The notes below the pieces were generated by a model that had not been told where the DNA came from, did no database searches, and was given only the letters and a program-made list of their open reading frames with translations. Source: Streptomyces xanthii (GTDB lineage: Bacteria > Actinomycetota > Actinomycetes > Streptomycetales > Streptomycetaceae). From it: 64,000 nt of DNA. The stretch lies in assembly GCF_014621695.1 (NCBI RefSeq), contig NZ_CP061281.1, forward strand, positions 434,001 to 498,000, in the 5' to 3' direction. Both the position numbers and the translations under genes were made by a program. Of the stretch, positions 1 to 64,000 are shown piece after piece. The first letter of the stretch is position 1; each line of letters opens with the position of its first letter.

Positions 1-759
1 GGGATGACGCTCGCGATCGCGCTGGGCGCGGCCGGGCTCGTCCTGTTCGTCGCCGTCCGCTACGGGCGGCACATCTCGCGCTTCGTCTCCAGCGACGACC
101 CGGAGAAGCTGCTCCTGGTGGTCCTCGGTCTGACGATCCTGGTCGCGGGGATCGCCCAGCAGCTCCAGGTGTCGGCCGCCGTCGGCGCGTTCCTCGTGGG
201 CATCGCGCTGTCCGGCGAGGTCGCCGAGGGCACGCACACGCTGCTCTCCCCGCTGCGGGACCTGTTCGCCGCCGTGTTCTTCGTGTTCTTCGGGCTGCAC
301 ACCGACCCGGCGAGCATCCCTCCGGTGCTGCTGCCCGCGCTGCTCCTGGCCGTCGTCACGGCCTGCACGAAGATCGCCACGGGGTACTGGGCGGCGCGCC
401 GCGCCGGGATCTCCGTCAAGGGCCGCTGGCGGGCGGGCGGCGCGCTCGTGGCGCGCGGCGAGTTCTCGATCGTCATCGCGGGTCTCGCCGTCACGTCGGG
501 GATCGAGCCGCGGCTCGGCCCGCTGGCGACCGCGTACGTGCTGATCCTGGTGATCGTGGGACCGCTGACCGCGCGGTTCACCGAGCCGCTCGCGCAGCGT
601 CTGTTCAAGCAGCGCGCCCCGCGGGCCGTGCCCGTGCCGGCCCCCGCCGTGCCGGAGCCACGCCCCTCGAAGGAACCGGCCGCGGAGAAGCTCGCGGAGG
701 AGCCCGCTGCGGAGGAACCGGCCGCGGTGGACGCCTCGGACGGGGCGACCCGCGCCTGA
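1..759 (+). CDS. Cation:proton antiporter (CPA2/Kef-type), C-terminal part, cut by left edge
   Basis: The frame is open from base 1 and stops at 757-759, so only about 252 C-terminal codons are present and the ATG at position 4 is probably internal. The protein shows repeated hydrophobic segments typical of a monovalent cation/H+ antiporter membrane domain, including FFVFFGLHTDP and GALVARGEFSIVIAGLAV, which resemble the late helices of CPA2 exchangers. The membrane part ends near residue 200. A cytoplasmic tail rich in Pro, Glu and Ala (repeats of EEPAAEEPAA type) follows, without a TrkA-N domain. The family exchanges K+ or Na+ for protons across the membrane. The exact ion cannot be told from this part. 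Confidence 0.85.
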   Translation, partial: GMTLAIALGAAGLVLFVAVRYGRHISRFVSSDDPEKLLLVVLGLTILVAGIAQQLQVSAAVGAFLVGIALSGEVAEGTHTLLSPLRDLFAAVFFVFFGLHTDPASIPPVLLPALLLAVVTACTKIATGYWAARRAGISVKGRWRAGGALVARGEFSIVIAGLAVTSGIEPRLGPLATAYVLILVIVGPLTARFTEPLAQRLFKQRAPRAVPVPAPAVPEPRPSKEPAAEKLAEEPAAEEPAAVDASDGATRA

Positions 760-796
760 ACCCCGGGGCCGGTCCGGCCCCACGCCTCTCGCCCGA

Positions 797-840
797 CGGC
801 GACCGCGAGGAGAACGCACGCGTTCTCTCCCCGGTCGCCG
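797..840. other. Long imperfect hairpin between antiporter and MFS gene
   Basis: CGGCGACCG (797-805) pairs with CGGTCGCCG (832-840). Inside it GAGAACGC (810-817) pairs with GCGTTCTC (820-827). A separate short GC hairpin lies at 765-781, directly after the antiporter stop, and is the more likely terminator. The larger structure could be a second terminator or a regulator-binding dyad for the exporter gene that starts at 913. Confidence 0.45.
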
Positions 841-912
841 TCCCTCGTTCGGGCGCATAGCGTGGTGGGCGATGTTGATCGGGGGGGTGCACCTGGGTGT
901 CTGGAGGCCTCC

Positions 913-2436
913 ATGGATCGCTCGCCCGATTCCGCAGCAACCGCCGGATCCGTACCCGCCTCCGCCCCACCGGGCACGAGCACCGCGTACCCCGGCGGCG
1001 GCCGGCACGAGCACCGCTGGCTGATCCTCGCCGTCATCGGCATCGCCCAGCTCATGGTCGTGCTCGACGCGACGATCGTGAACATCGCGCTGCCGTCGGC
1101 CCAGCGGGATCTGGGTTTCACCGACGGCAACCGGCAGTGGGTCGTCACCGCGTACGCGCTCGCGTTCGGCAGTCTGCTGCTGCTCGGCGGACGCATCGCC
1201 GACCTGGTGGGCCGCAAGGCGGTGTTCCTCGCGGGCCTGGTGGGCTTCGCCGCGGCCTCCGCGTTCGGCGGCGCCGCCACCACGTTCGGCATGCTGGTCG
1301 CGGCCCGCGCCCTGCAGGGCATGTTCGGCGCGCTGCTCGCGCCGGCCGCGCTGTCCCTGCTCACGACGACGTTCACGGACCCCCGCGAGCGCGCGAAGGC
1401 CTTCGGCATCTACGGCGCCATCGCGGGCGCGGGCGGCGCGGTCGGTCTGCTGCTCGGCGGCGTGCTCACCGAGTACCTGGACTGGCGCTGGTGCCTGTAC
1501 GTGAACCTGCTGTTCGCGGTGGTCGCGATCCTCGGCGGGGCGCGGCTGCTGCACGGTGGCCGGCCCGCCGACCGGCCCAAGCTGGACGTGCCGGGCACGA
1601 TCCTGGTGTCCGTCGGCCTGTTCTGCATCGTGTACGGATTCTCGAACGCCGAGTCGCACGCCTGGGGCGACGCGCAGACCTGGGGTTTCCTGGTGGCCGG
1701 CGCGGTGCTGCTCGTCGTGTTCGCCTGGTGGGAGACGCGGGCGGCGCATCCGCTGCTGCCGGTGCGGGTGGTCACGGACCGGGACCGCGGGGCCTCGTAC
1801 CTGGCGATGTTCATCTCCGGCGCCGGCCTGTTCGGCGTGTTCCTCTTCCTGACCTACTACCTCCAGCAGGTCCTCGCGTACTCGCCGGTGATCACAGGTG
1901 TGGCGTTCCTGCCGATGGTGGCGTGCATGATCTTCTCGTCGGTCGTGGCGACCAACTCGCTGCTCCCCCGGCTCGGCCCGAAACCCCTGGTCCCGCTGGG
2001 CATGGCGCTCGCGGCCGCCGGTATGGCGTGGCTGACCGCGCTGGACACGAACAGCTCGTACGCGGCCCATGTCATGCCCCCGTTGCTGGTCTCCGGCATC
2101 GGCCTCGGCCTGGTCTTCGCGACCGCGATGAACCTGGCCACGGCGGGTGTGGCCGCGCACGACGCGGGTGTGGCCTCCGCCATGGTGAACACGAGCCAGC
2201 AGGTGGGCGGTTCGATCGGCACGGCGCTGCTCAACTCGCTGGCGACGAGCGCCGCCGCGAACTACATGGCGGGCAAGCCGCCGACCCCGCAGGTCAGGAC
2301 GCAGGCCGCGCTGGAGAGCTACTCGACGGCGTACTGGTGGTCGGCGCTGTTCTTCGCGGTCGGGTTCGTCGTGACGCTGGTCCTGTACCGGCCGGGCCCG
2401 CCCCGGTCGCTGACCGGCGAAGCCGTCCACATGTGA
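913..2436 (+). CDS. MFS drug exporter, DHA2 (14-TM, EmrB/QacA) family
   Basis: This 507-residue protein has about 14 hydrophobic segments. The DHA2 motif LDATIVNIALPSAQ is near residue 45 and the motif-A-like loop GGRIADLVGRKAVF is near residue 95. Such exporters use the proton gradient to extrude drugs or secondary metabolites from the cytoplasmic membrane. I chose the ATG at 913 because GGAGG at 903-907 sits 5 bases before it; the GTG at 862 lacks such a site. The Nudix gene follows after 10 bases, so the two are probably co-transcribed. No regulator gene is adjacent, and the substrate cannot be inferred. Confidence 0.9.
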   Translation: MDRSPDSAATAGSVPASAPPGTSTAYPGGGRHEHRWLILAVIGIAQLMVVLDATIVNIALPSAQRDLGFTDGNRQWVVTAYALAFGSLLLLGGRIADLVGRKAVFLAGLVGFAAASAFGGAATTFGMLVAARALQGMFGALLAPAALSLLTTTFTDPRERAKAFGIYGAIAGAGGAVGLLLGGVLTEYLDWRWCLYVNLLFAVVAILGGARLLHGGRPADRPKLDVPGTILVSVGLFCIVYGFSNAESHAWGDAQTWGFLVAGAVLLVVFAWWETRAAHPLLPVRVVTDRDRGASYLAMFISGAGLFGVFLFLTYYLQQVLAYSPVITGVAFLPMVACMIFSSVVATNSLLPRLGPKPLVPLGMALAAAGMAWLTALDTNSSYAAHVMPPLLVSGIGLGLVFATAMNLATAGVAAHDAGVASAMVNTSQQVGGSIGTALLNSLATSAAANYMAGKPPTPQVRTQAALESYSTAYWWSALFFAVGFVVTLVLYRPGPPRSLTGEAVHM

Positions 2437-2446
2437 GCCTGAGGGC

Positions 2447-2926
2447 ATGAGCGACCAAGCCGGGAAGAGACCGCGGCGCAGCGCGGGCCTGCTGCTGTTC
2501 CGCCGCACCGACGCCGGGCCCGAGGTGCTGCTCGGGCACATGGGCGGCCCGTTCTGGGCGCGCAAGGACGCGGGCGCGTGGACGGTGCCGAAGGGCGAGT
2601 ACGAGGAGGACGAGACGGCGTGGGACGCGGCCCGCCGGGAGTTCCGCGAGGAGCTGGGGCTACCGGCGCCGGACGGGCCCGCGCTGCCGCTCGGCGATGT
2701 CGTGCAGTCGGGCGGCAAGCACGTCACGGTGTGGGCGGTGGAGGGCGATCTGGATCCGGCGGACGTGGTGCCGGGCACGTTCACGATGGAGTGGCCGCCG
2801 CGCTCGGGCCGCCGTGCCGAGTTCCCCGAGCTGGACCGGGTGGCGTGGTTCGGCCTGGACGCGGCGCGGGCGGTGACGGTGAAGGCTCAGGCGGTGTTCC
2901 TGGACCGGCTCGCCGAGCGGCTCTGA
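2447..2926 (+). CDS. Nudix hydrolase
   Basis: A 159-residue protein with a complete Nudix box at residues 50-72 (G50, E56, R64-E65, E68-E69, G71), fitting Gx5Ex7REUxEExGU. The box binds Mg2+ for hydrolysis of a nucleoside diphosphate linked to another moiety. The N-terminal SAGLLLFRR and the central WTVPKGEYEEDE are typical of small MutT-like or diadenosine-polyphosphate-type members. It lies 10 bases after the exporter gene in the same direction. The precise substrate is not deducible. Confidence 0.93.
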   Translation: MSDQAGKRPRRSAGLLLFRRTDAGPEVLLGHMGGPFWARKDAGAWTVPKGEYEEDETAWDAARREFREELGLPAPDGPALPLGDVVQSGGKHVTVWAVEGDLDPADVVPGTFTMEWPPRSGRRAEFPELDRVAWFGLDAARAVTVKAQAVFLDRLAERL

Positions 2927-3010
2927 GCCGGGGCGCGAGCGGCGTGCTCGCGTTGCGCGGCCCCGCGCGGCGCGGGAAGGTCGAAGGAACCGCGCTCAGG
3001 AGGTCGCCCC

Positions 3011-4405
3011 ATGCCCATCGCGACGGTCAACCCCGCGAACGGCGAGACGCTGGAAACGTACGAAGCCCTCTCCCCCGACGCCCTGGAGGAGAAGCTGGCC
3101 CTGGCCGCCCGCACCTTCGCCGCGTACCGCACGACGGTGTTCGAGGAGCGGGCCAGGATGATGCGGCACGCCGCCGATCTGCTGGACGCGGACACGCCGG
3201 AGATCGCCCGGACCATGACGCTCGAGATGGGCAAGCCGATCAAGGCGGCCCGCGCGGAGGCGGCCAAGTGCGCGCGCACCATGCGCTGGTACGCGGACCA
3301 CGCGCAGGAGCTGCTCGCGCCGGAGCGTCCGGCCGAGTCCGACGTGAAGGACTCCGGCGCGGCCCGCGCCGAGGTGCGCTACCGGCCGCTGGGCCCGGTG
3401 CTCGCGGTGATGCCGTGGAACTTCCCGCTGTGGCAGGTGGTCCGGTTCGCGGCGCCGGCACTGATGGCGGGCAACGTGGGGCTCCTCAAGCACGCCTCGA
3501 ACGTGCCGCAGACCGCGCTGTACCTGGAGGACCTGTTCCTGCGCGCGGGCTTCCCCGAGGGCTGTTTCCAGACGCTGCTCATCGGGTCGGGCGCGGTGGA
3601 GGGCGTGCTGCGGGACGAACGGGTGGTGGCGGCGACGCTCACCGGGAGCGAGCCCGCGGGCCGTTCGGTCGCGTCGGTCGCGGGCGACGAGGTGAAGAAG
3701 ACGGTCCTCGAGCTGGGCGGCAGCGACCCGTACGTGGTCATGCCGTCGGCGGACGTCGCGAAGGCGGCGAAGACCGCGGTGACGGCGCGGACGCAGAACA
3801 ACGGGCAGTCGTGCATCGCCGCGAAGCGGTTCATCGTGCACGAGGACGTGTTCGAGGAGTTCAGGGAGGCGTTCGTGGAGGGGATGCGGGCGCTGAAGGT
3901 CGGCGACCCGCTCGACGAGGAGACCGACATCGGCCCGCTGGCCAGTGAGCAGGGCCGCAAGGACCTGGAGGAGCTGGTCGACGAGGCGGTGGAGAGCGGG
4001 GCGACCGTCCTGTGCGGCGGGCGGCGGCCGAAGGACTTCGACCGGCACGGCTGGTTCTACGAGCCGACGGTGCTGGCCGACATCACCCCGGAGATGCGGA
4101 TCCACCGCGAGGAGACGTTCGGGCCCGTCGCGACGCTGTACCGGGTCACGGGTCTGGACGCGGCGATCGAGCTCGCCAACGACACTCCGTTCGGGCTGAG
4201 TTCGAACCTGTGGACCGGCGACGCGGAGGAGATCGAGCGCTTCGCCCGGGACAGCCAGGCGGGCGGTGTCTTCGTGAACGGGATGACCGCCTCGCATCCC
4301 GCGCTGCCGTTCGGCGGGAACAAGCGCTCCGGGTACGGGCGGGAGCTCTCGGGGCACGGGATCAAGGAGTTCTGCGACATCACGACGGTGTGGATCGGGG
4401 CCTGA
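3011..4405 (+). CDS. NAD(P)-dependent succinate-semialdehyde-type aldehyde dehydrogenase
   Basis: A 464-residue aldehyde dehydrogenase, slightly short for the superfamily, as is usual for GabD/Sad-like enzymes of actinomycetes. It carries the cofactor-binding PWNFPLWQVVRFAAPALMAGN region, LTGSEPAGR, the general-base motif LELGGSDPYVV and the nucleophilic cysteine in NNGQSCIAAKRF. Expected reaction: succinate semialdehyde or a related aldehyde to the acid with NAD(P)+. AGGAGG at 2998-3003 gives good spacing to the ATG. The gene is followed by a strong hairpin at 4449-4474, so it is probably transcribed alone or from the Nudix side. Confidence 0.9.
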   Translation: MPIATVNPANGETLETYEALSPDALEEKLALAARTFAAYRTTVFEERARMMRHAADLLDADTPEIARTMTLEMGKPIKAARAEAAKCARTMRWYADHAQELLAPERPAESDVKDSGAARAEVRYRPLGPVLAVMPWNFPLWQVVRFAAPALMAGNVGLLKHASNVPQTALYLEDLFLRAGFPEGCFQTLLIGSGAVEGVLRDERVVAATLTGSEPAGRSVASVAGDEVKKTVLELGGSDPYVVMPSADVAKAAKTAVTARTQNNGQSCIAAKRFIVHEDVFEEFREAFVEGMRALKVGDPLDEETDIGPLASEQGRKDLEELVDEAVESGATVLCGGRRPKDFDRHGWFYEPTVLADITPEMRIHREETFGPVATLYRVTGLDAAIELANDTPFGLSSNLWTGDAEEIERFARDSQAGGVFVNGMTASHPALPFGGNKRSGYGRELSGHGIKEFCDITTVWIGA

Positions 4406-4448
4406 TCCCGTACGGGGCCGGTCCTGAGCCGGCCCCGGCAGGGCCACT

Positions 4449-4474
4449 GGCTCCGACCCTCCGGGGTCGGAGCC
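4449..4474 (+). terminator. Terminator hairpin after the aldehyde dehydrogenase
   Basis: GGCTCCGACCC (4449-4459) and GGGTCGGAGCC (4464-4474) form a perfect 11-bp stem with a 4-base loop. There is no T tract, as is common for actinomycete terminators. Confidence 0.8.
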
Positions 4475-4477
4475 GAG

Positions 4478-4493
4478 AACGATCGAAACGATC
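4478..4493. promoter_or_regulatory. Candidate operator upstream of the polysaccharide lyase
   Basis: AACGATC is directly repeated with a 9-base period (4478-4484 and 4487-4493). The same bases contain the inverted repeat GATCG-AAA-CGATC (4481-4493). The site is about 90 bases before the lyase ATG. The CGATC core recurs beside the palindrome upstream of the neighbouring DeoR/LacI-type regulator, which makes that regulator the obvious candidate binder. This is inference. Confidence 0.4.
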
Positions 4494-4581
4494 AATTCGG
4501 CCGGTTCTCTTGAGCGTTTGAATCACCGGGTGCTAGAAACCGCTTACTCCCAGCGGACCCTCCAGCCTCCCGGAGCCCTTC

Positions 4582-7104
4582 ATGACGCCCCAGCAGCCGT
4601 CCCCCGTTCCGCCCTCCGCCCTGTCCTCCGAGGTGCCCTCACCTCGCTCGCCGTGGTCCCGCCGCGGTTTCCTCGCCACGACCGCCGCAGCCGGCGCCGC
4701 GCTCGCCGCCGGGATACCGCAGCAGGCGTCGGCGGCCGCCACCGTCACCTCAGAGACATCGGAAGCCGCCGTGGACGAGTTCGCCGAACTGCGCGCCAAG
4801 TGGCGCTCGCTGTACCTCGGCGAGGGCTTCAGCCCGACCGCCGAGCCGTTCCGCTCGAAGCTGGCCGCGCTGGGCACGCAGGCGCGGGCCTGGCAGACGG
4901 CGATGGCTCCGGCGGCCGGATCGCTGTGGCCGGACGCCGTGTTCGGGGACCCCGAGCCCGACACGGACTCCGAGTCGTACGGCTACTCCGAGAAGATCCA
5001 GACGAGCTACGAGCGCGTGCGCGTGATGGCCGAGGCGTTCTGCCAGCCCGGCACGGGACTGACCGGCGACGCCGCCCTCAAGGCCGACGTGCTCACCGCG
5101 ATCGACCACCTGAGCACGCAGGTCTACAACAAGTCCCAGACCCAGTACGGCAACTGGTACAACTTCCAGATCGGCGCCCCGCAGCGGCTGCTCGACATCG
5201 CGATCCTCATGTACGAGCACCTGAGCGCGGAGCAGATCACGGCCGCGGTCGAGGCGATCGACCACTTCGTGCCGGACTCGCTCGTCGATCACTACACGGG
5301 CACCAGCACCGGTGCGAACCGTATCGACCTGTGCCGGGTCCTCGCCCTGCGCGGCGTCCTCGGCGGCACCGCCGCGAAGCTCGCCCTCGCCCGCGACGCC
5401 GTCTCACCGGTCTTCCCCTACGTCACCTCGGGCGACGGCCTGTACGCCGACGGATCCCTGATCCAGCACACGTACGTGCCGTACACCGGGTCGTACGGGG
5501 CGGTCCTCATCGACGGCCTGAGCAAGCTGTTCGCGCTGCTCGGCGGCTCGACGTGGGCGATCACGGACAGCGGACGGCAGATCTTCCTGGACTCGGTCGA
5601 GGGCGCGTACGCGCCGTTCCTGCACGACGGGCTCATCGTGGACAACGTGTCGGGGCGGGCGATCAGCCGCGGCCTCGTCGCGGGCGACACGCTGAAGGTG
5701 CAGCAGGACGACCACACGCGCGGCCACGCGATCATCGCGTCGATCCTGCTGCTCGGGCAGGGGGCGAGCGCGGAGGAGAACGCGCGCTGGCAGGGCCTGG
5801 CCAAGGGCTGGTTCACGCGCGACCGCTACAAGGACGTGACGACGGGCCGCACGCTCGGGGTCGCCGCGCTGTCGCGGGTGACCGCGCTGCTCGCCGACGG
5901 AGCGGTGAAGGCGGCGCCCGAGCCGGCCGGGCACCAGGTGTTCCCGGCGATGGCCCGCGCGGCGCATCGCTCGGCCGCGTTCACCGCGTCCGTGTCGATG
6001 GCGTCGAAGGCGATCACGTTCTACGAGAACGGCAACGGCGAGAACGTCCGCGGCTGGCACACCGGTTCGGGGATGCTCTACTGGTGGGCCGCCGGGGACA
6101 GCGCGGGCGGCGGGCAGTACAGCGACGGCTTCTGGCCGACGGTCGACCCGTACCGGCTGCCCGGCACGACGGTCTCGCGCAAGCCGCTCGCGGACGCGGC
6201 GGGTGGGGCGTGGGGCGCGGCGCGTCCCGACACGACGTGGGTCGGCGGCGCGACGGACGGCAGGTACGGGGTCGCCGCGCAGGACGTGCGGGGACTGTCC
6301 TCCACGCTGCGGGGCCGCAAGGCGTGGTTCTTCGTGGACGACGCGGTGGTGTGCCTCGGCGCGGGCATCTCGGCGGCGGACGGGGCGGGCGTCGAGTCGG
6401 TCGTCGACACCCGCAACCTCGGCTCGGCGGGGACGGCGCGCCTCACGGTGGACGGCACGGCACAGCCCTCGGACCTGCCGTGGAACGGGAGCTTCCCGAA
6501 GGCCCGTTGGGCGCATGTCGCCGGCCACGGCGGCTACGTCTTCCCCGGCGGGGCGGCGATCGACGCACGGCGGGAGGAACGCACGGGGACCTGGAAGGCG
6601 ATCAACGGCGGCGGCTCGACGGACCCCGTGACGCGGCGCTACGTCACGCTGCTCGCCGACCACGGCACGGATCCGTCGGACGCGGCGTACGCGTACGTCC
6701 TGATGCCGGGGGCGAGCGAGCAGCGTACGGCGGAGCGGGCGGCGGACCCGGCCTGGCTGGAGCTGACCTCCAACTCCGGTGCCGCCCAGGGCGTCCGGGT
6801 CCCGTCCCTCGGCCTCACGGGGGCGGTGTTCTGGGAGCCGGGCACGATCGGCAAGGTGAGCGCGGACGCGCCGCTGATCGTCCAGATCCACGAACGCCGC
6901 GACGGCACGGCGACGGTGTCCGTCAGCGACCCGAACCGCGCGGTGCGGGGCGCGACGCTGGTCTGGCGCCGCCCGGTCCGCTCGGTGACGTCGAAGCCGG
7001 CGTCGGTGACCGGGGTGTCGACGGGCCGCGAACTGAAGCTGACGTTCGGAGACCTCACGGGCGCGGGCGGGGTCACGCAGAAGGTGATGGTTCGGCTGTC
7101 GTAG
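4582..7104 (+). CDS. Secreted polysaccharide lyase family 8 (hyaluronate/chondroitin/xanthan lyase type)
   Basis: An 840-residue protein with a Tat signal (SRRGFLATTAAAG, cleavage near the first 50 residues), an alpha/alpha-toroid domain to about residue 400 and beta-sandwich domains after it. The PL8 catalytic triad is visible: Asn246 (TGANRIDLC), His296 and Tyr305 (IQHTYVPYTGSYG). Their 50- and 9-residue spacings match Asn349/His399/Tyr408 of streptococcal hyaluronate lyase. It should cleave uronic-acid-containing polysaccharides by beta-elimination outside the cell. GGAG at 4572-4575 supports the ATG. Its 3' end overlaps the convergent regulator gene by 32 bases, and that regulator probably controls it. 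Confidence 0.92.
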   Translation: MTPQQPSPVPPSALSSEVPSPRSPWSRRGFLATTAAAGAALAAGIPQQASAAATVTSETSEAAVDEFAELRAKWRSLYLGEGFSPTAEPFRSKLAALGTQARAWQTAMAPAAGSLWPDAVFGDPEPDTDSESYGYSEKIQTSYERVRVMAEAFCQPGTGLTGDAALKADVLTAIDHLSTQVYNKSQTQYGNWYNFQIGAPQRLLDIAILMYEHLSAEQITAAVEAIDHFVPDSLVDHYTGTSTGANRIDLCRVLALRGVLGGTAAKLALARDAVSPVFPYVTSGDGLYADGSLIQHTYVPYTGSYGAVLIDGLSKLFALLGGSTWAITDSGRQIFLDSVEGAYAPFLHDGLIVDNVSGRAISRGLVAGDTLKVQQDDHTRGHAIIASILLLGQGASAEENARWQGLAKGWFTRDRYKDVTTGRTLGVAALSRVTALLADGAVKAAPEPAGHQVFPAMARAAHRSAAFTASVSMASKAITFYENGNGENVRGWHTGSGMLYWWAAGDSAGGGQYSDGFWPTVDPYRLPGTTVSRKPLADAAGGAWGAARPDTTWVGGATDGRYGVAAQDVRGLSSTLRGRKAWFFVDDAVVCLGAGISAADGAGVESVVDTRNLGSAGTARLTVDGTAQPSDLPWNGSFPKARWAHVAGHGGYVFPGGAAIDARREERTGTWKAINGGGSTDPVTRRYVTLLADHGTDPSDAAYAYVLMPGASEQRTAERAADPAWLELTSNSGAAQGVRVPSLGLTGAVFWEPGTIGKVSADAPLIVQIHERRDGTATVSVSDPNRAVRGATLVWRRPVRSVTSKPASVTGVSTGRELKLTFGDLTGAGGVTQKVMVRLS

Positions 7105-8242
7105 GGGGTGTGCTCCACTCCCGCCGGGCCGCTTCGGCAGACTGGGCACCGCACGACCTGCGGATTCTCAACTGCGGGAGGATGTCGAGGTGTTGGGCCG
7201 GTTCCGGTGGGGTGCCCGGGGTGAGGCGGGTCAGGAGGAGGGTGGCGGCTCGGTGGCCCACCGTGCGCTTCGCGGGGGCCACCGCCGTGAGGGGCAGGTC
7301 GGCGAGCGCGGCGACCTCGTCGTCGTACGTGATGACGGCCAGGTCCTCGGGGACGCGGATGCCGTGGGCGCGGAGCCTGGGCACGAGCACGATGGCGTCG
7401 GCGTCGCTGTGCAGGATCGCCGCCGTCACCCCGTGGTCCTCCACCGCCTCGCGGAGATGGGCGAAGGTCCGCTCGAAGCGGTCGGCCTCGGTCGTGCCGG
7501 CGGGGTGCGGGGACGGTTCGGGAGCCGGGTCGAGACCGAGCGCCTCCACCGCCGCCTCGTGCCCGCGCCGCAACTGCGCACTGGTCGGCGAGTCCTGCGC
7601 GGCGAGCGCGACCCCGCGGTGGCCGAGCCCGGCGAGGTGGCGGACGGCGACGGCCGCGCCGTGGGCGTGGTCGGAGCGGACGCGGTCGAGCGCGGCGGCG
7701 GGATGGCCGTGCGGGGCCGAGCGCTCCACGAGCACGGTCGGCACGGCGCGCTCGGCGATGCGCAGCCCCTCACCGGGCCCGGGCACCCCGGTCTCCCAGC
7801 TCGGTGTGAGGAGCAGCCCGTCGACCCCGCCCGCGAGCAGCCGCTCGACCTGCGCGGTGTCCTCGCCGGGCAGATAGCGGGACAGGGCGACGACGAGCCG
7901 GGCGCCGGCCGCCTCTACGGCCTCGCGGGCCCCGCGCACCACTTCCGCGTAGTAGTACTCGGTGGTGGGCACGACCATGCCCACGACGAGACCCGACGGG
8001 GCCCGGCCCACCTCGGCGGCGAGTTCACCCCGTTCGGGCGGGCCCGCGACGGTGTCGCCGGGCCACACGACGGCCCCGTGCAGCCGTAGCAGACGCCCCT
8101 GCGAGGCCAGCGCCTCCACGTCCCGGCGCAGTGTCACCGGGGAGACCCCGAGTTCGCGGGCCAGGTCGGCGACGCGGATCGTGCCCCGTTCCCGGAGCAG
8201 TTCGAGCACCCGCGCATGGCGCCGGTCGACGTGCAGCCGCAT
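7073..8242 (-). CDS. Transcriptional regulator: DeoR-type HTH fused to LacI-type sugar-binding domain
   Basis: A 389-residue protein. Residues 1-60 are a DeoR-like winged helix (IRVADLARELGVSPVTLRRD). A GntR/LacI-style periplasmic-binding-protein domain follows (LVVGMVVPTTEYYYAEVVRG, LLTPSWETG, VITYDDEVAALADLPLTAV). This hybrid is common in Streptomyces and usually represses a neighbouring sugar-use gene until the sugar binds. A GGAGGAG site precedes the ATG. It converges on the polysaccharide lyase, its most likely target. A perfect palindrome at 8292-8317 lies 50 bases upstream of its own start and may be autoregulatory. Confidence 0.9.
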   Translation of the reverse strand: MRLHVDRRHARVLELLRERGTIRVADLARELGVSPVTLRRDVEALASQGRLLRLHGAVVWPGDTVAGPPERGELAAEVGRAPSGLVVGMVVPTTEYYYAEVVRGAREAVEAAGARLVVALSRYLPGEDTAQVERLLAGGVDGLLLTPSWETGVPGPGEGLRIAERAVPTVLVERSAPHGHPAAALDRVRSDHAHGAAVAVRHLAGLGHRGVALAAQDSPTSAQLRRGHEAAVEALGLDPAPEPSPHPAGTTEADRFERTFAHLREAVEDHGVTAAILHSDADAIVLVPRLRAHGIRVPEDLAVITYDDEVAALADLPLTAVAPAKRTVGHRAATLLLTRLTPGTPPEPAQHLDILPQLRIRRSCGAQSAEAARREWSTPPTTAEPSPSA

Positions 8243-8291
8243 GAGGTCGGCTCCTCCCCCGCTCCGGTCCGTCCCTCGGACCGTGGTGCAT

Positions 8292-8317
8292 CGTATCGAT
8301 CGGGTCCGCTCGATACG
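8292..8317. promoter_or_regulatory. Perfect inverted repeat, candidate operator
   Basis: CGTATCGA (8292-8299) and TCGATACG (8310-8317) are exact inverse complements around a 10-base spacer. The site lies between the DeoR/LacI-type regulator and the divergent phytase-like gene, so it could act on either. Confidence 0.5.
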
Positions 8318-8491
8318 GTCACGAGGCGCGGTCCCTGGCCGGGCTGCTCCCGCCGGTCCGGGCCGCTCCCGCGGCGACGGGAACCGCGCCCTCCGCTCGT
8401 TCGCCCGTATTCACCCTGCGGTCACCGGCCGTTCGATCCCGGGGCCGACCGTGTGCCCAGTCCGAGCGAAGCACCGCGTCCAGGAGGCCCC

Positions 8492-9841
8492 ATGTCCCCG
8501 CTCGTCCCCGGCAAGCGCCGCGTCCGCCGCACCCTCGCCGTCGGGGTGCCGCTCGCCGCGCTCGCGGCCGTCGTCGTGGCCGGCACCGCGACGGGCGCCC
8601 CGGCCGGGCCGGCCGCGGCTGAGGTCACGGGTGGCGCGACCCTCCCCGACCTGCCGCTCGGCACGTTCAGCAACCACCTCCTGCCGGGCACCGTCGCCGA
8701 CGACCGCGGCGTCGACCTGGGCGGCATCGGCTCGGACCTCTACCCGGCGGGCCGCGAGGGCGAGTACTGGACGGTGACCGACCGCGGCCCGAACGGTCAG
8801 ATCAAGGTCGACGGCAAGAAGCGCCGCACGTTCCCGGTGCCCGGCTTCGACCCGGCGATCGTGAAGATCAAGGTGCACGGTGACACGGTCGAGGTGATCG
8901 ACGCGATCCCGCTGACGACCGCTTCGGGCAAGCCGGTCACGGGCCTGCCGAACCAGGAGAGCCGCGACGAGAAGCCGTACGCGTACGACGCGCGCACGCC
9001 GCTGGCCTTCGACCCGAACGGGCTCGACACGGAGGGGATCGTGCGGGCCGCCGACGGCAGCTTCTGGCTGGTCGACGAGTACGGTCCCTCCCTCGTGCAC
9101 GTCTCCGCGCACGGTCGCGTGCTCGCCCGCCACGTGCCGAAGGGCCTCGCCCTGAAGGGCGCCGACTACCCGGTCGTCGAGTCGCTGCCGTCGATCCTGC
9201 TGCACCGCAAGGTCAACCGTGGTTTCGAGGGCCTCGCCCAGCTCCCGAACGGCGATCTGGTCCTGGCCGTGCAGAGCCCGCTGTCCGTTCCGGACCAGGA
9301 CGCCGGCGAGGCCTCGCGCACCGCGCGACTGCTGCGTTTCTCCCCGAAGAAGGCCGCGGTGACGGCCGAGTACGCGTACCGCTTCGACGCGGTGGACGTC
9401 GTCGACCCGGGCGAGGACGACACCTCGGAGCTGAAGATCTCGTCGGTCGTGGCGCTCGGCGGCGACCGGCTGCTCGTCGAGGAGCGCACCGACAAAGCCG
9501 CCCGCCTCCAGGAGGTGCGGCTCACGCGCGGCACGAACATCCTGGGTGGCCGCTGGGACGACGACCGTACGTCGCCGTCGCTGGAGCAGCTCGACGACCC
9601 GGCGGGGTCGGGCGTGCCGGTGCTGCGCAAGCGTCTGGTCGTGGACCTGAACACGGTCGACGGGGTGCCGGACAAGATCGAGGGTGTGGCGCTCGCCGGG
9701 CGCGGGACGCTCGCCCTCATCAACGACAACGACTTCGGGATGACGGACGGGGCGGAGGCGTTCGACACGAACGGGCGGCTCGTCGACAGCGGTGTCGAGA
9801 CGCGGGTCACGTACGTGCGGCTGCCCAAGGGCGCGCTCTGA
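8492..9841 (+). CDS. Secreted esterase-like activity of phytase family protein
   Basis: A 449-residue protein with an N-terminal signal (RRTLAVGVPLAALAAVVVAG, then Ala-rich). Its body fits the beta-propeller 'esterase-like activity of phytase' family: YWTVTDRGPNGQ, LDTEGIVRAADGSFWLVDEYGPS, GFEGLAQLPNGDLVLAVQSPL, DKIEGVALAGRG, LINDNDFG. These are repeated acidic blade motifs likely to bind Ca2+. It is expected outside the cell and may release phosphate from organic phosphates, though the natural substrate is not known. AGGAGG at 8482-8487 sets the ATG; the open frame extends further upstream but without support. It is followed by a strong terminator. Confidence 0.85.
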   Translation: MSPLVPGKRRVRRTLAVGVPLAALAAVVVAGTATGAPAGPAAAEVTGGATLPDLPLGTFSNHLLPGTVADDRGVDLGGIGSDLYPAGREGEYWTVTDRGPNGQIKVDGKKRRTFPVPGFDPAIVKIKVHGDTVEVIDAIPLTTASGKPVTGLPNQESRDEKPYAYDARTPLAFDPNGLDTEGIVRAADGSFWLVDEYGPSLVHVSAHGRVLARHVPKGLALKGADYPVVESLPSILLHRKVNRGFEGLAQLPNGDLVLAVQSPLSVPDQDAGEASRTARLLRFSPKKAAVTAEYAYRFDAVDVVDPGEDDTSELKISSVVALGGDRLLVEERTDKAARLQEVRLTRGTNILGGRWDDDRTSPSLEQLDDPAGSGVPVLRKRLVVDLNTVDGVPDKIEGVALAGRGTLALINDNDFGMTDGAEAFDTNGRLVDSGVETRVTYVRLPKGAL

Positions 9842-9864
9842 GCGACGATCCGGTGTGACTTCGG

Positions 9865-9910
9865 GGCCCGCGCCCGCCACTCCTGTGAGAGCGGAGGGCG
9901 CGGGCCTTTT
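9865..9910 (+). terminator. Terminator after the phytase-like gene
   Basis: GGCCCGCGCCC (9865-9875) pairs with GGGCGCGGGCC (9896-9906), followed by TTTT (9907-9910). The T run makes it a good intrinsic terminator on the plus strand. Confidence 0.85.
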
Positions 9911-9934
9911 CCGTGGGGCGGCTTGCTTCGGAGG

Positions 9935-10384
9935 TCAGGGCAGGAGGCTCACGTCGCTGGGGAGCAGGCCGCTCGGGAGTTCGCTGGGCAGACCGCTCGG
10001 CAGCTTCGAGGGCAGCCCAGTGGGCAGCTCGCTCGGCAGGGAACTGGGGAGGGAACTGGGGAGGGAGCTCGGCAACTCGCTGGGCAGGCTGGGCAGTTCG
10101 CTCGGGAGGCCGCGCGAGGGCGACGACGTGGCGGAGGCGCTGTCCGCCGGGGACGGCTTTCCGTCACCCGCGCCGTCGCCTCCGTCGTCGCGCGTCATCA
10201 CGAAGGCCACGGCGGCGCCGATCACGAGCAGCGCGGCGACGACGGCGAGGACCAGGAAGCGGCGGCCGCCGCCGTCCTGCCGGGGTGGTGGCGTGGCGGG
10301 CGGGCCGCCGAAACCTCCGCCGCCGGGCGGGGGCGCGTCGCTCGGCGGCGGGGGCGGCTGCGGTGACATCGGAGGTGTGGCCAT
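9935..10384 (-). CDS. Small single-pass membrane protein with Pro-rich head and LPS-repeat tail
   Basis: No family recognised. The 149-residue protein has a Pro/Gly-rich cytoplasmic head (residues 1-40), one membrane helix (about 43-63, FLVLAVVAALLVIGAAVAFV) and an extracytoplasmic tail. From residue 91 the tail is made of about a dozen short repeats of L-P-S-(E/S/G/K/D) type, encoded by a visibly repetitive stretch (9950-10110). GGAGG lies only one base before the ATG at 10384, too close for normal spacing; a second Met lies five codons on, so the start is uncertain. It begins 56 bases after xylA on the same strand and may be read through from it. Confidence 0.65.
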   Translation of the reverse strand: MATPPMSPQPPPPPSDAPPPGGGGFGGPPATPPPRQDGGGRRFLVLAVVAALLVIGAAVAFVMTRDDGGDGAGDGKPSPADSASATSSPSRGLPSELPSLPSELPSSLPSSLPSSLPSELPTGLPSKLPSGLPSELPSGLLPSDVSLLP

Positions 10385-10440
10385 GCCTCCAGGGTGTCCG
10401 GCAAAGGGGCCGCCGCGCGACCCCTCCTCGCCGTCCGGTG

Positions 10441-11619
<1,179 letters not shown>

Positions 11620-11687
11620 TCAGCTTCACGCGGGCGGCGGGTCCGTGCTGCCACCGACTGCCGTCCGCCCATTTCGTCATCGCACTT

Positions 11688-11699
11688 TACAAATTAGTA
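11688..11699. promoter_or_regulatory. Near-palindrome in the xylA-xylB divergent promoter
   Basis: TACAAATTAGTA is a 12-base near-palindrome (two central-flank mismatches) inside the only AT-rich stretch of the xylA/xylB intergenic region. It overlaps a possible -10 hexamer TAGTAT (11695-11700) for xylB. It is a candidate XylR (ROK) operator, inferred from position and symmetry only. Confidence 0.5.
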
Positions 11700-11755
11700 T
11701 GCGGGCACGTCTCTGGGAAGAGCCGCCCCGGGACCGACCGAGTCAGGAGAGCCGT

Positions 11756-13195
11756 ATGCCAGCTGCCGAGGGCCCCCTCGTCGTCGGGGTCGACAGTTCG
11801 ACACAGTCCACGAAGGCCCTGGTGGTCGACGTCGCCACGGGGGCGGTGGTGGCGAGCGGGCAGGCGCCGCACACGGTGACATCGGGCGCGGGGCGCGAGA
11901 GCGATCCCGAGGAGTGGTACGGGGCGCTGCGATCGGCGCTCGCGCAGTGCGGGGACGCGGCGCGGCGGGCGGCGGCGGTCTCGGTGGGCGGGCAGCAGCA
12001 CGGGCTCGTGACGCTCGACGCACGGGGGCGGCCGGTGCGTCCGGCCCTGCTGTGGAACGACGTGCGTTCGGCGCCCCAGGCACGGCGGCTGGTAGCGGAG
12101 CTGGGCGGCCCCGAGGAGTGGGCGGAGCGGTTCGGGAGCGTGCCGGGGGCCTCGTTCACCGTGGCGAAGTGGGCGTGGCTGGCGGAGCACGAGCCGGACG
12201 CCGTGCGGGCCACGGCGGCGGTCCGCCTCCCCCACGACTATCTGACCGGTCGCCTTGCCGGTGGTCCGGGCACGACGGATCGCGGTGACGCGTCCGGTAC
12301 GGGGTGGTGGGCGTCGCGCACGGAGTCGTACGACGAGGAGGTGCTGGGCCGGGTCGGGCTGGATCCCGCGCTGCTGCCCCGCGTGGTGGCGCCCGGCGAG
12401 ACGGCGGGCGCCGTCCCCGGGAACGATCCTGAACTCCCCCTGCCCGAGGGCGTTCTGGTGGCCGCCGGCACCGGGGACAACGCGGCGGCCGCGCTCGGGC
12501 TCGGCCTGCTGCCCGGCACACCGGTGCTCAGCCTCGGCACGTCCGGGACGGTGTACGCGGTGTCGCGGCACCGGCCCGCGGATCCGAGCGGAGTCGTCGC
12601 CGGGTTCGCGGACGCGCGCGGCGACTGGCTGCCGCTGGCCTGCACCCTGAACTGCACGCTCGCCGTGGACCGGATCGCCGCGCTGCTGGGCCTGGACCGG
12701 GAGGCGGTCGAACCGGGCGGCACCGCGACGCTCCTGCCCTACCTGGACGGCGAGCGCACGCCCGATCTGCCGAACGCGTCGGGGGTGCTCACCGGGCTGC
12801 GGCACGACACGACGGGCGGGCAGGTGCTGCAAGCCGCGTACGACGGGGCGGTGCACGCGCTGCTCGGGGCGCTCGACCACGTCCTGGACGCCGACGCCGA
12901 CCCCACGGAGCCGCTCCTTCTCATCGGCGGCGGCGCACGCGGCTCCGCCTGGCAGCAGACGGTCCGGCGCCTGTCCGGGCGCGCGGTGCGGGTGCCGCGG
13001 GCGCGCGAGCTGGTGGCACTGGGCGCGGCGGCACAGGCGGCGGGCCTGCTGACGGGGGAGGATCCGGCGGCGGTGGCCCGGCGCTGGGGGACGACCGAGG
13101 GGCCCGTACTGGAGGCGGTGGAGCGGGACGAGGCAGCGCTGGAGCGGATCTCGGGGGTGCGGGAGGGGGCGGGGCGGTTGCTGGAGGGGGCTTGA
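11756..13195 (+). CDS. xylB: Xylulokinase
   Basis: A 479-residue FGGY-family kinase. N-terminal VVGVDSSTQSTKALVVD is the phosphate-1 loop, SVGGQQHGLV and LLWNDVRS are substrate-region motifs, GTGDNAAAALGLG and LIGGGARGSAWQQ are the C-terminal ATP-domain motifs. It phosphorylates D-xylulose to xylulose 5-phosphate, feeding the pentose phosphate pathway after xylA. AGGAG at 11745-11749, 6 bases before ATG 11756, sets the start. A hairpin at 13355-13380 may end the transcript before xylR. Confidence 0.96.
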   Translation: MPAAEGPLVVGVDSSTQSTKALVVDVATGAVVASGQAPHTVTSGAGRESDPEEWYGALRSALAQCGDAARRAAAVSVGGQQHGLVTLDARGRPVRPALLWNDVRSAPQARRLVAELGGPEEWAERFGSVPGASFTVAKWAWLAEHEPDAVRATAAVRLPHDYLTGRLAGGPGTTDRGDASGTGWWASRTESYDEEVLGRVGLDPALLPRVVAPGETAGAVPGNDPELPLPEGVLVAAGTGDNAAAALGLGLLPGTPVLSLGTSGTVYAVSRHRPADPSGVVAGFADARGDWLPLACTLNCTLAVDRIAALLGLDREAVEPGGTATLLPYLDGERTPDLPNASGVLTGLRHDTTGGQVLQAAYDGAVHALLGALDHVLDADADPTEPLLLIGGGARGSAWQQTVRRLSGRAVRVPRARELVALGAAAQAAGLLTGEDPAAVARRWGTTEGPVLEAVERDEAALERISGVREGAGRLLEGA

Positions 13196-13201
13196 GCTTG
13201 A

Positions 13202-13348
13202 AGTGTGTCGGGGCTGCGGGCGCGGGGCGGTTGCAGGTAGAGAGCTCGCGATGCGCCGGCGGCTGCGGGCGCGGGACGACTGCACGACGAGGGCTCCAGA
13301 TGCGCCGGCGGCTGCGAGCCCGGGCGACTCCAGCGAGGGCCCATCGCA
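13202..13348. repeat. Three tandem imperfect copies of a ~49-bp GC-rich unit
   Basis: Units begin at 13202, 13251 and 13300. The core GGCTGCGGGCGCGGG is seen in copies 1 and 2 and, diverged, in copy 3. ATGCGCCGGCGGCTGCG is shared by copies 2 and 3. It lies in the xylB-xylR gap. No convincing gene is present in 13196-13518: open frames through it are only the repeat read in different frames. Confidence 0.75.
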
Positions 13349-13354
13349 TCGGGG

Positions 13355-13411
13355 AAATGCCGCCCGAAGGGCGTGCATTTCAGGGGCGCGGGGAACTGCG
13401 CGACCAGCCAC
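13355..13411. repeat. Hairpin plus Streptomyces-type intergenic repeat element
   Basis: AAATGCCGCCC (13355-13365) pairs with GGGCG-T-GCATTT (13369-13380), an 11-bp stem with one bulge and a GAA loop, usable as the xylB terminator. It is followed directly by GGGGCGCGGGGAACTGCGCG and ACCAGCCAC (to 13411). From memory this second stretch recurs in many Streptomyces intergenic regions; a genome search would confirm it. Confidence 0.6.
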
Positions 13412-13518
13412 ACCGACGGGAAGGCCGCCACGGAACGGCACCCGGCACACGAAACGGCGAGCCCCACCACCCGAGGGCCCGCCCCGACGCCACCTGGAGC
13501 GACTGGGATCATGAGGAC

Positions 13519-14727
13519 ATGACCGCACCACTGCACCGGCCCCGCCCCGGAACCCCCGACACCCAGCAGGGCATGCGCCGGCGCAACCTCTCCCGCGTGC
13601 TCCACGCGGTCGCCGCCGAGGGCCCCCTGTCCCGCGCGGCGGTCGCGCAGCACATCGGGCTGACCCGGGCCGCCGTGTCCACGCTCGTCGACGAGCTGAT
13701 CCGGGCCGGGCTCCTGGAGGAGCTGGGGCCGCAGCGCCCCGGCGGGGTGGGCCGGCCCGGTTCCGCACTGATGGTCAGCGACCGCGGCCCGGCCGGGTTC
13801 GGCGCCGAGGTGGGAGTCGACCACCTCGCGGTGTGCGCGGTCGACCTGCGCGGCACGGTGCGGGCCCGCGCCGAGCGCCGGGTGAGCAACCGGGGGCGCG
13901 CTCCGGGACCGGTGCTGCGCGACCTCGCCGCGCTGATCAACCAGGTGAACGGGGAGGCGGCCGCCGAGGGACTGCGGCCCGCCGGGCTCGCGGTGGCCGT
14001 GCCGGGCCTCGTCGCGCGCGGCTCGCACACGGTCGTCCGCGCCCCGAACCTGGACTGGCACGACACGGACCTCGGCGCCCTGCTCCCCGCACATCTGCCC
14101 TGGGGCGACGACGTGCCGCTGACCGTCGACAACGAGGCCAACTTCGGTGCCCTCGCCGAGCTCTGGCTCACCGCCGACCGCCCCGCCGACTTCCTGCACG
14201 TCTCCGCGGAGATCGGAATCGGCGCCGCGCTCGTCGTGGAAGGGGAACTCCTGCGCGGGGCACGGGGGTTCGCGGGCGAACTGGGCCATGTACCGGTGCG
14301 CCCGGAGGGGCCCGCGTGCCCGTGCGGGTCGCGCGGCTGCCTGGAGCAGTACGCGGGCGAGGAGGCGGTGCTGCGCGCGGCGGGCCTGGCTCCGGGCGCG
14401 GACCGGACGGCGCTGCTGGCCGAACGGGCGGACGCGGGCGACGCGGCCACCCGCCGGGCCCTGCGCGGCGCCGGCTCCGCCCTCGGTATCGCGCTGACCG
14501 GCGCGGTGAATCTCCTGGACCCCCGCGCGGTGGTCCTCGGCGGCGCCCTTTCCCGCCTGGCTCCCTGGCTTCTCCCGTCCCTGGAGCGGGAGTTGACGCG
14601 CCGGGCGACGACCCCGGCCGACGGAGTCCTGATCTCCCAGCTGGGCTCGGAGGGCCCGCTGCTCGGGGCGGCCCACTCGGCGAGGCGCACCGTGCTGGAC
14701 GACCCGATGGGTTCCGTACGGGCCTGA
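13519..14727 (+). CDS. xylR: ROK-family transcriptional regulator of xylose genes
   Basis: A 402-residue protein with an N-terminal winged helix (residues 20-75, LSRAAVAQHIGLTRAAVSTL) and a ROK sugar-kinase-like domain. The ROK zinc motif is intact: GELGHVPV then CPCGSRGCLEQYAG. DNA-binding ROK members of this type are xylose-responsive repressors. Position next to xylAB makes this the probable XylR acting on the xylA-xylB promoter. The ATG at 13519 begins a typical ROK N-terminus; the open frame continues upstream through the repeat region but without coding support. Confidence 0.9.
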   Translation: MTAPLHRPRPGTPDTQQGMRRRNLSRVLHAVAAEGPLSRAAVAQHIGLTRAAVSTLVDELIRAGLLEELGPQRPGGVGRPGSALMVSDRGPAGFGAEVGVDHLAVCAVDLRGTVRARAERRVSNRGRAPGPVLRDLAALINQVNGEAAAEGLRPAGLAVAVPGLVARGSHTVVRAPNLDWHDTDLGALLPAHLPWGDDVPLTVDNEANFGALAELWLTADRPADFLHVSAEIGIGAALVVEGELLRGARGFAGELGHVPVRPEGPACPCGSRGCLEQYAGEEAVLRAAGLAPGADRTALLAERADAGDAATRRALRGAGSALGIALTGAVNLLDPRAVVLGGALSRLAPWLLPSLERELTRRATTPADGVLISQLGSEGPLLGAAHSARRTVLDDPMGSVRA

Positions 14728-15201
14728 CGCGGGCCCGGCATCCGGCTGCGGTGCGCGGCCGGCCAAGGTCAGGGTGAACGTCAAGGTCAACAGTCCCCCG
14801 CCAGAGCCCCGCACCGCCAATGGTCCCCACCTCTGACGTGCGAAGTTCCCTCGATCGGACCCCGTCGCGCCCTCTTCCGCCCCAACCTCCGGGCCCCGTA
14901 ACGTAATTGACGCGCAGGCACCTTCGGCGCACCCCGGCTCACCTGTCCGACGCGCGACACCGACCGCCGTACGTGCCCAAGATCCGCAACGACAGGCCGC
15001 GCGCACGGGAGACTCACCGCGGGCCGCACCCCCGCATGCCCGCCCGTCCACCCGTCCGCCCGTCCACCCGTCCACCCGTCCACCCACCGTCCGAGACCGT
15101 GACGCCCCACGCCGCTGTCCCGGGCACTGAACGTCGAACGTCGGCGCCCTTCTCCCCCACCGACCGAGCCCGCCCGGGCCCGTCCGAGAGGCAGGATCGA
15201 C
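14728..15201. other. Intergenic region, no gene seen
   Basis: The 474 bases contain a direct repeat AAGGTCA (14765-14771 and 14783-14789), a relatively AT-rich stretch near 14898-14912 that may hold the amidase promoter, and five tandem 8-bp units (15043-15082). I see no conserved riboswitch motif. A 138-codon minus-strand frame here is composition and repeat driven. Confidence 0.5.
15043..15082. repeat. Five tandem copies of CCCGTCCA
   Basis: Units at 15043, 15051, 15059, 15067 and 15075; the second is CCCGTCCG and the others are identical. It lies about 120 bases before the amidase start. It may be slippage-prone. Confidence 0.85.
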
Positions 15202-15831
15202 ATGGACCGAGCTGAATCCGTCAGCGGCCGACCCGAGCCCGCGCACCCCTCCCGCCTGGCCCGCCGGCGCCTCCTCCAGGCGGGCGCGCTCGCCGCGGTC
15301 CCGGGGCTGTGGCTGCCGGCCGGCCGCGCCGCCGCCGTCCAGGCGGTGGACTACCCGCCGGCCGAGTCCGTCCCGGCCAGCACCTCCAACTACACGAAGT
15401 CCAGCCGCCCTTCGACCTACAAGATCGACCGTGTGATCATCCACGTCACGCAGGAGACCTACGCCGACACCCTGGCCATCTTCCAGAACCCGGCGAAGCA
15501 GGTCAGCGCGCACTATGTGGTCCGGTCGGCCGACGGTCACGTCGCGCAGTGCGTGCGCGAGAAGGACGTCGCGTGGCACGCGGGGAACTGGACCTACAAC
15601 ACGCGCAGCATCGGCATCGAGCACGAGGGCTGGGTGGACCGGCCCGAGTACTTCACGGACGCGATGTACGAGGGCTCCGCCGCGCTGACGGCGTCGATCT
15701 GCGCCCGCTACGGCATCCCGCGGGACCGGGAGCACATCCTCGGCCACGTCGAGGTGCCGGGCACGGACCACACGGACCCGGGTCCGTACTGGGACTGGAC
15801 CCGCTACATCCGGATGGTCAACTTCGCCTGA
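15202..15831 (+). CDS. Tat-exported N-acetylmuramoyl-L-alanine amidase (amidase_2/PGRP fold)
   Basis: A 209-residue protein with a twin-arginine-type signal (LARRRLLQAGALAAVPGLWL). The amidase_2 domain covers about residues 70-205. Zinc ligands expected from the family are seen in VIIHVTQE (His) and in the HILGHVEVPGTDHTDPGPYW segment (His and Asp). SIGIEHEG and AWHAGNWTYNTRSIG are further family motifs. It should cut the amide bond between muramic acid and the stem peptide in the cell wall. It is a minimal single-domain enzyme without a binding module. A hairpin at 15889-15912 ends the unit. Confidence 0.93.
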   Translation: MDRAESVSGRPEPAHPSRLARRRLLQAGALAAVPGLWLPAGRAAAVQAVDYPPAESVPASTSNYTKSSRPSTYKIDRVIIHVTQETYADTLAIFQNPAKQVSAHYVVRSADGHVAQCVREKDVAWHAGNWTYNTRSIGIEHEGWVDRPEYFTDAMYEGSAALTASICARYGIPRDREHILGHVEVPGTDHTDPGPYWDWTRYIRMVNFA

Positions 15832-15888
15832 TACCCCCGATCCGGCCGCATTTTCCGCGAGGGCTCCCTTTTCCGTGTCCGCCGCCTT

Positions 15889-15912
15889 GTCGCCCCGCGC
15901 GCCCGGGGCGAC
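15889..15912 (+). terminator. Hairpin after the amidase gene
   Basis: GTCGCCCCG (15889-15897) and CGGGGCGAC (15904-15912) form a perfect 9-bp stem with a 6-base loop, between the amidase and the GAF regulator. Confidence 0.65.
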
Positions 15913-15960
15913 GATGGCCCCACGCCGCGTGTGCCAGGAGCCAGTGTCCGGGAGGCCGAA

Positions 15961-17226
15961 TTGACCGATCCGTGGGTCGCGCTCGAGCCGGGCACCGATC
16001 CGTCCGAACGGGTGCGGGCGCTGCGGCGCGCGCACGAGCGGTTCACGGCGGCGGGCACGGTCGTCCGGCCCGTGCGTCCGGTGGTGGCCGCGTCCTGGCG
16101 CCGTTCGGCGGGCGCCCGGGTCAGCCCGGACGGCTCGGCGTCGGTGGAGCTGGCCGACGGCGATCTCGGGGCCTATCGCGCGGAGCATCCGCTGGCCCGG
16201 GTGATGCCGCTGTTCCGCGAGCTGATGGGCACGTTCGCGTCGGACGGGGAGCATCTCCTGGCGGTGTGCGACGCGCACGGGCGGCTGCTGTGGGTGGAGG
16301 GGCACGCGGCGACCCGGCGGCAGGCGGGCCGGATGAACTTCGTGCCGGGCGCCCGCTGGTCGGAGTCGGCGATGGGGACGAACGCGCCCGGCACCGCGGT
16401 CGCGGTGGACCGGCCGGTGCAGGTGTTCGCCGCCGAGCACTTCATCCGCGAGGTCCAGCCGTGGACGTGCGCGGCGGCCCCCGTGCACGACCCGCATTCG
16501 GGGCGGCTGCTCGGCGCCGTCGACATCACCGGCGGCGACGGACTCGCGCATCCCCACAGCCTGGCGTTCGTCCAGGCGGTGGCACGCGCCGCCGAGTCCC
16601 AGCTGGCCCTGCTCGCCCCGCCGCCCGCCGAGGAGACGGGCCTGCGGCTGAGCGTCCTCGGCCGCGACGAGGCCCTCCTGCTGACCCCGGCCGGCCACAA
16701 GATCCGCCTCGGCCGCCGCCACAGCGAGCTCCTCGTCCTCCTCTCCCGCCACCCCGAAGGCCTGACCGGCGACGAACTGCTGTGCTGCCTCTACGAGGAC
16801 GAGTCGGTGACCCCGGTGACGCTGCGGGCCGAACTCGCCCGCCTGCGCCGGGTGGTGGGGCCGGGTGTGCTGGAGTCCCGCCCGTACCGGCTGGCCGTCC
16901 CGGTCGAGTCGGACCTCGCCGTGGTGGAGCGCCGTCTCGGTTCCGGCGCGGTGACGGCCGCCGCGTCCGCGTACACGGGCCCGCTGCTCCCGCAGTCGCA
17001 GGCGCCCGCCGTGGCCCGGATCCGCCGCCGCCTGTCCGACGGGCTGCGGGCGGCACTGATCGCGCGCGGCGACCCGGACCTGCTCGCCGACTGGGCGCAC
17101 GCGCCGTGGGGCGAGGACGACCTCGACGTGTGGCGCGCCCTCGCGGCCGCCCGGCCCGCGCCCGCGGTCCTGTCCCGCCTCGCCGCGCTCGACGCCGAGC
17201 AGGGCGCGGGCTCGTACGCAACGTAG
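15961..17226 (+). CDS. GAF-domain transcriptional regulator lacking an AAA+ domain
   Basis: A 421-residue protein beginning at TTG 15961, chosen because GGGAGG (15950-15955) is well spaced; an in-frame GTG at 15931 is the alternative. The N-terminal half has the AcoR-like layout ([16 protein letters not shown], then a GAF region with [19 protein letters not shown] and [18 protein letters not shown], residues about 80-210). Instead of a sigma54 AAA+ module it ends in a winged-helix-like region ([32 protein letters not shown]). It lies 79 bases before an aldehyde dehydrogenase gene on the same strand, which it probably activates. Confidence 0.8.
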
Positions 17227-17305
17227 CTGCAACGTCCGCGTCCCTAGCGTCCGGTGCGGAAGCTGCCCAACGGCGGGCAGCAGCGCGCACAGGAGGCCTC
17301 CCCCG

Positions 17306-18829
17306 ATGACCCGATACGCAGCGCCCGGCACGCAGGGCTCCGTCGTCTCGTACCAGGCCCGCTACGACCACTGGATCGGCGGCGCGTACGTCCCGCCCGC
17401 CCGCGGCCAGTACTTCGAGAACCCGAGCCCGGTCAACGGGCAGCCGTTCACCGAGGTGGCCCGGGGCACGGCCGAGGACGTGGAGCGCGCGCTCGACGCG
17501 GCGCACGCGGCGGCGCCTGCCTGGGGCCGCACCGCGCCCGGGGCCCGCGGCGACATCCTCCTCAAGATCGCCGACCGGATGGAACAGAACCTCGAACTGC
17601 TCGCCGTCGCCGAGAGCTGGGAGAACGGCAAGCCGGTCCGCGAGACCCTCGCGGCCGACATCCCGCTCGCCATCGACCACTTCCGCTACTTCGCGGGCGC
17701 GGTCCGCGCGCAGGAGGGCTCGCTCTCCGAGATCGACGACGACACCGTCGCGTACCACTTCCACGAACCGCTGGGCGTGGTCGCGCAGATCATCCCGTGG
17801 AACTTCCCGATCCTGATGGCGACCTGGAAGCTCGCGCCCGCGCTGGCGGCCGGCAACGCGGTGGTCATCAAGCCGGCCGAGCAGACCCCGGCCTCGATCC
17901 ACGTCTGGATGTCCCTGATCGCGGACCTGCTGCCGCCGGGCGTGGTCAACATCGTGAACGGTTTCGGCGTGGAGGCGGGCAAGCCGCTGGCGTCGAGCCC
18001 GCGCGTCGCGAAGGTCGCGTTCACGGGCGAGACCACGACGGGCCGGCTGATCATGCAGTACGCCTCGGAGAACATCAAGCCGGTCACGCTGGAGCTGGGC
18101 GGCAAGTCGCCGAACATCTTCTTCGACGACGTCTGGGCGCGGGACGACGACTTCCGCGACAAGGCGCTCGAAGGCTTCACCATGTTCGCCCTGAACCAGG
18201 GCGAGGTCTGCACCTGCCCCTCGCGGGCGCTGGTCCAGGAGGGCCACTACAGCGAGTTCATCGACGCGGCGATCGCCCGCACCGAGGCCATCACGCCCGG
18301 CCACCCCCTGGACACCGACACGATGATCGGCGCCCAGGCCTCCAACGACCAGCTCCAGAAGATCCTCTCCTACCTGGACATCGGCCAGCAGGAGGGCGCG
18401 AAGGTCCTGACGGGCGGTCAGCGCATCGAGTACGACGGCGAGCTGGCGGGCGGCTACTACGTCCAGCCCACCATCTTCCAGGGCAACAACCGCATGCGCG
18501 TCTTCCAGGAGGAGATCTTCGGCCCGGTCGTCTCGGTGGCCTCGTTCGCCGACTTCGACGACGCCATCAAGATCGCGAACGACACGCTGTACGGCCTGGG
18601 CGCGGGCGTGTGGACCCGCGACATGAACACGGCGTACCGCGCGGGCCGCGCCATCCAGGCCGGCCGCGTCTGGACGAACTGCTACCACGCGTACCCGGCG
18701 CACGCGGCGTTCGGCGGCTACAAGCAGTCCGGGATCGGCCGCGAGACGCACAAGATGATGCTGGACCACTACCAGCAGACGAAGAACCTTCTGGTTTCCT
18801 ACAGCCCGAAGAGGCTCGGGTTCTTCTAG
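17306..18829 (+). CDS. NAD-dependent aldehyde dehydrogenase (acetaldehyde/ExaC-AldA type)
   Basis: A 507-residue enzyme of the AcoD/ExaC group. Motifs: [42 protein letters not shown] (general base Glu), and the nucleophile in [14 protein letters not shown], where the double Cys with Thr between is typical of this subgroup. It ends with [13 protein letters not shown], also characteristic. It oxidises acetaldehyde or other short aldehydes to acids. The upstream GAF regulator mirrors the pairing of such enzymes with AcoR-like activators of ethanol/acetoin catabolism. An excellent hairpin follows. Confidence 0.93.
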
Positions 18830-18849
18830 AGCGTTCCACAGGTGAAAGC

Positions 18850-18886
18850 CGGCTGCCTGGAGTCGCCTTTGCGCTCCAGGCAGCCG
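18850..18886. terminator. Bidirectional terminator between convergent genes
   Basis: CGGCTGCCTGGAG (18850-18862) and CTCCAGGCAGCCG (18874-18886) form a perfect 13-bp stem with an 11-base loop that can pair further internally. It separates the aldehyde dehydrogenase from the convergent PLD-like gene. Confidence 0.88.
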
Positions 18887-18908
18887 ATGCCCTGCGGGCC
18901 GGGAATTG

Positions 18909-20213
18909 CTATTCCTGGGCCTGCCTCGGGTCGATCGGGATCTCCAGTTCCGGGTTCTCGGCGCGTTCCTCGGCGGTCGACTGGCGCCACACGGTCCCAC
19001 AGCAGCGTGCGTACTGGTTCTGCCAGTCCGTCATGAACGCGTCGTAGCTGGTCCGGCCGGTCAGTTTCAGGTCCGACTCGTCGTTGTGCCAGACGCCGTT
19101 GCTCGTCCAGTTCGAGGAGCCGGCGAAGACGATTCTGGAATTGGCGTTACCCGCGTAACCGCCGCTGACCATCATGTACTTGTCGTGCGTGTAGTGCAGC
19201 GCGTTGCCGTTGGCGTCGATGCCGCGGGTGGTGTCGTGGACGTCGATGTTCGGCCGGTCCTTCAGGTAGGTCTGCACGCTGCTGTCCACCTGGCCGGCGG
19301 TGAAGAGTATGCGTATCTTCACTCCGCTCTGCGCCAGTCTCACCAGCTTCTTCGGCAGTTCCAGATAGTTCCGGTCGCCCGGCTTCCCGTGGGAGGTCCA
19401 CTGGAACATGGCGATGTTGATCGTGGCCGGCGCCTTGACGTTGTTCAGGAAGTCGACCCAGGTGTCGCTCTTGGACCGCGCCTTGGGCCACTGGTAGGAG
19501 GGCGGGGACAGTGTCCTGGCGGCCTGGCCGCCGGCGGAGCTGTAGTAGTCGGGCACCAGTGGGCCGGGGCCGCCCCGCGCCCCCTTGGCCATGGCGGTGA
19601 AGTAGCGGGCGTAGGAGTTGTACAGGTCGACGTTGCCCTTGACGGTGAAGGCGCTGTTCCACGCGGTCCTGGCCTGGGCGGACGTGGGGTTGGCGCTGCT
19701 GACGGTCACCGTCCTGTTCGCGTCGCTCCCGCCGCTGAGCATGTAGTACTTCGCGTGCAGGGCGGAGCCGGAGTAGTGGGTCAGGCAGCCGCCCGGACAC
19801 AGCGCGGCGAAGCTGGAGGCTCGCGGGTCGTTGCCCAGTTCGTCGACCATCGACTGCCAGATCGCGTTGTCGCTGTGATAGTCCATCAGCGCCTTGACGA
19901 TGACGCCACGCTGGTGTGCGGCGATCAGGGCGTCGGCGAATTCCGGGCCGGGCTGCGTGCTGCCTATCGAGTACATGGCGACGCGTATGGTCTGCCCGCA
20001 ACCGGCGCTGTTGATCGATTCGATGATCGGGCCCATGACGTTCATCTGGGCGTCGGGGTTCTCCGGGTCGTTGAAGCTCGGGCCCGGTCTCGAGGTGAAG
20101 GTGCGGGTTTCGCAACTGAGCGCAGGCTTGGCCTTCTTGACCGCCGCGTGGGCCGTGGTCGGTGACAGCGCGGTGACGGCCAGCGCGGTGAGGAACGTGA
20201 GTGTGCGCTTCAT
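18909..20213 (-). CDS. Secreted phospholipase D-like (HKD) protein
   Basis: A 434-residue protein with a Sec signal (MKRTLTFLTALAVTALSPTTAHA). Two PLD half-sites are visible: HAKYYMLSGGSD...VSSANPT and HDKYMMVSGG...FAGSSNWT. Both keep His and Lys and the S-x-N element, but the usual Asp four residues after Lys is Ser in both. The fold would hydrolyse a phosphodiester outside the cell; the true substrate (lipid or nucleic acid) is not evident. I start at ATG 20213 because it begins the signal peptide; the frame is open upstream to 20348 without support. Paired cysteines suggest an oxidised exoprotein. Confidence 0.85.
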   Translation of the reverse strand: MKRTLTFLTALAVTALSPTTAHAAVKKAKPALSCETRTFTSRPGPSFNDPENPDAQMNVMGPIIESINSAGCGQTIRVAMYSIGSTQPGPEFADALIAAHQRGVIVKALMDYHSDNAIWQSMVDELGNDPRASSFAALCPGGCLTHYSGSALHAKYYMLSGGSDANRTVTVSSANPTSAQARTAWNSAFTVKGNVDLYNSYARYFTAMAKGARGGPGPLVPDYYSSAGGQAARTLSPPSYQWPKARSKSDTWVDFLNNVKAPATINIAMFQWTSHGKPGDRNYLELPKKLVRLAQSGVKIRILFTAGQVDSSVQTYLKDRPNIDVHDTTRGIDANGNALHYTHDKYMMVSGGYAGNANSRIVFAGSSNWTSNGVWHNDESDLKLTGRTSYDAFMTDWQNQYARCCGTVWRQSTAEERAENPELEIPIDPRQAQE

Positions 20214-20413
20214 GGCGGGCCTTTCGCTGGGCTGTTGACGCTGACGAGTCTGAGCGTTGCCGTGCGGTTCGATCAACAGTGCGTCGATGCGGTGCCGTCC
20301 GTCGGCGTTTGCCCGAAGTCGTTCCAGATGTGACCCACTGCTCGGCACACAGGGGACTCACGAAGGCGGCCTGAAGTTGCGGCAGAGCGAGCACGGGCTC
20401 ACGTTCCGAGCGA

Positions 20414-20447
20414 GCGCGCCCCGCACCTTCACAGGTGCGGGGCGCGC
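20414..20447. other. 15-bp perfect hairpin in a divergent intergenic region
   Basis: GCGCGCCCCGCACCT (20414-20428) and AGGTGCGGGGCGCGC (20433-20447) pair perfectly around TCAC. It looks like a terminator, but no recognisable gene ends here: the PLD-like gene starts leftward at 20213 and thpR starts rightward at 20485. It could end a small RNA, attenuate thpR, or be a remnant. Confidence 0.75.
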
Positions 20448-20484
20448 AACACGGTCCGCGGGCGTATGAGGTAGGAAGGCATCC

Positions 20485-21081
20485 GTGACCGAAGCACCGC
20501 AGACCGCCGCCCAGCACGCGTTCATCGCCCTCGCGCCACCCGACGACGCGAAGAACGAGCTGGCCCGCGCCCTGGGGCCGGCCTACGCGGCCTGTCCCGA
20601 CCTGCGCTGGAACCGCATCGAGGACTGGCACATCACCCTGGCCTTTCTGGGCGAGTTGCCGGTGCGGGTCGTTCAGCGGCTTCGCGGGCCCCTCGCCGAC
20701 CTGGCGGCTGCGCGGCCCGCTCTCGAACTGTCGCTGGTCGGCGGCGGGCACTTCGACGAGCGGGTGCTGTGGAGCGGCATCGCGGGCGATCTCGGCCCGC
20801 TGCACGAGCTGGCCGAGGCGGTGCGGGCGCGGGTCCGGCACTGCGGAGTCTCCTTCGTGGAGCGTCCGCTGCGCCCCCACCTCACCCTGGCCCGCGCCCG
20901 GCGCTCCGACACCACGTCCGTCACGGCGGCGGCCGCCTCCCTCGACGGTTTCGCCGGACGCCCTTGGCGGACCGAACGCCTCCATCTGGTCGGGAGCACG
21001 GTGCGAGGCCACGCGGGCCCGCGGCGTTATCAGGACATCGACGCCTGGCCTCTCGTCGTCGGTCAGGCGTTCCTGGCCTGA
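20485..21081 (+). CDS. thpR: RNA 2',3'-cyclic phosphodiesterase
   Basis: A 198-residue 2H-phosphoesterase with both catalytic HxT motifs, HITLAFLGE near residue 53 and HLTLARARR near 133. It hydrolyses 2',3'-cyclic phosphate RNA ends to 2'-phosphate and has RNA ligase-like history in older annotation. It starts at GTG 20485 with GGAAGG just upstream. It stands alone, divergent from the PLD-like gene, with a strong hairpin 38 bases before the start that could affect its expression. Confidence 0.93.
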   Translation: MTEAPQTAAQHAFIALAPPDDAKNELARALGPAYAACPDLRWNRIEDWHITLAFLGELPVRVVQRLRGPLADLAAARPALELSLVGGGHFDERVLWSGIAGDLGPLHELAEAVRARVRHCGVSFVERPLRPHLTLARARRSDTTSVTAAAASLDGFAGRPWRTERLHLVGSTVRGHAGPRRYQDIDAWPLVVGQAFLA

Positions 21082-21150
21082 GGCCTGATCGGCCGGACAC
21101 GACCTGAACCGGGCAGACCGCCGCCCGGGTGTCGCCCGCCGACAGCGCGG

Positions 21151-22023
21151 TCACTGCAGTCCGAGGCGCCCCGCGATCTCCTCGGTGTGCCGCAGGCGTT
21201 CGGGGGCGGCGTCGCCGAGTGCCGTGACCACTCCGGCGACGACGGTCTCGACCACGGCGAGGGTCGGTACGAGGCTGTCGTACGGGGACGGTGTCGTGAC
21301 CAGACTGGGCAGTACGACCTCGGCGTGCGCGGAGACCGGGGAGAGCCAGCGGTCGGTGAACAGGATGACCTTCGCACCCTGTTCGAGGGCGATTTCGGCC
21401 ATGGTGACCTTGTCCTGCTCGTAGCGGCGGTAGTCGAACACGACCAGGACGTCCCGGCGGGTGAGAGCGCCGAGTGTCGCGGTCCGTTCGACGTCGCCCT
21501 CGGGCAGGAGCCGGATGTCGCCGCGCAACTGCATGAGGTGCAGTCCGAGGTACTGGGCGAGGAGATGGGTGAAGCGGCCGCCGGCCAGGGTGATGCGGCG
21601 TTTGCCGTCGGCCAGGAGTGAGACGGCCTGTTCCAGGTCGTGCGGCGGGAGTTCGGTGAGAGTCTGCGCGACGGCGGAGCTGAACAGGGTGCTGCCCTGT
21701 GCGAGCAGGGACGCCTCGCCGCCCGGCGCCGCGTCGGCGCGCGTGTGGTCGGCGGACTCGCACAGGGACAGTGGCGAGGCGTTGCGTTCGTCGAGTTCCT
21801 CGCGCAGGGCGGTCTGGAAGTCGGGGAAGCCTCGGTAGCCGAGACGGTTGGCGAAGCGGATGACGGTGGGGGCGCTGACGCCCGCCCGGTCGGCGAGGAC
21901 GGCGACGGTCTCGAAGCCGGCCGACGGATAGTTGACCAGGAGGACCCGGGCGACCTTGCGCTCGGCCGGGCTGAGGTCGCCCAGCTTGTGCCGGATCACG
22001 TCGGCGAGTGCGCCAGGGGCCAT
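21151..22023 (-). CDS. MurR/RpiR-family transcriptional regulator
   Basis: A 290-residue regulator: N-terminal HTH_6 domain (residues 1-80, LSPAERKVARVLLVNYPSAG; VSAPTVIRFANRLGYRGFPD) and a C-terminal SIS sugar-phosphate-isomerase-like domain (about 125-260, RRITLAGGRFTHLLAQYLGL, VLVVFDYRRYEQDKVTMAEI). The family usually senses a sugar phosphate or related ligand. It lies downstream of the peptidase/ABC importer operon on the same strand but after a strong hairpin, so it has its own promoter in 22024-22129. It is the likely regulator of that operon. GAGAGGA precedes the ATG. Confidence 0.93.
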   Translation of the reverse strand: MAPGALADVIRHKLGDLSPAERKVARVLLVNYPSAGFETVAVLADRAGVSAPTVIRFANRLGYRGFPDFQTALREELDERNASPLSLCESADHTRADAAPGGEASLLAQGSTLFSSAVAQTLTELPPHDLEQAVSLLADGKRRITLAGGRFTHLLAQYLGLHLMQLRGDIRLLPEGDVERTATLGALTRRDVLVVFDYRRYEQDKVTMAEIALEQGAKVILFTDRWLSPVSAHAEVVLPSLVTTPSPYDSLVPTLAVVETVVAGVVTALGDAAPERLRHTEEIAGRLGLQ

Positions 22024-22129
22024 CGCGGGTTCCTCTCTCGGTCGTCGGCGGGCGGGCGGCCCACGTGCCGAGCCTAATGCCGATCACCGCCGCCGCGGTC
22101 CCGGCCGCCGCGTCCGGGGACGCCGGGGT

Positions 22130-22171
22130 GCTCCCGCACCGGGCGACGGCGCGGTGAACCGGTGCGGGAGC
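22130..22171 (-). terminator. Terminator of the ABC/peptidase operon
   Basis: GCTCCCGCACCGG (22130-22142) and CCGGTGCGGGAGC (22159-22171) form a perfect 13-bp stem, placed just after the leftward peptidase gene and before the RpiR gene. Confidence 0.8.
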
Positions 22172-22184
22172 GCAGGGGGCCGGG

Positions 22185-23399
22185 TCAGAGCACGCGGCCG
22201 TCACCCAGGGCGGCGACGAGGGAGGCGAGCAGGGCGACCCTGGCCGGGACCGAGCTGACGTCGAGCCATTCCTCCGGGGTGTGGTCGGCGCCGCCGACCG
22301 GTCCCAGACCGTCGAGTGTCGGGACCCCGGTGCCGGCGAGGGTGTTGGCGTCCCCGACACCGCCCGTCGCCGTGGCACCGAAGGTCAGGCCCAGGCGTCC
22401 GCCGATGTCCTGGGCCGTGTCGAGCATCCGGCGGGAGGCGGGCATGTCCTCCATCGGCGGGCAGGACATGAGTTCCTCGACGCCGACGTGGGTGCCGGGG
22501 ACGACGGGCCGCGCGGCGGCCCGCCTCAAGGCGCCGGTGGCGGCGCGCATGCCGCTCTCGGTGGCCGAACGGATCTCTACGAGGAGTTCCGCCTCGGGAC
22601 ACACGATGTTGAAGCGGCTGCCCGCGCGCACGACGCCCACGTTGAGGGTGACGCCCTCCCACACGCCGTTCAGCGCCTGGATCGCGATGACGAGATGGGC
22701 GGCGGCCAGGGCCGCGTTCGCTCCGCGTTCGGGTTCGATGCCCGCGTGTGCGGCGCGTCCGGTGACGGTGAGCCGGAAGTCGGCGACCCCCTTGCGCGCG
22801 ATGACCAGATCGCCGTTCTCCCGGGCGCATTCGAGGGCCAGGGCGAAGTGGACCCCTTCGGCCGCCCGCCGGATGAACGGTCTGCTGGCGGGTGAGCCGA
22901 TCTCCTCGTCGGGTGTGGCGAGGAAGACGAGTTCGTCGTAGTCCTCGATGCCTGCCCGGGCGAGGATCTCAAGAGCTGCGAGGCCCGCGACCAGACCTCC
23001 CTTGTCGTCGCTGACTCCTGGCCCGTGAGCGAGGGATCCGTCGAGGGAGAAGGGGCGTTCGGCGGCGGCTCCGTCGTCGAAGACGGTGTCCATGTGCGCG
23101 GCGAGCAGGAGTCGGCGTCCTCCGTCCGCGACCGGGAGGCGGCCTTCCTTGCGGCCGATGAGCAGATCGCCGGTGCGGTGTCCTCGGTGCGGTGGCAGCG
23201 CGACACGTTCCACGGCGAAGTCCAGTCGCTCGAGGTGGGCGCGGACCAGGTCCGCCACCCGGTTGACGCCGTCGGCACTGTACGAGCCGGAGTCGATCGC
23301 GACGAGTTCGGCCAGGTCCTCGAGGTAACGGGCCTGGTGCGCGCGGGACAGCGACAGCAGCACCTCGTCGAGGGGCTGCTGCCGGGGCGGGGCGCTCAC
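22185..23399 (-). CDS. M20 family metallopeptidase (carboxypeptidase G2/ArgE-DapE type)
   Basis: A 404-residue enzyme with M20 zinc-site motifs: [37 protein letters not shown] with the catalytic Glu, and a C-terminal [10 protein letters not shown] metal His. The lid domain carries [16 protein letters not shown]. This layout is closest to glutamate carboxypeptidase-like members that release an acidic amino acid from an amide. It starts at GTG 23399, overlapping the stop of the ABC ATPase by four bases (GTGA), so its product is translated with the importer and probably processes the imported compound in the cytoplasm. Confidence 0.9.
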
Positions 23400-24160
23400 A
23401 GGACCTTCGACAGGAAGGCGCGGGTGCGCTCCTGTTCCGGTTCGGCCAGCACCTGCCGGGGGTCACCGGATTCGACGACGACGCCTTCGTCCATGAAGAC
23501 GGCCAGGTCGCCGACTTCGCGGGCGAAGCCGATCTCGTGCGTGACGACGACCATGGTCATGCCGTCCTCCGCGAGCCTGCGCATGACGTCGAGGACGTCG
23601 CCGACGAGTTCAGGGTCGAGCGCCGATGTCGGTTCGTCGAACAGCATCAGTTTCGGTTTCATGGCGAGGGCGCGGGCGATGGCGACGCGCTGCTGCTGGC
23701 CGCCCGAGAGCTCGGCCGGGTAGTGGCCCTCCCGGTCGGCGAGCCCGACCTGGTCGAGGAGAGCCCTCGCCTCGTCGCGAGCCTGGCCCCTGGTGACGCC
23801 GGCGACCCTGACGGGGGCCTCCATGACGTTCTCCAGAGCGGTCATGTGCGGGAAGAGGTTGAACCGCTGGAAGACCATGCCGATGTCCCGCCTCCGGGCG
23901 GCGACCTCGCGCTCCCGCAGTTCGTGGAGTCGGGCACCCTGCGGCCGGTGGCCGACCGGGTCGCCGTCGACGGAGAGCCGGCCACCGTCGATCCTCTCCA
24001 GATGGTTGATGCATCGCAGGAACGTGGACTTGCCGGACCCGGAGGGCCCCAACAGGCAGCACACCTGGCCGCGTTCGACCGTCAGGTCGATGCCCCGGAG
24101 AACCTGGAGAGTCCCGAAGTGTTTGCGCACGCCTTCGGCGTGCACCATGGGCGCGGTCAC
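23396..24160 (-). CDS. Polar amino-acid ABC importer, ATP-binding subunit
   Basis: A 254-residue GlnQ/HisP-like ATPase: Walker [11 protein letters not shown]-loop [19 protein letters not shown], signature LSGGQQQR, Walker [13 protein letters not shown], switch His in [10 protein letters not shown]. It powers uptake of an amino-acid-like solute with the permease at 24157-25122. The start is GTG 24160 (AAGGAGG upstream), overlapping the permease stop by four bases. The name given is by family; the solute is unknown. Confidence 0.95.
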
Positions 24161-25122
24161 AGGCCCGCCTCCTTCTGTGTACGGCCGCGCAGAGCGGTGA
24201 GGGGTCCGGCGCACAGGCGCCGCAGGGGCGATACCTCGGCGCCTCGGGCCGTGCCGCGTCCGTAGCGGCGTTCGAGCCACGCCTGCGGGACGCTCAGGAC
24301 GCTGACCAGGGCCAGGTACCAGAGCGACGCCACGACGAGCATCGGGATGACCTGGTAGTTCTGCCCGTACACGTCCTGGATGTTGGACATCAGGTCGTGC
24401 GCCGCGATCACCGACACGAGAGCGGTCATCTTGAGCATGTTGATCGTCTCGTTGCCCAGCGGCGGAATGATCACGCGCATCGCCTGGGGCAGCACGATCC
24501 GCCGCATGGTGAGTGCGGGGCGCATGCCGAGCGAGTGGGCGGCCTCGGTCTGCCCCGGGTCGACGGACCGGATCCCGGCCCGGACGATCTCGGAGGCGTA
24601 CGCGGCCTCGTTCAGGCCGAGCGCGAGCAGGGCCGCGACGGAAGGGGTGAGCAGGGTGTTGGTGTCGGCCTGGAAGAAGGTGACGCCGGTGAACGGGATG
24701 CCGATCATCACGTGCTGGTAGAGGGCTCCGGCATAGCCCCAGAAGATGATCTGCACGAGCAGCGGTGTGCCGCGGAAGACCCAGACGAACAGCGACGAGA
24801 GGCCGTACAGGACCGGGTTGTCGGAGAGCCGCATGACGGCCACGAGTGTGCCGAGGACGAGGCCGAGGGTCATCGCGGCAGCGGTCAGCCACAGCGTGGT
24901 GGCCAGACCGTCGAAGATGAGGCCGGCGAACAGGTATCGGCCGACGACGTCCCAGTGCAGGTTCCCGTTCTTCGCGAGCGAGCCGATGAGGCCGGCCAGC
25001 GCGGCGACGGCGGCCACCGCGGAGAGCGCACGCCCCCAGTGGCGGACGGGAACGATCTCGAAGGTGTCGGGTGCGGGGGTCTTCCTGGTGTGGGGTGTGC
25101 CCGCGTGGGTGGTGGTGGTCAT
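24157..25122 (-). CDS. Polar amino-acid ABC importer, permease subunit
   Basis: A 321-residue HisM/GlnP-like permease with about five to six membrane helices after a 30-residue cytoplasmic head. The conserved domain begins with [20 protein letters not shown]. The coupling (EAA) loop [23 protein letters not shown] touches the ATPase. Only one permease gene is present, so the pore is probably a homodimer. It starts 2 bases after the stop of the binding-protein gene. Confidence 0.94.
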
Positions 25123-25124
25123 CT

Positions 25125-26072
25125 CTAGTCCACCGCCGCGTTCTTGGTGGCTTCCTTCACGGCGATGGAGGCGACGCCGTACTTGTCGCAGATCCTGCTG
25201 AGGGTGCCGTCGTCAATGAGGGCCTGGAGCGCGCGCTGGATCACGTCCGTCAATTGCGGGAGCCGTCTGCTGACGGCGATACCGTTGGGCGAGGCGTGGT
25301 AGCCGGCCGGCGCATCAGGGTCCTCGGCCAGATCGAAGGCCTTGCCGCCGTCGGCGGTCTTCGCCGCCCAGCCGGCAGCGGGTTTGGTGACGACCTCGGC
25401 GATCACCTTGCCGGAGCGCAGGGCGAGTTGGGCGTCGGAGTCCTTGGGGAAGGTCTGGATGTCGGCTGCCCTCAGTCCGGCGGACCGGCACCTGGCCTGG
25501 TGGGCCTCGAGCAGCTTGTGCTGGTTGGTCGCGGCCTGGACACCGACCTTCCGGCCGCAGAGGTCGTCCAACGTGCTGATCTTCGCCGGGTTGCCCTCGG
25601 CGACGAGGATGCCCGATCCGGAGCGCGAGTAGTCGACGAAGTCGACGACCTTCTGCCGCTCCTTGTTGTCGGTCAGCGCGGACATAGCCACGTCGAACTT
25701 GCCGGCCTGTAGGGCGGGCACGATGCCGTCGAACTTGGTCGGGGTGAAGGCGAACCTGACGCCGAGCTTGGCTCCCAGGGCTTGGCCGAGGTCGTAGTCC
25801 AGGCCGGTCAGTTCGCTCTTTCCCTCGCTGACGAACATGGCGAACGGGGCGTACGGGACGTCCGTGGCCACGCGTACGGTGCCCGCCTTCTTGATCTGCT
25901 GGGGGAGCGCTTCGTGCAGGGCCGGGTCCCGCGCGACCGTGACCCCGGCGACCTTGTCCCCGGTGTCGGGCTCGCCACCGCCCGTGTCGCTCGCTCCACA
26001 GCCGGAGACCACCGCCAGAGCCGTGCAGACCAGCACGGCAGTCGCCCCACCGCGGGGCGCAGAGATGTACAT
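25125..26072 (-). CDS. Polar amino-acid ABC importer, solute-binding lipoprotein
   Basis: A 315-residue family 3 binding protein with a lipoprotein signal: hydrophobic stretch and lipobox VVSGC, with the Cys near residue 25. The binding fold starts at [17 protein letters not shown] and includes [18 protein letters not shown] and [20 protein letters not shown]. The ATG at 26072 gives a proper signal; an upstream open frame to 26225 includes promoter DNA. It is the first gene of the importer-peptidase operon. Confidence 0.94.
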
Positions 26073-26162
26073 CAACGTCGTTCCCTCTCGGACGTCCGAA
26101 GCGAGCGGAATCCGCTCCACCGACGTTCCAGAAGTTACACACCAACACTTCAGATGGCTAGA

Positions 26163-26178
26163 TGTAATAGCCGTTACA
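26163..26178. promoter_or_regulatory. Inverted repeat upstream of the ABC importer operon
   Basis: TGTAA (26163-26167) and TTACA (26174-26178) form a 5-bp inverted repeat with a 6-base spacer, in an AT-rich patch about 90 bases before the binding-protein start. A third half-site, GTTACA, lies near 26134-26139. This is a candidate operator, perhaps for the RpiR protein. Confidence 0.45.
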
Positions 26179-26221
26179 AACCAAACAGGGGTGTGCCCTG
26201 GCCGGCTCCGGGCGAACCGCC

Positions 26222-27034
26222 TCACATCGGCATCATCGAGCTCTGCAGACCGGGCAACAGCCAGTCCTGGAAGGGGGCGAGCACGGCCAGCACCAGGAAC
26301 GCGACGCCTGAGACACGGGCGAGCTGCGGCCCCCGGGACCAGAGCTTCTCCAGGAAGATCAGGGCCGCGACGGCCGCCATCGCCGCGATGTTCATGACGC
26401 CGAGCGGGATCAGGACGACCATCAGGGCCCAGCAGCAGCCGAGGCAGTACGCGCCGTGGTGCAGCCCCACCCGCAGGTCACGCAGGCGCGGCCGGTACGA
26501 GGCGTACCGCATCAGTTGGGTCATCGGGCTGCGGCAGTGGCGCAGGCAGATGTTCTTGAGCGGGCCCCACTGGTACAGCCCGGCGAGCGCGAAGGCGGCG
26601 GCCCCGATCCACCGCGCGGCGTCCGGGTCCCGGTCGACCAGGTCGCCGGTGAGCGCGAGGCCTCCGTAGGCGAGGAGGCCGAACGCCGTCCAGACCAGCA
26701 GGTAGCCGCAGAGGAACTCGGTGGTGCGCAGCGCCCGTACGGCGCCCCCGGACTGGCGGCCGATGCCCTTGGCCCAGGTCAGTGCGACCGGAGCGACGGA
26801 GGGCAGCATCATCGCGGCCATCATGGCCAGCCACAGCAGCAGGAACAGCGGCAGCGCCATCCCCATCGTGCCGGGCTCGATCCCCATGTCCGTGGCCTGG
26901 CCCACCGTGAGCACCCAGGCCAGAGCGGCGATGAGGACGATCAGTGTCCAGGCCACGGCGAGGTCCCGGACCGGCAGCAGCACTCCGGACCGCAACGGAT
27001 CGTCCTTCGTGTCCAGTCGCTGAAAGGCATGCAT
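26222..27034 (-). CDS. DUF2182 integral membrane protein
   Basis: A 270-residue protein with seven to eight predicted membrane helices. The DUF2182 hallmark LLLWLAMMAAMMLPSVAPV is near residue 80, and GLHHGAYCLGCCWALM with CLRHCRSPM carries Cys/His residues that suggest metal binding. Members are annotated as predicted metal-binding integral membrane proteins of unknown role. GAGGAG before ATG 27034 sets the start. It is divergent from the DUF1326 gene, a partner often found beside it. Confidence 0.85.
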   Translation of the reverse strand: MHAFQRLDTKDDPLRSGVLLPVRDLAVAWTLIVLIAALAWVLTVGQATDMGIEPGTMGMALPLFLLLWLAMMAAMMLPSVAPVALTWAKGIGRQSGGAVRALRTTEFLCGYLLVWTAFGLLAYGGLALTGDLVDRDPDAARWIGAAAFALAGLYQWGPLKNICLRHCRSPMTQLMRYASYRPRLRDLRVGLHHGAYCLGCCWALMVVLIPLGVMNIAAMAAVAALIFLEKLWSRGPQLARVSGVAFLVLAVLAPFQDWLLPGLQSSMMPM

Positions 27035-27253
27035 GACGCACTCCTCTCGGACCCTTCCAGCACAGCACGGATTCCGGGGAAGGCAAGCCGCCGCGAGCAC
27101 TGGAAGCCCCGGCCGCGGAGGCGCACGATGGAGGGGAGGAAAGGAATCGAATCGACCCGTTCCGGCCGCCGGGGGCCGGACGAACACGGATCATGACCGG
27201 GTCCGACGCTCCGCTCCCACGCCCCGCGGCCACGGCTGTATGAGGTGAGAGCG

Positions 27254-27907
27254 ATGACCCCGGCGACAGAGACGGTGCCGGCGTGGCGCCTGGCGGGCGA
27301 CTGGTTCGACGTGTGCAAGTGCAGCATTCCGTGCCCGTGCTCGTTCGCCCAGCCGCCGACCAGCGGCGACTGCGAAGGCATCCTGGTGTGGCACATCCGC
27401 GAGGGTGCCTACGGTGACGTCCGGCTGGACGGCCTGAACATGGTGATGCTCGGTTCCTTCGTCGGCAATGTGTGGGCGGAGCACTCGGACTCGTACGCCG
27501 CGTTCATCTTCGACGAGCGGGCCGACGACGGGCAGCGGCAGGCCCTGCAGATGATCTTCAGTGGGCAGGCGGGCAGCTGGCCCGAGCAGCTGGTGACCAT
27601 GGGCGCGTTCGAGGTGCGGGGCATGGACTTCGCGCAGATCGACGTGGAGATCGACGAGGATCTCGGCACCTGGCGGGCCGCCGTCCCCGGGAAACTCGAA
27701 GCCCGCGCCGAGGCGCTCACGGGGCCGACCACTCCGGAAGGCGCCCGCGTGCAGTCGACGAACCTCCCCGGCTGCGAGACCGGCCCCGGCCAGCTCGCCA
27801 CCTGGGGCCGCGCCGTGACCGACCGGGCCGACGCGTTCGGCTTCTCCTGGGACCGTTCCGGCAAGTCCAGCAAGACGATCACCTTCGACTGGTCGGGCCC
27901 CACCTGA
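27254..27907 (+). CDS. DUF1326 protein with Cys-rich N-terminus
   Basis: A 217-residue soluble protein matching DUF1326. Near the N-terminus is the hallmark FDVCKCSIPCPCSFAQPP, a CxCxxxCxC cluster likely to hold a metal. SFVGNVWAEHSDSYAAFIFD and the following mixed alpha/beta body also fit. Its function is unknown; the genomic partner DUF2182 lies divergently 219 bases away, so the two probably work together. ATG 27254 is chosen over GTG 27245 because the GAGGTGAG stretch serves as the ribosome site. Confidence 0.85.
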   Translation: MTPATETVPAWRLAGDWFDVCKCSIPCPCSFAQPPTSGDCEGILVWHIREGAYGDVRLDGLNMVMLGSFVGNVWAEHSDSYAAFIFDERADDGQRQALQMIFSGQAGSWPEQLVTMGAFEVRGMDFAQIDVEIDEDLGTWRAAVPGKLEARAEALTGPTTPEGARVQSTNLPGCETGPGQLATWGRAVTDRADAFGFSWDRSGKSSKTITFDWSGPT

Positions 27908-27962
27908 GCGCACTGGCGTAGCGTGACCCCGAAGACTTCCCGCGCAGACTGCCGAGGCCACG

Positions 27963-28370
27963 ATGAGCGAACCGACCAAGCCCCAGGTCACCGTTCCGGA
28001 GGGCGACGCCCCCACCGAGCTGACCATGCGGGACCTGGTCGTCGGGGACGGCCCCGAGGTGAAGCCGGGCATGGTGGTCCGCGTCCACTACGTCGGGGTC
28101 ACCTTCGCCACGGGCAAGGAGTTCGACGCCTCCTGGGACCGGGGCGAGCCCTTCAAGTTCGCCCTGGGCAGTGGCCGGGTCATCAAGGGCTGGGACCGCG
28201 GCGTGAAGGGCATGAGGCTCGGCGGCCGCCGCGAGATCATCGTCCCCCCACGCCTCGGCTACGGCAAGCAGTCCCCCTCTCCCCTGATCCCGCCGGGCTC
28301 GACCCTGGTGTTCGTGGTGGACCTGGTCGATGTGTACTCGGGAACGGCGGGGTGGAGCAGAACGACGTGA
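27963..28370 (+). CDS. FKBP-type peptidyl-prolyl cis-trans isomerase
   Basis: A 135-residue single-domain FKBP without signal peptide, thus cytoplasmic. Family motifs: VVRVHYVGVTFATGKEFDAS, PFKFALGSGRVIKGWDRGVK, IVPPRLGYGKQ, IPPGSTLVFVVDLV. It catalyses proline isomerisation in protein folding and is the kind of protein that binds FK506-like macrolides. The C-terminus is slightly extended compared with most short FKBPs. Confidence 0.96.
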   Translation: MSEPTKPQVTVPEGDAPTELTMRDLVVGDGPEVKPGMVVRVHYVGVTFATGKEFDASWDRGEPFKFALGSGRVIKGWDRGVKGMRLGGRREIIVPPRLGYGKQSPSPLIPPGSTLVFVVDLVDVYSGTAGWSRTT

Positions 28371-28401
28371 CACCGGTGGCCGCACCGGGCCGCGCCCCGC
28401 C

Positions 28402-28746
28402 TCAAAGGTCCCTCTCGGGACCGACGTTGCGCAGGACGGTCTCGTACTCGCCGGAGGCCACCAGCCCGTCGATCACGGCCGCCATCGACGCCAGTCCTGG
28501 CTCCCGGACGATCAGCCCGTCCCAGCACCACCAGTAGTCACCCTCAGGATCGCCGGCCTCGCGCAGGTGATCCAGGATCCGGCGCACCTCGTCGAGGGTC
28601 ACCACGGTCCCGGACCAGCGCTCGCCGTCGTCACGGACGACCCACATGTCGACGTTGCAGACCTCGTCGAGGTTCTCTCCCGCGCCCGGGACGAAGCAGA
28701 TCTCGTACCCCTCGCGCCTGATCCGATAGAAGGGTCCGTCCCACAT
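28402..28746 (-). CDS. Hypothetical protein, 114 residues
   Basis: No family recognised. The protein is acidic, soluble and Trp-rich (MWDGPFYRIRREGYEICFVP, VDMWVVRDDGERWSG, DYWWCWDGLIV). It looks like a compact globular Streptomyces protein of immunity- or phage-associated small-protein style, but nothing in the context supports a role. It converges with the FKBP gene (31 bases apart) and is divergent from the DUF4246 gene. The ATG at 28746 has only a weak ribosome site. Confidence 0.6.
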   Translation of the reverse strand: MWDGPFYRIRREGYEICFVPGAGENLDEVCNVDMWVVRDDGERWSGTVVTLDEVRRILDHLREAGDPEGDYWWCWDGLIVREPGLASMAAVIDGLVASGEYETVLRNVGPERDL

Positions 28747-28831
28747 GCTCGCTCCGTGACGTCCGGCAGGAATGTCAGTGCCCTCCCGTAGTCTTCCCGG
28801 CACCGCTCACCGACCGGGAGGATCAAGAGAG

Positions 28832-30343
28832 TTGTCCGGCCAGTCCGCTTTTCCGTTGCCTTTTCAGACGTCCCGTTCCCTACCCTTCGCGGCACCGCGC
28901 ACGCTGCGTGAGCTGGAGATGATGCGGTGCAGTGCGCACATCCGGGCGAAGGCGCGGTGGTTCGAGAAGATGCGGGACGGTGAGATCGTCGCCCGCTGGA
29001 CCCGGGAGGCGCACGCGCAGGGGCTCACCGAGGCGCAGGTCCGTCACGTGCTCGCGGAGCTCGCGCACTACGCCGCGCTGAGGGACGAGCGGACCGGGAT
29101 CGAGGTGTCCGGCGTCGACGGCGTGTGGCAGTCGGACACGCTGGTCGACGACGCGTTGAGGTCGCGGCTGCGCGAGGCCGTACGGGTTCTGGAGGAGGTG
29201 CCGGACGCGGAGAAGGACTGGCATCCCGGGTCCGGCGGGCAGGTGCTGGATCTGGTGCATCCGTCGCTGTTCTGCCTCGTGCGCGACGTGAGCGGCGCGC
29301 CCGAGCGGGCCTGGGACCGTCGGGCCGACCGGTACACGAAGTACGAGTTCTCGGAGAAGTTCCAGTGGCTGCCGACGGACGTCGATGTCGCGGAGGACGG
29401 CAGCGCCGCATTCCGCTCGTACGTCAACAACGTCCACCCCGAGCGGCATCGTGAACTGGCTGCCGTTCTGCCGGAGTTGTTCGCGCGGATGCTGCCGCTC
29501 TGGGAGAACGTGCTCACCGATCTGCGGCATCCGCGGCCGCCGCGCATCGAGGCCGATCCCTTCGGGTGGTACGACTCGGAGCCGGAGTGTCCGGACAAGG
29601 CTTCGTACGGCGACGACGAGGAGGCGTACCAGGAAGCCGTGCGGGCCTGGGAGGTGGCCCAGGAGGACTGGTGGCGGAACCGCCGCCCGGTCGTTCCCGA
29701 CGCCCCGGTCTTCACGCCGCCCGAACTGCCGGACGGGTCCGCCCGGGTCAGCCTGCGCGGGCGCCGGCTTCAGGTCATCGTCAAGCTCGCCACCATCCAC
29801 CTGACCCCGGACAGCCCCGAGTACGCGGGGGGTTCCTGGCACGTCGAGGGGATGCTGAACGAACGGATCGTCTCGACCGGCATCTACTACTGGGACAGCG
29901 AGAACATCACGGAGAGCCGGCTGGGGTTCCGGGCGGCGCTCGACGACCCGGACTACGAGCAGAACGACGACAACGGGGTGCGGGACGTCTACGGCCTGGA
30001 GAACGAGGACGCGCTGAGCCAGGTGCTCGGCTCGGCGTCGACCCCGGCGGGCCGCTGCCTGGCGTTCCCGAACGTCCTGCAGCACCGGGTCGACGCGTTC
30101 CGCCTCGAGGACCCCTCCCGCCCGGGGTACCGCAAGATTCTGGCGTTCTTCCTCGTCGACCCGTCGGAGACGATCGTGTCGACCTCCGACGTGCCGCCGC
30201 AGCAGCCGTGGGCCGAGACGTCGACGATGACGCCGGCCCAGGCGAAGGAGTACCGCGAAGAGCTCATGCGGGAGCGGAAGTTCTTCGTCACCGAGCACAA
30301 CGAGCAGCTCTACGAACGGGAGTTCTCGCTCTGCGAGCACTGA
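28832..30343 (+). CDS. DUF4246 protein, probable 2-oxoglutarate/Fe(II)-type oxygenase fold
   Basis: A 503-residue protein matching DUF4246, a family also common in fungi (TLRELEMMRCSAHIRAKARW at the start; YVNNVHPERHRELAAVL; LATIHLTPDSPEYAGGSWHVEG). His337-x-Glu339 in WHVEG, His418 in NVLQHRVDAF and Arg434 in GYRKILAFFLVDP give the HxE...H...R pattern of Fe(II)/2-oxoglutarate oxygenases; this is inference from motif order. The start is TTG 28832, 9 bases after GGGAGGA. The substrate is unknown. Confidence 0.75.
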   Translation: MSGQSAFPLPFQTSRSLPFAAPRTLRELEMMRCSAHIRAKARWFEKMRDGEIVARWTREAHAQGLTEAQVRHVLAELAHYAALRDERTGIEVSGVDGVWQSDTLVDDALRSRLREAVRVLEEVPDAEKDWHPGSGGQVLDLVHPSLFCLVRDVSGAPERAWDRRADRYTKYEFSEKFQWLPTDVDVAEDGSAAFRSYVNNVHPERHRELAAVLPELFARMLPLWENVLTDLRHPRPPRIEADPFGWYDSEPECPDKASYGDDEEAYQEAVRAWEVAQEDWWRNRRPVVPDAPVFTPPELPDGSARVSLRGRRLQVIVKLATIHLTPDSPEYAGGSWHVEGMLNERIVSTGIYYWDSENITESRLGFRAALDDPDYEQNDDNGVRDVYGLENEDALSQVLGSASTPAGRCLAFPNVLQHRVDAFRLEDPSRPGYRKILAFFLVDPSETIVSTSDVPPQQPWAETSTMTPAQAKEYREELMRERKFFVTEHNEQLYEREFSLCEH

Positions 30344-30347
30344 GCGT

Positions 30348-30375
30348 GACCGCCGGGCGCTGACCCCCGGCGGTC
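30348..30375. terminator. Bidirectional terminator between DUF4246 and helicase genes
   Basis: GACCGCCGGG (30348-30357) and CCCGGCGGTC (30366-30375) form a perfect 10-bp stem with an 8-base loop between convergent genes. Confidence 0.8.
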
Positions 30376-30390
30376 CCCGGCGCGGCGGGC

Positions 30391-31776
30391 TCAGCCGCCG
30401 CGCCGGACCCGGGCCGCCTTGCGGGCCTCGGCGAGCTTGCGGGCCTCGCTGCTCTTGCGGGACGGCTTGGCACCGGAGGCGCTCTTGGTGTCCTTGCTGG
30501 TGCCGATGCCTCGGAACGGGGCGTTCTGGTTCTTGGGGCGCGTCGACGGCCCGCCGTCGAGAGGCGTTCCGGAGGGGACCCGGGCGCCGGTGATCCGGCT
30601 CAGCTCCGCCTCGCCGGACCGCACCTTGGTGACCTTGGCAGTGACGTCGGCGTCCGCCATGACCTGGCTCGTCTCGCGGCGCTGCCCGGAGAGGGCGAGC
30701 GTCACGACGGTGCCGGTGCGGCCGGCCCGGGCGGTGCGGCCCGCGCGGTGCAGGTAGTCCTTGGGATCGGTGGCCGGGTCGACGTTGACCACGAGGTCCA
30801 GGTCGTCCACGTGCAGGCCGCGCGCGGCGACGTTCGTCGCCACCAGCGCGGTGACCTGCCCGTTCTTGAACCGGGCCAGGGTCGCGCTGCGCTGCGGCTG
30901 GGACTTCCCGCTGTGCAGGGCGGCGGCGGGCACGCCGCTGGCCCGCAGATGCCGGGTGAGCTGGTCGACGCCGTGCTTGGTGTCCAGGAACAGCAGGACG
31001 CGGCCGTCGCGGGCGGCGATCTCCGTGGCGACGGACCAGCGGTCCGGGCCGTGCACGACGAAGACGTGGTGCGCGATCCCGGAGACCGCGTTCGACGAGG
31101 GGTCCACGGAGTGCACGGCGGGGTCGCGCAGATAGCCGCGCACCAGCTGGTCGACGTCACCGTCGAGGGTGGCCGAGAACAGCATCCGCTGCCCGTCGCG
31201 CCGCACCTGGTCGAGGATCTCGGTGACCTGCGGCAGGAATCCCATGTCGCACATCTGGTCGGCCTCGTCCAGGACCGTGATGCGGACGCGGCCGAGACGG
31301 CAGCCCTTGCGCTCGATCAGGTCGTGCAGACGCCCCGGGGTGGCGACGACGATCTCGGCGCCGTCCCGCAGCGCGGCGGCCTGCCGGCCGACGGACACGC
31401 CGCCCACCACGGTGGCGAGCCGCAGCTTCAGGGCGTCCGCGTAGGGGGTGAGCACCTCGCCGACCTGCTGCGCGAGCTCCCTGGTGGGCACGAGGACGAG
31501 CGCGAGGGGTTCCTTCGGCTGGGCGCGCCGGCCGGCCGTGCGGGCCAGCAGACCGAGGCCGAAGGCGAGCGTCTTGCCGGAGCCCGTGCGGCCCCGGCCG
31601 AGGACGTCCCGTCCCGCGAGGGCGTTGGGCAGCGTCGCCGCCTGGATGGGGAAGGGCACCTTGACGTCGTGCTCGTCGAGCGTCCGCAGCAGCGCGGCCG
31701 GGAGCCCCAGGTCACTGAAGGACGCGGCGGACTCGTCGTCCTGCCGCCGGGCGTCGGCGCGTGCTGATTCGCTCAC
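30391..31776 (-). CDS. DEAD-box RNA helicase
   Basis: A 461-residue ATP-dependent RNA helicase with both RecA-like domains. Motifs in order: Q-motif FSDLGLPAALLRTL, Walker A GRGRTGSGKT, PTRELAQQV, TPGRLHDLI, DEAD in VLDEADQM, SAT in LFSATLDGD, and HRAGRTARAGRTG. A basic, Lys/Arg/Ser-rich tail of about 70 residues probably binds RNA. The start is GTG 31776 with GGAGGAAGG (31783-31791), replacing a longer open frame. RhlE/CsdA-like roles in RNA unwinding or cold adaptation are typical; the partner RNA is not known. Confidence 0.95.
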   Translation of the reverse strand: MSESARADARRQDDESAASFSDLGLPAALLRTLDEHDVKVPFPIQAATLPNALAGRDVLGRGRTGSGKTLAFGLGLLARTAGRRAQPKEPLALVLVPTRELAQQVGEVLTPYADALKLRLATVVGGVSVGRQAAALRDGAEIVVATPGRLHDLIERKGCRLGRVRITVLDEADQMCDMGFLPQVTEILDQVRRDGQRMLFSATLDGDVDQLVRGYLRDPAVHSVDPSSNAVSGIAHHVFVVHGPDRWSVATEIAARDGRVLLFLDTKHGVDQLTRHLRASGVPAAALHSGKSQPQRSATLARFKNGQVTALVATNVAARGLHVDDLDLVVNVDPATDPKDYLHRAGRTARAGRTGTVVTLALSGQRRETSQVMADADVTAKVTKVRSGEAELSRITGARVPSGTPLDGGPSTRPKNQNAPFRGIGTSKDTKSASGAKPSRKSSEARKLAEARKAARVRRGG

Positions 31777-31958
31777 TGAGAGCCTTCCTCCGAAGGGGAC
31801 CGTACCGACGTACCGGGGAAGGCGCGGCGGGGACGCGGCCGCCGGCCGGAGCCCCCGTACGGAGCGGCGGCGCGGCGAGGCCACAAACGCACAAGGCTAG
31901 CACGGGAGGTCGGTCCGGCCCTCGGTGATCAGTGCCCACGGGTGCGGGGGCGATCACG

Positions 31959-32022
31959 CGCCACCCCCTCACCACGCCACCCCCTCACCACGCCGACCCC
32001 GCACCACGCCGACCCCGCACAC
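31959..32022. repeat. Four tandem 16-bp units
   Basis: CGCCACCCCCTCACCA occurs at 31959 and 31975, then the variant CGCCGACCCCGCACCA at 31991, and nearly again at 32007. The array lies between the ammonia-lyase stop and the helicase promoter. I see no gene in 31777-32034. Confidence 0.85.
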
Positions 32023-32034
32023 CTCGCCGTCCGC

Positions 32035-33696
32035 TCAGGCGGGCTCGTGCGCGTGCACCGTGCGGACGGCGTCGACGACGGCCCCGCGGTGCACGAGGTC
32101 GATGGCCGCGCGGACCCTCGGGTACATGACGACGTCCTGCGTGAGGTGGTCGACGGGCCGGCCGTCGGCGGAGCGGGTCGAGCGCAGCATGCCGAGGACC
32201 GCCCGGCTCGCGGAGGACAGCACCGACGGGTCGGCGTCCTGCTCGGCGAGGCGCAGTTCGAGCGCCTGCGCGGCCATGAGGAGCTCGATGCCGATGACGG
32301 CCTCGATGTTGGCGACGACCTGCCGGGCGTGCCGGCCGGCGTTGTTCGCCATCGAGACGTGGTCCTCCTGGTTCGCGCAGGTCGGGATGGAGTCGACGCT
32401 GTCGGGGTGGGCCAGCGTCTTGCAGTCCGACACCAGGGCCGCCGCGAGGTACTGCGGCAGCATGTAGCCGCAGTCCATGCCGACCTTCTCGCTGGCGACG
32501 AGCATGTCCGGAAGCCCCCGGTTGAGCGAGCCGTCGTCGAGGCGGAACAGCCGGCGCTCGGCGATGCTGCCGATCTCGGTGACGGCGATGGAGAGGAAGT
32601 CCGCCGCGAAGGCCAGGTACTCGGCGTGGAAGTTGCCGCCGGAGACGGCCTTCAGGGAGCGGCCGGCGGGCAGGTCCGGGAAGACCAGCGGGTTGTCGGT
32701 GGCCGCGTTGATCTCGGTCTCGACGATGCCGTGCACGAAGCGCAGGGTGTCGCGGACGGGGCCGAGGACCTGCGGGGTGCAGCGCAGCGAGTAGGCGTCC
32801 TGGGGCGGCCTGCGGGTCGGGTCGCAGTCCACGTCGCCGTCGATCAGGCCGCTGTCGCCGAGCAGCTGCCGGATGCGGGCGGCGGACTCGATCTGCCCCT
32901 GGTGGCCGCGGGCCTCGTGGATCTGCGGGAGGAACGCGTCGCCGAAGCCCATCAGGGCCTCGATGGACATCGCGGCGGTGATCTCGGCGGTGGCGAGCAG
33001 GTTCTCCGCGTCGGCGACGGCGAGGGCGACCTGCGCGGTGGAGAAGGACGTGCCGTTGGTGAGGGCGAGACCCTCCTTGGCGCGCAGGGTGATCCGCTCG
33101 ATCCCGGCGTGCTTCATGGCGGCGACCCCGCTCATGAGTTCGCCGTCCCAGAACGCCTCGCCACTGTCGATCTCTGCGTCCTCGCCGGCCGGGCGGGACA
33201 GCACGATCGCCAGGTGGGCCAGCGGGATGAGGTCGCCGCTGGCGCCGAGCGAGCCGTACTCGGGGACGGCCGGGTGGACGCCCGCGGAGAGCATCCGGGC
33301 GAGGGTCTCGGGCAGTTCGGAGCGGACGGCCGAGTAGCCGCGGGTGAGGCTCGCGGCGCGGATCAGCATGGCGGCGCGGACGACCTCGTGGTCGAGGTGG
33401 CGGCCCACGCCGCTGGCGTTGGAGACGATCAGGCGGCGGGACAGTTCGGCGGCGTCCTCGACGGTGTCGAAGGCCTGGCGTCCCGCGAGGGAGCCGAAGC
33501 CGGTGTTGATGCTGTAGATGGGCTCGACGGGCTTTCCGGCGCGCATGTCCTCGATGATCGAGCCGACCCACCGTTCGCCGGCGCGCATCGCCTCGACGGC
33601 CGCGTCGCCGACGACGACCTCCCGGCCGCCGCGGGCGACGGCGACGAGGTCGTCGAGCGAGACGGGCGCCTCGCCCAGGGTCACGGGCTCGGTCAT
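32035..33696 (-). CDS. MIO-containing aromatic amino-acid ammonia-lyase (HutH/PAL family), unusual selectivity residue
   Basis: A 553-residue lyase with the MIO-forming Ala152-Ser153-Gly154 in GSLGASGDLIPLAH. Other active-site residues by family comparison: Tyr61 (YSINTGFG), Asn214 (ALTNGTS), Gln299/Tyr302/Arg305 (QDAYSLR), Phe356 (GNFHAEY), Glu444 (ANQEDHVSM), the last being histidase-like. The selectivity pair, normally Ser-His in histidases, Phe-Leu in PAL and His-Leu in TAL, is Ser92-Asn93 (VSNASGVG). The reaction is elimination of ammonia from an aromatic or related L-amino acid to give a cinnamate-type acid. It lies among P450, reductase and importer genes, not hut genes, so I avoid the symbol hutH. 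AGGAGG precedes ATG 33696. Confidence 0.88.
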   Translation of the reverse strand: MTEPVTLGEAPVSLDDLVAVARGGREVVVGDAAVEAMRAGERWVGSIIEDMRAGKPVEPIYSINTGFGSLAGRQAFDTVEDAAELSRRLIVSNASGVGRHLDHEVVRAAMLIRAASLTRGYSAVRSELPETLARMLSAGVHPAVPEYGSLGASGDLIPLAHLAIVLSRPAGEDAEIDSGEAFWDGELMSGVAAMKHAGIERITLRAKEGLALTNGTSFSTAQVALAVADAENLLATAEITAAMSIEALMGFGDAFLPQIHEARGHQGQIESAARIRQLLGDSGLIDGDVDCDPTRRPPQDAYSLRCTPQVLGPVRDTLRFVHGIVETEINAATDNPLVFPDLPAGRSLKAVSGGNFHAEYLAFAADFLSIAVTEIGSIAERRLFRLDDGSLNRGLPDMLVASEKVGMDCGYMLPQYLAAALVSDCKTLAHPDSVDSIPTCANQEDHVSMANNAGRHARQVVANIEAVIGIELLMAAQALELRLAEQDADPSVLSSASRAVLGMLRSTRSADGRPVDHLTQDVVMYPRVRAAIDLVHRGAVVDAVRTVHAHEPA

Positions 33697-33793
33697 GGGT
33701 TTCCTCCTGATGTCGGTTCCGTACCTCGTCGCACGCGACGGTGTCGCGGCACTTCTCATGATGGGCAGCCGCGACGGCGGCGGCCCGCGGCCC

Positions 33794-34747
33794 TCACACG
33801 TCCAGGACCAGGCGCTCGCCGCGGCAGCGCGAGACGCAGATCATCATCGTGTCGCCCGCGGCGCGTTCGTCCTCGGAGAGCACGCGGTCGCGGTGGTCCG
33901 GTTCGCCCTCGAGGACGCCGGTCTCGCAGGTCCCGCACACGCCTTCGCGGCAGGAGCTGAGCGACCGCACCCCGGCGGCGGACAGGGCGTCGAGGATCGA
34001 CTCGTCCGCGCCCACGGTGATGTCGCGGCCGTCGCGGGTGACCACGGTGAACGCGTGGTCGTCCTCGCGTCCCGCGGCGTCGGGGGCGGCGGTGAAGTGC
34101 TCCAGGACGAGCCGGCTGCCGGGGCGGCTCCCGGCGTAGCCCTCGACGGCGGCGAGCAGACCGGCCGGTCCGCACGCGTACAGGTCGGCGTGCCCGGCTC
34201 CCAGCCGGTCGAGTGCGGCGGCGACGTCGATGACGCCGGACTCGTCGTCACGGTGGAGGACGACCTTGTCGCCGTACTTGCCCAGCTCGTCCGCGAAGGC
34301 CATGGAGGTCGCCGAGCGCCCCAGGTAGAGCAGGGTCCACCGCTTACCCGCGGCCTCCAGCGCGGCGGCCATCGGCAGGAGCGGCGTGATCCCGATGCCG
34401 CCGGCGACGAGGACGTGCCGCTCGGCCGCGAGGTCCAGCGGGAAGGTGTTGCGGGGCGTGCTCACCAGCAGGTGGTCCCCCACCTTGACCCGGTCGTGGA
34501 GGTGGGCGGAACCGCCGCGTCCGTCGGGTTCGCGCAGCACCGCGATCCGCCAGCGCGCCTCGTCGGGGCCGGACGAGAGGGAGTACTGCCGGACGAGATC
34601 GCGGGAGAGCACGACGTCGATGTGGGACCCCGGGGTCCACGCCGGGAGGGCCCGGCCGTCGCGCGACGCCAGGACGAAGGAAACGACTCCCGCCGCCTCC
34701 CGCGTCACCTCCTCGACCTTGACGGTCACGAACTGCTGCGCCGGCAT
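33794..34747 (-). CDS. VanB/phthalate-dioxygenase-reductase type oxidoreductase (flavin + 2Fe-2S)
   Basis: A 317-residue reductase: N-terminal flavin-binding barrel (RQYSLSSGPDEA, residues about 1-105), NAD(P)H domain (HVLVAGGIGITPLLPMAAAL; LYACGPAGLL) and C-terminal plant-type [2Fe-2S] ferredoxin with Cys266, Cys271, Cys274 and Cys304 (SCREGVCGTC...MICVS). It moves electrons from NAD(P)H to an oxygenase. It is divergent from the P450 gene, whose redox partner it presumably is; no separate ferredoxin gene is nearby. The ammonia-lyase gene follows 97 bases downstream on the same strand. Confidence 0.94.
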   Translation of the reverse strand: MPAQQFVTVKVEEVTREAAGVVSFVLASRDGRALPAWTPGSHIDVVLSRDLVRQYSLSSGPDEARWRIAVLREPDGRGGSAHLHDRVKVGDHLLVSTPRNTFPLDLAAERHVLVAGGIGITPLLPMAAALEAAGKRWTLLYLGRSATSMAFADELGKYGDKVVLHRDDESGVIDVAAALDRLGAGHADLYACGPAGLLAAVEGYAGSRPGSRLVLEHFTAAPDAAGREDDHAFTVVTRDGRDITVGADESILDALSAAGVRSLSSCREGVCGTCETGVLEGEPDHRDRVLSEDERAAGDTMMICVSRCRGERLVLDV

Positions 34748-34845
34748 GGCTCCTCCGTCTCCGCACTCGCCGTCCGCGGGGCGCGTCGTGCGGCGCCCCG
34801 ATCACCCGCATCGTGCTGACGTCGGCCGGGGTGCGGCAACGGTGG

Positions 34846-34862
34846 TTCTCAGCAGGTGATAA
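34846..34862. promoter_or_regulatory. Candidate IclR operator in the reductase/P450 divergent promoter
   Basis: TTCTCA (34846-34851), spacer GCAGG, TGATAA (34857-34862). It matches the perfect TTCTCA-N5-TGAGAA palindrome in the IclR gene's own leader (37018-37034) with one mismatch and the same 5-base spacing. It lies between the reductase start (34747) and the P450 start (34936). Confidence 0.6.
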
Positions 34863-34935
34863 CGGCCGTGTCCCGGGTGTCCGCCGCGCGCCTACGGTTC
34901 GGCACGTCCACCCGTACCGACCCGAAGGAGGCCCG

Positions 34936-36141
34936 ATGACCGGGACCGCCGGCCACGTCGTCACGTCCGTCCTGGACGACCCGTACGACGACGCCAACCT
35001 GACCGATCCGTATCCGCTGTTCGCCCGCCTGCGCGACGCCGGGCCCACGGTGTGGCTGGAGAAGTACGGGGTGCACGCCTTCACGCGGTTCGAGGAGTGC
35101 CGGCGGATCCTGGCCGACCACGAGACGTTCATCTCCGGGGCCGGGGTCGGACCGCGCAACTATCACCGGCAGCCGCCGTGGCGCCCCGCCGGGATCCTGG
35201 ACTCGGACCCGCCGCTGCACACCCCGCTGCGCACGGCGATGGCCGGGGTGATCTCGCCGCGCAACGTGCGGGCGCTGCGGGCCGCGTTCCAGGAGTTCGC
35301 GGTGCGGCTCGTGGACCGGATCCTGGACGAGCGGGAGTTCGACGCGATCACGGACATGGCCGAACTGTTCCCGATCGAGGTGTTCGGCAACGCGGTCGGC
35401 ATCCCCCGCGAGGGCCGCGCCGAGAACCTGCTGCCGCACGGCGCGATGAACTTCTCCGCGTTCGGCCCCGAGGACGCCCGCTACGACGCCTACTTCGCCG
35501 CCGGCGAGGGGACCGTGGAGTGGGTGATGAACAACTGCGCCCGCGAGAACCTGTCTCCGGACGGCCTCGGCGCCAAGATCTGGGAGTACGCCGACCAGGG
35601 CGTGATCAGCCCGGACGAGGCCACGCGCCTGGTGCGTGCCCTGCTGTCGGCGGGCCTGGACACGACGGTGCTGTCCATCGGCAACACCATGAAGTGCCTG
35701 GTCACCAACCCCTCCGAGTGGGCGGCGCTGCACGCGAACCCGTCCCTCGCGCGGTTCGCGATCGACGAGGCGCTGCGCTTCGAGTCCCCGTTCCAGTCGT
35801 TCTTCCGTACGACCGCCCGCGAGACGACGGTCGACGGCGTGCGCCTGGAGGAGGACGCGAAGGTCGCGCTGTTCATGGGCGCCGCCAACCGGGACCCGCG
35901 CCGGTTCGGCGAGGACGCCGACGCGTACCGGATCGAGCGGGACGCGTCCGGGCACCTGGCGTTCGGCATCGGCATCCACCAGTGCGTGGGGCAGCCGATC
36001 TCCCGCCTGGAGATGGACGTGCTGTTCAGCGAGCTGGCGCGGCGGGTCCGCACGGTGGAGCTCACGGGTGAGCCGGTGCCGTTCCTGCACAACACGCTGC
36101 GGGGCTGGAAGAGCCTGCCGGTGCGGATCACCCCGGCCTGA
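34936..36141 (+). CDS. Cytochrome P450, CYP199-like (para-substituted aromatic acid type)
   Basis: A 401-residue P450: I-helix AGLDTT (239-244), ExxR at Glu278-Arg281 in EALRFESP, haem loop FGIGIHQCVGQ with Cys350 as ligand. From memory, many segments resemble CYP199A4 of Rhodopseudomonas (LRDAGP, LLSAGLDTTV, RFESP-QSFFRTT, ANRDPRR, NTLRG-SLPV-TPA), an enzyme that O-demethylates 4-methoxybenzoate and hydroxylates cinnamates. In the region preceding the B-C loop (GAGVGPRN), it differs from that family, so substrate may differ. AAGGAG precedes ATG 34936. Divergent from its likely reductase; convergent with iclR 17 bases away. Confidence 0.92.
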   Translation: MTGTAGHVVTSVLDDPYDDANLTDPYPLFARLRDAGPTVWLEKYGVHAFTRFEECRRILADHETFISGAGVGPRNYHRQPPWRPAGILDSDPPLHTPLRTAMAGVISPRNVRALRAAFQEFAVRLVDRILDEREFDAITDMAELFPIEVFGNAVGIPREGRAENLLPHGAMNFSAFGPEDARYDAYFAAGEGTVEWVMNNCARENLSPDGLGAKIWEYADQGVISPDEATRLVRALLSAGLDTTVLSIGNTMKCLVTNPSEWAALHANPSLARFAIDEALRFESPFQSFFRTTARETTVDGVRLEEDAKVALFMGAANRDPRRFGEDADAYRIERDASGHLAFGIGIHQCVGQPISRLEMDVLFSELARRVRTVELTGEPVPFLHNTLRGWKSLPVRITPA

Positions 36142-36158
36142 GGCCGCGCGGCCGCCGT

Positions 36159-36956
36159 TCAGCCGGTGGGCGGCGGCCCGGCGCGGTGCTCCAGGATCTC
36201 GCCGAGCCGCAGCCCGGCCGCCTGGAGCCGGCCGCGGGCGTGCCGGCGCCAGTCCGAGCCGCACCGGTTCTCCGGTCCGGCCACGGTCAGCGCGCACAGC
36301 ACCTCTCCCCCGGCGACGACCGGGACCGCCACCGCGACGGCGCCCTCGTTGAGTTCGCCGCGGGTGACGAGGAAGCCGCGCCGGCGGATCTGCTCGATCT
36401 CGCCGGCGAGCTGGGCGCGTCCCAGGGTGCGGGGCGTGATGCTGCGCAGCGGCTGCTGGAGGACGTGGTCGATGACGGTGCGCGGGGCGTGGGCGAGGAG
36501 GACGCGCTGGCCGGCTCCCGCGTAGAGCGGCAGGAGTTGGTTGATGCGGAAGGCCATGCGCAGCGGCTGGGCGGACTGGGTCTGGCGCAGGCACATGGCC
36601 TGGGTGCCGACCCGGACGGTGAGGACGGCGGTCTCGCCGGTGGTCTCCGTGAGTTCCTCGAGCACGCCCTGGCCCAGTTCGACGAGGCGGGTGTGGGTGA
36701 GGTGCTGGCCGGAGATCTCCAGGAGGCGCCAGCCGGGAGCGTAGGTGCCGCCGCGCTCCTCCACGAGTTCCATGTCGCGCAGGGTGCGCAGGTACCGGTA
36801 GACGGTGCTGACGGGGATGCCGACGTCGGCGGCGATCTTCTCCACCCGGGCCTCGCCCGACTCGGCGACGGTGATCAGTACGTTGAGTCCGCGCTGGAAG
36901 GAGCCCGCCGACGACGTGCCGGTACGCCCCTCGCGCTCGGGGACGGATGGTGCCAC
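36159..36956 (-). CDS. IclR-family transcriptional regulator
   Basis: A 265-residue regulator: winged helix (residues about 15-75, FQRGLNVLITVAESGEARVE, VSTVYRYLRTLRDMELVEE) and the IclR effector domain (LRQTQSAQPLRMAFRINQLL; FLVTRGELNEGAVAVAVPVV). Such proteins often sense aromatic acids. The start is GTG 36956 with GGGAGG upstream; the open frame runs further to 37013. A perfect palindrome at 37018-37034 lies about 62 bases upstream and a near copy lies in the P450/reductase promoter, which makes these its probable targets. Confidence 0.93.
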   Translation of the reverse strand: MAPSVPEREGRTGTSSAGSFQRGLNVLITVAESGEARVEKIAADVGIPVSTVYRYLRTLRDMELVEERGGTYAPGWRLLEISGQHLTHTRLVELGQGVLEELTETTGETAVLTVRVGTQAMCLRQTQSAQPLRMAFRINQLLPLYAGAGQRVLLAHAPRTVIDHVLQQPLRSITPRTLGRAQLAGEIEQIRRRGFLVTRGELNEGAVAVAVPVVAGGEVLCALTVAGPENRCGSDWRRHARGRLQAAGLRLGEILEHRAGPPPTG

Positions 36957-37017
36957 GGAGCCTCCCTCGGCCTGGGACCACGACCGTGCCGCACGGCAGG
37001 GCTCCGCGCACACCCCC

Positions 37018-37045
37018 TTCTCACACTCTGAGAATCACCCTCTCA
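37018..37045. promoter_or_regulatory. Candidate IclR autoregulatory operator
   Basis: TTCTCA (37018-37023)-CACTC-TGAGAA (37029-37034) is a perfect inverted repeat. A further TCTCA (37041-37045) makes a second, overlapping inverted repeat with TGAGA. It lies between iclR and the SDR gene. Confidence 0.6.
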
Positions 37046-37117
37046 GGGCTCGGCTCCCGGCCCTCGGCGCTCTTGGTGCGGTGGCCCGGCGACCGTAGGC
37101 CGCCGGCGGGGTGGCGG

Positions 37118-37131
37118 GGAGCGCTTGTTCC
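37118..37131. promoter_or_regulatory. Weak ACCAAGC-type site before the SDR gene
   Basis: GGAGCGCTTGTTCC reads on the other strand as GGAACAAGCGCTCC, sharing 8 of 10 core bases with the CAAGCGCTTG site at 43464-43473. It lies about 100 bases before the SDR start and may be a weaker site for the TetR regulator. Confidence 0.35.
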
Positions 37132-37227
37132 GGTGACCGGGACGGGGACCGGGCGCGGGGGCGGGTTCCGCTGCGAGCATCACGCCTCACGCGGCAGACG
37201 GCCGTCGAAGGGTACGGAGGGCACGGG

Positions 37228-37965
37228 ATGAGCGCACGGGCGGACGGCAAGGTGGTCGTGGTGACGGGCGGCGCGCGCGGCATGGGCGCGGCGTTCGCGC
37301 GGCGCCTGGTCGCGGAGGGCGCCAAGGTGGTGGTCGGCGACGTCCTGGTGAAGGAGGGCGAGGCCCTCGCGGCGGAACTGGGCGCCGGGAGCGCCCTGTT
37401 CACCGAGCTGGACGTGACGAGCGAGGCTTCGTGGAACGCGGCGGTGGGCCGCGCGGAGGAGGCGTTCGGCGGGGTGACGGGGCTGGTGAACAACGCGGGC
37501 GTCGTGCACCGCTGCCCCATGGAGGAGCTGTCCGAGGCGGACTACCGGCGGGTGATCGACGTCAACGAGGTCGGTGTCTTCCTCGGCATGAAGGCGGTCC
37601 TGCCGTCGATGAGGGCGGCCGGCGGCGGCTCGATCGTCAACATCTCCTCGCTGGGCGGCGTCATCGGCTTCCCGTACATCATCAGTTACGTGGCCTCGAA
37701 GTGGGCCGTGCGCGGGATGACGAAGGCGGCGGCGCAGGAGTTCGCGCCGTACGGAATCCGCGTCAACTCGGTGCATCCCGGCATGGTGGCGACGGAGATG
37801 ACGGCGCACTCGGAGCGCTCGCACGAGTCGGTGAAGCACCAGCCGATCCAGCGCCTGGCCGCGCCGGAGGAGGTCGCCGGCATGGTGCTCTACCTGCTGT
37901 CGGACGAGGCGAGTTACTCGACGGGCGCGGAGTTCCTCGTGGACGGCGGATACGCCAGCCAGTGA
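37228..37965 (+). CDS. Short-chain dehydrogenase/reductase
   Basis: A 245-residue classical SDR: cofactor motif TGGARGMG (13-20), NNAG (88-91), catalytic Ser141 (NISS), Tyr154 and Lys158 (YVASK), and a C-terminal FLVDGGYASQ. The absence of an Arg after the first strand and the Asp in VVGDVL near residue 38 suggest NAD(H) preference. It may oxidise a hydroxyacyl or alcohol intermediate of the local pathway. GGAGG precedes ATG 37228. It converges with the TetR gene, 12 bases apart. Confidence 0.94.
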   Translation: MSARADGKVVVVTGGARGMGAAFARRLVAEGAKVVVGDVLVKEGEALAAELGAGSALFTELDVTSEASWNAAVGRAEEAFGGVTGLVNNAGVVHRCPMEELSEADYRRVIDVNEVGVFLGMKAVLPSMRAAGGGSIVNISSLGGVIGFPYIISYVASKWAVRGMTKAAAQEFAPYGIRVNSVHPGMVATEMTAHSERSHESVKHQPIQRLAAPEEVAGMVLYLLSDEASYSTGAEFLVDGGYASQ

Positions 37966-37977
37966 GCGGCCGTGCCC

Positions 37978-38619
37978 CTACGCGGTGTGGAGGCCTCCGT
38001 GCAGGACCAGGAGGAACTGCACCGCGACCGCCTCGTGCTTGTACTTGCCGCGCGGGCGGTACCAGCGGACGGTGGACCAGATCGCGTCGCGGATGAAGCG
38101 GTAGGTGAGGTGGACGTCGACGTCGGGGCGGAACACCCCTGACTTCTGGCCCGCCTTGAGCACCGTGAGCCAGATCTTCTCGATCTTCTTGCCGGTCCGG
38201 CCGACGTACTCGAACCCGGGCTGACGGCTGAACATGGTGAGTTCGTTCTGGTAGAGCGCCACGGCGACGGGCGAGGCGTGGATGGCCGCGAAGGAGTGGC
38301 GGACGAGCTCGTCGAGGACCTGCTCCGGGTTCTCCCCCTGCTTCTCGATCGCGGTGAAGCGTTCGAGGAGCGGGTCGAGGAACTCGCGCAGGATCTCGTC
38401 GAGCATCTCCTCCTTGGAGCTGAAGTGGTGGTAGAGGCTGCCCGACAGGATGCCGGCCTCGTCGGCGATGTCCCGGACGGTCGTCTGGGCGTAGCCGCGC
38501 GTGGCGAACAGTTCCGCGGCGATGCCGAGGAGTTCGCTCCGCCGCTGTGAGCCGCTGTGGCCGCCGGCCCTGGATCCGCGCCGTGTGGTCGCCGGCTGCC
38601 CGGACCGCCCTGCCGCCAT
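37978..38619 (-). CDS. TetR-family regulator, KstR2-like
   Basis: A 213-residue TetR protein with HTH TTVRDIADEAGILSGSLYHH near residue 45. The C-terminal ligand domain closely resembles, from memory, mycobacterial KstR2 (GVFRPDVDVHLTYRFIRDA then VRWYRP), a repressor released by a CoA thioester. KstR2's published operator core, CAAGNGCTTG, is also present here as CAAGCGCTTG (43464-43473). ATG 38619 has AGGAGG (38630-38635) upstream. Its own leader carries a related site at 38654-38667. It probably controls the importer operon and adjacent SDR genes. Confidence 0.9.
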   Translation of the reverse strand: MAAGRSGQPATTRRGSRAGGHSGSQRRSELLGIAAELFATRGYAQTTVRDIADEAGILSGSLYHHFSSKEEMLDEILREFLDPLLERFTAIEKQGENPEQVLDELVRHSFAAIHASPVAVALYQNELTMFSRQPGFEYVGRTGKKIEKIWLTVLKAGQKSGVFRPDVDVHLTYRFIRDAIWSTVRWYRPRGKYKHEAVAVQFLLVLHGGLHTA

Positions 38620-38653
38620 GTCGTCCGTCCCTCCTGGCAGGAGAGGGTCCCCC

Positions 38654-38667
38654 ACCAAGCAATTGCT
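38654..38667. promoter_or_regulatory. ACCAAGC-type operator in the TetR leader
   Basis: ACCAAGCAATTGCT, 35 bases upstream of the TetR start; AAGCAATTGCT is palindromic apart from the end base. It shares ACCAAGC and TG-T with three sites before the ABC importer, so it is a candidate autoregulatory operator. Confidence 0.55.
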
Positions 38668-38725
38668 CGATCTGTCACTACTACCCCCGGTAAGCGCAGC
38701 TTGCCACACCGGGGCGCGGGCATGC

Positions 38726-38761
38726 CCCGGCCCCCGCCGACGGTGCTCGGCGGGGGCCGGG
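38726..38761 (-). terminator. Terminator of the branched-chain-type ABC operon
   Basis: CCCGGCCCCCGCCGA (38726-38740) and TCGGCGGGGGCCGGG (38747-38761) form a perfect 15-bp stem with a 6-base loop, directly after the last importer gene and before the separately promoted TetR gene. Confidence 0.88.
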
Positions 38762-38784
38762 ACGGGGCGGCGCGGGCCGCGGTC

Positions 38785-39543
38785 TCAGGAGCCCGGAGCG
38801 GGTGCTCTCGGTGCCGGGGTCCGGCCGAAGTAGGCGTCCTGGAGGTCGTCCACCTCATCGGCGGGCGCGGACAGGACGACGCGGCCCATGTCGAGGACGG
38901 CCACGTGGTCGGCGACGGCGACGGACGCCTCCACGGCCTGTTCGACGAGCAGGATGCCGATGCCGGTCTCCTTCAGCCGGCCGACGCGTTCCATGACCTC
39001 GTTGACGATCACGGGGGCCAGGCCGCCGGAGGGCTCGTCGAGCATCAGGAGCTCGGGCCCGGCCATGAGGGCCTGCGCGATGGCGAGCATCTGCTGCTGG
39101 CCGCCGGACATGGTGCCGGCGAGCAGCGCCCGCTTGTCGCCGAGGACGGGGAAGAGCTCGTACATCCGCTCCGCCTCCTCGCGCAGGGCGGGCCGTTTGA
39201 GGCGGCGGGTGTAGCCGCCGAGCAGCAGGTTCTGCTCGACGGTGAGGCCGTGGAAGACGCGCTTGCCCTCCTGGACGTAGGCCATGCCCCGTTTCACGCG
39301 GGTGTGCGCGGCGGCCTTCGTGATGTCCCGGCCGGCGAGTTCCACGCGGCCGGCGGACGCCTTGTTGAGGCCGGAGACAGCGCGGAGCGTGGTGGTCTTG
39401 CCCGCGCCGTTGCGTCCGAGCAGGACGGTGAGCTGTCCCGGCCAGACGTCGAAGGAGACGTCCCAGACGACGCGCAGGTCGCCGTAGCCGGTGCCGAGTC
39501 CGCGCACCCGCAGGATCGGTTCGCCGGGCTGTTGTGCCGTCAT
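38785..39543 (-). CDS. Branched-chain-type ABC importer, LivF-like ATPase
   Basis: A 252-residue ATPase: Walker A GRNGAGKTT, LivF hallmark GMAYVQEGKRVFHGLTVEQN, signature MSGGQQQMLAIAQAL, Walker B LLMLDEPSGGLAP. It energises uptake with the fused LivM-LivG protein and LivH. The ATG at 39543 overlaps the fusion gene's stop by four bases (ATGA). Solute is unknown; systems of this class carry branched amino acids, amides, urea and aromatic acids. Confidence 0.95.
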   Translation of the reverse strand: MTAQQPGEPILRVRGLGTGYGDLRVVWDVSFDVWPGQLTVLLGRNGAGKTTTLRAVSGLNKASAGRVELAGRDITKAAAHTRVKRGMAYVQEGKRVFHGLTVEQNLLLGGYTRRLKRPALREEAERMYELFPVLGDKRALLAGTMSGGQQQMLAIAQALMAGPELLMLDEPSGGLAPVIVNEVMERVGRLKETGIGILLVEQAVEASVAVADHVAVLDMGRVVLSAPADEVDDLQDAYFGRTPAPRAPAPGS

Positions 39544-41354
39544 GAGGTCTCCCCCGAGGTGGTGGCGGGTTCCACTCCGAGGTACTCGCTGAGGACGCGC
39601 GGGTCGCGCTCGATCTCCTCCGGCGGGCCGGTGGTGATGAGCTGTCCGTGGGCGAGGACGGCGATGTCGTCGGCGAGGGAGAGGACCAGCCGGAAGTTGT
39701 GTTCGACGAGGACGACGGTGCCGCCCGCGTCCCGGATCTGCCGGATCAGCGAGGCGAGCCGCTCGACCTCGTGCTCGTCGAGGCCGGACGCCGCCTCGTC
39801 GAGGAGGAGCACGCCCGGCGCGTCGATCAGGGCGCGGGCCACCTCGAGGAGCCGGCGCATGCCCAGGGGCAGCGAGACGGCCTCGGTGTCGCGCAGATGG
39901 CCGAGGCCCACCAGCGCGAGCATCCGCTCCGCCTCCTCCAGGTCCCCGCGGCGCACCCGGCGGAACCGGGGAGTGCGCAGCACGGCCGCGAGGACGGAGG
40001 CACGGTGTCCCGTGTAGCGGCCCGACGCGACGGCTTCGAGGACGGTGACGCCGGCGGGGATGTTCGGCGTCTGGAAGGTGCGGGCGACTCCGGCGCGCGC
40101 GACCCCGTCGGGCGGGAGCCCGTGCAGGGCGGTGCCGTCGAGGGTGATCTCGCCCGCGTCGGTGCGGTAGAAGCCGCACACCATGTTCAGGAGCGTGGTC
40201 TTGCCGGAGCCGTTGGGTCCGATGAGCGCGGTCACGGTGCCGGGGCGTGCGTCGAGCGAGACGTCCTTCAGGGCCTGGTTGCCGCCGAACGCCTTGGAGA
40301 CGTTGCGGATCGTGAGGGTCGCGCCCTGGAACGGGGGGATCCGCGGTGCGGGTCCCTCCTCCGTCGTGACGGCGCTGTCGGCCGGTGTCGCCTTCCGGTC
40401 GAGGCGGGCGACGAGGACGCGGAAGACGCGGGCGAGGCCGCCGGTGAGGAGGACGCCGCCGATGACCAGGAAGGCGCCGGTGAAGACGAGGGCGTACTGC
40501 TGGAAGCCCGAGGACTGGTTGGGCCCGAACTGCATGACGGCGGCGCCGACCAGAGCTCCGTACACGCTGGCGGAGCCGCCGAGGATGGAGGCGGAAAGGA
40601 CGGTGGTGGCGAAGGCGAAGGAGAACGCCTCCGGGGACACGTACAGGTCGAGGTTGGCGAAGAGCGCACCGGCGAGGCCCGCCGGGATGGCGCCGAGCGC
40701 GTACGCGAGGAGCTTCATCCGGAAGACCGAGATGCCGGTGGAGGCGGCGAGGACGGGGCTCTGTCTGAGGACGCGCAGGGCGATGCCGTGCCGGGAGGTC
40801 ACGATGTTGCGCAGCACGGCGAACCAGAGGATCGCGACCACGGCGATGACGAGGTAGAAGCCCGTCCCGTCGAGCAGGGAGCCGAACAGGGTGGGGCTCT
40901 GGATGCCGCTCAGGCCGTTCCGGCCGCCGGTCGCGCCGGGGAAGATCGCGAGCACGTCGGGGACGAGCAGGACGAGGAAGAACGAGGTCATCGCGAGGGA
41001 CCAACTCCCCAGCCGGAGGCCGGGGATGCCGGTGACGACGCCGACCGCGAGCGCGCCGAGGCCGGCGAGCAGCAGCTGGAGCAGGATGTCGGTGTGGCCC
41101 GCTTTGGAGAGCAGGCCGGCGACGTAGGCGCCGGAGGCGTACATCGCGGCCTGTCCCAGGGCGAGTTCACCGGCGTACCCGAGGCTGAGGTTGAGGCCGC
41201 TCACCACGAGGGCGAGGATGAGGGTGAGCTGGACCTGGCGGGTCGTGGAGAAGTCCAGGCCCGCCCAGGGGAGGACGAGGACCATCAGTCCGAGCGTCAG
41301 GGCCGGTACCCAGCCCGGCACCGCGCGAACGGTTCGCCACAGGGCCATGGTCAC
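39540..41354 (-). CDS. Branched-chain-type ABC importer, LivM permease fused to LivG ATPase
   Basis: A 604-residue fusion. Residues 1 to about 320 are a LivM permease (ALVVSGLNLSLGYAGELALG, GLRLGSWSLAMTSFFLVLLV, LAYALGAIPAGLAGALFAN). A linker of about 25 residues follows, then a LivG ATPase from about 345: Walker A GPNGSGKTT near 377, FQTPNIPAGVTVLEAV, Walker B LLLDEAASGLD. The signature loop reads LPLGMRRLLEVARAL instead of LSGGQ-type, a deviation seen in some Liv ATPases. GTG 41354 overlaps the LivH stop by four bases; an ATG two codons on is the alternative. Confidence 0.93.
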   Translation of the reverse strand: MTMALWRTVRAVPGWVPALTLGLMVLVLPWAGLDFSTTRQVQLTLILALVVSGLNLSLGYAGELALGQAAMYASGAYVAGLLSKAGHTDILLQLLLAGLGALAVGVVTGIPGLRLGSWSLAMTSFFLVLLVPDVLAIFPGATGGRNGLSGIQSPTLFGSLLDGTGFYLVIAVVAILWFAVLRNIVTSRHGIALRVLRQSPVLAASTGISVFRMKLLAYALGAIPAGLAGALFANLDLYVSPEAFSFAFATTVLSASILGGSASVYGALVGAAVMQFGPNQSSGFQQYALVFTGAFLVIGGVLLTGGLARVFRVLVARLDRKATPADSAVTTEEGPAPRIPPFQGATLTIRNVSKAFGGNQALKDVSLDARPGTVTALIGPNGSGKTTLLNMVCGFYRTDAGEITLDGTALHGLPPDGVARAGVARTFQTPNIPAGVTVLEAVASGRYTGHRASVLAAVLRTPRFRRVRRGDLEEAERMLALVGLGHLRDTEAVSLPLGMRRLLEVARALIDAPGVLLLDEAASGLDEHEVERLASLIRQIRDAGGTVVLVEHNFRLVLSLADDIAVLAHGQLITTGPPEEIERDPRVLSEYLGVEPATTSGETS

Positions 41355-42208
41355 ACCGTCCTTTCCTGGACCCGTACGAAGAGGCCCGCCGGTCGCACCA
41401 GCAAGATGGTGACGAGGATGACGAAGACAGTGATGTTGGCGTAGGCGCCGCCCAGGTAGCGGGCGGCGAGGGCCTCGGCGAGGCCCACGACCAGGCCGCC
41501 GACGAGCGTGCCCTGCATGGAGCCGAACCCGCCGATGGCCAGGACGACGAAGCCCTTGAGGGCGAGGGAGGCGCCCAGCGTGGCCACCGCGAAGGTCTTC
41601 GGGCCGACGAACATGCCGAGTACGCCGGCGACGGCGCCGGAGAACGCGAAGGCGCCGAAGGCGAGCCGGCGGACGTCCACGCCGCGGAGCATCGCCGCCT
41701 CGCGGTCTTCCGACATGCCGAGCAGCGCGAGGCCCACGAGGAAGCGGCGGCTGAGCCGGGTGAGCGCCCACACGAGGAGGACGGCCACGACGACGAGCGC
41801 GATCTCCACCGGGTAGGTCTGGCCGCCGAGCAGCCGCATGACCTCGTTGCCCCCGAAGAACGGGACGTTCAACGGCTGGGTCCCCCACACCAGTTGGGTG
41901 ACTCCGTTGAGGAGGATGGAGACGCCGAGGGTGGTGACAAGGATGTTGTGCGGGTCCTTGACCGGGCGCACCGCGAGGCGTTCCTCGACCGCCGCCAGGG
42001 CGAGGACCGAGGCGACGGCGAGCAGCAGGACGACCGGGACGGACAGCTTCCAGGTGACCAGGCCGGTGTACGTGACGAACGCGCCGACCATGATGAGCTG
42101 GGCCTGGGCGAAGTTGAAGGTCTTCGAGGAGATGAAGACGATGTTGTAGCAGACGGCGACCAGCGCGTAGACCGCTCCGAGGGCCAGTCCGCCCCAGATC
42201 AGCGTCAC
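41351..42208 (-). CDS. Branched-chain-type ABC importer, LivH permease
   Basis: A 285-residue permease with about eight helices, starting GLALGAVYALVAVCYNIVF. The family core FVVLAIGGFGSMQGTLVGGL is near residue 230, and GMSEDREAAMLRGVDVRRL is the ATPase-contact loop. The start GTG 42208 overlaps the binding-protein stop by four bases. With the fused LivM it should form the membrane channel. Confidence 0.94.
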   Translation of the reverse strand: MTLIWGGLALGAVYALVAVCYNIVFISSKTFNFAQAQLIMVGAFVTYTGLVTWKLSVPVVLLLAVASVLALAAVEERLAVRPVKDPHNILVTTLGVSILLNGVTQLVWGTQPLNVPFFGGNEVMRLLGGQTYPVEIALVVVAVLLVWALTRLSRRFLVGLALLGMSEDREAAMLRGVDVRRLAFGAFAFSGAVAGVLGMFVGPKTFAVATLGASLALKGFVVLAIGGFGSMQGTLVGGLVVGLAEALAARYLGGAYANITVFVILVTILLVRPAGLFVRVQERTV

Positions 42209-43410
42209 TGGAACTGCCCGTCCTTGATCTCGGACGGGGCGATGAAGAGGAACACCCCCGCGTCGGCGTTCGGCCGGTGCGCCGTGGCGCTGAAGTGGTA
42301 GTCGTTCAGGATCGCCGTCTTGGCCTTCTTCTGCACGCTCTGCTCCTCGAGCGCTCGGGCGAGTGCCTTCGGGTCGTCGAGCGAGCCGGCCTTCTCGGCG
42401 GCCGCCGCGATGAGGGGCAGCGCGTCGTAGTTGTAGCCGAGGATCAGCGTGGAGCGGATCTTGCCGAGTGACTTCATCGCCGCGACCGCCTCGTTCATGG
42501 CCTTGTCCCCGGCGTCGTACTTGGTGCTCGTGTACACCTGCATCACCAGGTTCTTCACCTGGTCGGTGCCGAGGACCCCGGCGGGTGGCGGCGTGGAGAT
42601 CAGGCCGGTCGCGGAGACCGAGGTGTTGGCGACGACCGGGACGTTCCAGCCGAGCTTCTTCATGCTCTTCAGCAGGTAGCCGACGGGGGCGCCGTAGCCG
42701 TCCATGATCAGGGCGTCGGGGCCGGCGGCGCGGACCGCCTGGAGCTGCGGGGTCATGTCGAGCGCGGCGACGTCGTACTCCTCGCTCTTGACGACCTCGA
42801 TCCCGGCGTCGTCGAAGGCCTTCGTCATCTCGGCGTCGAAGGTCTCCCCGTAGGAGCTGCTGCCGTGGATGATGCCGACCCTCTTGTACCCCTTGTCCTT
42901 GAGGTGGGGGATGAAGCCCTTGGCGTAGTCGGAAGGGCCGGGCGACAGGTCGAAGTTGAGCGGGAAGGCCTTGGGGTCCGAGGAGTCTGCGGTGGGGCCG
43001 ACGTTCATGGACAGGATGTTGTTCTGCTTCAGGATCGGCAGGACGGCGGCCGTGACGGTGGACGGGCCGGAGTCGAGGAACAGGTCCGGCTTCTTGTCGG
43101 AGTTGATCGCCTCACGGAGCTTGGTGACGGCGGTCGTCGGGTCGCCCGCGTCGTCGACGACGGTGACCTCGACCTTGCGGCCGAGTATCCCGCCCGCCGC
43201 GTTGACCACCTTGGCGCCGGCCTTGGCCGAGAGCACCGAGGTCGTCGAGTTGTCCGCGAGGACGCCCTGGGCGCTCAGGCCGCCGGTGACCAAAACGCGA
43301 TAGGGCTCGTCGGCGCTCTTTCCTTCCGTGGCGGAACCGGCCCCGCACCCGGTGAGGGTGAAGGCGACACCCGTGGCCGACGCGATCACCGCAACGATTC
43401 GTCTGTTCAT
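42205..43410 (-). CDS. Branched-chain-type ABC importer, LivJ/AmiC-like binding lipoprotein
   Basis: A 401-residue type 1 periplasmic-binding protein with lipobox LTGC (Cys near residue 22). The fold shows GAKVVNAAGGILGRKVEVTV, VTKLREAINSDKKPDL, YKRVGIIHGSSSYGETF and LILGYNYDALPLIAAA. It is the first gene of the importer operon and defines its solute, which may be an aromatic or amino acid from the pathway nearby (inference). ATG 43410 with AAGGG upstream is preferred over the in-frame TTG at 43416. Confidence 0.93.
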   Translation of the reverse strand: MNRRIVAVIASATGVAFTLTGCGAGSATEGKSADEPYRVLVTGGLSAQGVLADNSTTSVLSAKAGAKVVNAAGGILGRKVEVTVVDDAGDPTTAVTKLREAINSDKKPDLFLDSGPSTVTAAVLPILKQNNILSMNVGPTADSSDPKAFPLNFDLSPGPSDYAKGFIPHLKDKGYKRVGIIHGSSSYGETFDAEMTKAFDDAGIEVVKSEEYDVAALDMTPQLQAVRAAGPDALIMDGYGAPVGYLLKSMKKLGWNVPVVANTSVSATGLISTPPPAGVLGTDQVKNLVMQVYTSTKYDAGDKAMNEAVAAMKSLGKIRSTLILGYNYDALPLIAAAAEKAGSLDDPKALARALEEQSVQKKAKTAILNDYHFSATAHRPNADAGVFLFIAPSEIKDGQFQ

Positions 43411-43461
43411 TTTCAACCCTTATGGAGAGCCGATGGAGAGCCGAGGACACACCGAGACCGA

Positions 43462-43475
43462 ACCAAGCGCTTGTT
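43462..43475. promoter_or_regulatory. TetR (KstR2-like) operator candidate 1
   Basis: ACCAAGCGCTTGTT, containing the perfect palindrome CAAGCGCTTG, 52 bases upstream of the binding-protein start. It matches the published KstR2-type core CAAGNGCTTG. Confidence 0.65.
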
Positions 43476-43511
43476 AGTGCCGCGAAACGTAGCACGGCGA
43501 ATCTCGCACCG

Positions 43512-43525
43512 GTCAAGCATTTGTT
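43512..43525. promoter_or_regulatory. TetR (KstR2-like) operator candidate 2
   Basis: GTCAAGCATTTGTT, 50 bases from site 1 (about five helical turns) in the same importer/SDR divergent promoter region. Confidence 0.5.
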
Positions 43526-43582
43526 TGGTGTTGATTCCGGCCCCTTGACCGGGCTCTCGACGCGCACCTACCGTGATGCACG

Positions 43583-43596
43583 ACCAAGCGTCTGCT
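43583..43596. promoter_or_regulatory. TetR (KstR2-like) operator candidate 3
   Basis: ACCAAGCGTCTGCT, within the longer dyad CAAGCGTCTGCTTG (43585-43598), 40 bases before the second SDR gene. It sits on the SDR side of the divergent promoter. Confidence 0.5.
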
Positions 43597-43636
43597 TGTT
43601 CTGGGGGCGGCGCTCCGAGCACGAGAGGTGGGCGCG

Positions 43637-44410
43637 ATGCGCGACTTCGGGAACAGGGCGGGCGTGGCCGTCGTGTCCGGCGGCTCCGGAGGGATCGGGG
43701 CCGCCGTCTGCCGCGGCCTGGCGGCCGCCGGTTCGGCCGTGGCCCTGACGTACCGGCGCAACAAGGAGCAGGCGGAGGCGGTCGCCGCCGAGCTGGCCTC
43801 CGCCCACGGGGTCCCCGTCACGACGGACCCGCTGGACCTCTCGGACGCGACCGCCACCCGCGACCATCTGGCCTCGGTGGTCTCCCGCTTCGGGGCGGTC
43901 CACACCGTGGTGCACTGCGCGGGCCCGCACGTCCCGATGACACACCTGTCCCGCGTCTCGCCGGAGCGCTGGCGCGAGCAGCTCGACGCGGACGCGTCCG
44001 CCTTCTTCAACCTTCTGCACGCCGCGCTGCCGGCCCTCCGCGAGAGCCGGGGCTCGGTGGTCGCGGTCACGACGGCGGCGACCCGCCGCTATCCGGTGCG
44101 TGACGGCCTGTCAGCGGGGCCGAAGGCGGCGGTGGAGGCGCTGGCCCGCGCGTTCGCCGCCGAGGAGGGCCGGTTCGGGGTGCGGGTGAACTGCGTGGGG
44201 CCCGGGATGCTCACCGACGGGATGGCCGCGCGGCTGATGGACTCCGGCGATCTCGACCAGCGGGCCCTCGACGCCGCGATGGCCAACATCCCGCTGCGCA
44301 CCTTCGGCACCGCCGAGGACATCGCCGAGGCCGTGTGCTTCCTGGCCTCCGACCGTGCGCGCTTCATCACCGGTCAGAAGCTGGACGTCGACGGCGGCTA
44401 CGGAGTCTGA
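43637..44410 (+). CDS. SDR-family protein lacking the catalytic tyrosine
   Basis: A 257-residue SDR with cofactor motif SGGSGGIG (14-21), HCAG (93-96) and a C-terminal KLDVDGGYGV. The active-site Tyr four residues before Lys163 is Ser159 (SAGPK), and the usual Ser is Thr146 (VAVTTAAT). The fold and cofactor site look intact, so it may be an atypical reductase or a non-catalytic binding protein. GAGAGG sets ATG 43637, not GTG 43628. It is divergent from the importer operon under shared ACCAAGC-type sites, so it belongs to the same regulon. Confidence 0.88.
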   Translation: MRDFGNRAGVAVVSGGSGGIGAAVCRGLAAAGSAVALTYRRNKEQAEAVAAELASAHGVPVTTDPLDLSDATATRDHLASVVSRFGAVHTVVHCAGPHVPMTHLSRVSPERWREQLDADASAFFNLLHAALPALRESRGSVVAVTTAATRRYPVRDGLSAGPKAAVEALARAFAAEEGRFGVRVNCVGPGMLTDGMAARLMDSGDLDQRALDAAMANIPLRTFGTAEDIAEAVCFLASDRARFITGQKLDVDGGYGV

Positions 44411-44422
44411 GCGGGCCCCGGC

Positions 44423-45994
44423 TCAGGCCCGGGCCCGGACGATCCGTCCCTCGGCCGTGCCGATCAGCAGCTCGCCGTCCGGGCCGGCGCTCAGACAGGT
44501 CGGCGTGTAGACGTGCGCGCCGAGCGCGAGCGGCTGCCGGCGCAGCACCGCGCCGTCCGTCCCGCGCAGGGTGAGCAGTTCGCAGGCCGGGCCGGCCGTC
44601 ACGGCGTGGACGAGTCCGTCGTGCGCGTCGACCCCGGTGATCCCCGTGTCGAAGCGGTGCGCCCAGACCACGGCGCCGTCCGGGTAGGAGCGGCGTACGA
44701 GGTACGAGCCGTCGCGGCCCGTGCAGCCGTGGACGAGTCCGGCGCCGAGGGCGTCGTCCACGTACACGGCCGGGCCGCCGTGGTGAACCCCGAGGGAGTC
44801 GTCCCAGGACAGGGGGAACAGCCGCTCGATCCCCTCGGGGCCCGCCCGCACGACCCACTTCTCCAGCAGTGGGGGCTGCACGCCGGCGGGGCCGTCGCCG
44901 TACAGGAACAGCAGGTGCGGCGAGCGGCGGACCGGAAGGTCGAACGAGGTGTGGCACTCCCCCAGTTCGAGGGTGCCCAACTGCCGTCCCGTGGGGGTCA
45001 GGACGACGCTCGGGCCGGGCGGCCAGTGCGCCCACGGGAAGAGGTCGCGCGAGTCCCTGGCCACCCAGGCGCCGTCCGTGCGGGCGGCGATGACGACCGG
45101 GAAGTCGAGGGCGAGTTCGGCGAGCGGGGCGCCGTCGGCCAGGGCGAACCGGCACAGCCGGGTGCGGCGGTTGTCGCTGGTGCCGACCAGGACCGTGATC
45201 CAGACGCTCTCCTCGTCCGGGGTGACGTGGAGCCGGCAGCCGCTGCGTTCGAAGGTGTCCTCGGGCTCCGGCAGCGACCACAGCAGGGTGCCGTCCTGCG
45301 CCCAGCACTCCAGGAGCGTCCCGGTGGGCCGCGCGACGAGCACTCGGCCGTCGCTCAGCGCCTCCACCGCGGCGGGCCCGCTGCGTCTGCTCCAGGAGGT
45401 GCCGTGCTCCGCGGCGACAGCGGCCAGGTACCGCTGCGGGGCGTCCACCCCCGGGCCCTTCGCCGCGGCCCAGTCGACCTGCGCCGGTGCCTGCGGCCAG
45501 GCGATCCGCGCGGCGAGCACGTCCGCCGTCACCCGGCTCCAGTCGTCGCGCTCGGCGACGGCGCGGGTGTACGCGACGTTCCCGAGGTCCTCGTAGTCGA
45601 CGATCGGCGCGCTGAACGTCACCTCCAGGCGTCGCGCGTCGCGCCAGCTCAGCGCGACGACCTCGGCTCCGGCGACCTCCACGTCGACGCGCCGGCGGGT
45701 CTCGGGCTCGTACAGGTGAAGTCCGCCCTGCGCCTCGAACTCGTCGCCCTCGCCCGTGCCCACGGCGAGCAGGGAAAGCACCGGGTGGAAGGCGAGCGTC
45801 TCGACGGACCGTCCGAGCACCAGCTGGTCCCACAGGGCGAGATCGCTCGTCCGGTAGACGGCGATGCGCCCGCGGCCGTCACGGCCGTTCGCGTAGCAAC
45901 TCACGGCGATCCAACGGCCGTCCGCGCTCACGTCAGTCGTGAAGGGGTGGCCGATCTCGGGGAACGGGTCGTCGGGTATCAGACGCATACGCAT
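44423..45994 (-). CDS. Large cytoplasmic beta-propeller-like protein, function unknown
   Basis: A 523-residue protein without signal or membrane segments. Repeated strand patterns of WD40/quinoprotein style are seen (TTDVSADGRWIAVSCYANG; LAFHPVLSLLAVGTGEGDE; LSDGRVLVARPTGTLLECWA; CLSAGPDGELLIGTAEGRIV), suggesting a seven- to eight-bladed propeller. No catalytic motif is seen. It begins 23 bases after the TetR gene on the same strand and is probably co-transcribed with it. The start is uncertain: GTG 45997, ATG 45994 and ATG 45988 are close, none with a clear ribosome site. Confidence 0.7.
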   Translation of the reverse strand: MRMRLIPDDPFPEIGHPFTTDVSADGRWIAVSCYANGRDGRGRIAVYRTSDLALWDQLVLGRSVETLAFHPVLSLLAVGTGEGDEFEAQGGLHLYEPETRRRVDVEVAGAEVVALSWRDARRLEVTFSAPIVDYEDLGNVAYTRAVAERDDWSRVTADVLAARIAWPQAPAQVDWAAAKGPGVDAPQRYLAAVAAEHGTSWSRRSGPAAVEALSDGRVLVARPTGTLLECWAQDGTLLWSLPEPEDTFERSGCRLHVTPDEESVWITVLVGTSDNRRTRLCRFALADGAPLAELALDFPVVIAARTDGAWVARDSRDLFPWAHWPPGPSVVLTPTGRQLGTLELGECHTSFDLPVRRSPHLLFLYGDGPAGVQPPLLEKWVVRAGPEGIERLFPLSWDDSLGVHHGGPAVYVDDALGAGLVHGCTGRDGSYLVRRSYPDGAVVWAHRFDTGITGVDAHDGLVHAVTAGPACELLTLRGTDGAVLRRQPLALGAHVYTPTCLSAGPDGELLIGTAEGRIVRARA

Positions 45995-46017
45995 CACGGG
46001 AGCCTATCCGGACCTGC

Positions 46018-46629
46018 CTACAGGACGGTGAAGGCTCCCGCTTCGGCCGCCAGCACCGCCGCCCGCGCGTCCCTTTCCGGCTGGTCCGGGTCGGGTTCGG
46101 CGCGCAGCAGCAGGAGCCGGTGGTAGAGCGGTGCGGTCGCAGCGATCAGCAGGGCCCGTGCGTCGGTGTGCGGGGAGGGGAGTTCGCCGCGCTCGACGGC
46201 TCGTTCGACCAGGACCGCGCACTGCGCGTACCGGTCCGCCCACAGCCGCGTCTGGGCCTGCGCCGCCTGTTCGGAGTGGAACGAGGCGGACATCAGGGCG
46301 ACGGCGAGCGAGGGCCGCACCGCCAGGGACTCCTGGATCTCCCGGTTCAGGGCCGTCAGATCGCCGAGCAGCGAACCCGTGTCCGGGGGCCGCCAGTCGG
46401 TCTCGCCCGCTGCGTCGATGACGTCGACGAGCAGTCCGCCGACGTCGCGCCAGCGCCGGTAGACGGTGGCGCGGTGCACGCCGGCGCGCGTCGCGACGCC
46501 CTCGATCGTGAGCGACTCGTGCCCGCCCTCGGCGAGTTCGGCGCGGACCGCGTCGAGGACCTGGGCTCGGATGCGGGCGGTGCGGCCGCCGGGGCGGCGG
46601 TCGGGCGCGGGGGCCATGGGTTCTGACAT
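46018..46629 (-). CDS. TetR/AcrR-family regulator
   Basis: A 203-residue regulator with an HTH near residues 25-70 (LTIEGVATRAGVHRATVYRR, then WRDVGGLLVDVIDAAG) and a C-terminal domain of the TetR_C_16/AcrR style (SASFHSEQAAQAQTRLWADRY). It is divergent from the Vat-type acetyltransferase gene, 131 bases away, and is the likely repressor of that resistance-like operon. ATG 46629 is chosen; ATG 46617 is possible. A small dyad CAAC-A-GTTG lies near 46683-46693. Confidence 0.88.
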   Translation of the reverse strand: MSEPMAPAPDRRPGGRTARIRAQVLDAVRAELAEGGHESLTIEGVATRAGVHRATVYRRWRDVGGLLVDVIDAAGETDWRPPDTGSLLGDLTALNREIQESLAVRPSLAVALMSASFHSEQAAQAQTRLWADRYAQCAVLVERAVERGELPSPHTDARALLIAATAPLYHRLLLLRAEPDPDQPERDARAAVLAAEAGAFTVL

Positions 46630-46760
46630 CGGGAATCCAGTATCCGGTTGATCCACGTCCGTGGGCTGTGACAGCATCTTAACGCAACAGTTGTCGCAGT
46701 AACGCTCCGCGCTTCCGCCACCCGCGTACGCACCACCTGCCGAGAGGTACCGCCTTCACG

Positions 46761-47423
46761 ATGCCGCCCGTTCCCGCCGTGCCCGCCGATCCCACCGTGC
46801 TCCACCCGATGCCCGAGCACCCGCGCGTCGTCCTGCTCAAGCCGCTGGTGAAGTCGCCGCTGATCGAGGTCGGCGACTTCTCCTACTACGACGATCCGGA
46901 CGACCCCACCGCGTTCGAGACGCGCAACGTCCTGTACCACTACGGGCCCGAGCGCCTGGTGATCGGCAAGTACTGCGCGCTGGGCACCGGCACGCGGTTC
47001 ATCATGAACGGCGCCAACCACCGCATGGACGGCCCGTCGACGTTCCCCTTTCCCACCATGGGCGGCTCCTGGGCCGAGCACTTCGACCTGATCACAGGCC
47101 TGCCGGGGCGCGGAGACACGGTCGTCGGCAACGACGTGTGGTTCGGCCACGGCGCCATGGTCATGCCCGGGGTGCGGATCGGCCACGGCGCGATCATCGC
47201 CTCCGGCGCCGTGGTCACCGGCGACGTGCCCGACTACGGCATCGTGGGCGGCAACCCGTCTCAGCTCATCCGGACCCGCTACGAGCCGGCGGACGTCGCC
47301 CGGCTGCTCGCGGTCGCCTGGTGGGACTGGCCCGTCGAGCACATCACCGCGCACGTACGGACCATCATGTCGGGATCGATCGACGAACTGGAGGCGGCCG
47401 CCGCGCTGCTCCCCCGGCCCTGA
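46761..47423 (+). CDS. Vat-type streptogramin A/xenobiotic O-acetyltransferase
   Basis: A 220-residue left-handed beta-helix acyltransferase. Features shared with Vat enzymes, from memory: IEVGDFSYYDDPDDPTAFE, IGKYCALGTGTRFIMNGANH (catalytic His), STFPFPTMGGSW, GDTVVGNDVWFGHGAMVMPG and VGGNPSQLIRTRYEP. Expected role: acetyl-CoA-dependent acetylation of a hydroxyl on virginiamycin M-like antibiotics or other xenobiotics. The N-terminus carries about 15 extra Pro-rich residues. First gene of a three-gene unit with a glycosyltransferase and a flavin reductase. Confidence 0.9.
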   Translation: MPPVPAVPADPTVLHPMPEHPRVVLLKPLVKSPLIEVGDFSYYDDPDDPTAFETRNVLYHYGPERLVIGKYCALGTGTRFIMNGANHRMDGPSTFPFPTMGGSWAEHFDLITGLPGRGDTVVGNDVWFGHGAMVMPGVRIGHGAIIASGAVVTGDVPDYGIVGGNPSQLIRTRYEPADVARLLAVAWWDWPVEHITAHVRTIMSGSIDELEAAAALLPRP

Positions 47424-47457
47424 CCCCGTCCCCCCACCCGGAAACGAGTGATCGAGC

Positions 47458-48636
47458 ATGTCCCGCAGCCGCGCCCACATCGCGATGGTCGGCGTCCCCC
47501 TCGTCAGCCACGTCCTGCCCGGCCTCGCGGTGATCCGTGAACTGGTGGCCCGCGGTCACCGGGTCACGTACGCCGACGACCAGGTGATGGCCGAGCGGAT
47601 CGAGGCCACCGGCGCCGAACTCGTCACGTGCTCCTCCACGCTGCCCTTCGCCGACAACAAGTGGCCGGACGACCCCATCGCGGCCGCGTCCCTCTTCCTC
47701 GACGACGCGATCCAGGCGCTCCCGCAGTTGCGCGCCGCGTACGACGACGACCCGGCCGACCTGTACCTCTACGACATCGGGGCCTACGCGGCGCGCGCCC
47801 TGGCCGAGACGCAGGGCCGCCCGCTCGCGCAGCTGTCCCCGACCTTCGTCGCCTGGGACGGCTACGAGGAGGAAGTCGCTGTGCATCTGCGGCAGTTGCC
47901 CGGTGCCGACGCGTACCGGGACAGGTTCGCGCGCTGGCTCACCGAGGCCGGGGCCGTCACCACGGACGTGGACGCGTTCTCCGGGCCGCCCGGCCGCTCC
48001 CTCGCCCTGATCCCGCGCGCGATGCAGCCGCACGCCGACCGGGTCGACACGGACGTCGTCACGTTCGTCGGGCCGTGCTTCGACACCCGTGCGGGAGACG
48101 AGGGCTGGACGCGTCCGGCGGGCGCCGAGAAGGTGCTGCTGGTCTCGCTCGGGTCCGCGTACACGCGGCAGCCGGAGTTCTACCGCCAGTGCGTCGCCGC
48201 CTTCGGTGACCTGCCCGGATGGCACGTCGTGCTCCAGATCGGGCGCTACACCGACCCCGCCGAGCTGGGTGACGTACCGGCCGGCGTCGAGGTGCGCTCC
48301 TGGGTGCCGCAGCGGGCGATCCTGGAACAGGCGGACGCCTTCGTCACACACGCCGGGATGGGCGGCTGCGGCGAGGGCCTCCTCGCGGGCGTCCCGATGA
48401 TCGCGGTGCCGCAGGGCGCCGAGCAGTTCATGAACGCCGACCGCCTGGTCGAACTCGGGGTGGCCCGCCGCGTCGACACCGCCGACGCCACCGCCGGGAC
48501 ACTGCGCACGGCGCTGACCGAGCTGCTCGACGATCCCGGACGTCGCGCGCACAGCCGCCGGTTGCAGACGGAGGCCCGGGCCGAGGGCGGCACCCGACGC
48601 GCCGCGGACCTCATCGAGGCGATGCTGCCGCACTGA
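47458..48636 (+). CDS. Macrolide-type glycosyltransferase (MGT/OleD family)
   Basis: A 392-residue GT1 (GT-B) enzyme. The N-terminal HIAMVGVPLVSHVLPGLAVI binds acceptor; the C-terminal nucleotide-sugar motif reads THAGMGGCGEGLLAGVPMIA and continues with PQGAEQFMNADRL. This is the layout of Streptomyces Mgt enzymes, which inactivate macrolides by adding glucose from UDP-glucose at the desosamine 2'-OH. It follows the acetyltransferase by 34 bases. The pairing of two drug-modifying enzymes suggests self-resistance or defence against a competitor's macrolide/streptogramin. Confidence 0.92.
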   Translation: MSRSRAHIAMVGVPLVSHVLPGLAVIRELVARGHRVTYADDQVMAERIEATGAELVTCSSTLPFADNKWPDDPIAAASLFLDDAIQALPQLRAAYDDDPADLYLYDIGAYAARALAETQGRPLAQLSPTFVAWDGYEEEVAVHLRQLPGADAYRDRFARWLTEAGAVTTDVDAFSGPPGRSLALIPRAMQPHADRVDTDVVTFVGPCFDTRAGDEGWTRPAGAEKVLLVSLGSAYTRQPEFYRQCVAAFGDLPGWHVVLQIGRYTDPAELGDVPAGVEVRSWVPQRAILEQADAFVTHAGMGGCGEGLLAGVPMIAVPQGAEQFMNADRLVELGVARRVDTADATAGTLRTALTELLDDPGRRAHSRRLQTEARAEGGTRRAADLIEAMLPH

Positions 48637-48694
48637 GCACAGCCGGATCACCCCCGCCCGTACACCCTCTGCAGCGCGACTGGAGACGTAGGAC

Positions 48695-49261
48695 ATGACG
48701 ACGATAGGCATCATCCTCGGCACGACCCGTCCCGGCCGGGTCGGGCCCCAGATCGCGAGCTGGGTCGAGAAGACGGCCGGGGCCCGGGACGACGCCGCGT
48801 TCGAGGTCGTCGACATCGCCGACCACGACCTGCCGCTGTTCGACGAGCCGCGCTCGCCGCGCCTGGGCGACTACGAGCACGCGCACACCCGCGCGTGGGC
48901 GGCCACGATCGACGCGCTCGACGGATTCGTGTTCGTCACGCCCGAGTACAACCGGTCCATCCCGGCCGCGCTCAAGAACGCCATCGACTTCGTCTACCAC
49001 GAGTGGAACCACAAGGCGGCCGGGTTCGTCGGCTACGGCAGCAACGTCGGCGGGGCCCGCGCCCTCGATCATCTGCGGCACATCGCCGGGGCGGTTCAGC
49101 TGACGGCCGTGCACACGCAGGTGCACCTGTCGTTGCAGAGCGACTTCGAGGCGTACACGACGTTCGCGCCCGCCGAGCGCCACGAGCGGGCCCTTGGGCA
49201 GTTGCTCGACGAGGTCGTCACGCTGACCTCGGCCCTCGCCCCGATGCGCCGGCGCGGCTGA
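48695..49261 (+). CDS. NADPH-dependent FMN reductase family protein
   Basis: A 188-residue flavodoxin-like reductase: phosphate loop GTTRPGRVGPQIASW near residue 9, PEYNRSIPAALKNAIDFVYH near 84 and GYGSNVGGARALDHLR near 112. It reduces FMN, quinones or azo/chromate-like acceptors with NAD(P)H in the cytoplasm. It lies 58 bases after the glycosyltransferase gene; co-transcription is likely but the functional link is unclear. Confidence 0.93.
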   Translation: MTTIGIILGTTRPGRVGPQIASWVEKTAGARDDAAFEVVDIADHDLPLFDEPRSPRLGDYEHAHTRAWAATIDALDGFVFVTPEYNRSIPAALKNAIDFVYHEWNHKAAGFVGYGSNVGGARALDHLRHIAGAVQLTAVHTQVHLSLQSDFEAYTTFAPAERHERALGQLLDEVVTLTSALAPMRRRG

Positions 49262-49287
49262 CGCCACTCCGCGCCGCGTTCACGCGT

Positions 49288-49863
49288 TCAGCCGTGCAGG
49301 GCCGGGCGGTAGACGAGCTCCTGGGTGCGGCCGTCGAGGGTGCGCGTCTCGATCAGGTCGAGGTCGAAGTCCTCCGCCCCGGCGAAGATCGGGTCCAGGC
49401 CGGTGCGGCCCGTGATGACGGGGAAGACCGTGATCTGGACGCGGTCGACGAGTCCGGCCGCCATCAGGGCCCGGTTCATGGACAGGCTGCCGTGCGAGCG
49501 CAGCGGGACGTCGGACTCCTTCTTCAGACGGGCCACGACGTCGACCGCGTCGCCGCTCACGACCGTGGCGTCCGGCCAGTCCAGGGGTTCCCGGAGCGTC
49601 GTCGACACGACCGTGAGCGGCAGGTTCCGCATCCGGGTGACCCACGGGTCGCGCACGCCCGGTTCGGTGTCCTCGGCCAGCATGCCGGCGAACGCCCGGT
49701 AGGTGTTCGCGCCGAGCACCATCCGCTGGTCCCGGTCGTACTGGCGGAGCCGGTGTTCGAGCAGTTCGGGGCCCTGTTTGCCCCAGTAGCCGGTCCAGTC
49801 GCCGCTCGCGGCGCCGAAGCCGTCGAGGCTGCTGAAGATGTCGAACGTGTACGTGGCGGTCAT
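49288..49863 (-). CDS. RibD C-terminal/dihydrofolate-reductase-like family protein
   Basis: A 191-residue member of the DHFR-like RibD_C superfamily: N-terminal YTFDIFSSLDGFGAASGDWT, LGANTYRAF near 54, the TVVSTTLREPLDWPDATVVS segment, GSLSMNRALMAAGLVDRV and VFPVITGRTGLDPIF. These stand-alone proteins are usually NADPH-dependent reductases of unknown substrate. GGGAG precedes ATG 49863. It converges with the flavin reductase gene (27 bases) and is divergent from pyc. Confidence 0.9.
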   Translation of the reverse strand: MTATYTFDIFSSLDGFGAASGDWTGYWGKQGPELLEHRLRQYDRDQRMVLGANTYRAFAGMLAEDTEPGVRDPWVTRMRNLPLTVVSTTLREPLDWPDATVVSGDAVDVVARLKKESDVPLRSHGSLSMNRALMAAGLVDRVQITVFPVITGRTGLDPIFAGAEDFDLDLIETRTLDGRTQELVYRPALHG

Positions 49864-50147
49864 GACGTGCTCCCGTGCGTGTGGCTGCCGGTGGGTGAGG
49901 AGAGGAGGATCGAAGACCTGTCGGTGGGTAGGACCGTCGGGGCCGGCGGAACTCATCGGCCGGCGGGCGGCGCGCGGGCGCCGCGGAGGCAAAGGGGTCC
50001 ACTCTGCGCCATTGGCGGCCCCTTCGGCTCGATGATCCATGTCACTGTCGCCGAACCTTCAGTACGCGCCCACGCTGCCCTTAGCGTTGCCGAAACGAGC
50101 CGGGCACGATCCACGGTGCTCGTCACCGGCCAGGTGAAGGGGTCAGG

Positions 50148-53100
50148 ATGTTCCGCAAGGTGTTGGTGGCCAACCGCGGGGAGATCGCGATTCGCGCGTT
50201 CCGCGCCGGCTACGAACTGGGGGCGCGCACCGTCGCCGTGTTCCCGCACGAGGACCGCAATTCGCTGCACCGGCTGAAGGCCGACGAGGCGTACGAGATC
50301 GGCGAGGCCGGCCATCCGGTGCGGGCCTATCTGTCGGTGGAGGAGATCATCCGCGCGGCCCGGCTCGCGGGGGCCGACGCCGTGTACCCGGGCTACGGAT
50401 TCCTCTCCGAGAACCCCGAACTCGCGCGCGCCTGCGAGGAGGCGGGCATCACGTTCGTCGGCCCGTCCGTGCAGACGCTGGAGCTGACGGGCAACAAGGC
50501 GCGGGCCGTGGCCGCCGCGCGCGAGGCCGGAGTGCCGGTGCTCGGCTCCTCGGCGCCGTCCACCGACGTGGACGAACTGGTGGCGGCCGCCGAGGACATC
50601 GGCTTCCCCGTGTTCGTGAAGGCCGTCGCCGGCGGTGGCGGGCGCGGCATGCGGCGCGTCGACGACCCGGCGCTGCTGCGCGAGTCGATCGAGGCGGCGG
50701 CCCGCGAGGCCGAGTCGGCCTTCGGCGACGCGACGGTCTTCCTGGAGAAGGCCGTCGTCGACCCCCGCCACATCGAGGTGCAGATCCTCGCCGACGGCGA
50801 GGGCAACGTCATCCACCTGTTCGAGCGCGACTGCTCGGTGCAGCGCCGCCACCAGAAGGTCATCGAGCTGGCGCCCGCGCCGAACCTCGACCCCGGGATC
50901 CGCGAGCGGATCTGCGCCGACGCGGTGAAGTTCGCCCGCCGGATCGGCTACCGCAACGCGGGCACCGTGGAGTTCCTCCTCGACCGCGAGGGCAAGCACG
51001 TCTTCATCGAGATGAACCCGCGCATCCAGGTCGAGCACACGGTGACCGAGGAGGTCACCGACGTCGACCTGGTGCAGGCGCAGCTGCGCATCGCGTCCGG
51101 CGCGACCCTCGCGGACCTGGGCCTGTCGCAGGAGTCGGTCGTGCTGCACGGCGCCGCGCTCCAGTGCCGCATCACGACCGAGGACCCGGCGAACGGGTTC
51201 CGGCCCGACACCGGCATGATCAGCGCCTACCGCTCCCCCGGCGGTTCGGGCATCCGGCTCGACGGCGGTACGACGCACGCGGGCACCGAGGTCAGCGCCC
51301 ACTTCGACTCCATGCTGGTGAAGCTGACCTGCCGGGGCCGGGACTTCCGTACGGCCGTGGACCGGGCGCGGCGGGCCGTCGCCGAGTTCCGCATCCGTGG
51401 TGTGTCGACGAACATCCCGTTCCTGCAGGCCGTGCTCGACGACGCGGACTTCCAGGCGGGGCGCGTCACCACCTCGTTCATCGAGGAGCGGCCGCACCTG
51501 CTGACGGCCCGTCACTCGGCGGACCGGGGCACGAAGCTGTTGACGTACCTCGCGGACGTGACGGTGAACAAGCCGCACGGTCCGCGCCCCGAGCTGATCT
51601 CGCCCGCCTCCAAGCTGGCGCCGCTGCCCGCGGGCGAGCCGCCGGCCGGGTCGCGGCAGCGGCTCGCGGAGCTCGGGCCCGAGGGCTTCGCCCGGAGTCT
51701 GCGGGACGCGCCGACGCTCGGCGTCACCGACACCACGTTCCGCGACGCCCACCAGTCGCTGCTCGCCACCCGGGTGCGCACCAAGGACCTGCTGGCCGTC
51801 GCCCCGACGGTGGCGCACACGCTGCCGCAGCTGCTCTCCCTCGAATGCTGGGGCGGCGCCACGTACGACGTCGCGCTGCGCTTCCTCGCCGAGGACCCGT
51901 GGGAGCGGCTCGCAGCCCTGCGCGAGGCCGTGCCGAACATCTGTCTGCAGATGCTGCTGCGCGGTCGCAACACCGTGGGGTACACGCCGTACCCGACCGA
52001 GGTGACCGACGCGTTCGTGCAGGAGGCGGCCGCCACCGGCATCGACATCTTCCGCATCTTCGACGCGCTCAACGACGTCGACCAGATGCGGCCCGCGATC
52101 GAGGCCGTACGGGAGACCGGCACCGCCGTCGCGGAGGTCGCGCTCTGCTACACGTCCGACCTGTCGGACCCGGCGGAGAAGCTGTACACGCTGGACTATT
52201 ACCTGCGGCTCGCCGAGAAGATCGTCGACGCGGGCGCGCACGTCCTCGCGGTCAAGGACATGGCCGGTCTGCTGCGCGCCCCGGCCGCGGCCACGCTCGT
52301 CTCGGCGCTGCGCCGCGAGTTCGACCTGCCGGTGCACCTGCACACGCACGACACGGCGGGCGGGCAGCTCGCGACGTACCTCGCGGCGATCCAGGCCGGG
52401 GCGGACGCGGTGGACGGCGCGGTGGCCTCCATGGCCGGGACCACCTCGCAGCCGTCGCTGTCGGCGATCGTCGCGGCGACCGACCACTCGGCGCGCCCCA
52501 CGGGCCTGGACCTCCAGGCGGTCGGTGACCTGGAGCCGTACTGGGAGAGCGTGCGCAAGATCTACGCCCCGTTCGAGGCGGGTCTGGACGCGCCGACCGG
52601 GCGGGTCTACCACCACGAGATCCCCGGCGGACAGCTGTCCAACCTGCGCACGCAGGCCGTCGCACTCGGCCTCGGCGACCGCTTCGAGGACGTCGAGTCG
52701 ACGTACGCGGCGGCCGACCGGATGCTGGGCCGGCTGGTGAAGGTGACGCCGTCGTCGAAGGTCGTGGGCGACCTCGCGCTGCATCTGGTGGGCGCGGGCG
52801 TGGAGCCCGCCGAGTTCGAGGCGACGCCGAACCGGTTCGACATCCCGGACTCGGTGATCGGCTTCCTGCACGGCGAGCTGGGCACGCCTCCCGGCGGCTG
52901 GCCCGAGCCGTTCCGCAGCAAGGCCCTGGAAGGCCGGGCCGGCCCCAAGCCGGTCCAGGACCTGAGCGCCGAGGACCGCGACGGCCTCGCCAAGGACCGC
53001 CGCGCGACCCTCAACCGGCTGCTGTTCCCGGGTCCGACGAAGGCCTTCGAGACGCATCGCGAGGCCTACGGCGACACCAGCGTGCTCGACAGCAAGGACT

Positions 53101-53522
53101 TCTTCTACGGGCTGCGCCCGGGCAAGGAGTACAGCGTCGACTTCGGACCCGGTGTGCGGCTGCTGATCGAGCTGGAGGCGGTCGGCGAGGCCGACGAGCG
53201 AGGGATGCGCACGGTGCTGTCCACGCTCAACGGACAGCTGCGGCCGATCCAGGTGCGGGACAACGCGGCCGCGGCCGATCTGCCCGTGACCGAGAAGGCC
53301 GACAAGGGCGACCCGGGTCACGTCGCGGCGCCGTTCGCCGGTGTGGTCACGCTGTCGGTCGCCGAGGGCGACCAGGTCGAGGCCGGTGCGACGGTGGCGA
53401 CGATCGAGGCGATGAAGATGGAGGCCTCGATCACGGCGCCGCGCGGCGGGCGTGTCTCGCGTCTCGCGATCTCCAGGATCCAGCAGGTGGAGGGCGGCGA
53501 CCTGCTCGTCGAGATCCGGTGA
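50148..53522 (+). CDS. pyc: Pyruvate carboxylase
   Basis: An 1124-residue complete single-chain pyruvate carboxylase. Biotin carboxylase (residues 1-450; KVLVANRGEIAIRAFRA, ATP loop KAVAGGGGRGMRRV, EMNPRIQVEHTVTEE), carboxyltransferase (about 525-800; DTTFRDAHQSLLATRVRT, metal HLHTHDTAGG), and C-terminal biotinyl domain with Lys1090 in EAMKMEAS. It makes oxaloacetate from pyruvate, bicarbonate and ATP, an anaplerotic step that also feeds secondary metabolism. AGGGGTCAGG lies before ATG 50148. A hairpin follows at 53546-53577. Confidence 0.98.
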   Translation: MFRKVLVANRGEIAIRAFRAGYELGARTVAVFPHEDRNSLHRLKADEAYEIGEAGHPVRAYLSVEEIIRAARLAGADAVYPGYGFLSENPELARACEEAGITFVGPSVQTLELTGNKARAVAAAREAGVPVLGSSAPSTDVDELVAAAEDIGFPVFVKAVAGGGGRGMRRVDDPALLRESIEAAAREAESAFGDATVFLEKAVVDPRHIEVQILADGEGNVIHLFERDCSVQRRHQKVIELAPAPNLDPGIRERICADAVKFARRIGYRNAGTVEFLLDREGKHVFIEMNPRIQVEHTVTEEVTDVDLVQAQLRIASGATLADLGLSQESVVLHGAALQCRITTEDPANGFRPDTGMISAYRSPGGSGIRLDGGTTHAGTEVSAHFDSMLVKLTCRGRDFRTAVDRARRAVAEFRIRGVSTNIPFLQAVLDDADFQAGRVTTSFIEERPHLLTARHSADRGTKLLTYLADVTVNKPHGPRPELISPASKLAPLPAGEPPAGSRQRLAELGPEGFARSLRDAPTLGVTDTTFRDAHQSLLATRVRTKDLLAVAPTVAHTLPQLLSLECWGGATYDVALRFLAEDPWERLAALREAVPNICLQMLLRGRNTVGYTPYPTEVTDAFVQEAAATGIDIFRIFDALNDVDQMRPAIEAVRETGTAVAEVALCYTSDLSDPAEKLYTLDYYLRLAEKIVDAGAHVLAVKDMAGLLRAPAAATLVSALRREFDLPVHLHTHDTAGGQLATYLAAIQAGADAVDGAVASMAGTTSQPSLSAIVAATDHSARPTGLDLQAVGDLEPYWESVRKIYAPFEAGLDAPTGRVYHHEIPGGQLSNLRTQAVALGLGDRFEDVESTYAAADRMLGRLVKVTPSSKVVGDLALHLVGAGVEPAEFEATPNRFDIPDSVIGFLHGELGTPPGGWPEPFRSKALEGRAGPKPVQDLSAEDRDGLAKDRRATLNRLLFPGPTKAFETHREAYGDTSVLDSKDFFYGLRPGKEYSVDFGPGVRLLIELEAVGEADERGMRTVLSTLNGQLRPIQVRDNAAAADLPVTEKADKGDPGHVAAPFAGVVTLSVAEGDQVEAGATVATIEAMKMEASITAPRGGRVSRLAISRIQQVEGGDLLVEIR

Positions 53523-53545
53523 ACTGAGGGCCTGTGGTGAAGTGA

Positions 53546-53577
53546 GCGGCCGGGGCGGCGTGGTCCGTCCCGGCCGC
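53546..53577. terminator. Terminator between pyc and the convergent phosphatase gene
   Basis: GCGGCCGGG (53546-53554) and CCCGGCCGC (53569-53577) pair perfectly, with a further CGG/CCG inside, between convergent genes. Confidence 0.75.
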
Positions 53578-53587
53578 CGCCGTGTGC

Positions 53588-55384
53588 TCACGGCTCCTCC
53601 GGGCCGTCCTCGTCGAGCTCGAACCAGACCGTCTTGCCCTCGGGCTCGGGCCGGATGTTCCACCGGTGGGCCAGCAGGTCGAGCAGGACGAGGCCGCGGC
53701 CGGAGGAGGAGAGCTCGCCGGGGGCGCGGCGGTGCGGGACCTCGTCGCTGCGGTCGGAGACCTCGACGCGGAGCCGGCGCCGGCCGTGCGTGCCGTGGAT
53801 GTCGGCGCGCAGCGCGGCGGCCTGCTCGGTGTGGACGAGGACGTTGCCGAGAAGCTCGGAGACGAGCAGGAGGACGGTGTCGACCTGTTCGGGGCGGGCC
53901 CAGTCGTGGAGCAGGCCCTGGAATTCGATGCGGGCGTCGGCGAGGCCCTGGGCCTGGTCCTGTTCGAGGGTGAAGCGCAGGTTCCGGCCGGTGCCGTCGA
54001 CGGGGACGGCGGACGGGTCGCGGCGCAGGAGCAGCAGCGCGATGTCGTCCTCGGTGAAGGCGGCGGCGGGCTGCTCGCCCTTCCGTGCCTCCGTCGGTGC
54101 GACGACGGCGTTCATGAGCCGGTCGGCGAGTCCGCCGAGGTCGCCTGCGCTGCCGGGTTCGAGCGCGTCGCGCACGCGCAGCCATCCGGTGTACATGTCG
54201 TGGCCGCCGGACTCGATCAGTCCGTCGGTGCACAGCATCATGATCTCGTTCTCGCGCAGGGTGACGACGCTGACCGGATAGTCGTCCTCGTCGAGGTCGA
54301 GGCCGAGGGGCAGGCCGCCCCGCACGTGCTTGAGCACGCAGGTGCCGTCGGGGAGGCGCAGGACGGGGTGCGGGTGGCCGGCGCGGGCGATGCGGAGGGT
54401 GCCGGTGGCGGGGTCGGCCTCCAGGTAGATGCAGGTGGCGAAGCGGTCCTCGCCCAGGGAGGCGAGGAAGTGCGAGGCGCGCACCAGGACGGCGTCGGGG
54501 CCGTGGCCCTCGGCGGCATAGGCGTGGATGGCGGTGCGCAGCCGGGACATGAGTCCCGCGGCCTGCAGGTCGTGGCCCTGGACGTCGCCGATGACGAGGC
54601 CGAGGCGGCCGCCGGGCAGGGTGATGCTGTCGAACCAGTCGCCGCCGACCATGAGGCCGCCGCCGGTGGGGACGTAGCGGGCGGCGACGCTGAGCCCGTC
54701 GACGCCGGAGCCGACCCCGCCGAGGCTGTTGCGCAGGGTCTGTGACAGGGCGCGGTCGGCCTGGCCGTCGTAGGTCTGCTCGATGCTCTGGCCGAGGAGC
54801 CGGGCGACGGTCATGAGGAAGACGCCCAGGCCGTCGGTGATCGTGACGGGGGCGTCGAAGGCGGCCATCCACACGCCGGTGAGCTGGCCGTACGTGGTCA
54901 GGGGCAGGAAGGCCCAGGCCTGGTGCCCGGCGTGGGCGGACAGGGAGTGGCCCTCGGGGAAGCGCTCGCGGAACTCCTCCGGGGAGGCGAGGAAGACAGG
55001 CCGTCCGGTCCGGGCGACCTGGGCTGCGGGGTGCACGGTGTCCAGCGGCATGCGGTACGCGTCCCGCCCGTCGTCGCGCAGCCCCAACTGGCCGACGCAG
55101 TGCAGCGTTTCCCGGTCCGCGCGGAACACGGCCTGGCTGCACAGGGGCAGTGAGGGGTCGGTCAGTCCGGAGATCAGGGTGAGGGCCTCGCCCAGTGAGG
55201 CGACGCGGGCCAGGGCGTGGCCGGTGACGAGGAGGTCGGCGCCGCGGTGGCGCAGGTCGTCCGGCGGCCGGCCCGAACCGCCGGTGGCCGGTCCCGCCAG
55301 TCGGTTGAGGGCGTCGACCTGGCGCATCTCGGCGTCGTACTCCTCGGTGTTGCCGTGTTCGCGCCCGCCACCCACGTGCGGCAC
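53588..55384 (-). CDS. GAF / SpoIIE-type PP2C phosphatase / HATPase regulator
   Basis: A 598-residue regulator. A GAF-like sensor spans about 60-220 (AFLPLTTYGQLTGVWMAAFD). A SpoIIE serine phosphatase follows (about 240-440; AARYVPTGGGLMVGGDWFDS, VIGDVQGHDLQAAGLMSRLR, metal Asp residues, LCTDGLIESGGHDMYTGWLR, FTEDDIALLLLRRD). It ends in an anti-sigma-like HATPase (about 470-590; LLVSELLGNVLVHT, SSSGRGLVLLDLLAHRWN). These proteins set sigma-factor or anti-sigma-antagonist activity, a Streptomyces hallmark. The start is uncertain: GTG 55384 is the longest frame, while ATG 55327 has GAGGAG upstream. Confidence 0.93.
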   Translation of the reverse strand: MPHVGGGREHGNTEEYDAEMRQVDALNRLAGPATGGSGRPPDDLRHRGADLLVTGHALARVASLGEALTLISGLTDPSLPLCSQAVFRADRETLHCVGQLGLRDDGRDAYRMPLDTVHPAAQVARTGRPVFLASPEEFRERFPEGHSLSAHAGHQAWAFLPLTTYGQLTGVWMAAFDAPVTITDGLGVFLMTVARLLGQSIEQTYDGQADRALSQTLRNSLGGVGSGVDGLSVAARYVPTGGGLMVGGDWFDSITLPGGRLGLVIGDVQGHDLQAAGLMSRLRTAIHAYAAEGHGPDAVLVRASHFLASLGEDRFATCIYLEADPATGTLRIARAGHPHPVLRLPDGTCVLKHVRGGLPLGLDLDEDDYPVSVVTLRENEIMMLCTDGLIESGGHDMYTGWLRVRDALEPGSAGDLGGLADRLMNAVVAPTEARKGEQPAAAFTEDDIALLLLRRDPSAVPVDGTGRNLRFTLEQDQAQGLADARIEFQGLLHDWARPEQVDTVLLLVSELLGNVLVHTEQAAALRADIHGTHGRRRLRVEVSDRSDEVPHRRAPGELSSSGRGLVLLDLLAHRWNIRPEPEGKTVWFELDEDGPEEP

Positions 55385-55550
55385 TCCCGTCTGCTCGGCG
55401 CCCTGTGATCTCTCCCGCTTTCTCCATGTTCCGTCGATCGGCCCGCCCTCGCCTGCTCACGGGCACCGGGGACGGCCATCCGTGACGAGTCGGCGCCGCG
55501 GCATTGACGGATGCATGCCCAGGAGAGAAAGATCGACGGGCACCCCCTTT

Positions 55551-55562
55551 GACAACGTTGTC
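55551..55562. promoter_or_regulatory. LacI-type operator before the GH92 gene
   Basis: GACAACGTTGTC is a perfect 12-base palindrome, part of TTTGACAACGTTGTCGCA, 17 bases before the mannosidase ATG. The form TGACAACGTTGTCA is typical of LacI-family operators of sugar genes; the cognate regulator gene is not in this window. Confidence 0.65.
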
Positions 55563-55578
55563 GCACGAGAGGATCGCG

Positions 55579-57942
55579 ATGCGAGCGTTTAGACGCGCGT
55601 TCACCGCAGCCTTGATCGCCACCACTCTGGCCGCCGCCTCCGTCACCGCCACGGGCGCCGCGAGCGCCCGTGAGCAGGGGCCGGAGTTCGCCGCAGACCC
55701 CACCACGCTGGTCGACACCTCGATCGGCAACAACGGCGACGGGACCACCTTCCCGGGCGCGTCCACGCCCTTCGGCATGGTGCAGCTGAGCCCCGACACC
55801 CAGCTGAACAAGTACGCCTCCTACGACTACGCGCAGGACAGCATCCTCGGCTTCAGCCACACGCACCTCTCGGGCGTCGGCTGCCAGACGATGGGCAACA
55901 TCCGGTTCATGCCGACGACCGGAGACGTCACGTCCTCGGACCCCGCGCAGTACCGGGCCAGGTTCAGCCATGACAACGAGACCCGCTCGCCCGGCTACTA
56001 CGGCGTGAAGTTCGACAACGGCATCGAGGCCGAGCTGTCGGCGACGCAGCGGACGGGTCAGCACCGGTACACGTTCCCGAGCGGGTCCGGCGCGCAGAAC
56101 GTGCTGATCGAGGCCGGTGAGAGCAACGGCGGCACGTTCGCCGGCGGCCTCAAGGTGGTCGGCGACGACACCGTGGAGGGCTGGGTCCAGGGCGGCAACT
56201 TCTGCTGGGAGACCGTCAAGGAGCGCTACCGGGTCTACTTCAGCGCCAAGTTCGACCGCAGGTTCTCGACGTTCGGCACGTGGACGGACGGCACGCTCAC
56301 GCCGGGCAAGCGCGAGGCGCAGCGCGGCACGAAGCGGGCGGGCGCCTGGCTGTCCTTCGACCGGGACAAGGGCGACCGGGTGGGCGCCTCGGTGGGCCTG
56401 TCCTACACGTCGGTCGACGGGGCACGCCTGAACCGGCGGGCGGAGCAGCCGGAGTCCTTCGACAAGGTCCGCTCGGCCGCGCACGACACGTGGCGGGACG
56501 AGCTGAACCGGATGCGGGTGGCCGGCGGCAGCAAGGCCGACCAGCGCACCTACTACAGCGCGCTCTACCACTCGCTGCTGCACCCGTCGGTCGGCTCCGA
56601 CGTCGACGGCCGTTACCGGGGCTTCGACGACCAGGTGCACCGCTCGGACTCGCCCTACTACCAGATGTTCTCCCTGTGGGACACGTACCGTTCGCAGAAC
56701 CAGCTGGTGACGCTGCTGAACCCGGACAAGGCCACGGACATGGCCAAGTCGCTGCTGCGGGTCTACGAGGACGGCGGCTGGCTGCCGCGCTGGGGGCTCG
56801 GCAACGGCGAGACGAACGTGATGAGCGGTGACCCCGTCACCCCGTGGATCGTCGACCTCTACAACCGCGGTCTGCTCGACGACCGCACCGCGCGCGGCCT
56901 GTTCGACGCGCTGTGGAAGAACGTCAACGAGGTCCCCCAGGACCAGTCCGTCTTCCGCGGCCGCGACGGCAATCCGACGTACGTGAAGAACGGCTTCATC
57001 GGCTACCAGGACCTGCCGGGCTACCAGTTCGGTGACACACGGCAGGCGGGCTCGGCGACGCTGGAGTACGCGCTCGGCGACTGCGCGCTGTCCACGATGG
57101 CCCGCGGGCTCGGCCACGAGGACAAGGCGGACCTGCTGGCGGGACGCTGCGACAACTTCACCAAGCTGTGGGACTCCGGCATCTCGTCGAAGGGCTTCAC
57201 CGGCTTCCCCGTGGCGAAGAAGGCGGACGGCACGCCGGCCGGCGACACGGACCCGACCCAGTCGGGCGCCTTCCACGAGGGCACGGCCTGGCAGTACCAG
57301 TGGCTGGCCCAGCAGGACCCGCAGACCCTGTACGGGCTGATGGGCGGGGCGGGCGCGGCCGAGCAGCGGCTCGACACGTTCTTCGACATGCCGACGGTGC
57401 TCACCGACCCGGCGAAGGCCGCCTCGGAGTCCTGGGTGAACGGCGCGTACGACTACCACAACAACTTCGCGTTCAATCCGAACAACGAGCCGGACTTCCA
57501 CGCGCCGTGGATGTACACGTGGACGAACGCGCCGTGGAAGACGTCGGCGGTGCTGCGCGCGATGCGGACGCTGTTCACGGACGACGCGTACGGGATGCCC
57601 GGCAACGACGACCTCGGGGCGACCTCGTCGCTGCTGGTCTTCGCGATGGCCGGGATCTTCGAGGCGCAGCCCGGGTCGGCGAACTACATCGTCACGGCCC
57701 CGATGTTCGACAAGGTCGAGATCCGGCCCGCGCACGGCAAGCCGATCGCGATCGAGGCGCCGGGCGCCGACGCGTCGAAGATGCAGTACGTGTCCTCGGT
57801 GCGGACGGACGCGGGGCCGCTCCAGCGGAGCTGGCTGTCGCACCGGGAGCTGCTGGACGCCGGGTCGATCGACGTCACGCTCTCCGGGCAGCCGACGCGC
57901 TGGGGTGTCGACGCGGCGCCGCCGGCGGTGGCGCAGGACTGA
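55579..57942 (+). CDS. Secreted GH92 alpha-mannosidase
   Basis: A 787-residue protein with a Sec signal (RRAFTAALIATTLAAASVTA, cleaved after ASA). The GH92 fold is clear: GNNGDGTTFPGASTPFGMVQ at the start, FSHTHLSGVGCQTMGNIRFM, YYQMFSLWDTYRSQNQL, the acid motif FHEGTAWQYQW and the base-region GNDDLGATSSLLVFAMAGIF. The family removes alpha-mannose from glycans, inverting and Ca2+-dependent. No carbohydrate-binding module is attached. Expression is probably controlled by the palindrome at 55551-55562. Terminator follows. Confidence 0.94.
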   Translation: MRAFRRAFTAALIATTLAAASVTATGAASAREQGPEFAADPTTLVDTSIGNNGDGTTFPGASTPFGMVQLSPDTQLNKYASYDYAQDSILGFSHTHLSGVGCQTMGNIRFMPTTGDVTSSDPAQYRARFSHDNETRSPGYYGVKFDNGIEAELSATQRTGQHRYTFPSGSGAQNVLIEAGESNGGTFAGGLKVVGDDTVEGWVQGGNFCWETVKERYRVYFSAKFDRRFSTFGTWTDGTLTPGKREAQRGTKRAGAWLSFDRDKGDRVGASVGLSYTSVDGARLNRRAEQPESFDKVRSAAHDTWRDELNRMRVAGGSKADQRTYYSALYHSLLHPSVGSDVDGRYRGFDDQVHRSDSPYYQMFSLWDTYRSQNQLVTLLNPDKATDMAKSLLRVYEDGGWLPRWGLGNGETNVMSGDPVTPWIVDLYNRGLLDDRTARGLFDALWKNVNEVPQDQSVFRGRDGNPTYVKNGFIGYQDLPGYQFGDTRQAGSATLEYALGDCALSTMARGLGHEDKADLLAGRCDNFTKLWDSGISSKGFTGFPVAKKADGTPAGDTDPTQSGAFHEGTAWQYQWLAQQDPQTLYGLMGGAGAAEQRLDTFFDMPTVLTDPAKAASESWVNGAYDYHNNFAFNPNNEPDFHAPWMYTWTNAPWKTSAVLRAMRTLFTDDAYGMPGNDDLGATSSLLVFAMAGIFEAQPGSANYIVTAPMFDKVEIRPAHGKPIAIEAPGADASKMQYVSSVRTDAGPLQRSWLSHRELLDAGSIDVTLSGQPTRWGVDAAPPAVAQD

Positions 57943-57961
57943 GCGGTCGCCTGATGTGAAC

Positions 57962-58008
57962 GGGTGCGGGGCTGGGTGCCTTCGGGACGCCTCGCCCCGC
58001 ACCCTTTT
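57962..58008 (+). terminator. Terminator after the GH92 gene
   Basis: GGGTGCGGGGC (57962-57972) and GCCCCGCACCC (57994-58004) form a perfect 11-bp stem, followed by TTTT (58005-58008). The T run overlaps the start of the convergent MFS stop region. Confidence 0.85.
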
Positions 58009-59279
58009 CACGCGGTCGCCAGGTGGGGCTCGGCCCGCGCGGTGAGGCGGCCGGTGCGGGCGAGCGCGGCGACGGAGGCGGCGCAGCCCAGGCCGGTGAG
58101 GGTGAGCGCACTCCAGGTCAGCCAGAGGGCGTCGTGCCGTTCGGCGAAGTCCCACAGGGCGCCGGTCGCCAGGTTGCCGAGGGTGATGCCGAGGCCCGAG
58201 ACGGTGTTGTAGAGCCCGTAGTGCGTGGCGACCAGGCGGTTGCCGGACAGGGTGACGACGGTGTCCATCTCGAAGGGGTAGGCGACGGCGCCGCCCAGGG
58301 CGAGCAGGGTCACCGTCAGGACGAGCGCGCCGAGTACGAGCCAGGCCGCGTCGGACGGGACCAGGGCGAGCGGCAGGAAAGCGAGCCCCATGACGGTCAG
58401 TCCGCGCACCAGCGCCCGCGACGGGCTCCACCTCGCCTTCGCCCAGCCGGTGAGGCGCAGTTGGCCCACCACAGCGACGGCGGCCGACACCACGAACAGG
58501 AGGCTGGTCGCCCAGGTGCCGCGCTCCCCCAGCGCGCTCCGCGCCGCGAGCGGGAGGGCCAGGTAGACCTGGAAGGTCAGTACGTACGAGCCGATCATGG
58601 CGAGGGCGAACAGCAGGAAGGGCCGGTTGGCGACGACCGTGCGCCACTGGGCGAGCACGCTCTCGTCGGCGGCGTCCTCCTGCCGGGGGCGGTCGTGTGC
58701 CGTGCCGCGGCGGGCGGGCAGGGCGCGCGCCTGGAGGACCGTGAGGCCGGCGAAGACGGCGGCCGCGGTGGTGCACACGAGCCGGAAGTCGGCGGCCAGC
58801 AGGGCGAGTCCGACGAGCGGGCCGAGGAGCATGCCGGCCTGGTAATAGACGTTGAAGGTGGCGAAGGCGTCGACGCGCCGCTCCCCCGCCTCGGCGGCCA
58901 GGTAGGCGCGCACGGCCGGGTTGAACAGGGCGCCCGCGAATCCGGTGGCGGCGGAGGCCGCGATCAGCGTGGGCAGGTTGTCCACCCAGCCGAGCAGGGC
59001 GAACCCGATGGTGCGCAGCAGGCAGCCGGCCATGATGGGGGCTTTGTAGCCGAGGCGGTCGGCGAGGGTGCCGCCGATGAGGAACATGCCCTGCTGCGAG
59101 AAGTTCCGTACGCCCAGGACGAGTCCGACGGCCCAGGCCGCGAGGCCGAGCGAGCCGGAGAGATGGGCGGCGAGGTAGGGCATGAGCATGTAGAAGGCGA
59201 GGTTGATGGCGAACTGATTGGCCATCAACAGTCGCACGGGGGCCGGGAAGGAGCGGGTCTGCCGCCACAGGCCGGTCAT
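58008..59279 (-). CDS. MFS transporter (12-TM)
   Basis: A 423-residue, 12-helix MFS protein; [20 protein letters not shown] is in helix 1 and the motif-A loop [18 protein letters not shown] is near residue 70. The central loop ([17 protein letters not shown]) is short. Its ATG overlaps the stop of the CysK-like gene by four bases (ATGA), so exporter and enzyme are translationally coupled. Export of the amino acid made by that enzyme is a reasonable inference. Confidence 0.9.
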
Positions 59280-60475
59280 CGCCGGGCCCCGGTGGCCGTC
59301 CCGGCGGTGCGGTGCGGCAGCGCCGCGTCGGGGCCGAGGGGGTCGGTGACGTGGGTGCAGCGGGTCCAGCGGGTGACGACGCGGTCGGCGGGATGCGCGA
59401 TCTCGTCGGGGTCGTCGGCCGGCGGCCGGTCGAGCAGCCCGTGCTCATGGCCGTAGGCGTCGTCGAAGACGGTGCCGATGTAGCGCTGCGGGCCGTCGGG
59501 GAACACGGTGACGATGCGCTCCTCCGCGGGGCGGGTGCGGGCCAGCCACCGGGACACGAGGGCGACCGCGCCGACGCTCCAGCCGCCGGTGGCGTAGTGC
59601 TGTCGCGCCAGGTTCCGTGCCGCCCAGACTGATTCGGGGGCGGCCACCCAGTGCACCTCGTCGAAGAGGTCGTAGGCGACGTTGCGCGGATAGATGCTGC
59701 TGCCCAGGCCCCGCATCAGGCGGGTGGCGGCGGGCTGGCCGAAGATCGTCGACCCGGTGGTGTCCACGCCGACGACACGCAGGCGCGGGAAGTAGCCGCG
59801 CAGGACGGACGCGATGCCCGCCGAGTGCCCGCCCGTGCCGACGGACACGACCAGGGTGTCGATGCGGCCGAGCTGCGCGACGAGTTCGTGAGCGAGCGGG
59901 GCGTAGGCGGTCACGTTGTCGGGGTTGTGGTACTGGTCGGGGCACCAGGCCGTCGGGTCCTCGGCGAGCAGTCGCGCGACGCGCAGACGCCGGGCCTCCT
60001 GCCAGCCGCCCTCCGGGTGCGGGTCCTCCACGAGGTCGACCTCCGCGCCGTAGGCGGTGAGCAGGCCGGTCATGAGCGGCTCCATGCCGGGGTCGGTGAC
60101 GACGGTGACGGGGTGTCCGAACGTGGCGCCGGCCAGGGCGAGTCCGAGGCCGAGGGTGCCGGAGGTGGACTCGACGATCCGCGCCCCGGGCAGGAGCCGG
60201 CCGCGCTCGCGGGCGGCGCGCACCATGTGGAGGGCGGTGCGGTCCTTGATGCCGCCGGGGTTGTGGCCTTCGAGCTTGGCCCAGAAGCCGCGGCCCTCGG
60301 CGGTGAACGGGGCGCCGATCCACAGGACGGGCGTGTCGCCGACGAGTCCGCCGGGGGTGTGCTGGGGGCGCTTGGTGTCGGCGAGGAGCCGGGCGGGGGC
60401 GTCCAGGGGTGTCGGGGTGTGGGAGGGGGTGTGGGGCGTGGTGTGTGCCGTGGTGGGGGTCATCGCGTGAGTCAT
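59276..60475 (-). CDS. PLP-dependent cysteine synthase-family enzyme
   Basis: A 399-residue fold-type II PLP enzyme. The PLP lysine lies in [14 protein letters not shown]. Compared with the usual NPxxSxKDR, the Ser position is absent. [14 protein letters not shown] is the substrate loop and [19 protein letters not shown] the phosphate-binding glycine loop. Both N- and C-terminal tails are longer than in CysK, and the head is Thr/Pro/His-rich repeats. Possible roles: cysteine synthase, cysteine desulfhydrase (Cds1-like) or 2,3-diaminopropionate/other beta-substituted alanine synthase. AGGAGAAG precedes ATG 60475. Confidence 0.87.
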
Positions 60476-60643
60476 GGCGTGCTTCTCCTGCGGCGTCGTC
60501 GGCAGGGGTGGTCGGAGACCTGAGGGTTCCGGGGCCGTGCCGGTTCGGGGCCGCTTGCTGGGCGGAGTCTGGTGGGCCGGGGCGTCGTCCTGGCGGGGGC
60601 GCGGTGGGTGCCGCGGAGGACCGGCGGGACGGCGCGGGGCCGG

Positions 60644-61087
60644 TCAGGTCCGCCAGATGCCCAGGTGGGCCCTCTGCTGTCCGGCGGGGGCGGCGAGGCG
60701 GGGGCCGCTGTCCCCGAACGGTCTGCGTGGGGTGGGCTCGGCCGCCGGGTCGAGGTCCGCGCCGGGGAGGGTGACGGGGGTGAGGTCGGCGGCCGGCTGG
60801 AGGCCGCGCGGGGCCTGCACGCTCGGCTCGTCGGTCCCCGAGCACTGTGCGCCGTCCTGGTGACCGTCGTGGCGGGCGTCGTCGCCGAAGTGCGCGTGGG
60901 GTCCGGCGGGTTGGCCGCACGGGGCGGGCGCGACGGCTGTGATCGTGTCGGCGCGGCCGGCGGCGGAGGCGACGGGGCCGTGGGCGCAGCACAGGAGATG
61001 GACGAGGGCGGCCAGCAGCACGGCGAGGATCGCGCCGGTGCGGTGACCGGGGCGGCTCCTGTCGTGACGTGCGGGCGAGATCCTCAT
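60644..61087 (-). CDS. Small membrane-anchored protein with His-rich segment
   Basis: No family recognised. The 147-residue protein has a cytoplasmic basic head, one membrane helix or signal (TGAILAVLLAALVHLLCCAH, residues about 17-40) and a Pro-rich tail. The segment HAHFGDDARHDGHQDGAQC is rich in His, Asp and Cys and could bind metal. Its frame extends upstream, but ATG 61087 begins the plausible protein. It lies upstream of the CysK-like gene on the same strand (168-base gap) and may share its transcript. Confidence 0.6.
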   Translation of the reverse strand: MRISPARHDRSRPGHRTGAILAVLLAALVHLLCCAHGPVASAAGRADTITAVAPAPCGQPAGPHAHFGDDARHDGHQDGAQCSGTDEPSVQAPRGLQPAADLTPVTLPGADLDPAAEPTPRRPFGDSGPRLAAPAGQQRAHLGIWRT

Positions 61088-61595
61088 GACGACAGAGAGT
61101 AATCGGGTGAGCGCATAAAGTGCGCGTGAAGATCGGTCGGGGCGGGTCGCCCGGCGGCGGGGCCGGGATCGGTCGGACCTCAACGGTGCCAAGGGTGCGG
61201 TCGTCCCGGAAGGGGCTCTTCCCGGACGCGCGAGCGCCGCCGGGCCGGTCGGCCATGATCGCCGGATCGGGTGAACCCGGTCCCGCACGGGAACTCGGAT
61301 CGGCCTCTACGGCGGCTGTGCGCTGGGTGAAGCCTGATGAATCGCGCACCCGGCGCCGGGGGTGCCGCCTTGCCCACCCGTGCCGCCCCAGGCGGCAGAC
61401 TGCCCAAGGCCAGGTCGACGCAACCGGGTACGCACCCGGTGCCGGGGTGCTGTCCAAGGCCGGGCCCCGGCCTGACGCGGCTCCGTCGCTCGGGCGAGTC
61501 CCACCACGGCGGCGGCACACCCGGCACCTCCGCCCGGCCCCTGCCGCGGCACCGCAGGAGCCGACCCGGCGGCAACGGCCACCCGTACGCGTACC
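61088..61595. other. Intergenic region with successive hairpins, no gene seen
   Basis: Three tight hairpins stand in a row: TGCCGCC/GGCGGCA (61381-61397), ACCGGGT/ACCCGGT (61423-61440) and AGGCCGG/CCGGCCT (61457-61473). They lie after the stop of the leftward MFS gene, so one may be its terminator, and before the promoter of the small His-rich gene. Plus-strand open frames across the region have no ribosome site and look like composition. Confidence 0.5.
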
Positions 61596-62774
61596 TCACC
61601 GCCCCACCCTCCACCTCCCCGTCCCCACCACGACCGGCGCCAGCGCCCCCGTGCACAACGCCAGTACCCCGAACCCCCAGCCCAGCGAGGCCCCCGCGGC
61701 GATGGACGCCACCAGCAACGGGCCGCCCGCGTCGCCGAGTTCCCGTCCCAGTTCCGCCGCGCCCATCGTCTGGCCGATCCGTTCCTCGGGAGTCGCCGCG
61801 GCCAGTGCCGCGAAGCCGATGGGTGTGATCAGCCCGGTCCCGGCCCCGATCAGCACCGCCGCCCCCACGAGCGCCGCGATCCCGGGCAGTGCGGCCACCG
61901 CCAGCCCGCCCGCCGTCACCGCGAGCCCCGCGCTCAGTCCGCCCCGCGGGCTCAGGCGCCCCGCGTCCAGCGCCCGTCCTGCCCACGGCTGCACGACCGC
62001 GGCGCAGGCCGCGAGGACCGAGACGACCGCGCCCGTGGCGACGGGTGACAGACCGTCGGCCCGGCCGGACAGCGGGAGGAAGCCGACGCCGACCGACATG
62101 GCGGCGGTCGCCGCGGCCAGCGCGGCGACGGGCCGCAGGAACACCCCATCGGTGAGCCGCCGGACCAGATCCGCGAGGGTCTGCCGGCGCTTGGGCAGCG
62201 GCGGCACGACGGGCACCGCGAGCAGTGCCCAGCCCGTGACCACGACCGCGAGCACCGTCAGCACGGCGAACAGGAGGGTCAGCCCGCCGAGCCACACGAG
62301 CACGCCGCCGATCAGGGGGCCCGCCGTGTATCCGAGGCTCTTCCAGAAGCCGTACGAGCCGAAGGCACGCCCGTGTGCGGCCTGCGGGTTGAGCCGGGCG
62401 ACCAGTGCGGACGCGGCCGGCGAGAACGCGGAGGCCGCCGCGCCCTGGCCCAGGCGGGCCGCCCACAGCCGGCCCGGGTCGCGCACGGCCACGTAGAGCG
62501 CGGAGGCGAGGGCGAAGGCGATGAGGCCGCCCAGGAGGACGCGCCGGGGGCCGACGCGGTCGGCGAGGGTGCCGAAGACCGGCTTGAGGACGACCTCCGC
62601 GCCGTCGTAGAGGGCGAGGAGCACACCGAGGTACAGGACGGAGGACGCCAGGTCCGTGTCCCCGGCGCCGAGGCTGGCGGCGATGCCGTGCGCCCCGAAC
62701 GCGGTGATGAAGCCCGCGGCGTACAGCGGCCCCGTCCGGCGCCGCCCCGCCCCCGCACCCTTCGTTTCACTCAC
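61596..62774 (-). CDS. MFS transporter (drug-exporter-like)
   Basis: A 392-residue, 12-helix MFS protein; GTLADRVGPRRVLLGGL is the motif-A loop near residue 60, GPLIGGVLVWLGG is motif-C-like near residue 145, and FGSYGFWKSLGYTAGPL precedes it. It is probably a proton-driven exporter. GTG 62774 has GGAG (62780-62783) in good position and is preferred over the long upstream frame. No regulator is adjacent. Confidence 0.9.
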   Translation of the reverse strand: MSETKGAGAGRRRTGPLYAAGFITAFGAHGIAASLGAGDTDLASSVLYLGVLLALYDGAEVVLKPVFGTLADRVGPRRVLLGGLIAFALASALYVAVRDPGRLWAARLGQGAAASAFSPAASALVARLNPQAAHGRAFGSYGFWKSLGYTAGPLIGGVLVWLGGLTLLFAVLTVLAVVVTGWALLAVPVVPPLPKRRQTLADLVRRLTDGVFLRPVAALAAATAAMSVGVGFLPLSGRADGLSPVATGAVVSVLAACAAVVQPWAGRALDAGRLSPRGGLSAGLAVTAGGLAVAALPGIAALVGAAVLIGAGTGLITPIGFAALAAATPEERIGQTMGAAELGRELGDAGGPLLVASIAAGASLGWGFGVLALCTGALAPVVVGTGRWRVGR

Positions 62775-63080
62775 CGGATCTCCGATCCGCCGACGCCGGG
62801 ACGAACGACCCACGAGGCGGTGCCCGGCGCACCCGGCGCCTCGCGGCCCCCGGACACCACACCGCACCCGATACATCGGCAGCGTAGGGAGCCGTGTCAC
62901 ACCCGGAGGACTCCGCGTGCCGCGCGCCCCCGGAATCCACCCCTCACCACCCCCCACGCACCGCATCGGGCCCACCCGTCCCAGCGTTCCCAGAGCCGCC
63001 CCACACCCACGGATCCGCGCTTTAAATAGCGCCCTCACGGTTCCTTGACCGCGGGTGCCGATGCTCTGGGAGGGCGAGAG
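62775..63080. other. Divergent intergenic region
   Basis: About 306 bases between the leftward MFS gene and the rightward ABC gene. The only AT-rich patch is TTTAAATAG (63021-63029), a possible -10 region. TTGACC at 63045-63050 resembles a -35 box but has no suitably spaced -10. I see no gene here. Confidence 0.4.
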
Positions 63081-64000
63081 TTGAAGAGATTCTTCGGGAA
63101 GGTCCGGCCGGCCGAGCCGCGGGTGTCGGAGGCCGAACGGGAGCTGTTCGGCGGACCGTTGCGCTACGACATGGGCTGGTCCCGGCACGAGAACGCGACC
63201 CTGGACCTGACGATGCGCTCCGCGTTACGCCAGATGCCGGGGCTGGTCGGGGCCGCCCTGCGCATGGCGTGGAACGCGGACCGGCGGGCCCTGTTCGTCG
63301 TCGCGCTGAGCGAGATCGGGCAGGGTGTGGCCGCGGCCGTCGGGCTGCTCGCGGTCAACGCCGTGATGCACGCGCTGCTGGGCGACGGCACGGCCACCGA
63401 GCGGCTGCACGCGCTGCTGCCGGGTCTGCTCGCCGCCGCGGCGGTCGCCGTCGTCAACTCCGCGCTGGCCGGCTGGTCCACCGCGCAGGCCGGCCGGCTC
63501 GAACCGCTGGTCGAGCGGATCGCGACGACGCAGTACCTGGCGGCGGCGACGGCGGTCGAGCTGGAGGCGATCGACGACCCGGAGTTCCGCCGCCTGATCG
63601 ACATCGCGCAGTACGGGGCGGCCTCCGCGCGCCGCATGATCAGCTGCTGCGTGTCGGCGCTGAACAGCACGATCTCCCTGATCGCCACGGCCGGTGTGCT
63701 CACCGTGCTGCATCCGGCGCTGCTGCCGATGCTCCTGGTCATCGCGGCGCCGCGCGGCTGGGGCGCGATGCGGGTCGCGCAGGAGCGGTACGTGTCGATG
63801 ATGAGCTGGATCGAGCACGTCCGGGCCAGCCGGCTGATCGGCAACCTGCTCACGGAGCGGACGGCGGCGCAGGAGGTCCGCATCCACGCCGTGGGTCCGT
63901 TCCTGCTCGACCGCTACCGGGGCATGGCCCGCAGCGCGGAGGCGGAGCAGGAGCGTCTCGCGACGAGCAAGGCCGTCACGGAATGGGTCGCGTCGGCGCT
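63081..64000 (+). CDS. ABC exporter (type IV TM domain), N-terminal part, cut by right edge
   Basis: An open frame of 306 codons runs off the window, so it is only the N-terminal part. It begins at TTG 63081, six bases after GGGAGGG (63068-63074). A 70-residue basic head (KRFFGKVRPAEPRVSEAERE) is followed by helices (LSEIGQGVAAAVGLLAVNAV; LLPGLLAAAAVAVVNSALAG; ISLIATAGVLTVLHPALLPM) and the cytoplasmic loop RASRLIGNLLTERTAAQEVR. This is a half-size exporter TM domain; the ATPase domain should lie beyond the edge. Such proteins export peptides, lipids or drugs in Streptomyces clusters. Confidence 0.8.
   Translation, partial: MKRFFGKVRPAEPRVSEAERELFGGPLRYDMGWSRHENATLDLTMRSALRQMPGLVGAALRMAWNADRRALFVVALSEIGQGVAAAVGLLAVNAVMHALLGDGTATERLHALLPGLLAAAAVAVVNSALAGWSTAQAGRLEPLVERIATTQYLAAATAVELEAIDDPEFRRLIDIAQYGAASARRMISCCVSALNSTISLIATAGVLTVLHPALLPMLLVIAAPRGWGAMRVAQERYVSMMSWIEHVRASRLIGNLLTERTAAQEVRIHAVGPFLLDRYRGMARSAEAEQERLATSKAVTEWVASA

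Follow-up and report, generated by a model that had tools for sequence, protein, structure and literature searches.

The window, a 64 000-nt stretch of the Streptomyces xanthii genome, carries between positions 32035 and 44410 genes for an ammonia-lyase, a reductase, a P450, an IclR and a TetR regulator, two SDRs and a Liv-type importer, and every one of them was found where the first-pass annotation had placed it. That annotation had joined them into a single island; the actual unit is positions 32035–37034, with the lyase, reductase, P450 and IclR genes, and the 12-kb stretch holds two units. On the minus strand lie the genes of an MIO-type ammonia-lyase from a HutH-derived clade (32035..33693; PF00221, 537 bits) and of a phthalate-dioxygenase-reductase-type reductase with a C-terminal 2Fe-2S domain (33794..34747; Fer2 above cut-off), followed on the plus strand by a CYP199-family P450 outside subfamily A (34936..36141). 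The IclR-family regulator is encoded on the minus strand at 36159..36956 (IclR_C and HTH_IclR above cut-offs), and an alternative GTG start is possible at 37013. Both divergent promoters of the unit contain a palindromic operator, i.e. TTCTCA-N5-TGATAA at 34846..34862 between reductase and P450, and TTCTCA-N5-TGAGAA at 37018..37034 between IclR and SDR1, the latter 62 bp from the IclR start at 36956 and 194 bp from SDR1.

Membership of SDR1 (37228..37965, plus strand) in the unit is doubtful, as the gene shares the operator region but is not conserved with the lyase. Its best NCBIfam model was trans-4-hydroxycyclohexanecarboxylate dehydrogenase (263 bits, cut-off 400), and a reading of SDR1 as an enzyme of alicyclic acids (cyclohexanecarboxylate) was rejected on this score and on the missing conservation. 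The TetR gene (37978..38619, minus strand) was judged separate, as was the importer (38785..43416, minus strand), which is complete with livF (38785..39543), a one-frame livM-livG fusion (39540..41348), livH (41351..42208) and livK (42205..43416). SDR2 (43637..44410, plus strand) seems to accompany the importer; in two other loci, L151 and L152, the Liv genes have an SDR2 homologue nearby (300 or 313 bits). Liv relatives adjoin SDRs in both of these loci, as well as AMP-binding ligases in L152 and an IclR gene in L151. No match to LivK, SDR1, SDR2 or TetR was present in any of the 11 P450-type loci described below, SDR1 and TetR had none in any related locus, and the importer, TetR and SDRs did not recur with the lyase even at 95% lyase identity. 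Relatives of livK (57–60%) were unlinked in three of 31 lyase-carrying genomes, with a weaker 31% match in a fourth, and the genome of the nearest relative returned no livK match at E 1e-40. The idea of a single 12-kb island was abandoned, given that the lyase recurs without Liv, SDRs and TetR, and the shared operator ends at the IclR/SDR1 promoter.

The check on conserved gene order that the first-pass annotation had suggested came out in favour of the core and against the importer, TetR and SDRs. Lyase, reductase and P450 co-occur in 11 of 33 loci of the lyase clade, and IclR is present in nine of those 11 (L033 and L035, with 33% and 38% identity, were excluded from all counts). In 17 of the 33 loci the lyase stands beside a divergent urocanase-family gene, accompanied by hutI-type genes in 15 and hutF-type genes in 14, and these neighbours indicate an imidazole substrate. 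Among 31 genomes, from which L016, L021 and L030 were excluded, a P450 orthologue was found in 12, the divergent HutU in 18, neither in one and both in none; the chance of such zero overlap is 9e-8 when calculated ignoring relatedness. Independent partner-switch pairs numbered one on well-supported branches and four on the best tree, which is too few for power in a sign test. An independent, plasmid-borne Streptomyces locus conformed to the urocanase pattern, and a phylum-wide sample gained no further loci, with the lyase clade in one of 396 genomes, the window's own. The lyase-partner urocanase has 46 fixed changes; its tree omits short pieces of 179–384 aa (L012, L029, L032) and L125, which were compared one by one.

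No dedicated urocanase lies beside the lyase in the window locus. The genome has two urocanases, megabases away from the lyase and with ordinary-range scores of 290 and 288 bits, and all 12 P450-type genomes hold a urocanase and a HutI-like gene elsewhere. In three of the 11 P450-type relatives, confined to the family Nocardioidaceae, the reductase is followed by an S-(hydroxymethyl)mycothiol dehydrogenase gene (644 bits in L026, cut-off 513) and an MBL-fold gene, and such a linked formaldehyde dehydrogenase fits the needs of a formaldehyde-releasing demethylase. The window has no such linkage, and its genome contains two MscR homologues elsewhere.

The lyase retains the MIO Ala-Ser-Gly triad and the HAL-type glutamate in QEDHVSM. 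Over ten positions taken to represent the active site, it shares with HutH those of Tyr53, Asn195, Gln277, Tyr280, Arg283, Phe329, Met382 and Glu414, and differs in carrying Asn at the PpHAL His83 position and Tyr at that of Phe381. At the His83 position, which belongs to the Ser-His motif, 33 of 34 clade members have Asn and L015 has Asp, against His in 30 of 30 HutH sequences, and all ten positions agree between P450-type (12) and urocanase-type (19) lyases, except for one frame-broken row at Glu414. The clade is separate from HutH, with support of 100/99, in a tree built with eight of the 30 HutH rows and without L030. All 31 lyase-carrying genomes searched also hold another, better-scoring PF00221 (HutH-family) protein, so that histidine is probably not the substrate of the lyase; with His at the His83 position in all 30 of the additional sequences fetched, plain histidine would already be covered. 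Histidine was among the test compounds named in the first-pass annotation.

With 46% identity to CYP199A4 and to PbdA, the P450 reaches the CYP199 family level and stays below that of subfamily A, as by convention a P450 family requires more than about 40% identity and a subfamily roughly 55%. All 12 lyase-linked P450s have Ser95 replaced by Gly with an adjacent one-residue deletion, Ser244 by Ala, Val295 by Phe and Val181 by Asn. Thus both serines of the CYP199A Arg-Ser-Ser motif are gone in 12 of 12, and the arginine is kept in 11 and replaced by Lys in one. According to PMC11530827, this carboxylate-binding motif is conserved in CYP199A, CYP199A4 is capable of N-demethylation of para-substituted benzoates, and para-substituents are the site of CYP199A action. 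Some P450 relatives are named 4-methoxybenzoate monooxygenase in the databases, and one Arthrobacter genome (L150) has a second P450 copy (60%) near HutH but beside threonine-degradation genes. The best PDB matches of the reductase were the P450 chains 6laa (residues 467–779 of 779) and 6kbh (487–785 of 786), in segments which we take to be fused reductase ends, followed by 7ylr and then phthalate dioxygenase reductase 2pia. The reductase gene precedes that of the lyase in the direction of transcription, both being on the minus strand, and the reductase is proposed as the electron donor of the P450.

Exact matches to TTCTCAN5TGAKAA occur in two places only in the 8.35-Mb genome, the two divergent promoters of the module, and across both locus types 21 sites were found versus 0–3 in permuted controls. 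At up to one mismatch the operator was absent from five of the 11 P450 loci (L017, L024, L025, L026, L028) and from nine of the 17 urocanase-type loci. At two mismatches it is not rare within the window, where six of 100 shuffles reach four matches, and the evidence was weighted on the whole-genome and cross-locus counts, not on the window-only count. The IclR gene is also found in urocanase-type loci (L023, L027, L032, L156), and its product is predicted to bind the palindrome TTCTCA-N5-TGA(G/T)AA.

From the gene content, conservation, partner exclusivity, residue changes and operator we infer that positions 32035–37034 are probably an accessory module for the catabolism of an N-methylated histidine, likeliest N-tau-methylhistidine, working through P450 demethylation. 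The lyase, a candidate N-methylhistidine ammonia-lyase, would strip ammonia to give N-methylurocanate, after which the P450, as a putative N-methylurocanate N-demethylase with electrons from the adjacent reductase, would hydroxylate the N-methyl group. The methyl group would be lost as formaldehyde to yield urocanate, which ordinary HutU, HutI and later enzymes of the genome would convert to glutamate. IclR, on the palindrome, would control the reductase-lyase operon, the P450 and its own gene. In P450-less relatives the dedicated divergent HutU, HutI and HutF-type enzymes would process the still-methylated ring. HisC-like, FMN-dehydrogenase or GlcD-like genes, seen in several loci, are superfluous to the proposed model, which names no importer in the window.

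The first-pass annotation was borne out in its catabolic lyase, CYP199-like P450 with its own reductase and IclR regulator; it had further proposed that an aromatic acid or O-methyltyrosine is imported, deaminated and oxidised on the ring or the O-methyl group. Demethylation is indeed the likely P450 chemistry, and the CYP199 membership, a reductase that suits a demethylase and the methoxybenzoate names of some relatives agree with that proposal. As a whole it is hardly credible and was dropped, however, since the lyase relatives adjoin urocanase, imidazolonepropionase and formimidoylglutamate-deiminase genes, the HAL-type glutamate is kept, both benzoate-binding serines are lost, and the importer and SDRs are not conserved with the lyase. 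It is very improbable that the genome has in this lyase a second histidine ammonia-lyase with regulation of its own, and in the P450 an enzyme of unrelated function under the same regulator. The lyase passes the broader HutH subfamily model NF006871 (541 vs. cut-off 524) and keeps most HAL catalytic residues, but it does not reach the hutH equivalog model TIGR01225 (525.1 bits, cut-off 539.15), and the His83 exchange, the HutH-family protein already present in each genome, the fixed changes in the partner urocanase and the mutual exclusivity of P450 and divergent urocanase all argue against a redundant enzyme.

An altered substrate pocket relative to CYP199A would also accommodate a P450 that hydroxylates the methylhistidine-derived intermediate on the ring or at a remote carbon, on a route other than urocanate; this is rather improbable in view of the formaldehyde dehydrogenase linked in three relatives and of a dedicated downstream set that is absent precisely from the loci with the P450. 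The same module might serve another modified imidazole amino acid, either N-pi-methylhistidine, for which anserine is a source, or a histidine methylated on S or C; the P450 would then take off or oxidise the group ahead of the Hut enzymes. The evidence is compatible with more than one position of the group, and the one lyase-linked urocanase scanned scored nearly equally on the hutU (622) and S-methylthiourocanate hydratase (616) models; we nevertheless regard this as unlikely, as the same urocanase is far under both thio-model cut-offs (616 vs. 880, 578 vs. 930), and N-tau suits the para-substituent action of CYP199A enzymes better than N-pi on geometric grounds. Ergothioneine degradation is another Hut-like pathway for modified histidine, and is alike in this respect; it was rejected for the thio-model scores of this representative, and the lyase matches ergothionase 6s7j weakly (156 bits, vs. 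322 for HAL 7tqr).

To our knowledge, bacterial breakdown of N-tau-methylhistidine is described only as a hydratase pathway, reportedly by Beliaeva, Atac and Seebeck in ACS Chem Biol in 2022, in which the methyl is said to stay on the ring and the end products to be glutamate and N-methylformamide. The proposed N-tau-methylhistidine module resembles that pathway as modified-histidine catabolism from Hut-like enzymes, and the urocanase-type lyase relatives look like the reported layout, whereas the window module lacks a dedicated urocanase and has a P450 and reductase instead. Literature searches found no P450 version of the N-tau-methylhistidine pathway. With the p-methoxybenzoate O-demethylases PbdA/PbdB and CYP199A4 the module shares the P450 family and, according to PMC11530827, the pairing of a demethylating P450 with a cognate reductase; it differs in the identity of 46%, the loss of two of three carboxylate-binding residues and the linked imidazole-type lyase.

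We consider it slightly better than an even chance that modified-histidine catabolism has here its first P450-dependent branch, in which one lyase clade under one operator feeds N-methylurocanate to two interchangeable modules, a hydratase set or a CYP199-type N-demethylase. N-tau-methylhistidine (3-methylhistidine) is a residue of muscle protein and a marker of its degradation. If the proposal is true, CYP199-type enzymes would gain a new class of substrate through a P450 whose action makes a methylated intermediate ordinary, and the lyase and operator would be the constant part of a system in which two unrelated answers to a single metabolic block replace each other. These proteins would then need names other than the automatic ‘histidine ammonia-lyase’ and ‘4-methoxybenzoate monooxygenase’.

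The ORFs and families named in the first-pass annotation were all present in the window, with corrected spans. A module of 5 kb (32035–37034) holds a lyase (32035–33693, minus strand), a reductase (33794–34747, minus), a P450 (34936–36141, plus) and an IclR regulator gene (36159–36956, minus), beside SDR1 (37228–37965, plus), a TetR gene (37978–38619, minus), a Liv importer (38785–43416, minus) and SDR2 (43637–44410, plus). Reductase and lyase, with the reductase nearer the promoter, lie on one strand and diverge from the P450; the IclR gene converges on the P450 and diverges from SDR1. LivM and LivG form a single continuous frame (39540–41348, permease and ATPase), and the importer consists of livK, livH, livMG and livF; a livMG match of similar length adjoins livK and livH in loci L151 and L152 of other genomes (livF unscored in L152). 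A 523-residue frame (28772–30343) with no NCBIfam match is located upstream of the DEAD-box helicase gene (30391–31884).

Scanning of species genomes with the lyase resulted in 35 loci, 33 of them close relatives with 66–95% identity. The P450 and reductase shared the locus with the lyase in 11 of these 33 (L001, L008, L013, L017, L018, L019, L024, L025, L026, L028, L031), accompanied by IclR in 9/11, the hosts being Streptomyces, Arthrobacter, Leucobacter, a Microbacteriaceae MAG, Pimelobacter, Nocardioides and Nakamurella. None of the 11 P450 loci had a match to LivK, LivH, SDR1, SDR2 or TetR at E 1e-10, not even L001 with its 95% identical lyase, and the Liv ATPases gave only the weak matches expected of any ABC transporter. 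LivK relatives (57–60%) were present, unlinked, in three of the 31 lyase-bearing genomes, with a weaker 31% match in a fourth; in these genomes Liv is grouped with SDRs, among them an SDR2 homologue; L152 also has AMP-binding ligases there, and L151 an IclR gene. At E 1e-120, LivK was found in one of 150 Streptomyces genomes, that of S. xanthii itself. The single catabolic island first proposed (32035..44410) therefore merges two accessory units: the joint recurrence of lyase, reductase and P450 stands, while Liv, the SDRs and TetR fall outside it.

The lyase clade is rare, with one occurrence in 396 genomes of the phylum at E 1e-180 (that of S. xanthii), and among the matches listed for 295 Streptomyces genomes all but the S. 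xanthii lyase were at most 47% identical. HisC-like aminotransferase (16/33 loci), FMN-dependent, lactate-dehydrogenase-like dehydrogenase (9/33) and GlcD-like genes (9/33) accompany it in various combinations (L013, L017, L028, L032, L027, L003, L005, L009, L010 and others), and may provide entry for the matching hydroxy or keto acid of the substrate. In Leucobacter, a TAP-like alpha/beta hydrolase lies 3′ of the lyase (L031:11672-13330 and L018:11151-13307, the domain called on the L031 copy), a possible means of freeing the amino acid from a peptide.

When the promoter regions between reductase and P450 were aligned for three Streptomyces loci (the window, L001 and L008), a common block emerged, TTCTCA-N5-TGA(G/T)AA; it also lies upstream of IclR in the window and in L001. 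An exact search of the 8.35 Mb genome matched this pattern only twice, once in each divergent promoter of the module, and gave no site in the vicinity of Liv, TetR or SDR2. Tolerating one mismatch, we found 21 sites in the 626,841 bases of the 33 loci, versus 0 to 3 for 11 permuted palindromes. The 15 loci with sites are all from Actinomycetota and comprise six of the P450 type, eight with a divergent urocanase and the unclassed L030; every site lay within about 250 bp of a called start of the lyase, P450/reductase, IclR or an SBP_bac_3-type amino-acid importer. At up to one mismatch, no site was found in five P450 loci (L017, L024, L025, L026, L028) or in nine urocanase-type loci, mostly Pseudomonadota. 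The palindrome is presumably bound by IclR.

A urocanase-family gene accompanies the lyase in 17 other loci of the 33, together with hutI-type (15) and hutF-type (14) genes; one representative per family clears the NCBIfam hutU, hutI and hutF cut-offs, as does, for its own model, an allantoate-amidohydrolase-like gene present in four loci. Such neighbours indicate an imidazole ring. The lyase-linked urocanases are a clade apart, set off by 46 fixed differences (14 vs 29 sequences); short pieces from the other three loci match this clade at 88–91% identity and ordinary HutU at about 50%. The lyase clade is likewise separate from HutH with support of 100/99 (tree of 41 rows: 33 clade, 8 HutH), and a second PF00221 protein outscoring the clade lyase is present in all 31 genomes (its own and 30 others). 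In that higher-scoring protein the position of PpHAL His83 is His in the 30 fetched genomes, all but G317, and in the lyase clade it is Asn in 33/34 sequences and Asp in L015, with Tyr at the Phe381 position in 34/34. According to an excerpt of PMC11432326, zinc in Geobacillus HAL may form a bridge between His83 and the enzyme's histidine substrate, which places this residue next to the imidazole. The simplest lyase substrate would be a modified histidine; the same paper cites a 2022 report on bacterial N-tau-methylhistidine degradation. A third, more distant PF00221 lyase of S. xanthii was located at G000:C1:226488-227798 (370 bits).

Genome-level searches covered 31 genomes, with those of L016, L021 and L030 left out. 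A P450 orthologue (58–90% identity) was present in 12, namely the window's and those of the 11 P450 loci, with best P450 matches of at most 37% in the remainder. The divergent urocanase was present in 18, within the lyase locus in 16; it lies about 27 kb from the lyase in L003 and on another contig in L007, both classed as divergent by score and L003 also by position, and the L032 copy, a fragment lying at the end of a contig, was recovered at the locus and missed by the genome-level search. No genome carried both partners, and one (L015, a MAG) carried neither; ignoring relatedness, zero overlap has a hypergeometric probability of 9e-8. The partner label changes four times on the lyase tree, with one independent pair on well-supported branches, and thus points only weakly to repeated switching. 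A plasmid of Streptomyces sp. NBC_00841 carries an independent urocanase-type locus (IclR, lyase, divergent urocanase, hutI, hutF), in which a P450 match was sought and not found. Ten compared active-site positions are identical across both lyase types, bar one row frame-broken at Glu414, so the two probably share one substrate.

The P450 of the window shares 46% identity with CYP199A4 and PbdA, in agreement with its initial description as CYP199-like. Excerpts of PMC11854964 and PMC11530827 describe a conserved carboxylate-binding Arg-Ser-Ser motif in CYP199A, assign benzoate binding to Arg92/Ser95/Ser244 and to Arg84/Ser87/Ser237, respectively, and indicate that CYP199A4 can N-demethylate para-substituted benzoates. 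All 12 lyase-linked P450s have Ser95 replaced by Gly with a one-residue deletion, Ser244 by Ala, Val295 by Phe and Val181 by Asn. Of the motif the window P450 retains the arginine alone, which makes it a candidate CYP199-family demethylase for a different substrate. The reductase matches the second halves of P450 chains 6laa and 6kbh, and phthalate dioxygenase reductase. A second P450 copy (60%) in the L017 genome (L150:10354-11667) lies 6 kb from HutH and adjoins threonine dehydrogenase and glycine C-acetyltransferase genes.

N-demethylases release formaldehyde. In three P450 loci, L024, L026 and L028 (all Nocardioidaceae), S-(hydroxymethyl)mycothiol dehydrogenase (644 bits vs cut-off 513 in L026) and MBL-fold genes follow the reductase; the dehydrogenase is an extra copy in two of the three genomes and the sole copy at E 1e-80 in G318. 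No such gene lies in the window. A mycothiol formaldehyde dehydrogenase homologue (G000:C1:428979-430058) sits outside the window, about 4 kb beyond its left edge and about 36 kb from the lyase.

All 12 P450-type genomes contain a HutI-like gene elsewhere (35–42% identity to the query, one with an internal stop) and a urocanase, exactly one in eight and two matches in four (S. xanthii, G295, G310, G316); both G310 matches are partial and unclassable by score, and the one read is ordinary HutU (83–87% vs 48%). In the open-licence library searched, no paper with both CYP199 and urocan- was found, nor, among the matches listed, a P450-based route for methylurocanate or methylhistidine. Gene content, partner partition, residue changes and operator are direct observations; substrate, methyl position and reactions we infer as follows: the lyase would convert N-methylhistidine to N-methylurocanate, the P450 and reductase would yield urocanate and formaldehyde, and ordinary Hut enzymes would take urocanate to glutamate. 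Given the mutual exclusion and the probably common lyase substrate, the P450 would take the place of the dedicated hydratase set; the simplest way would be conversion of the lyase product to ordinary urocanate.
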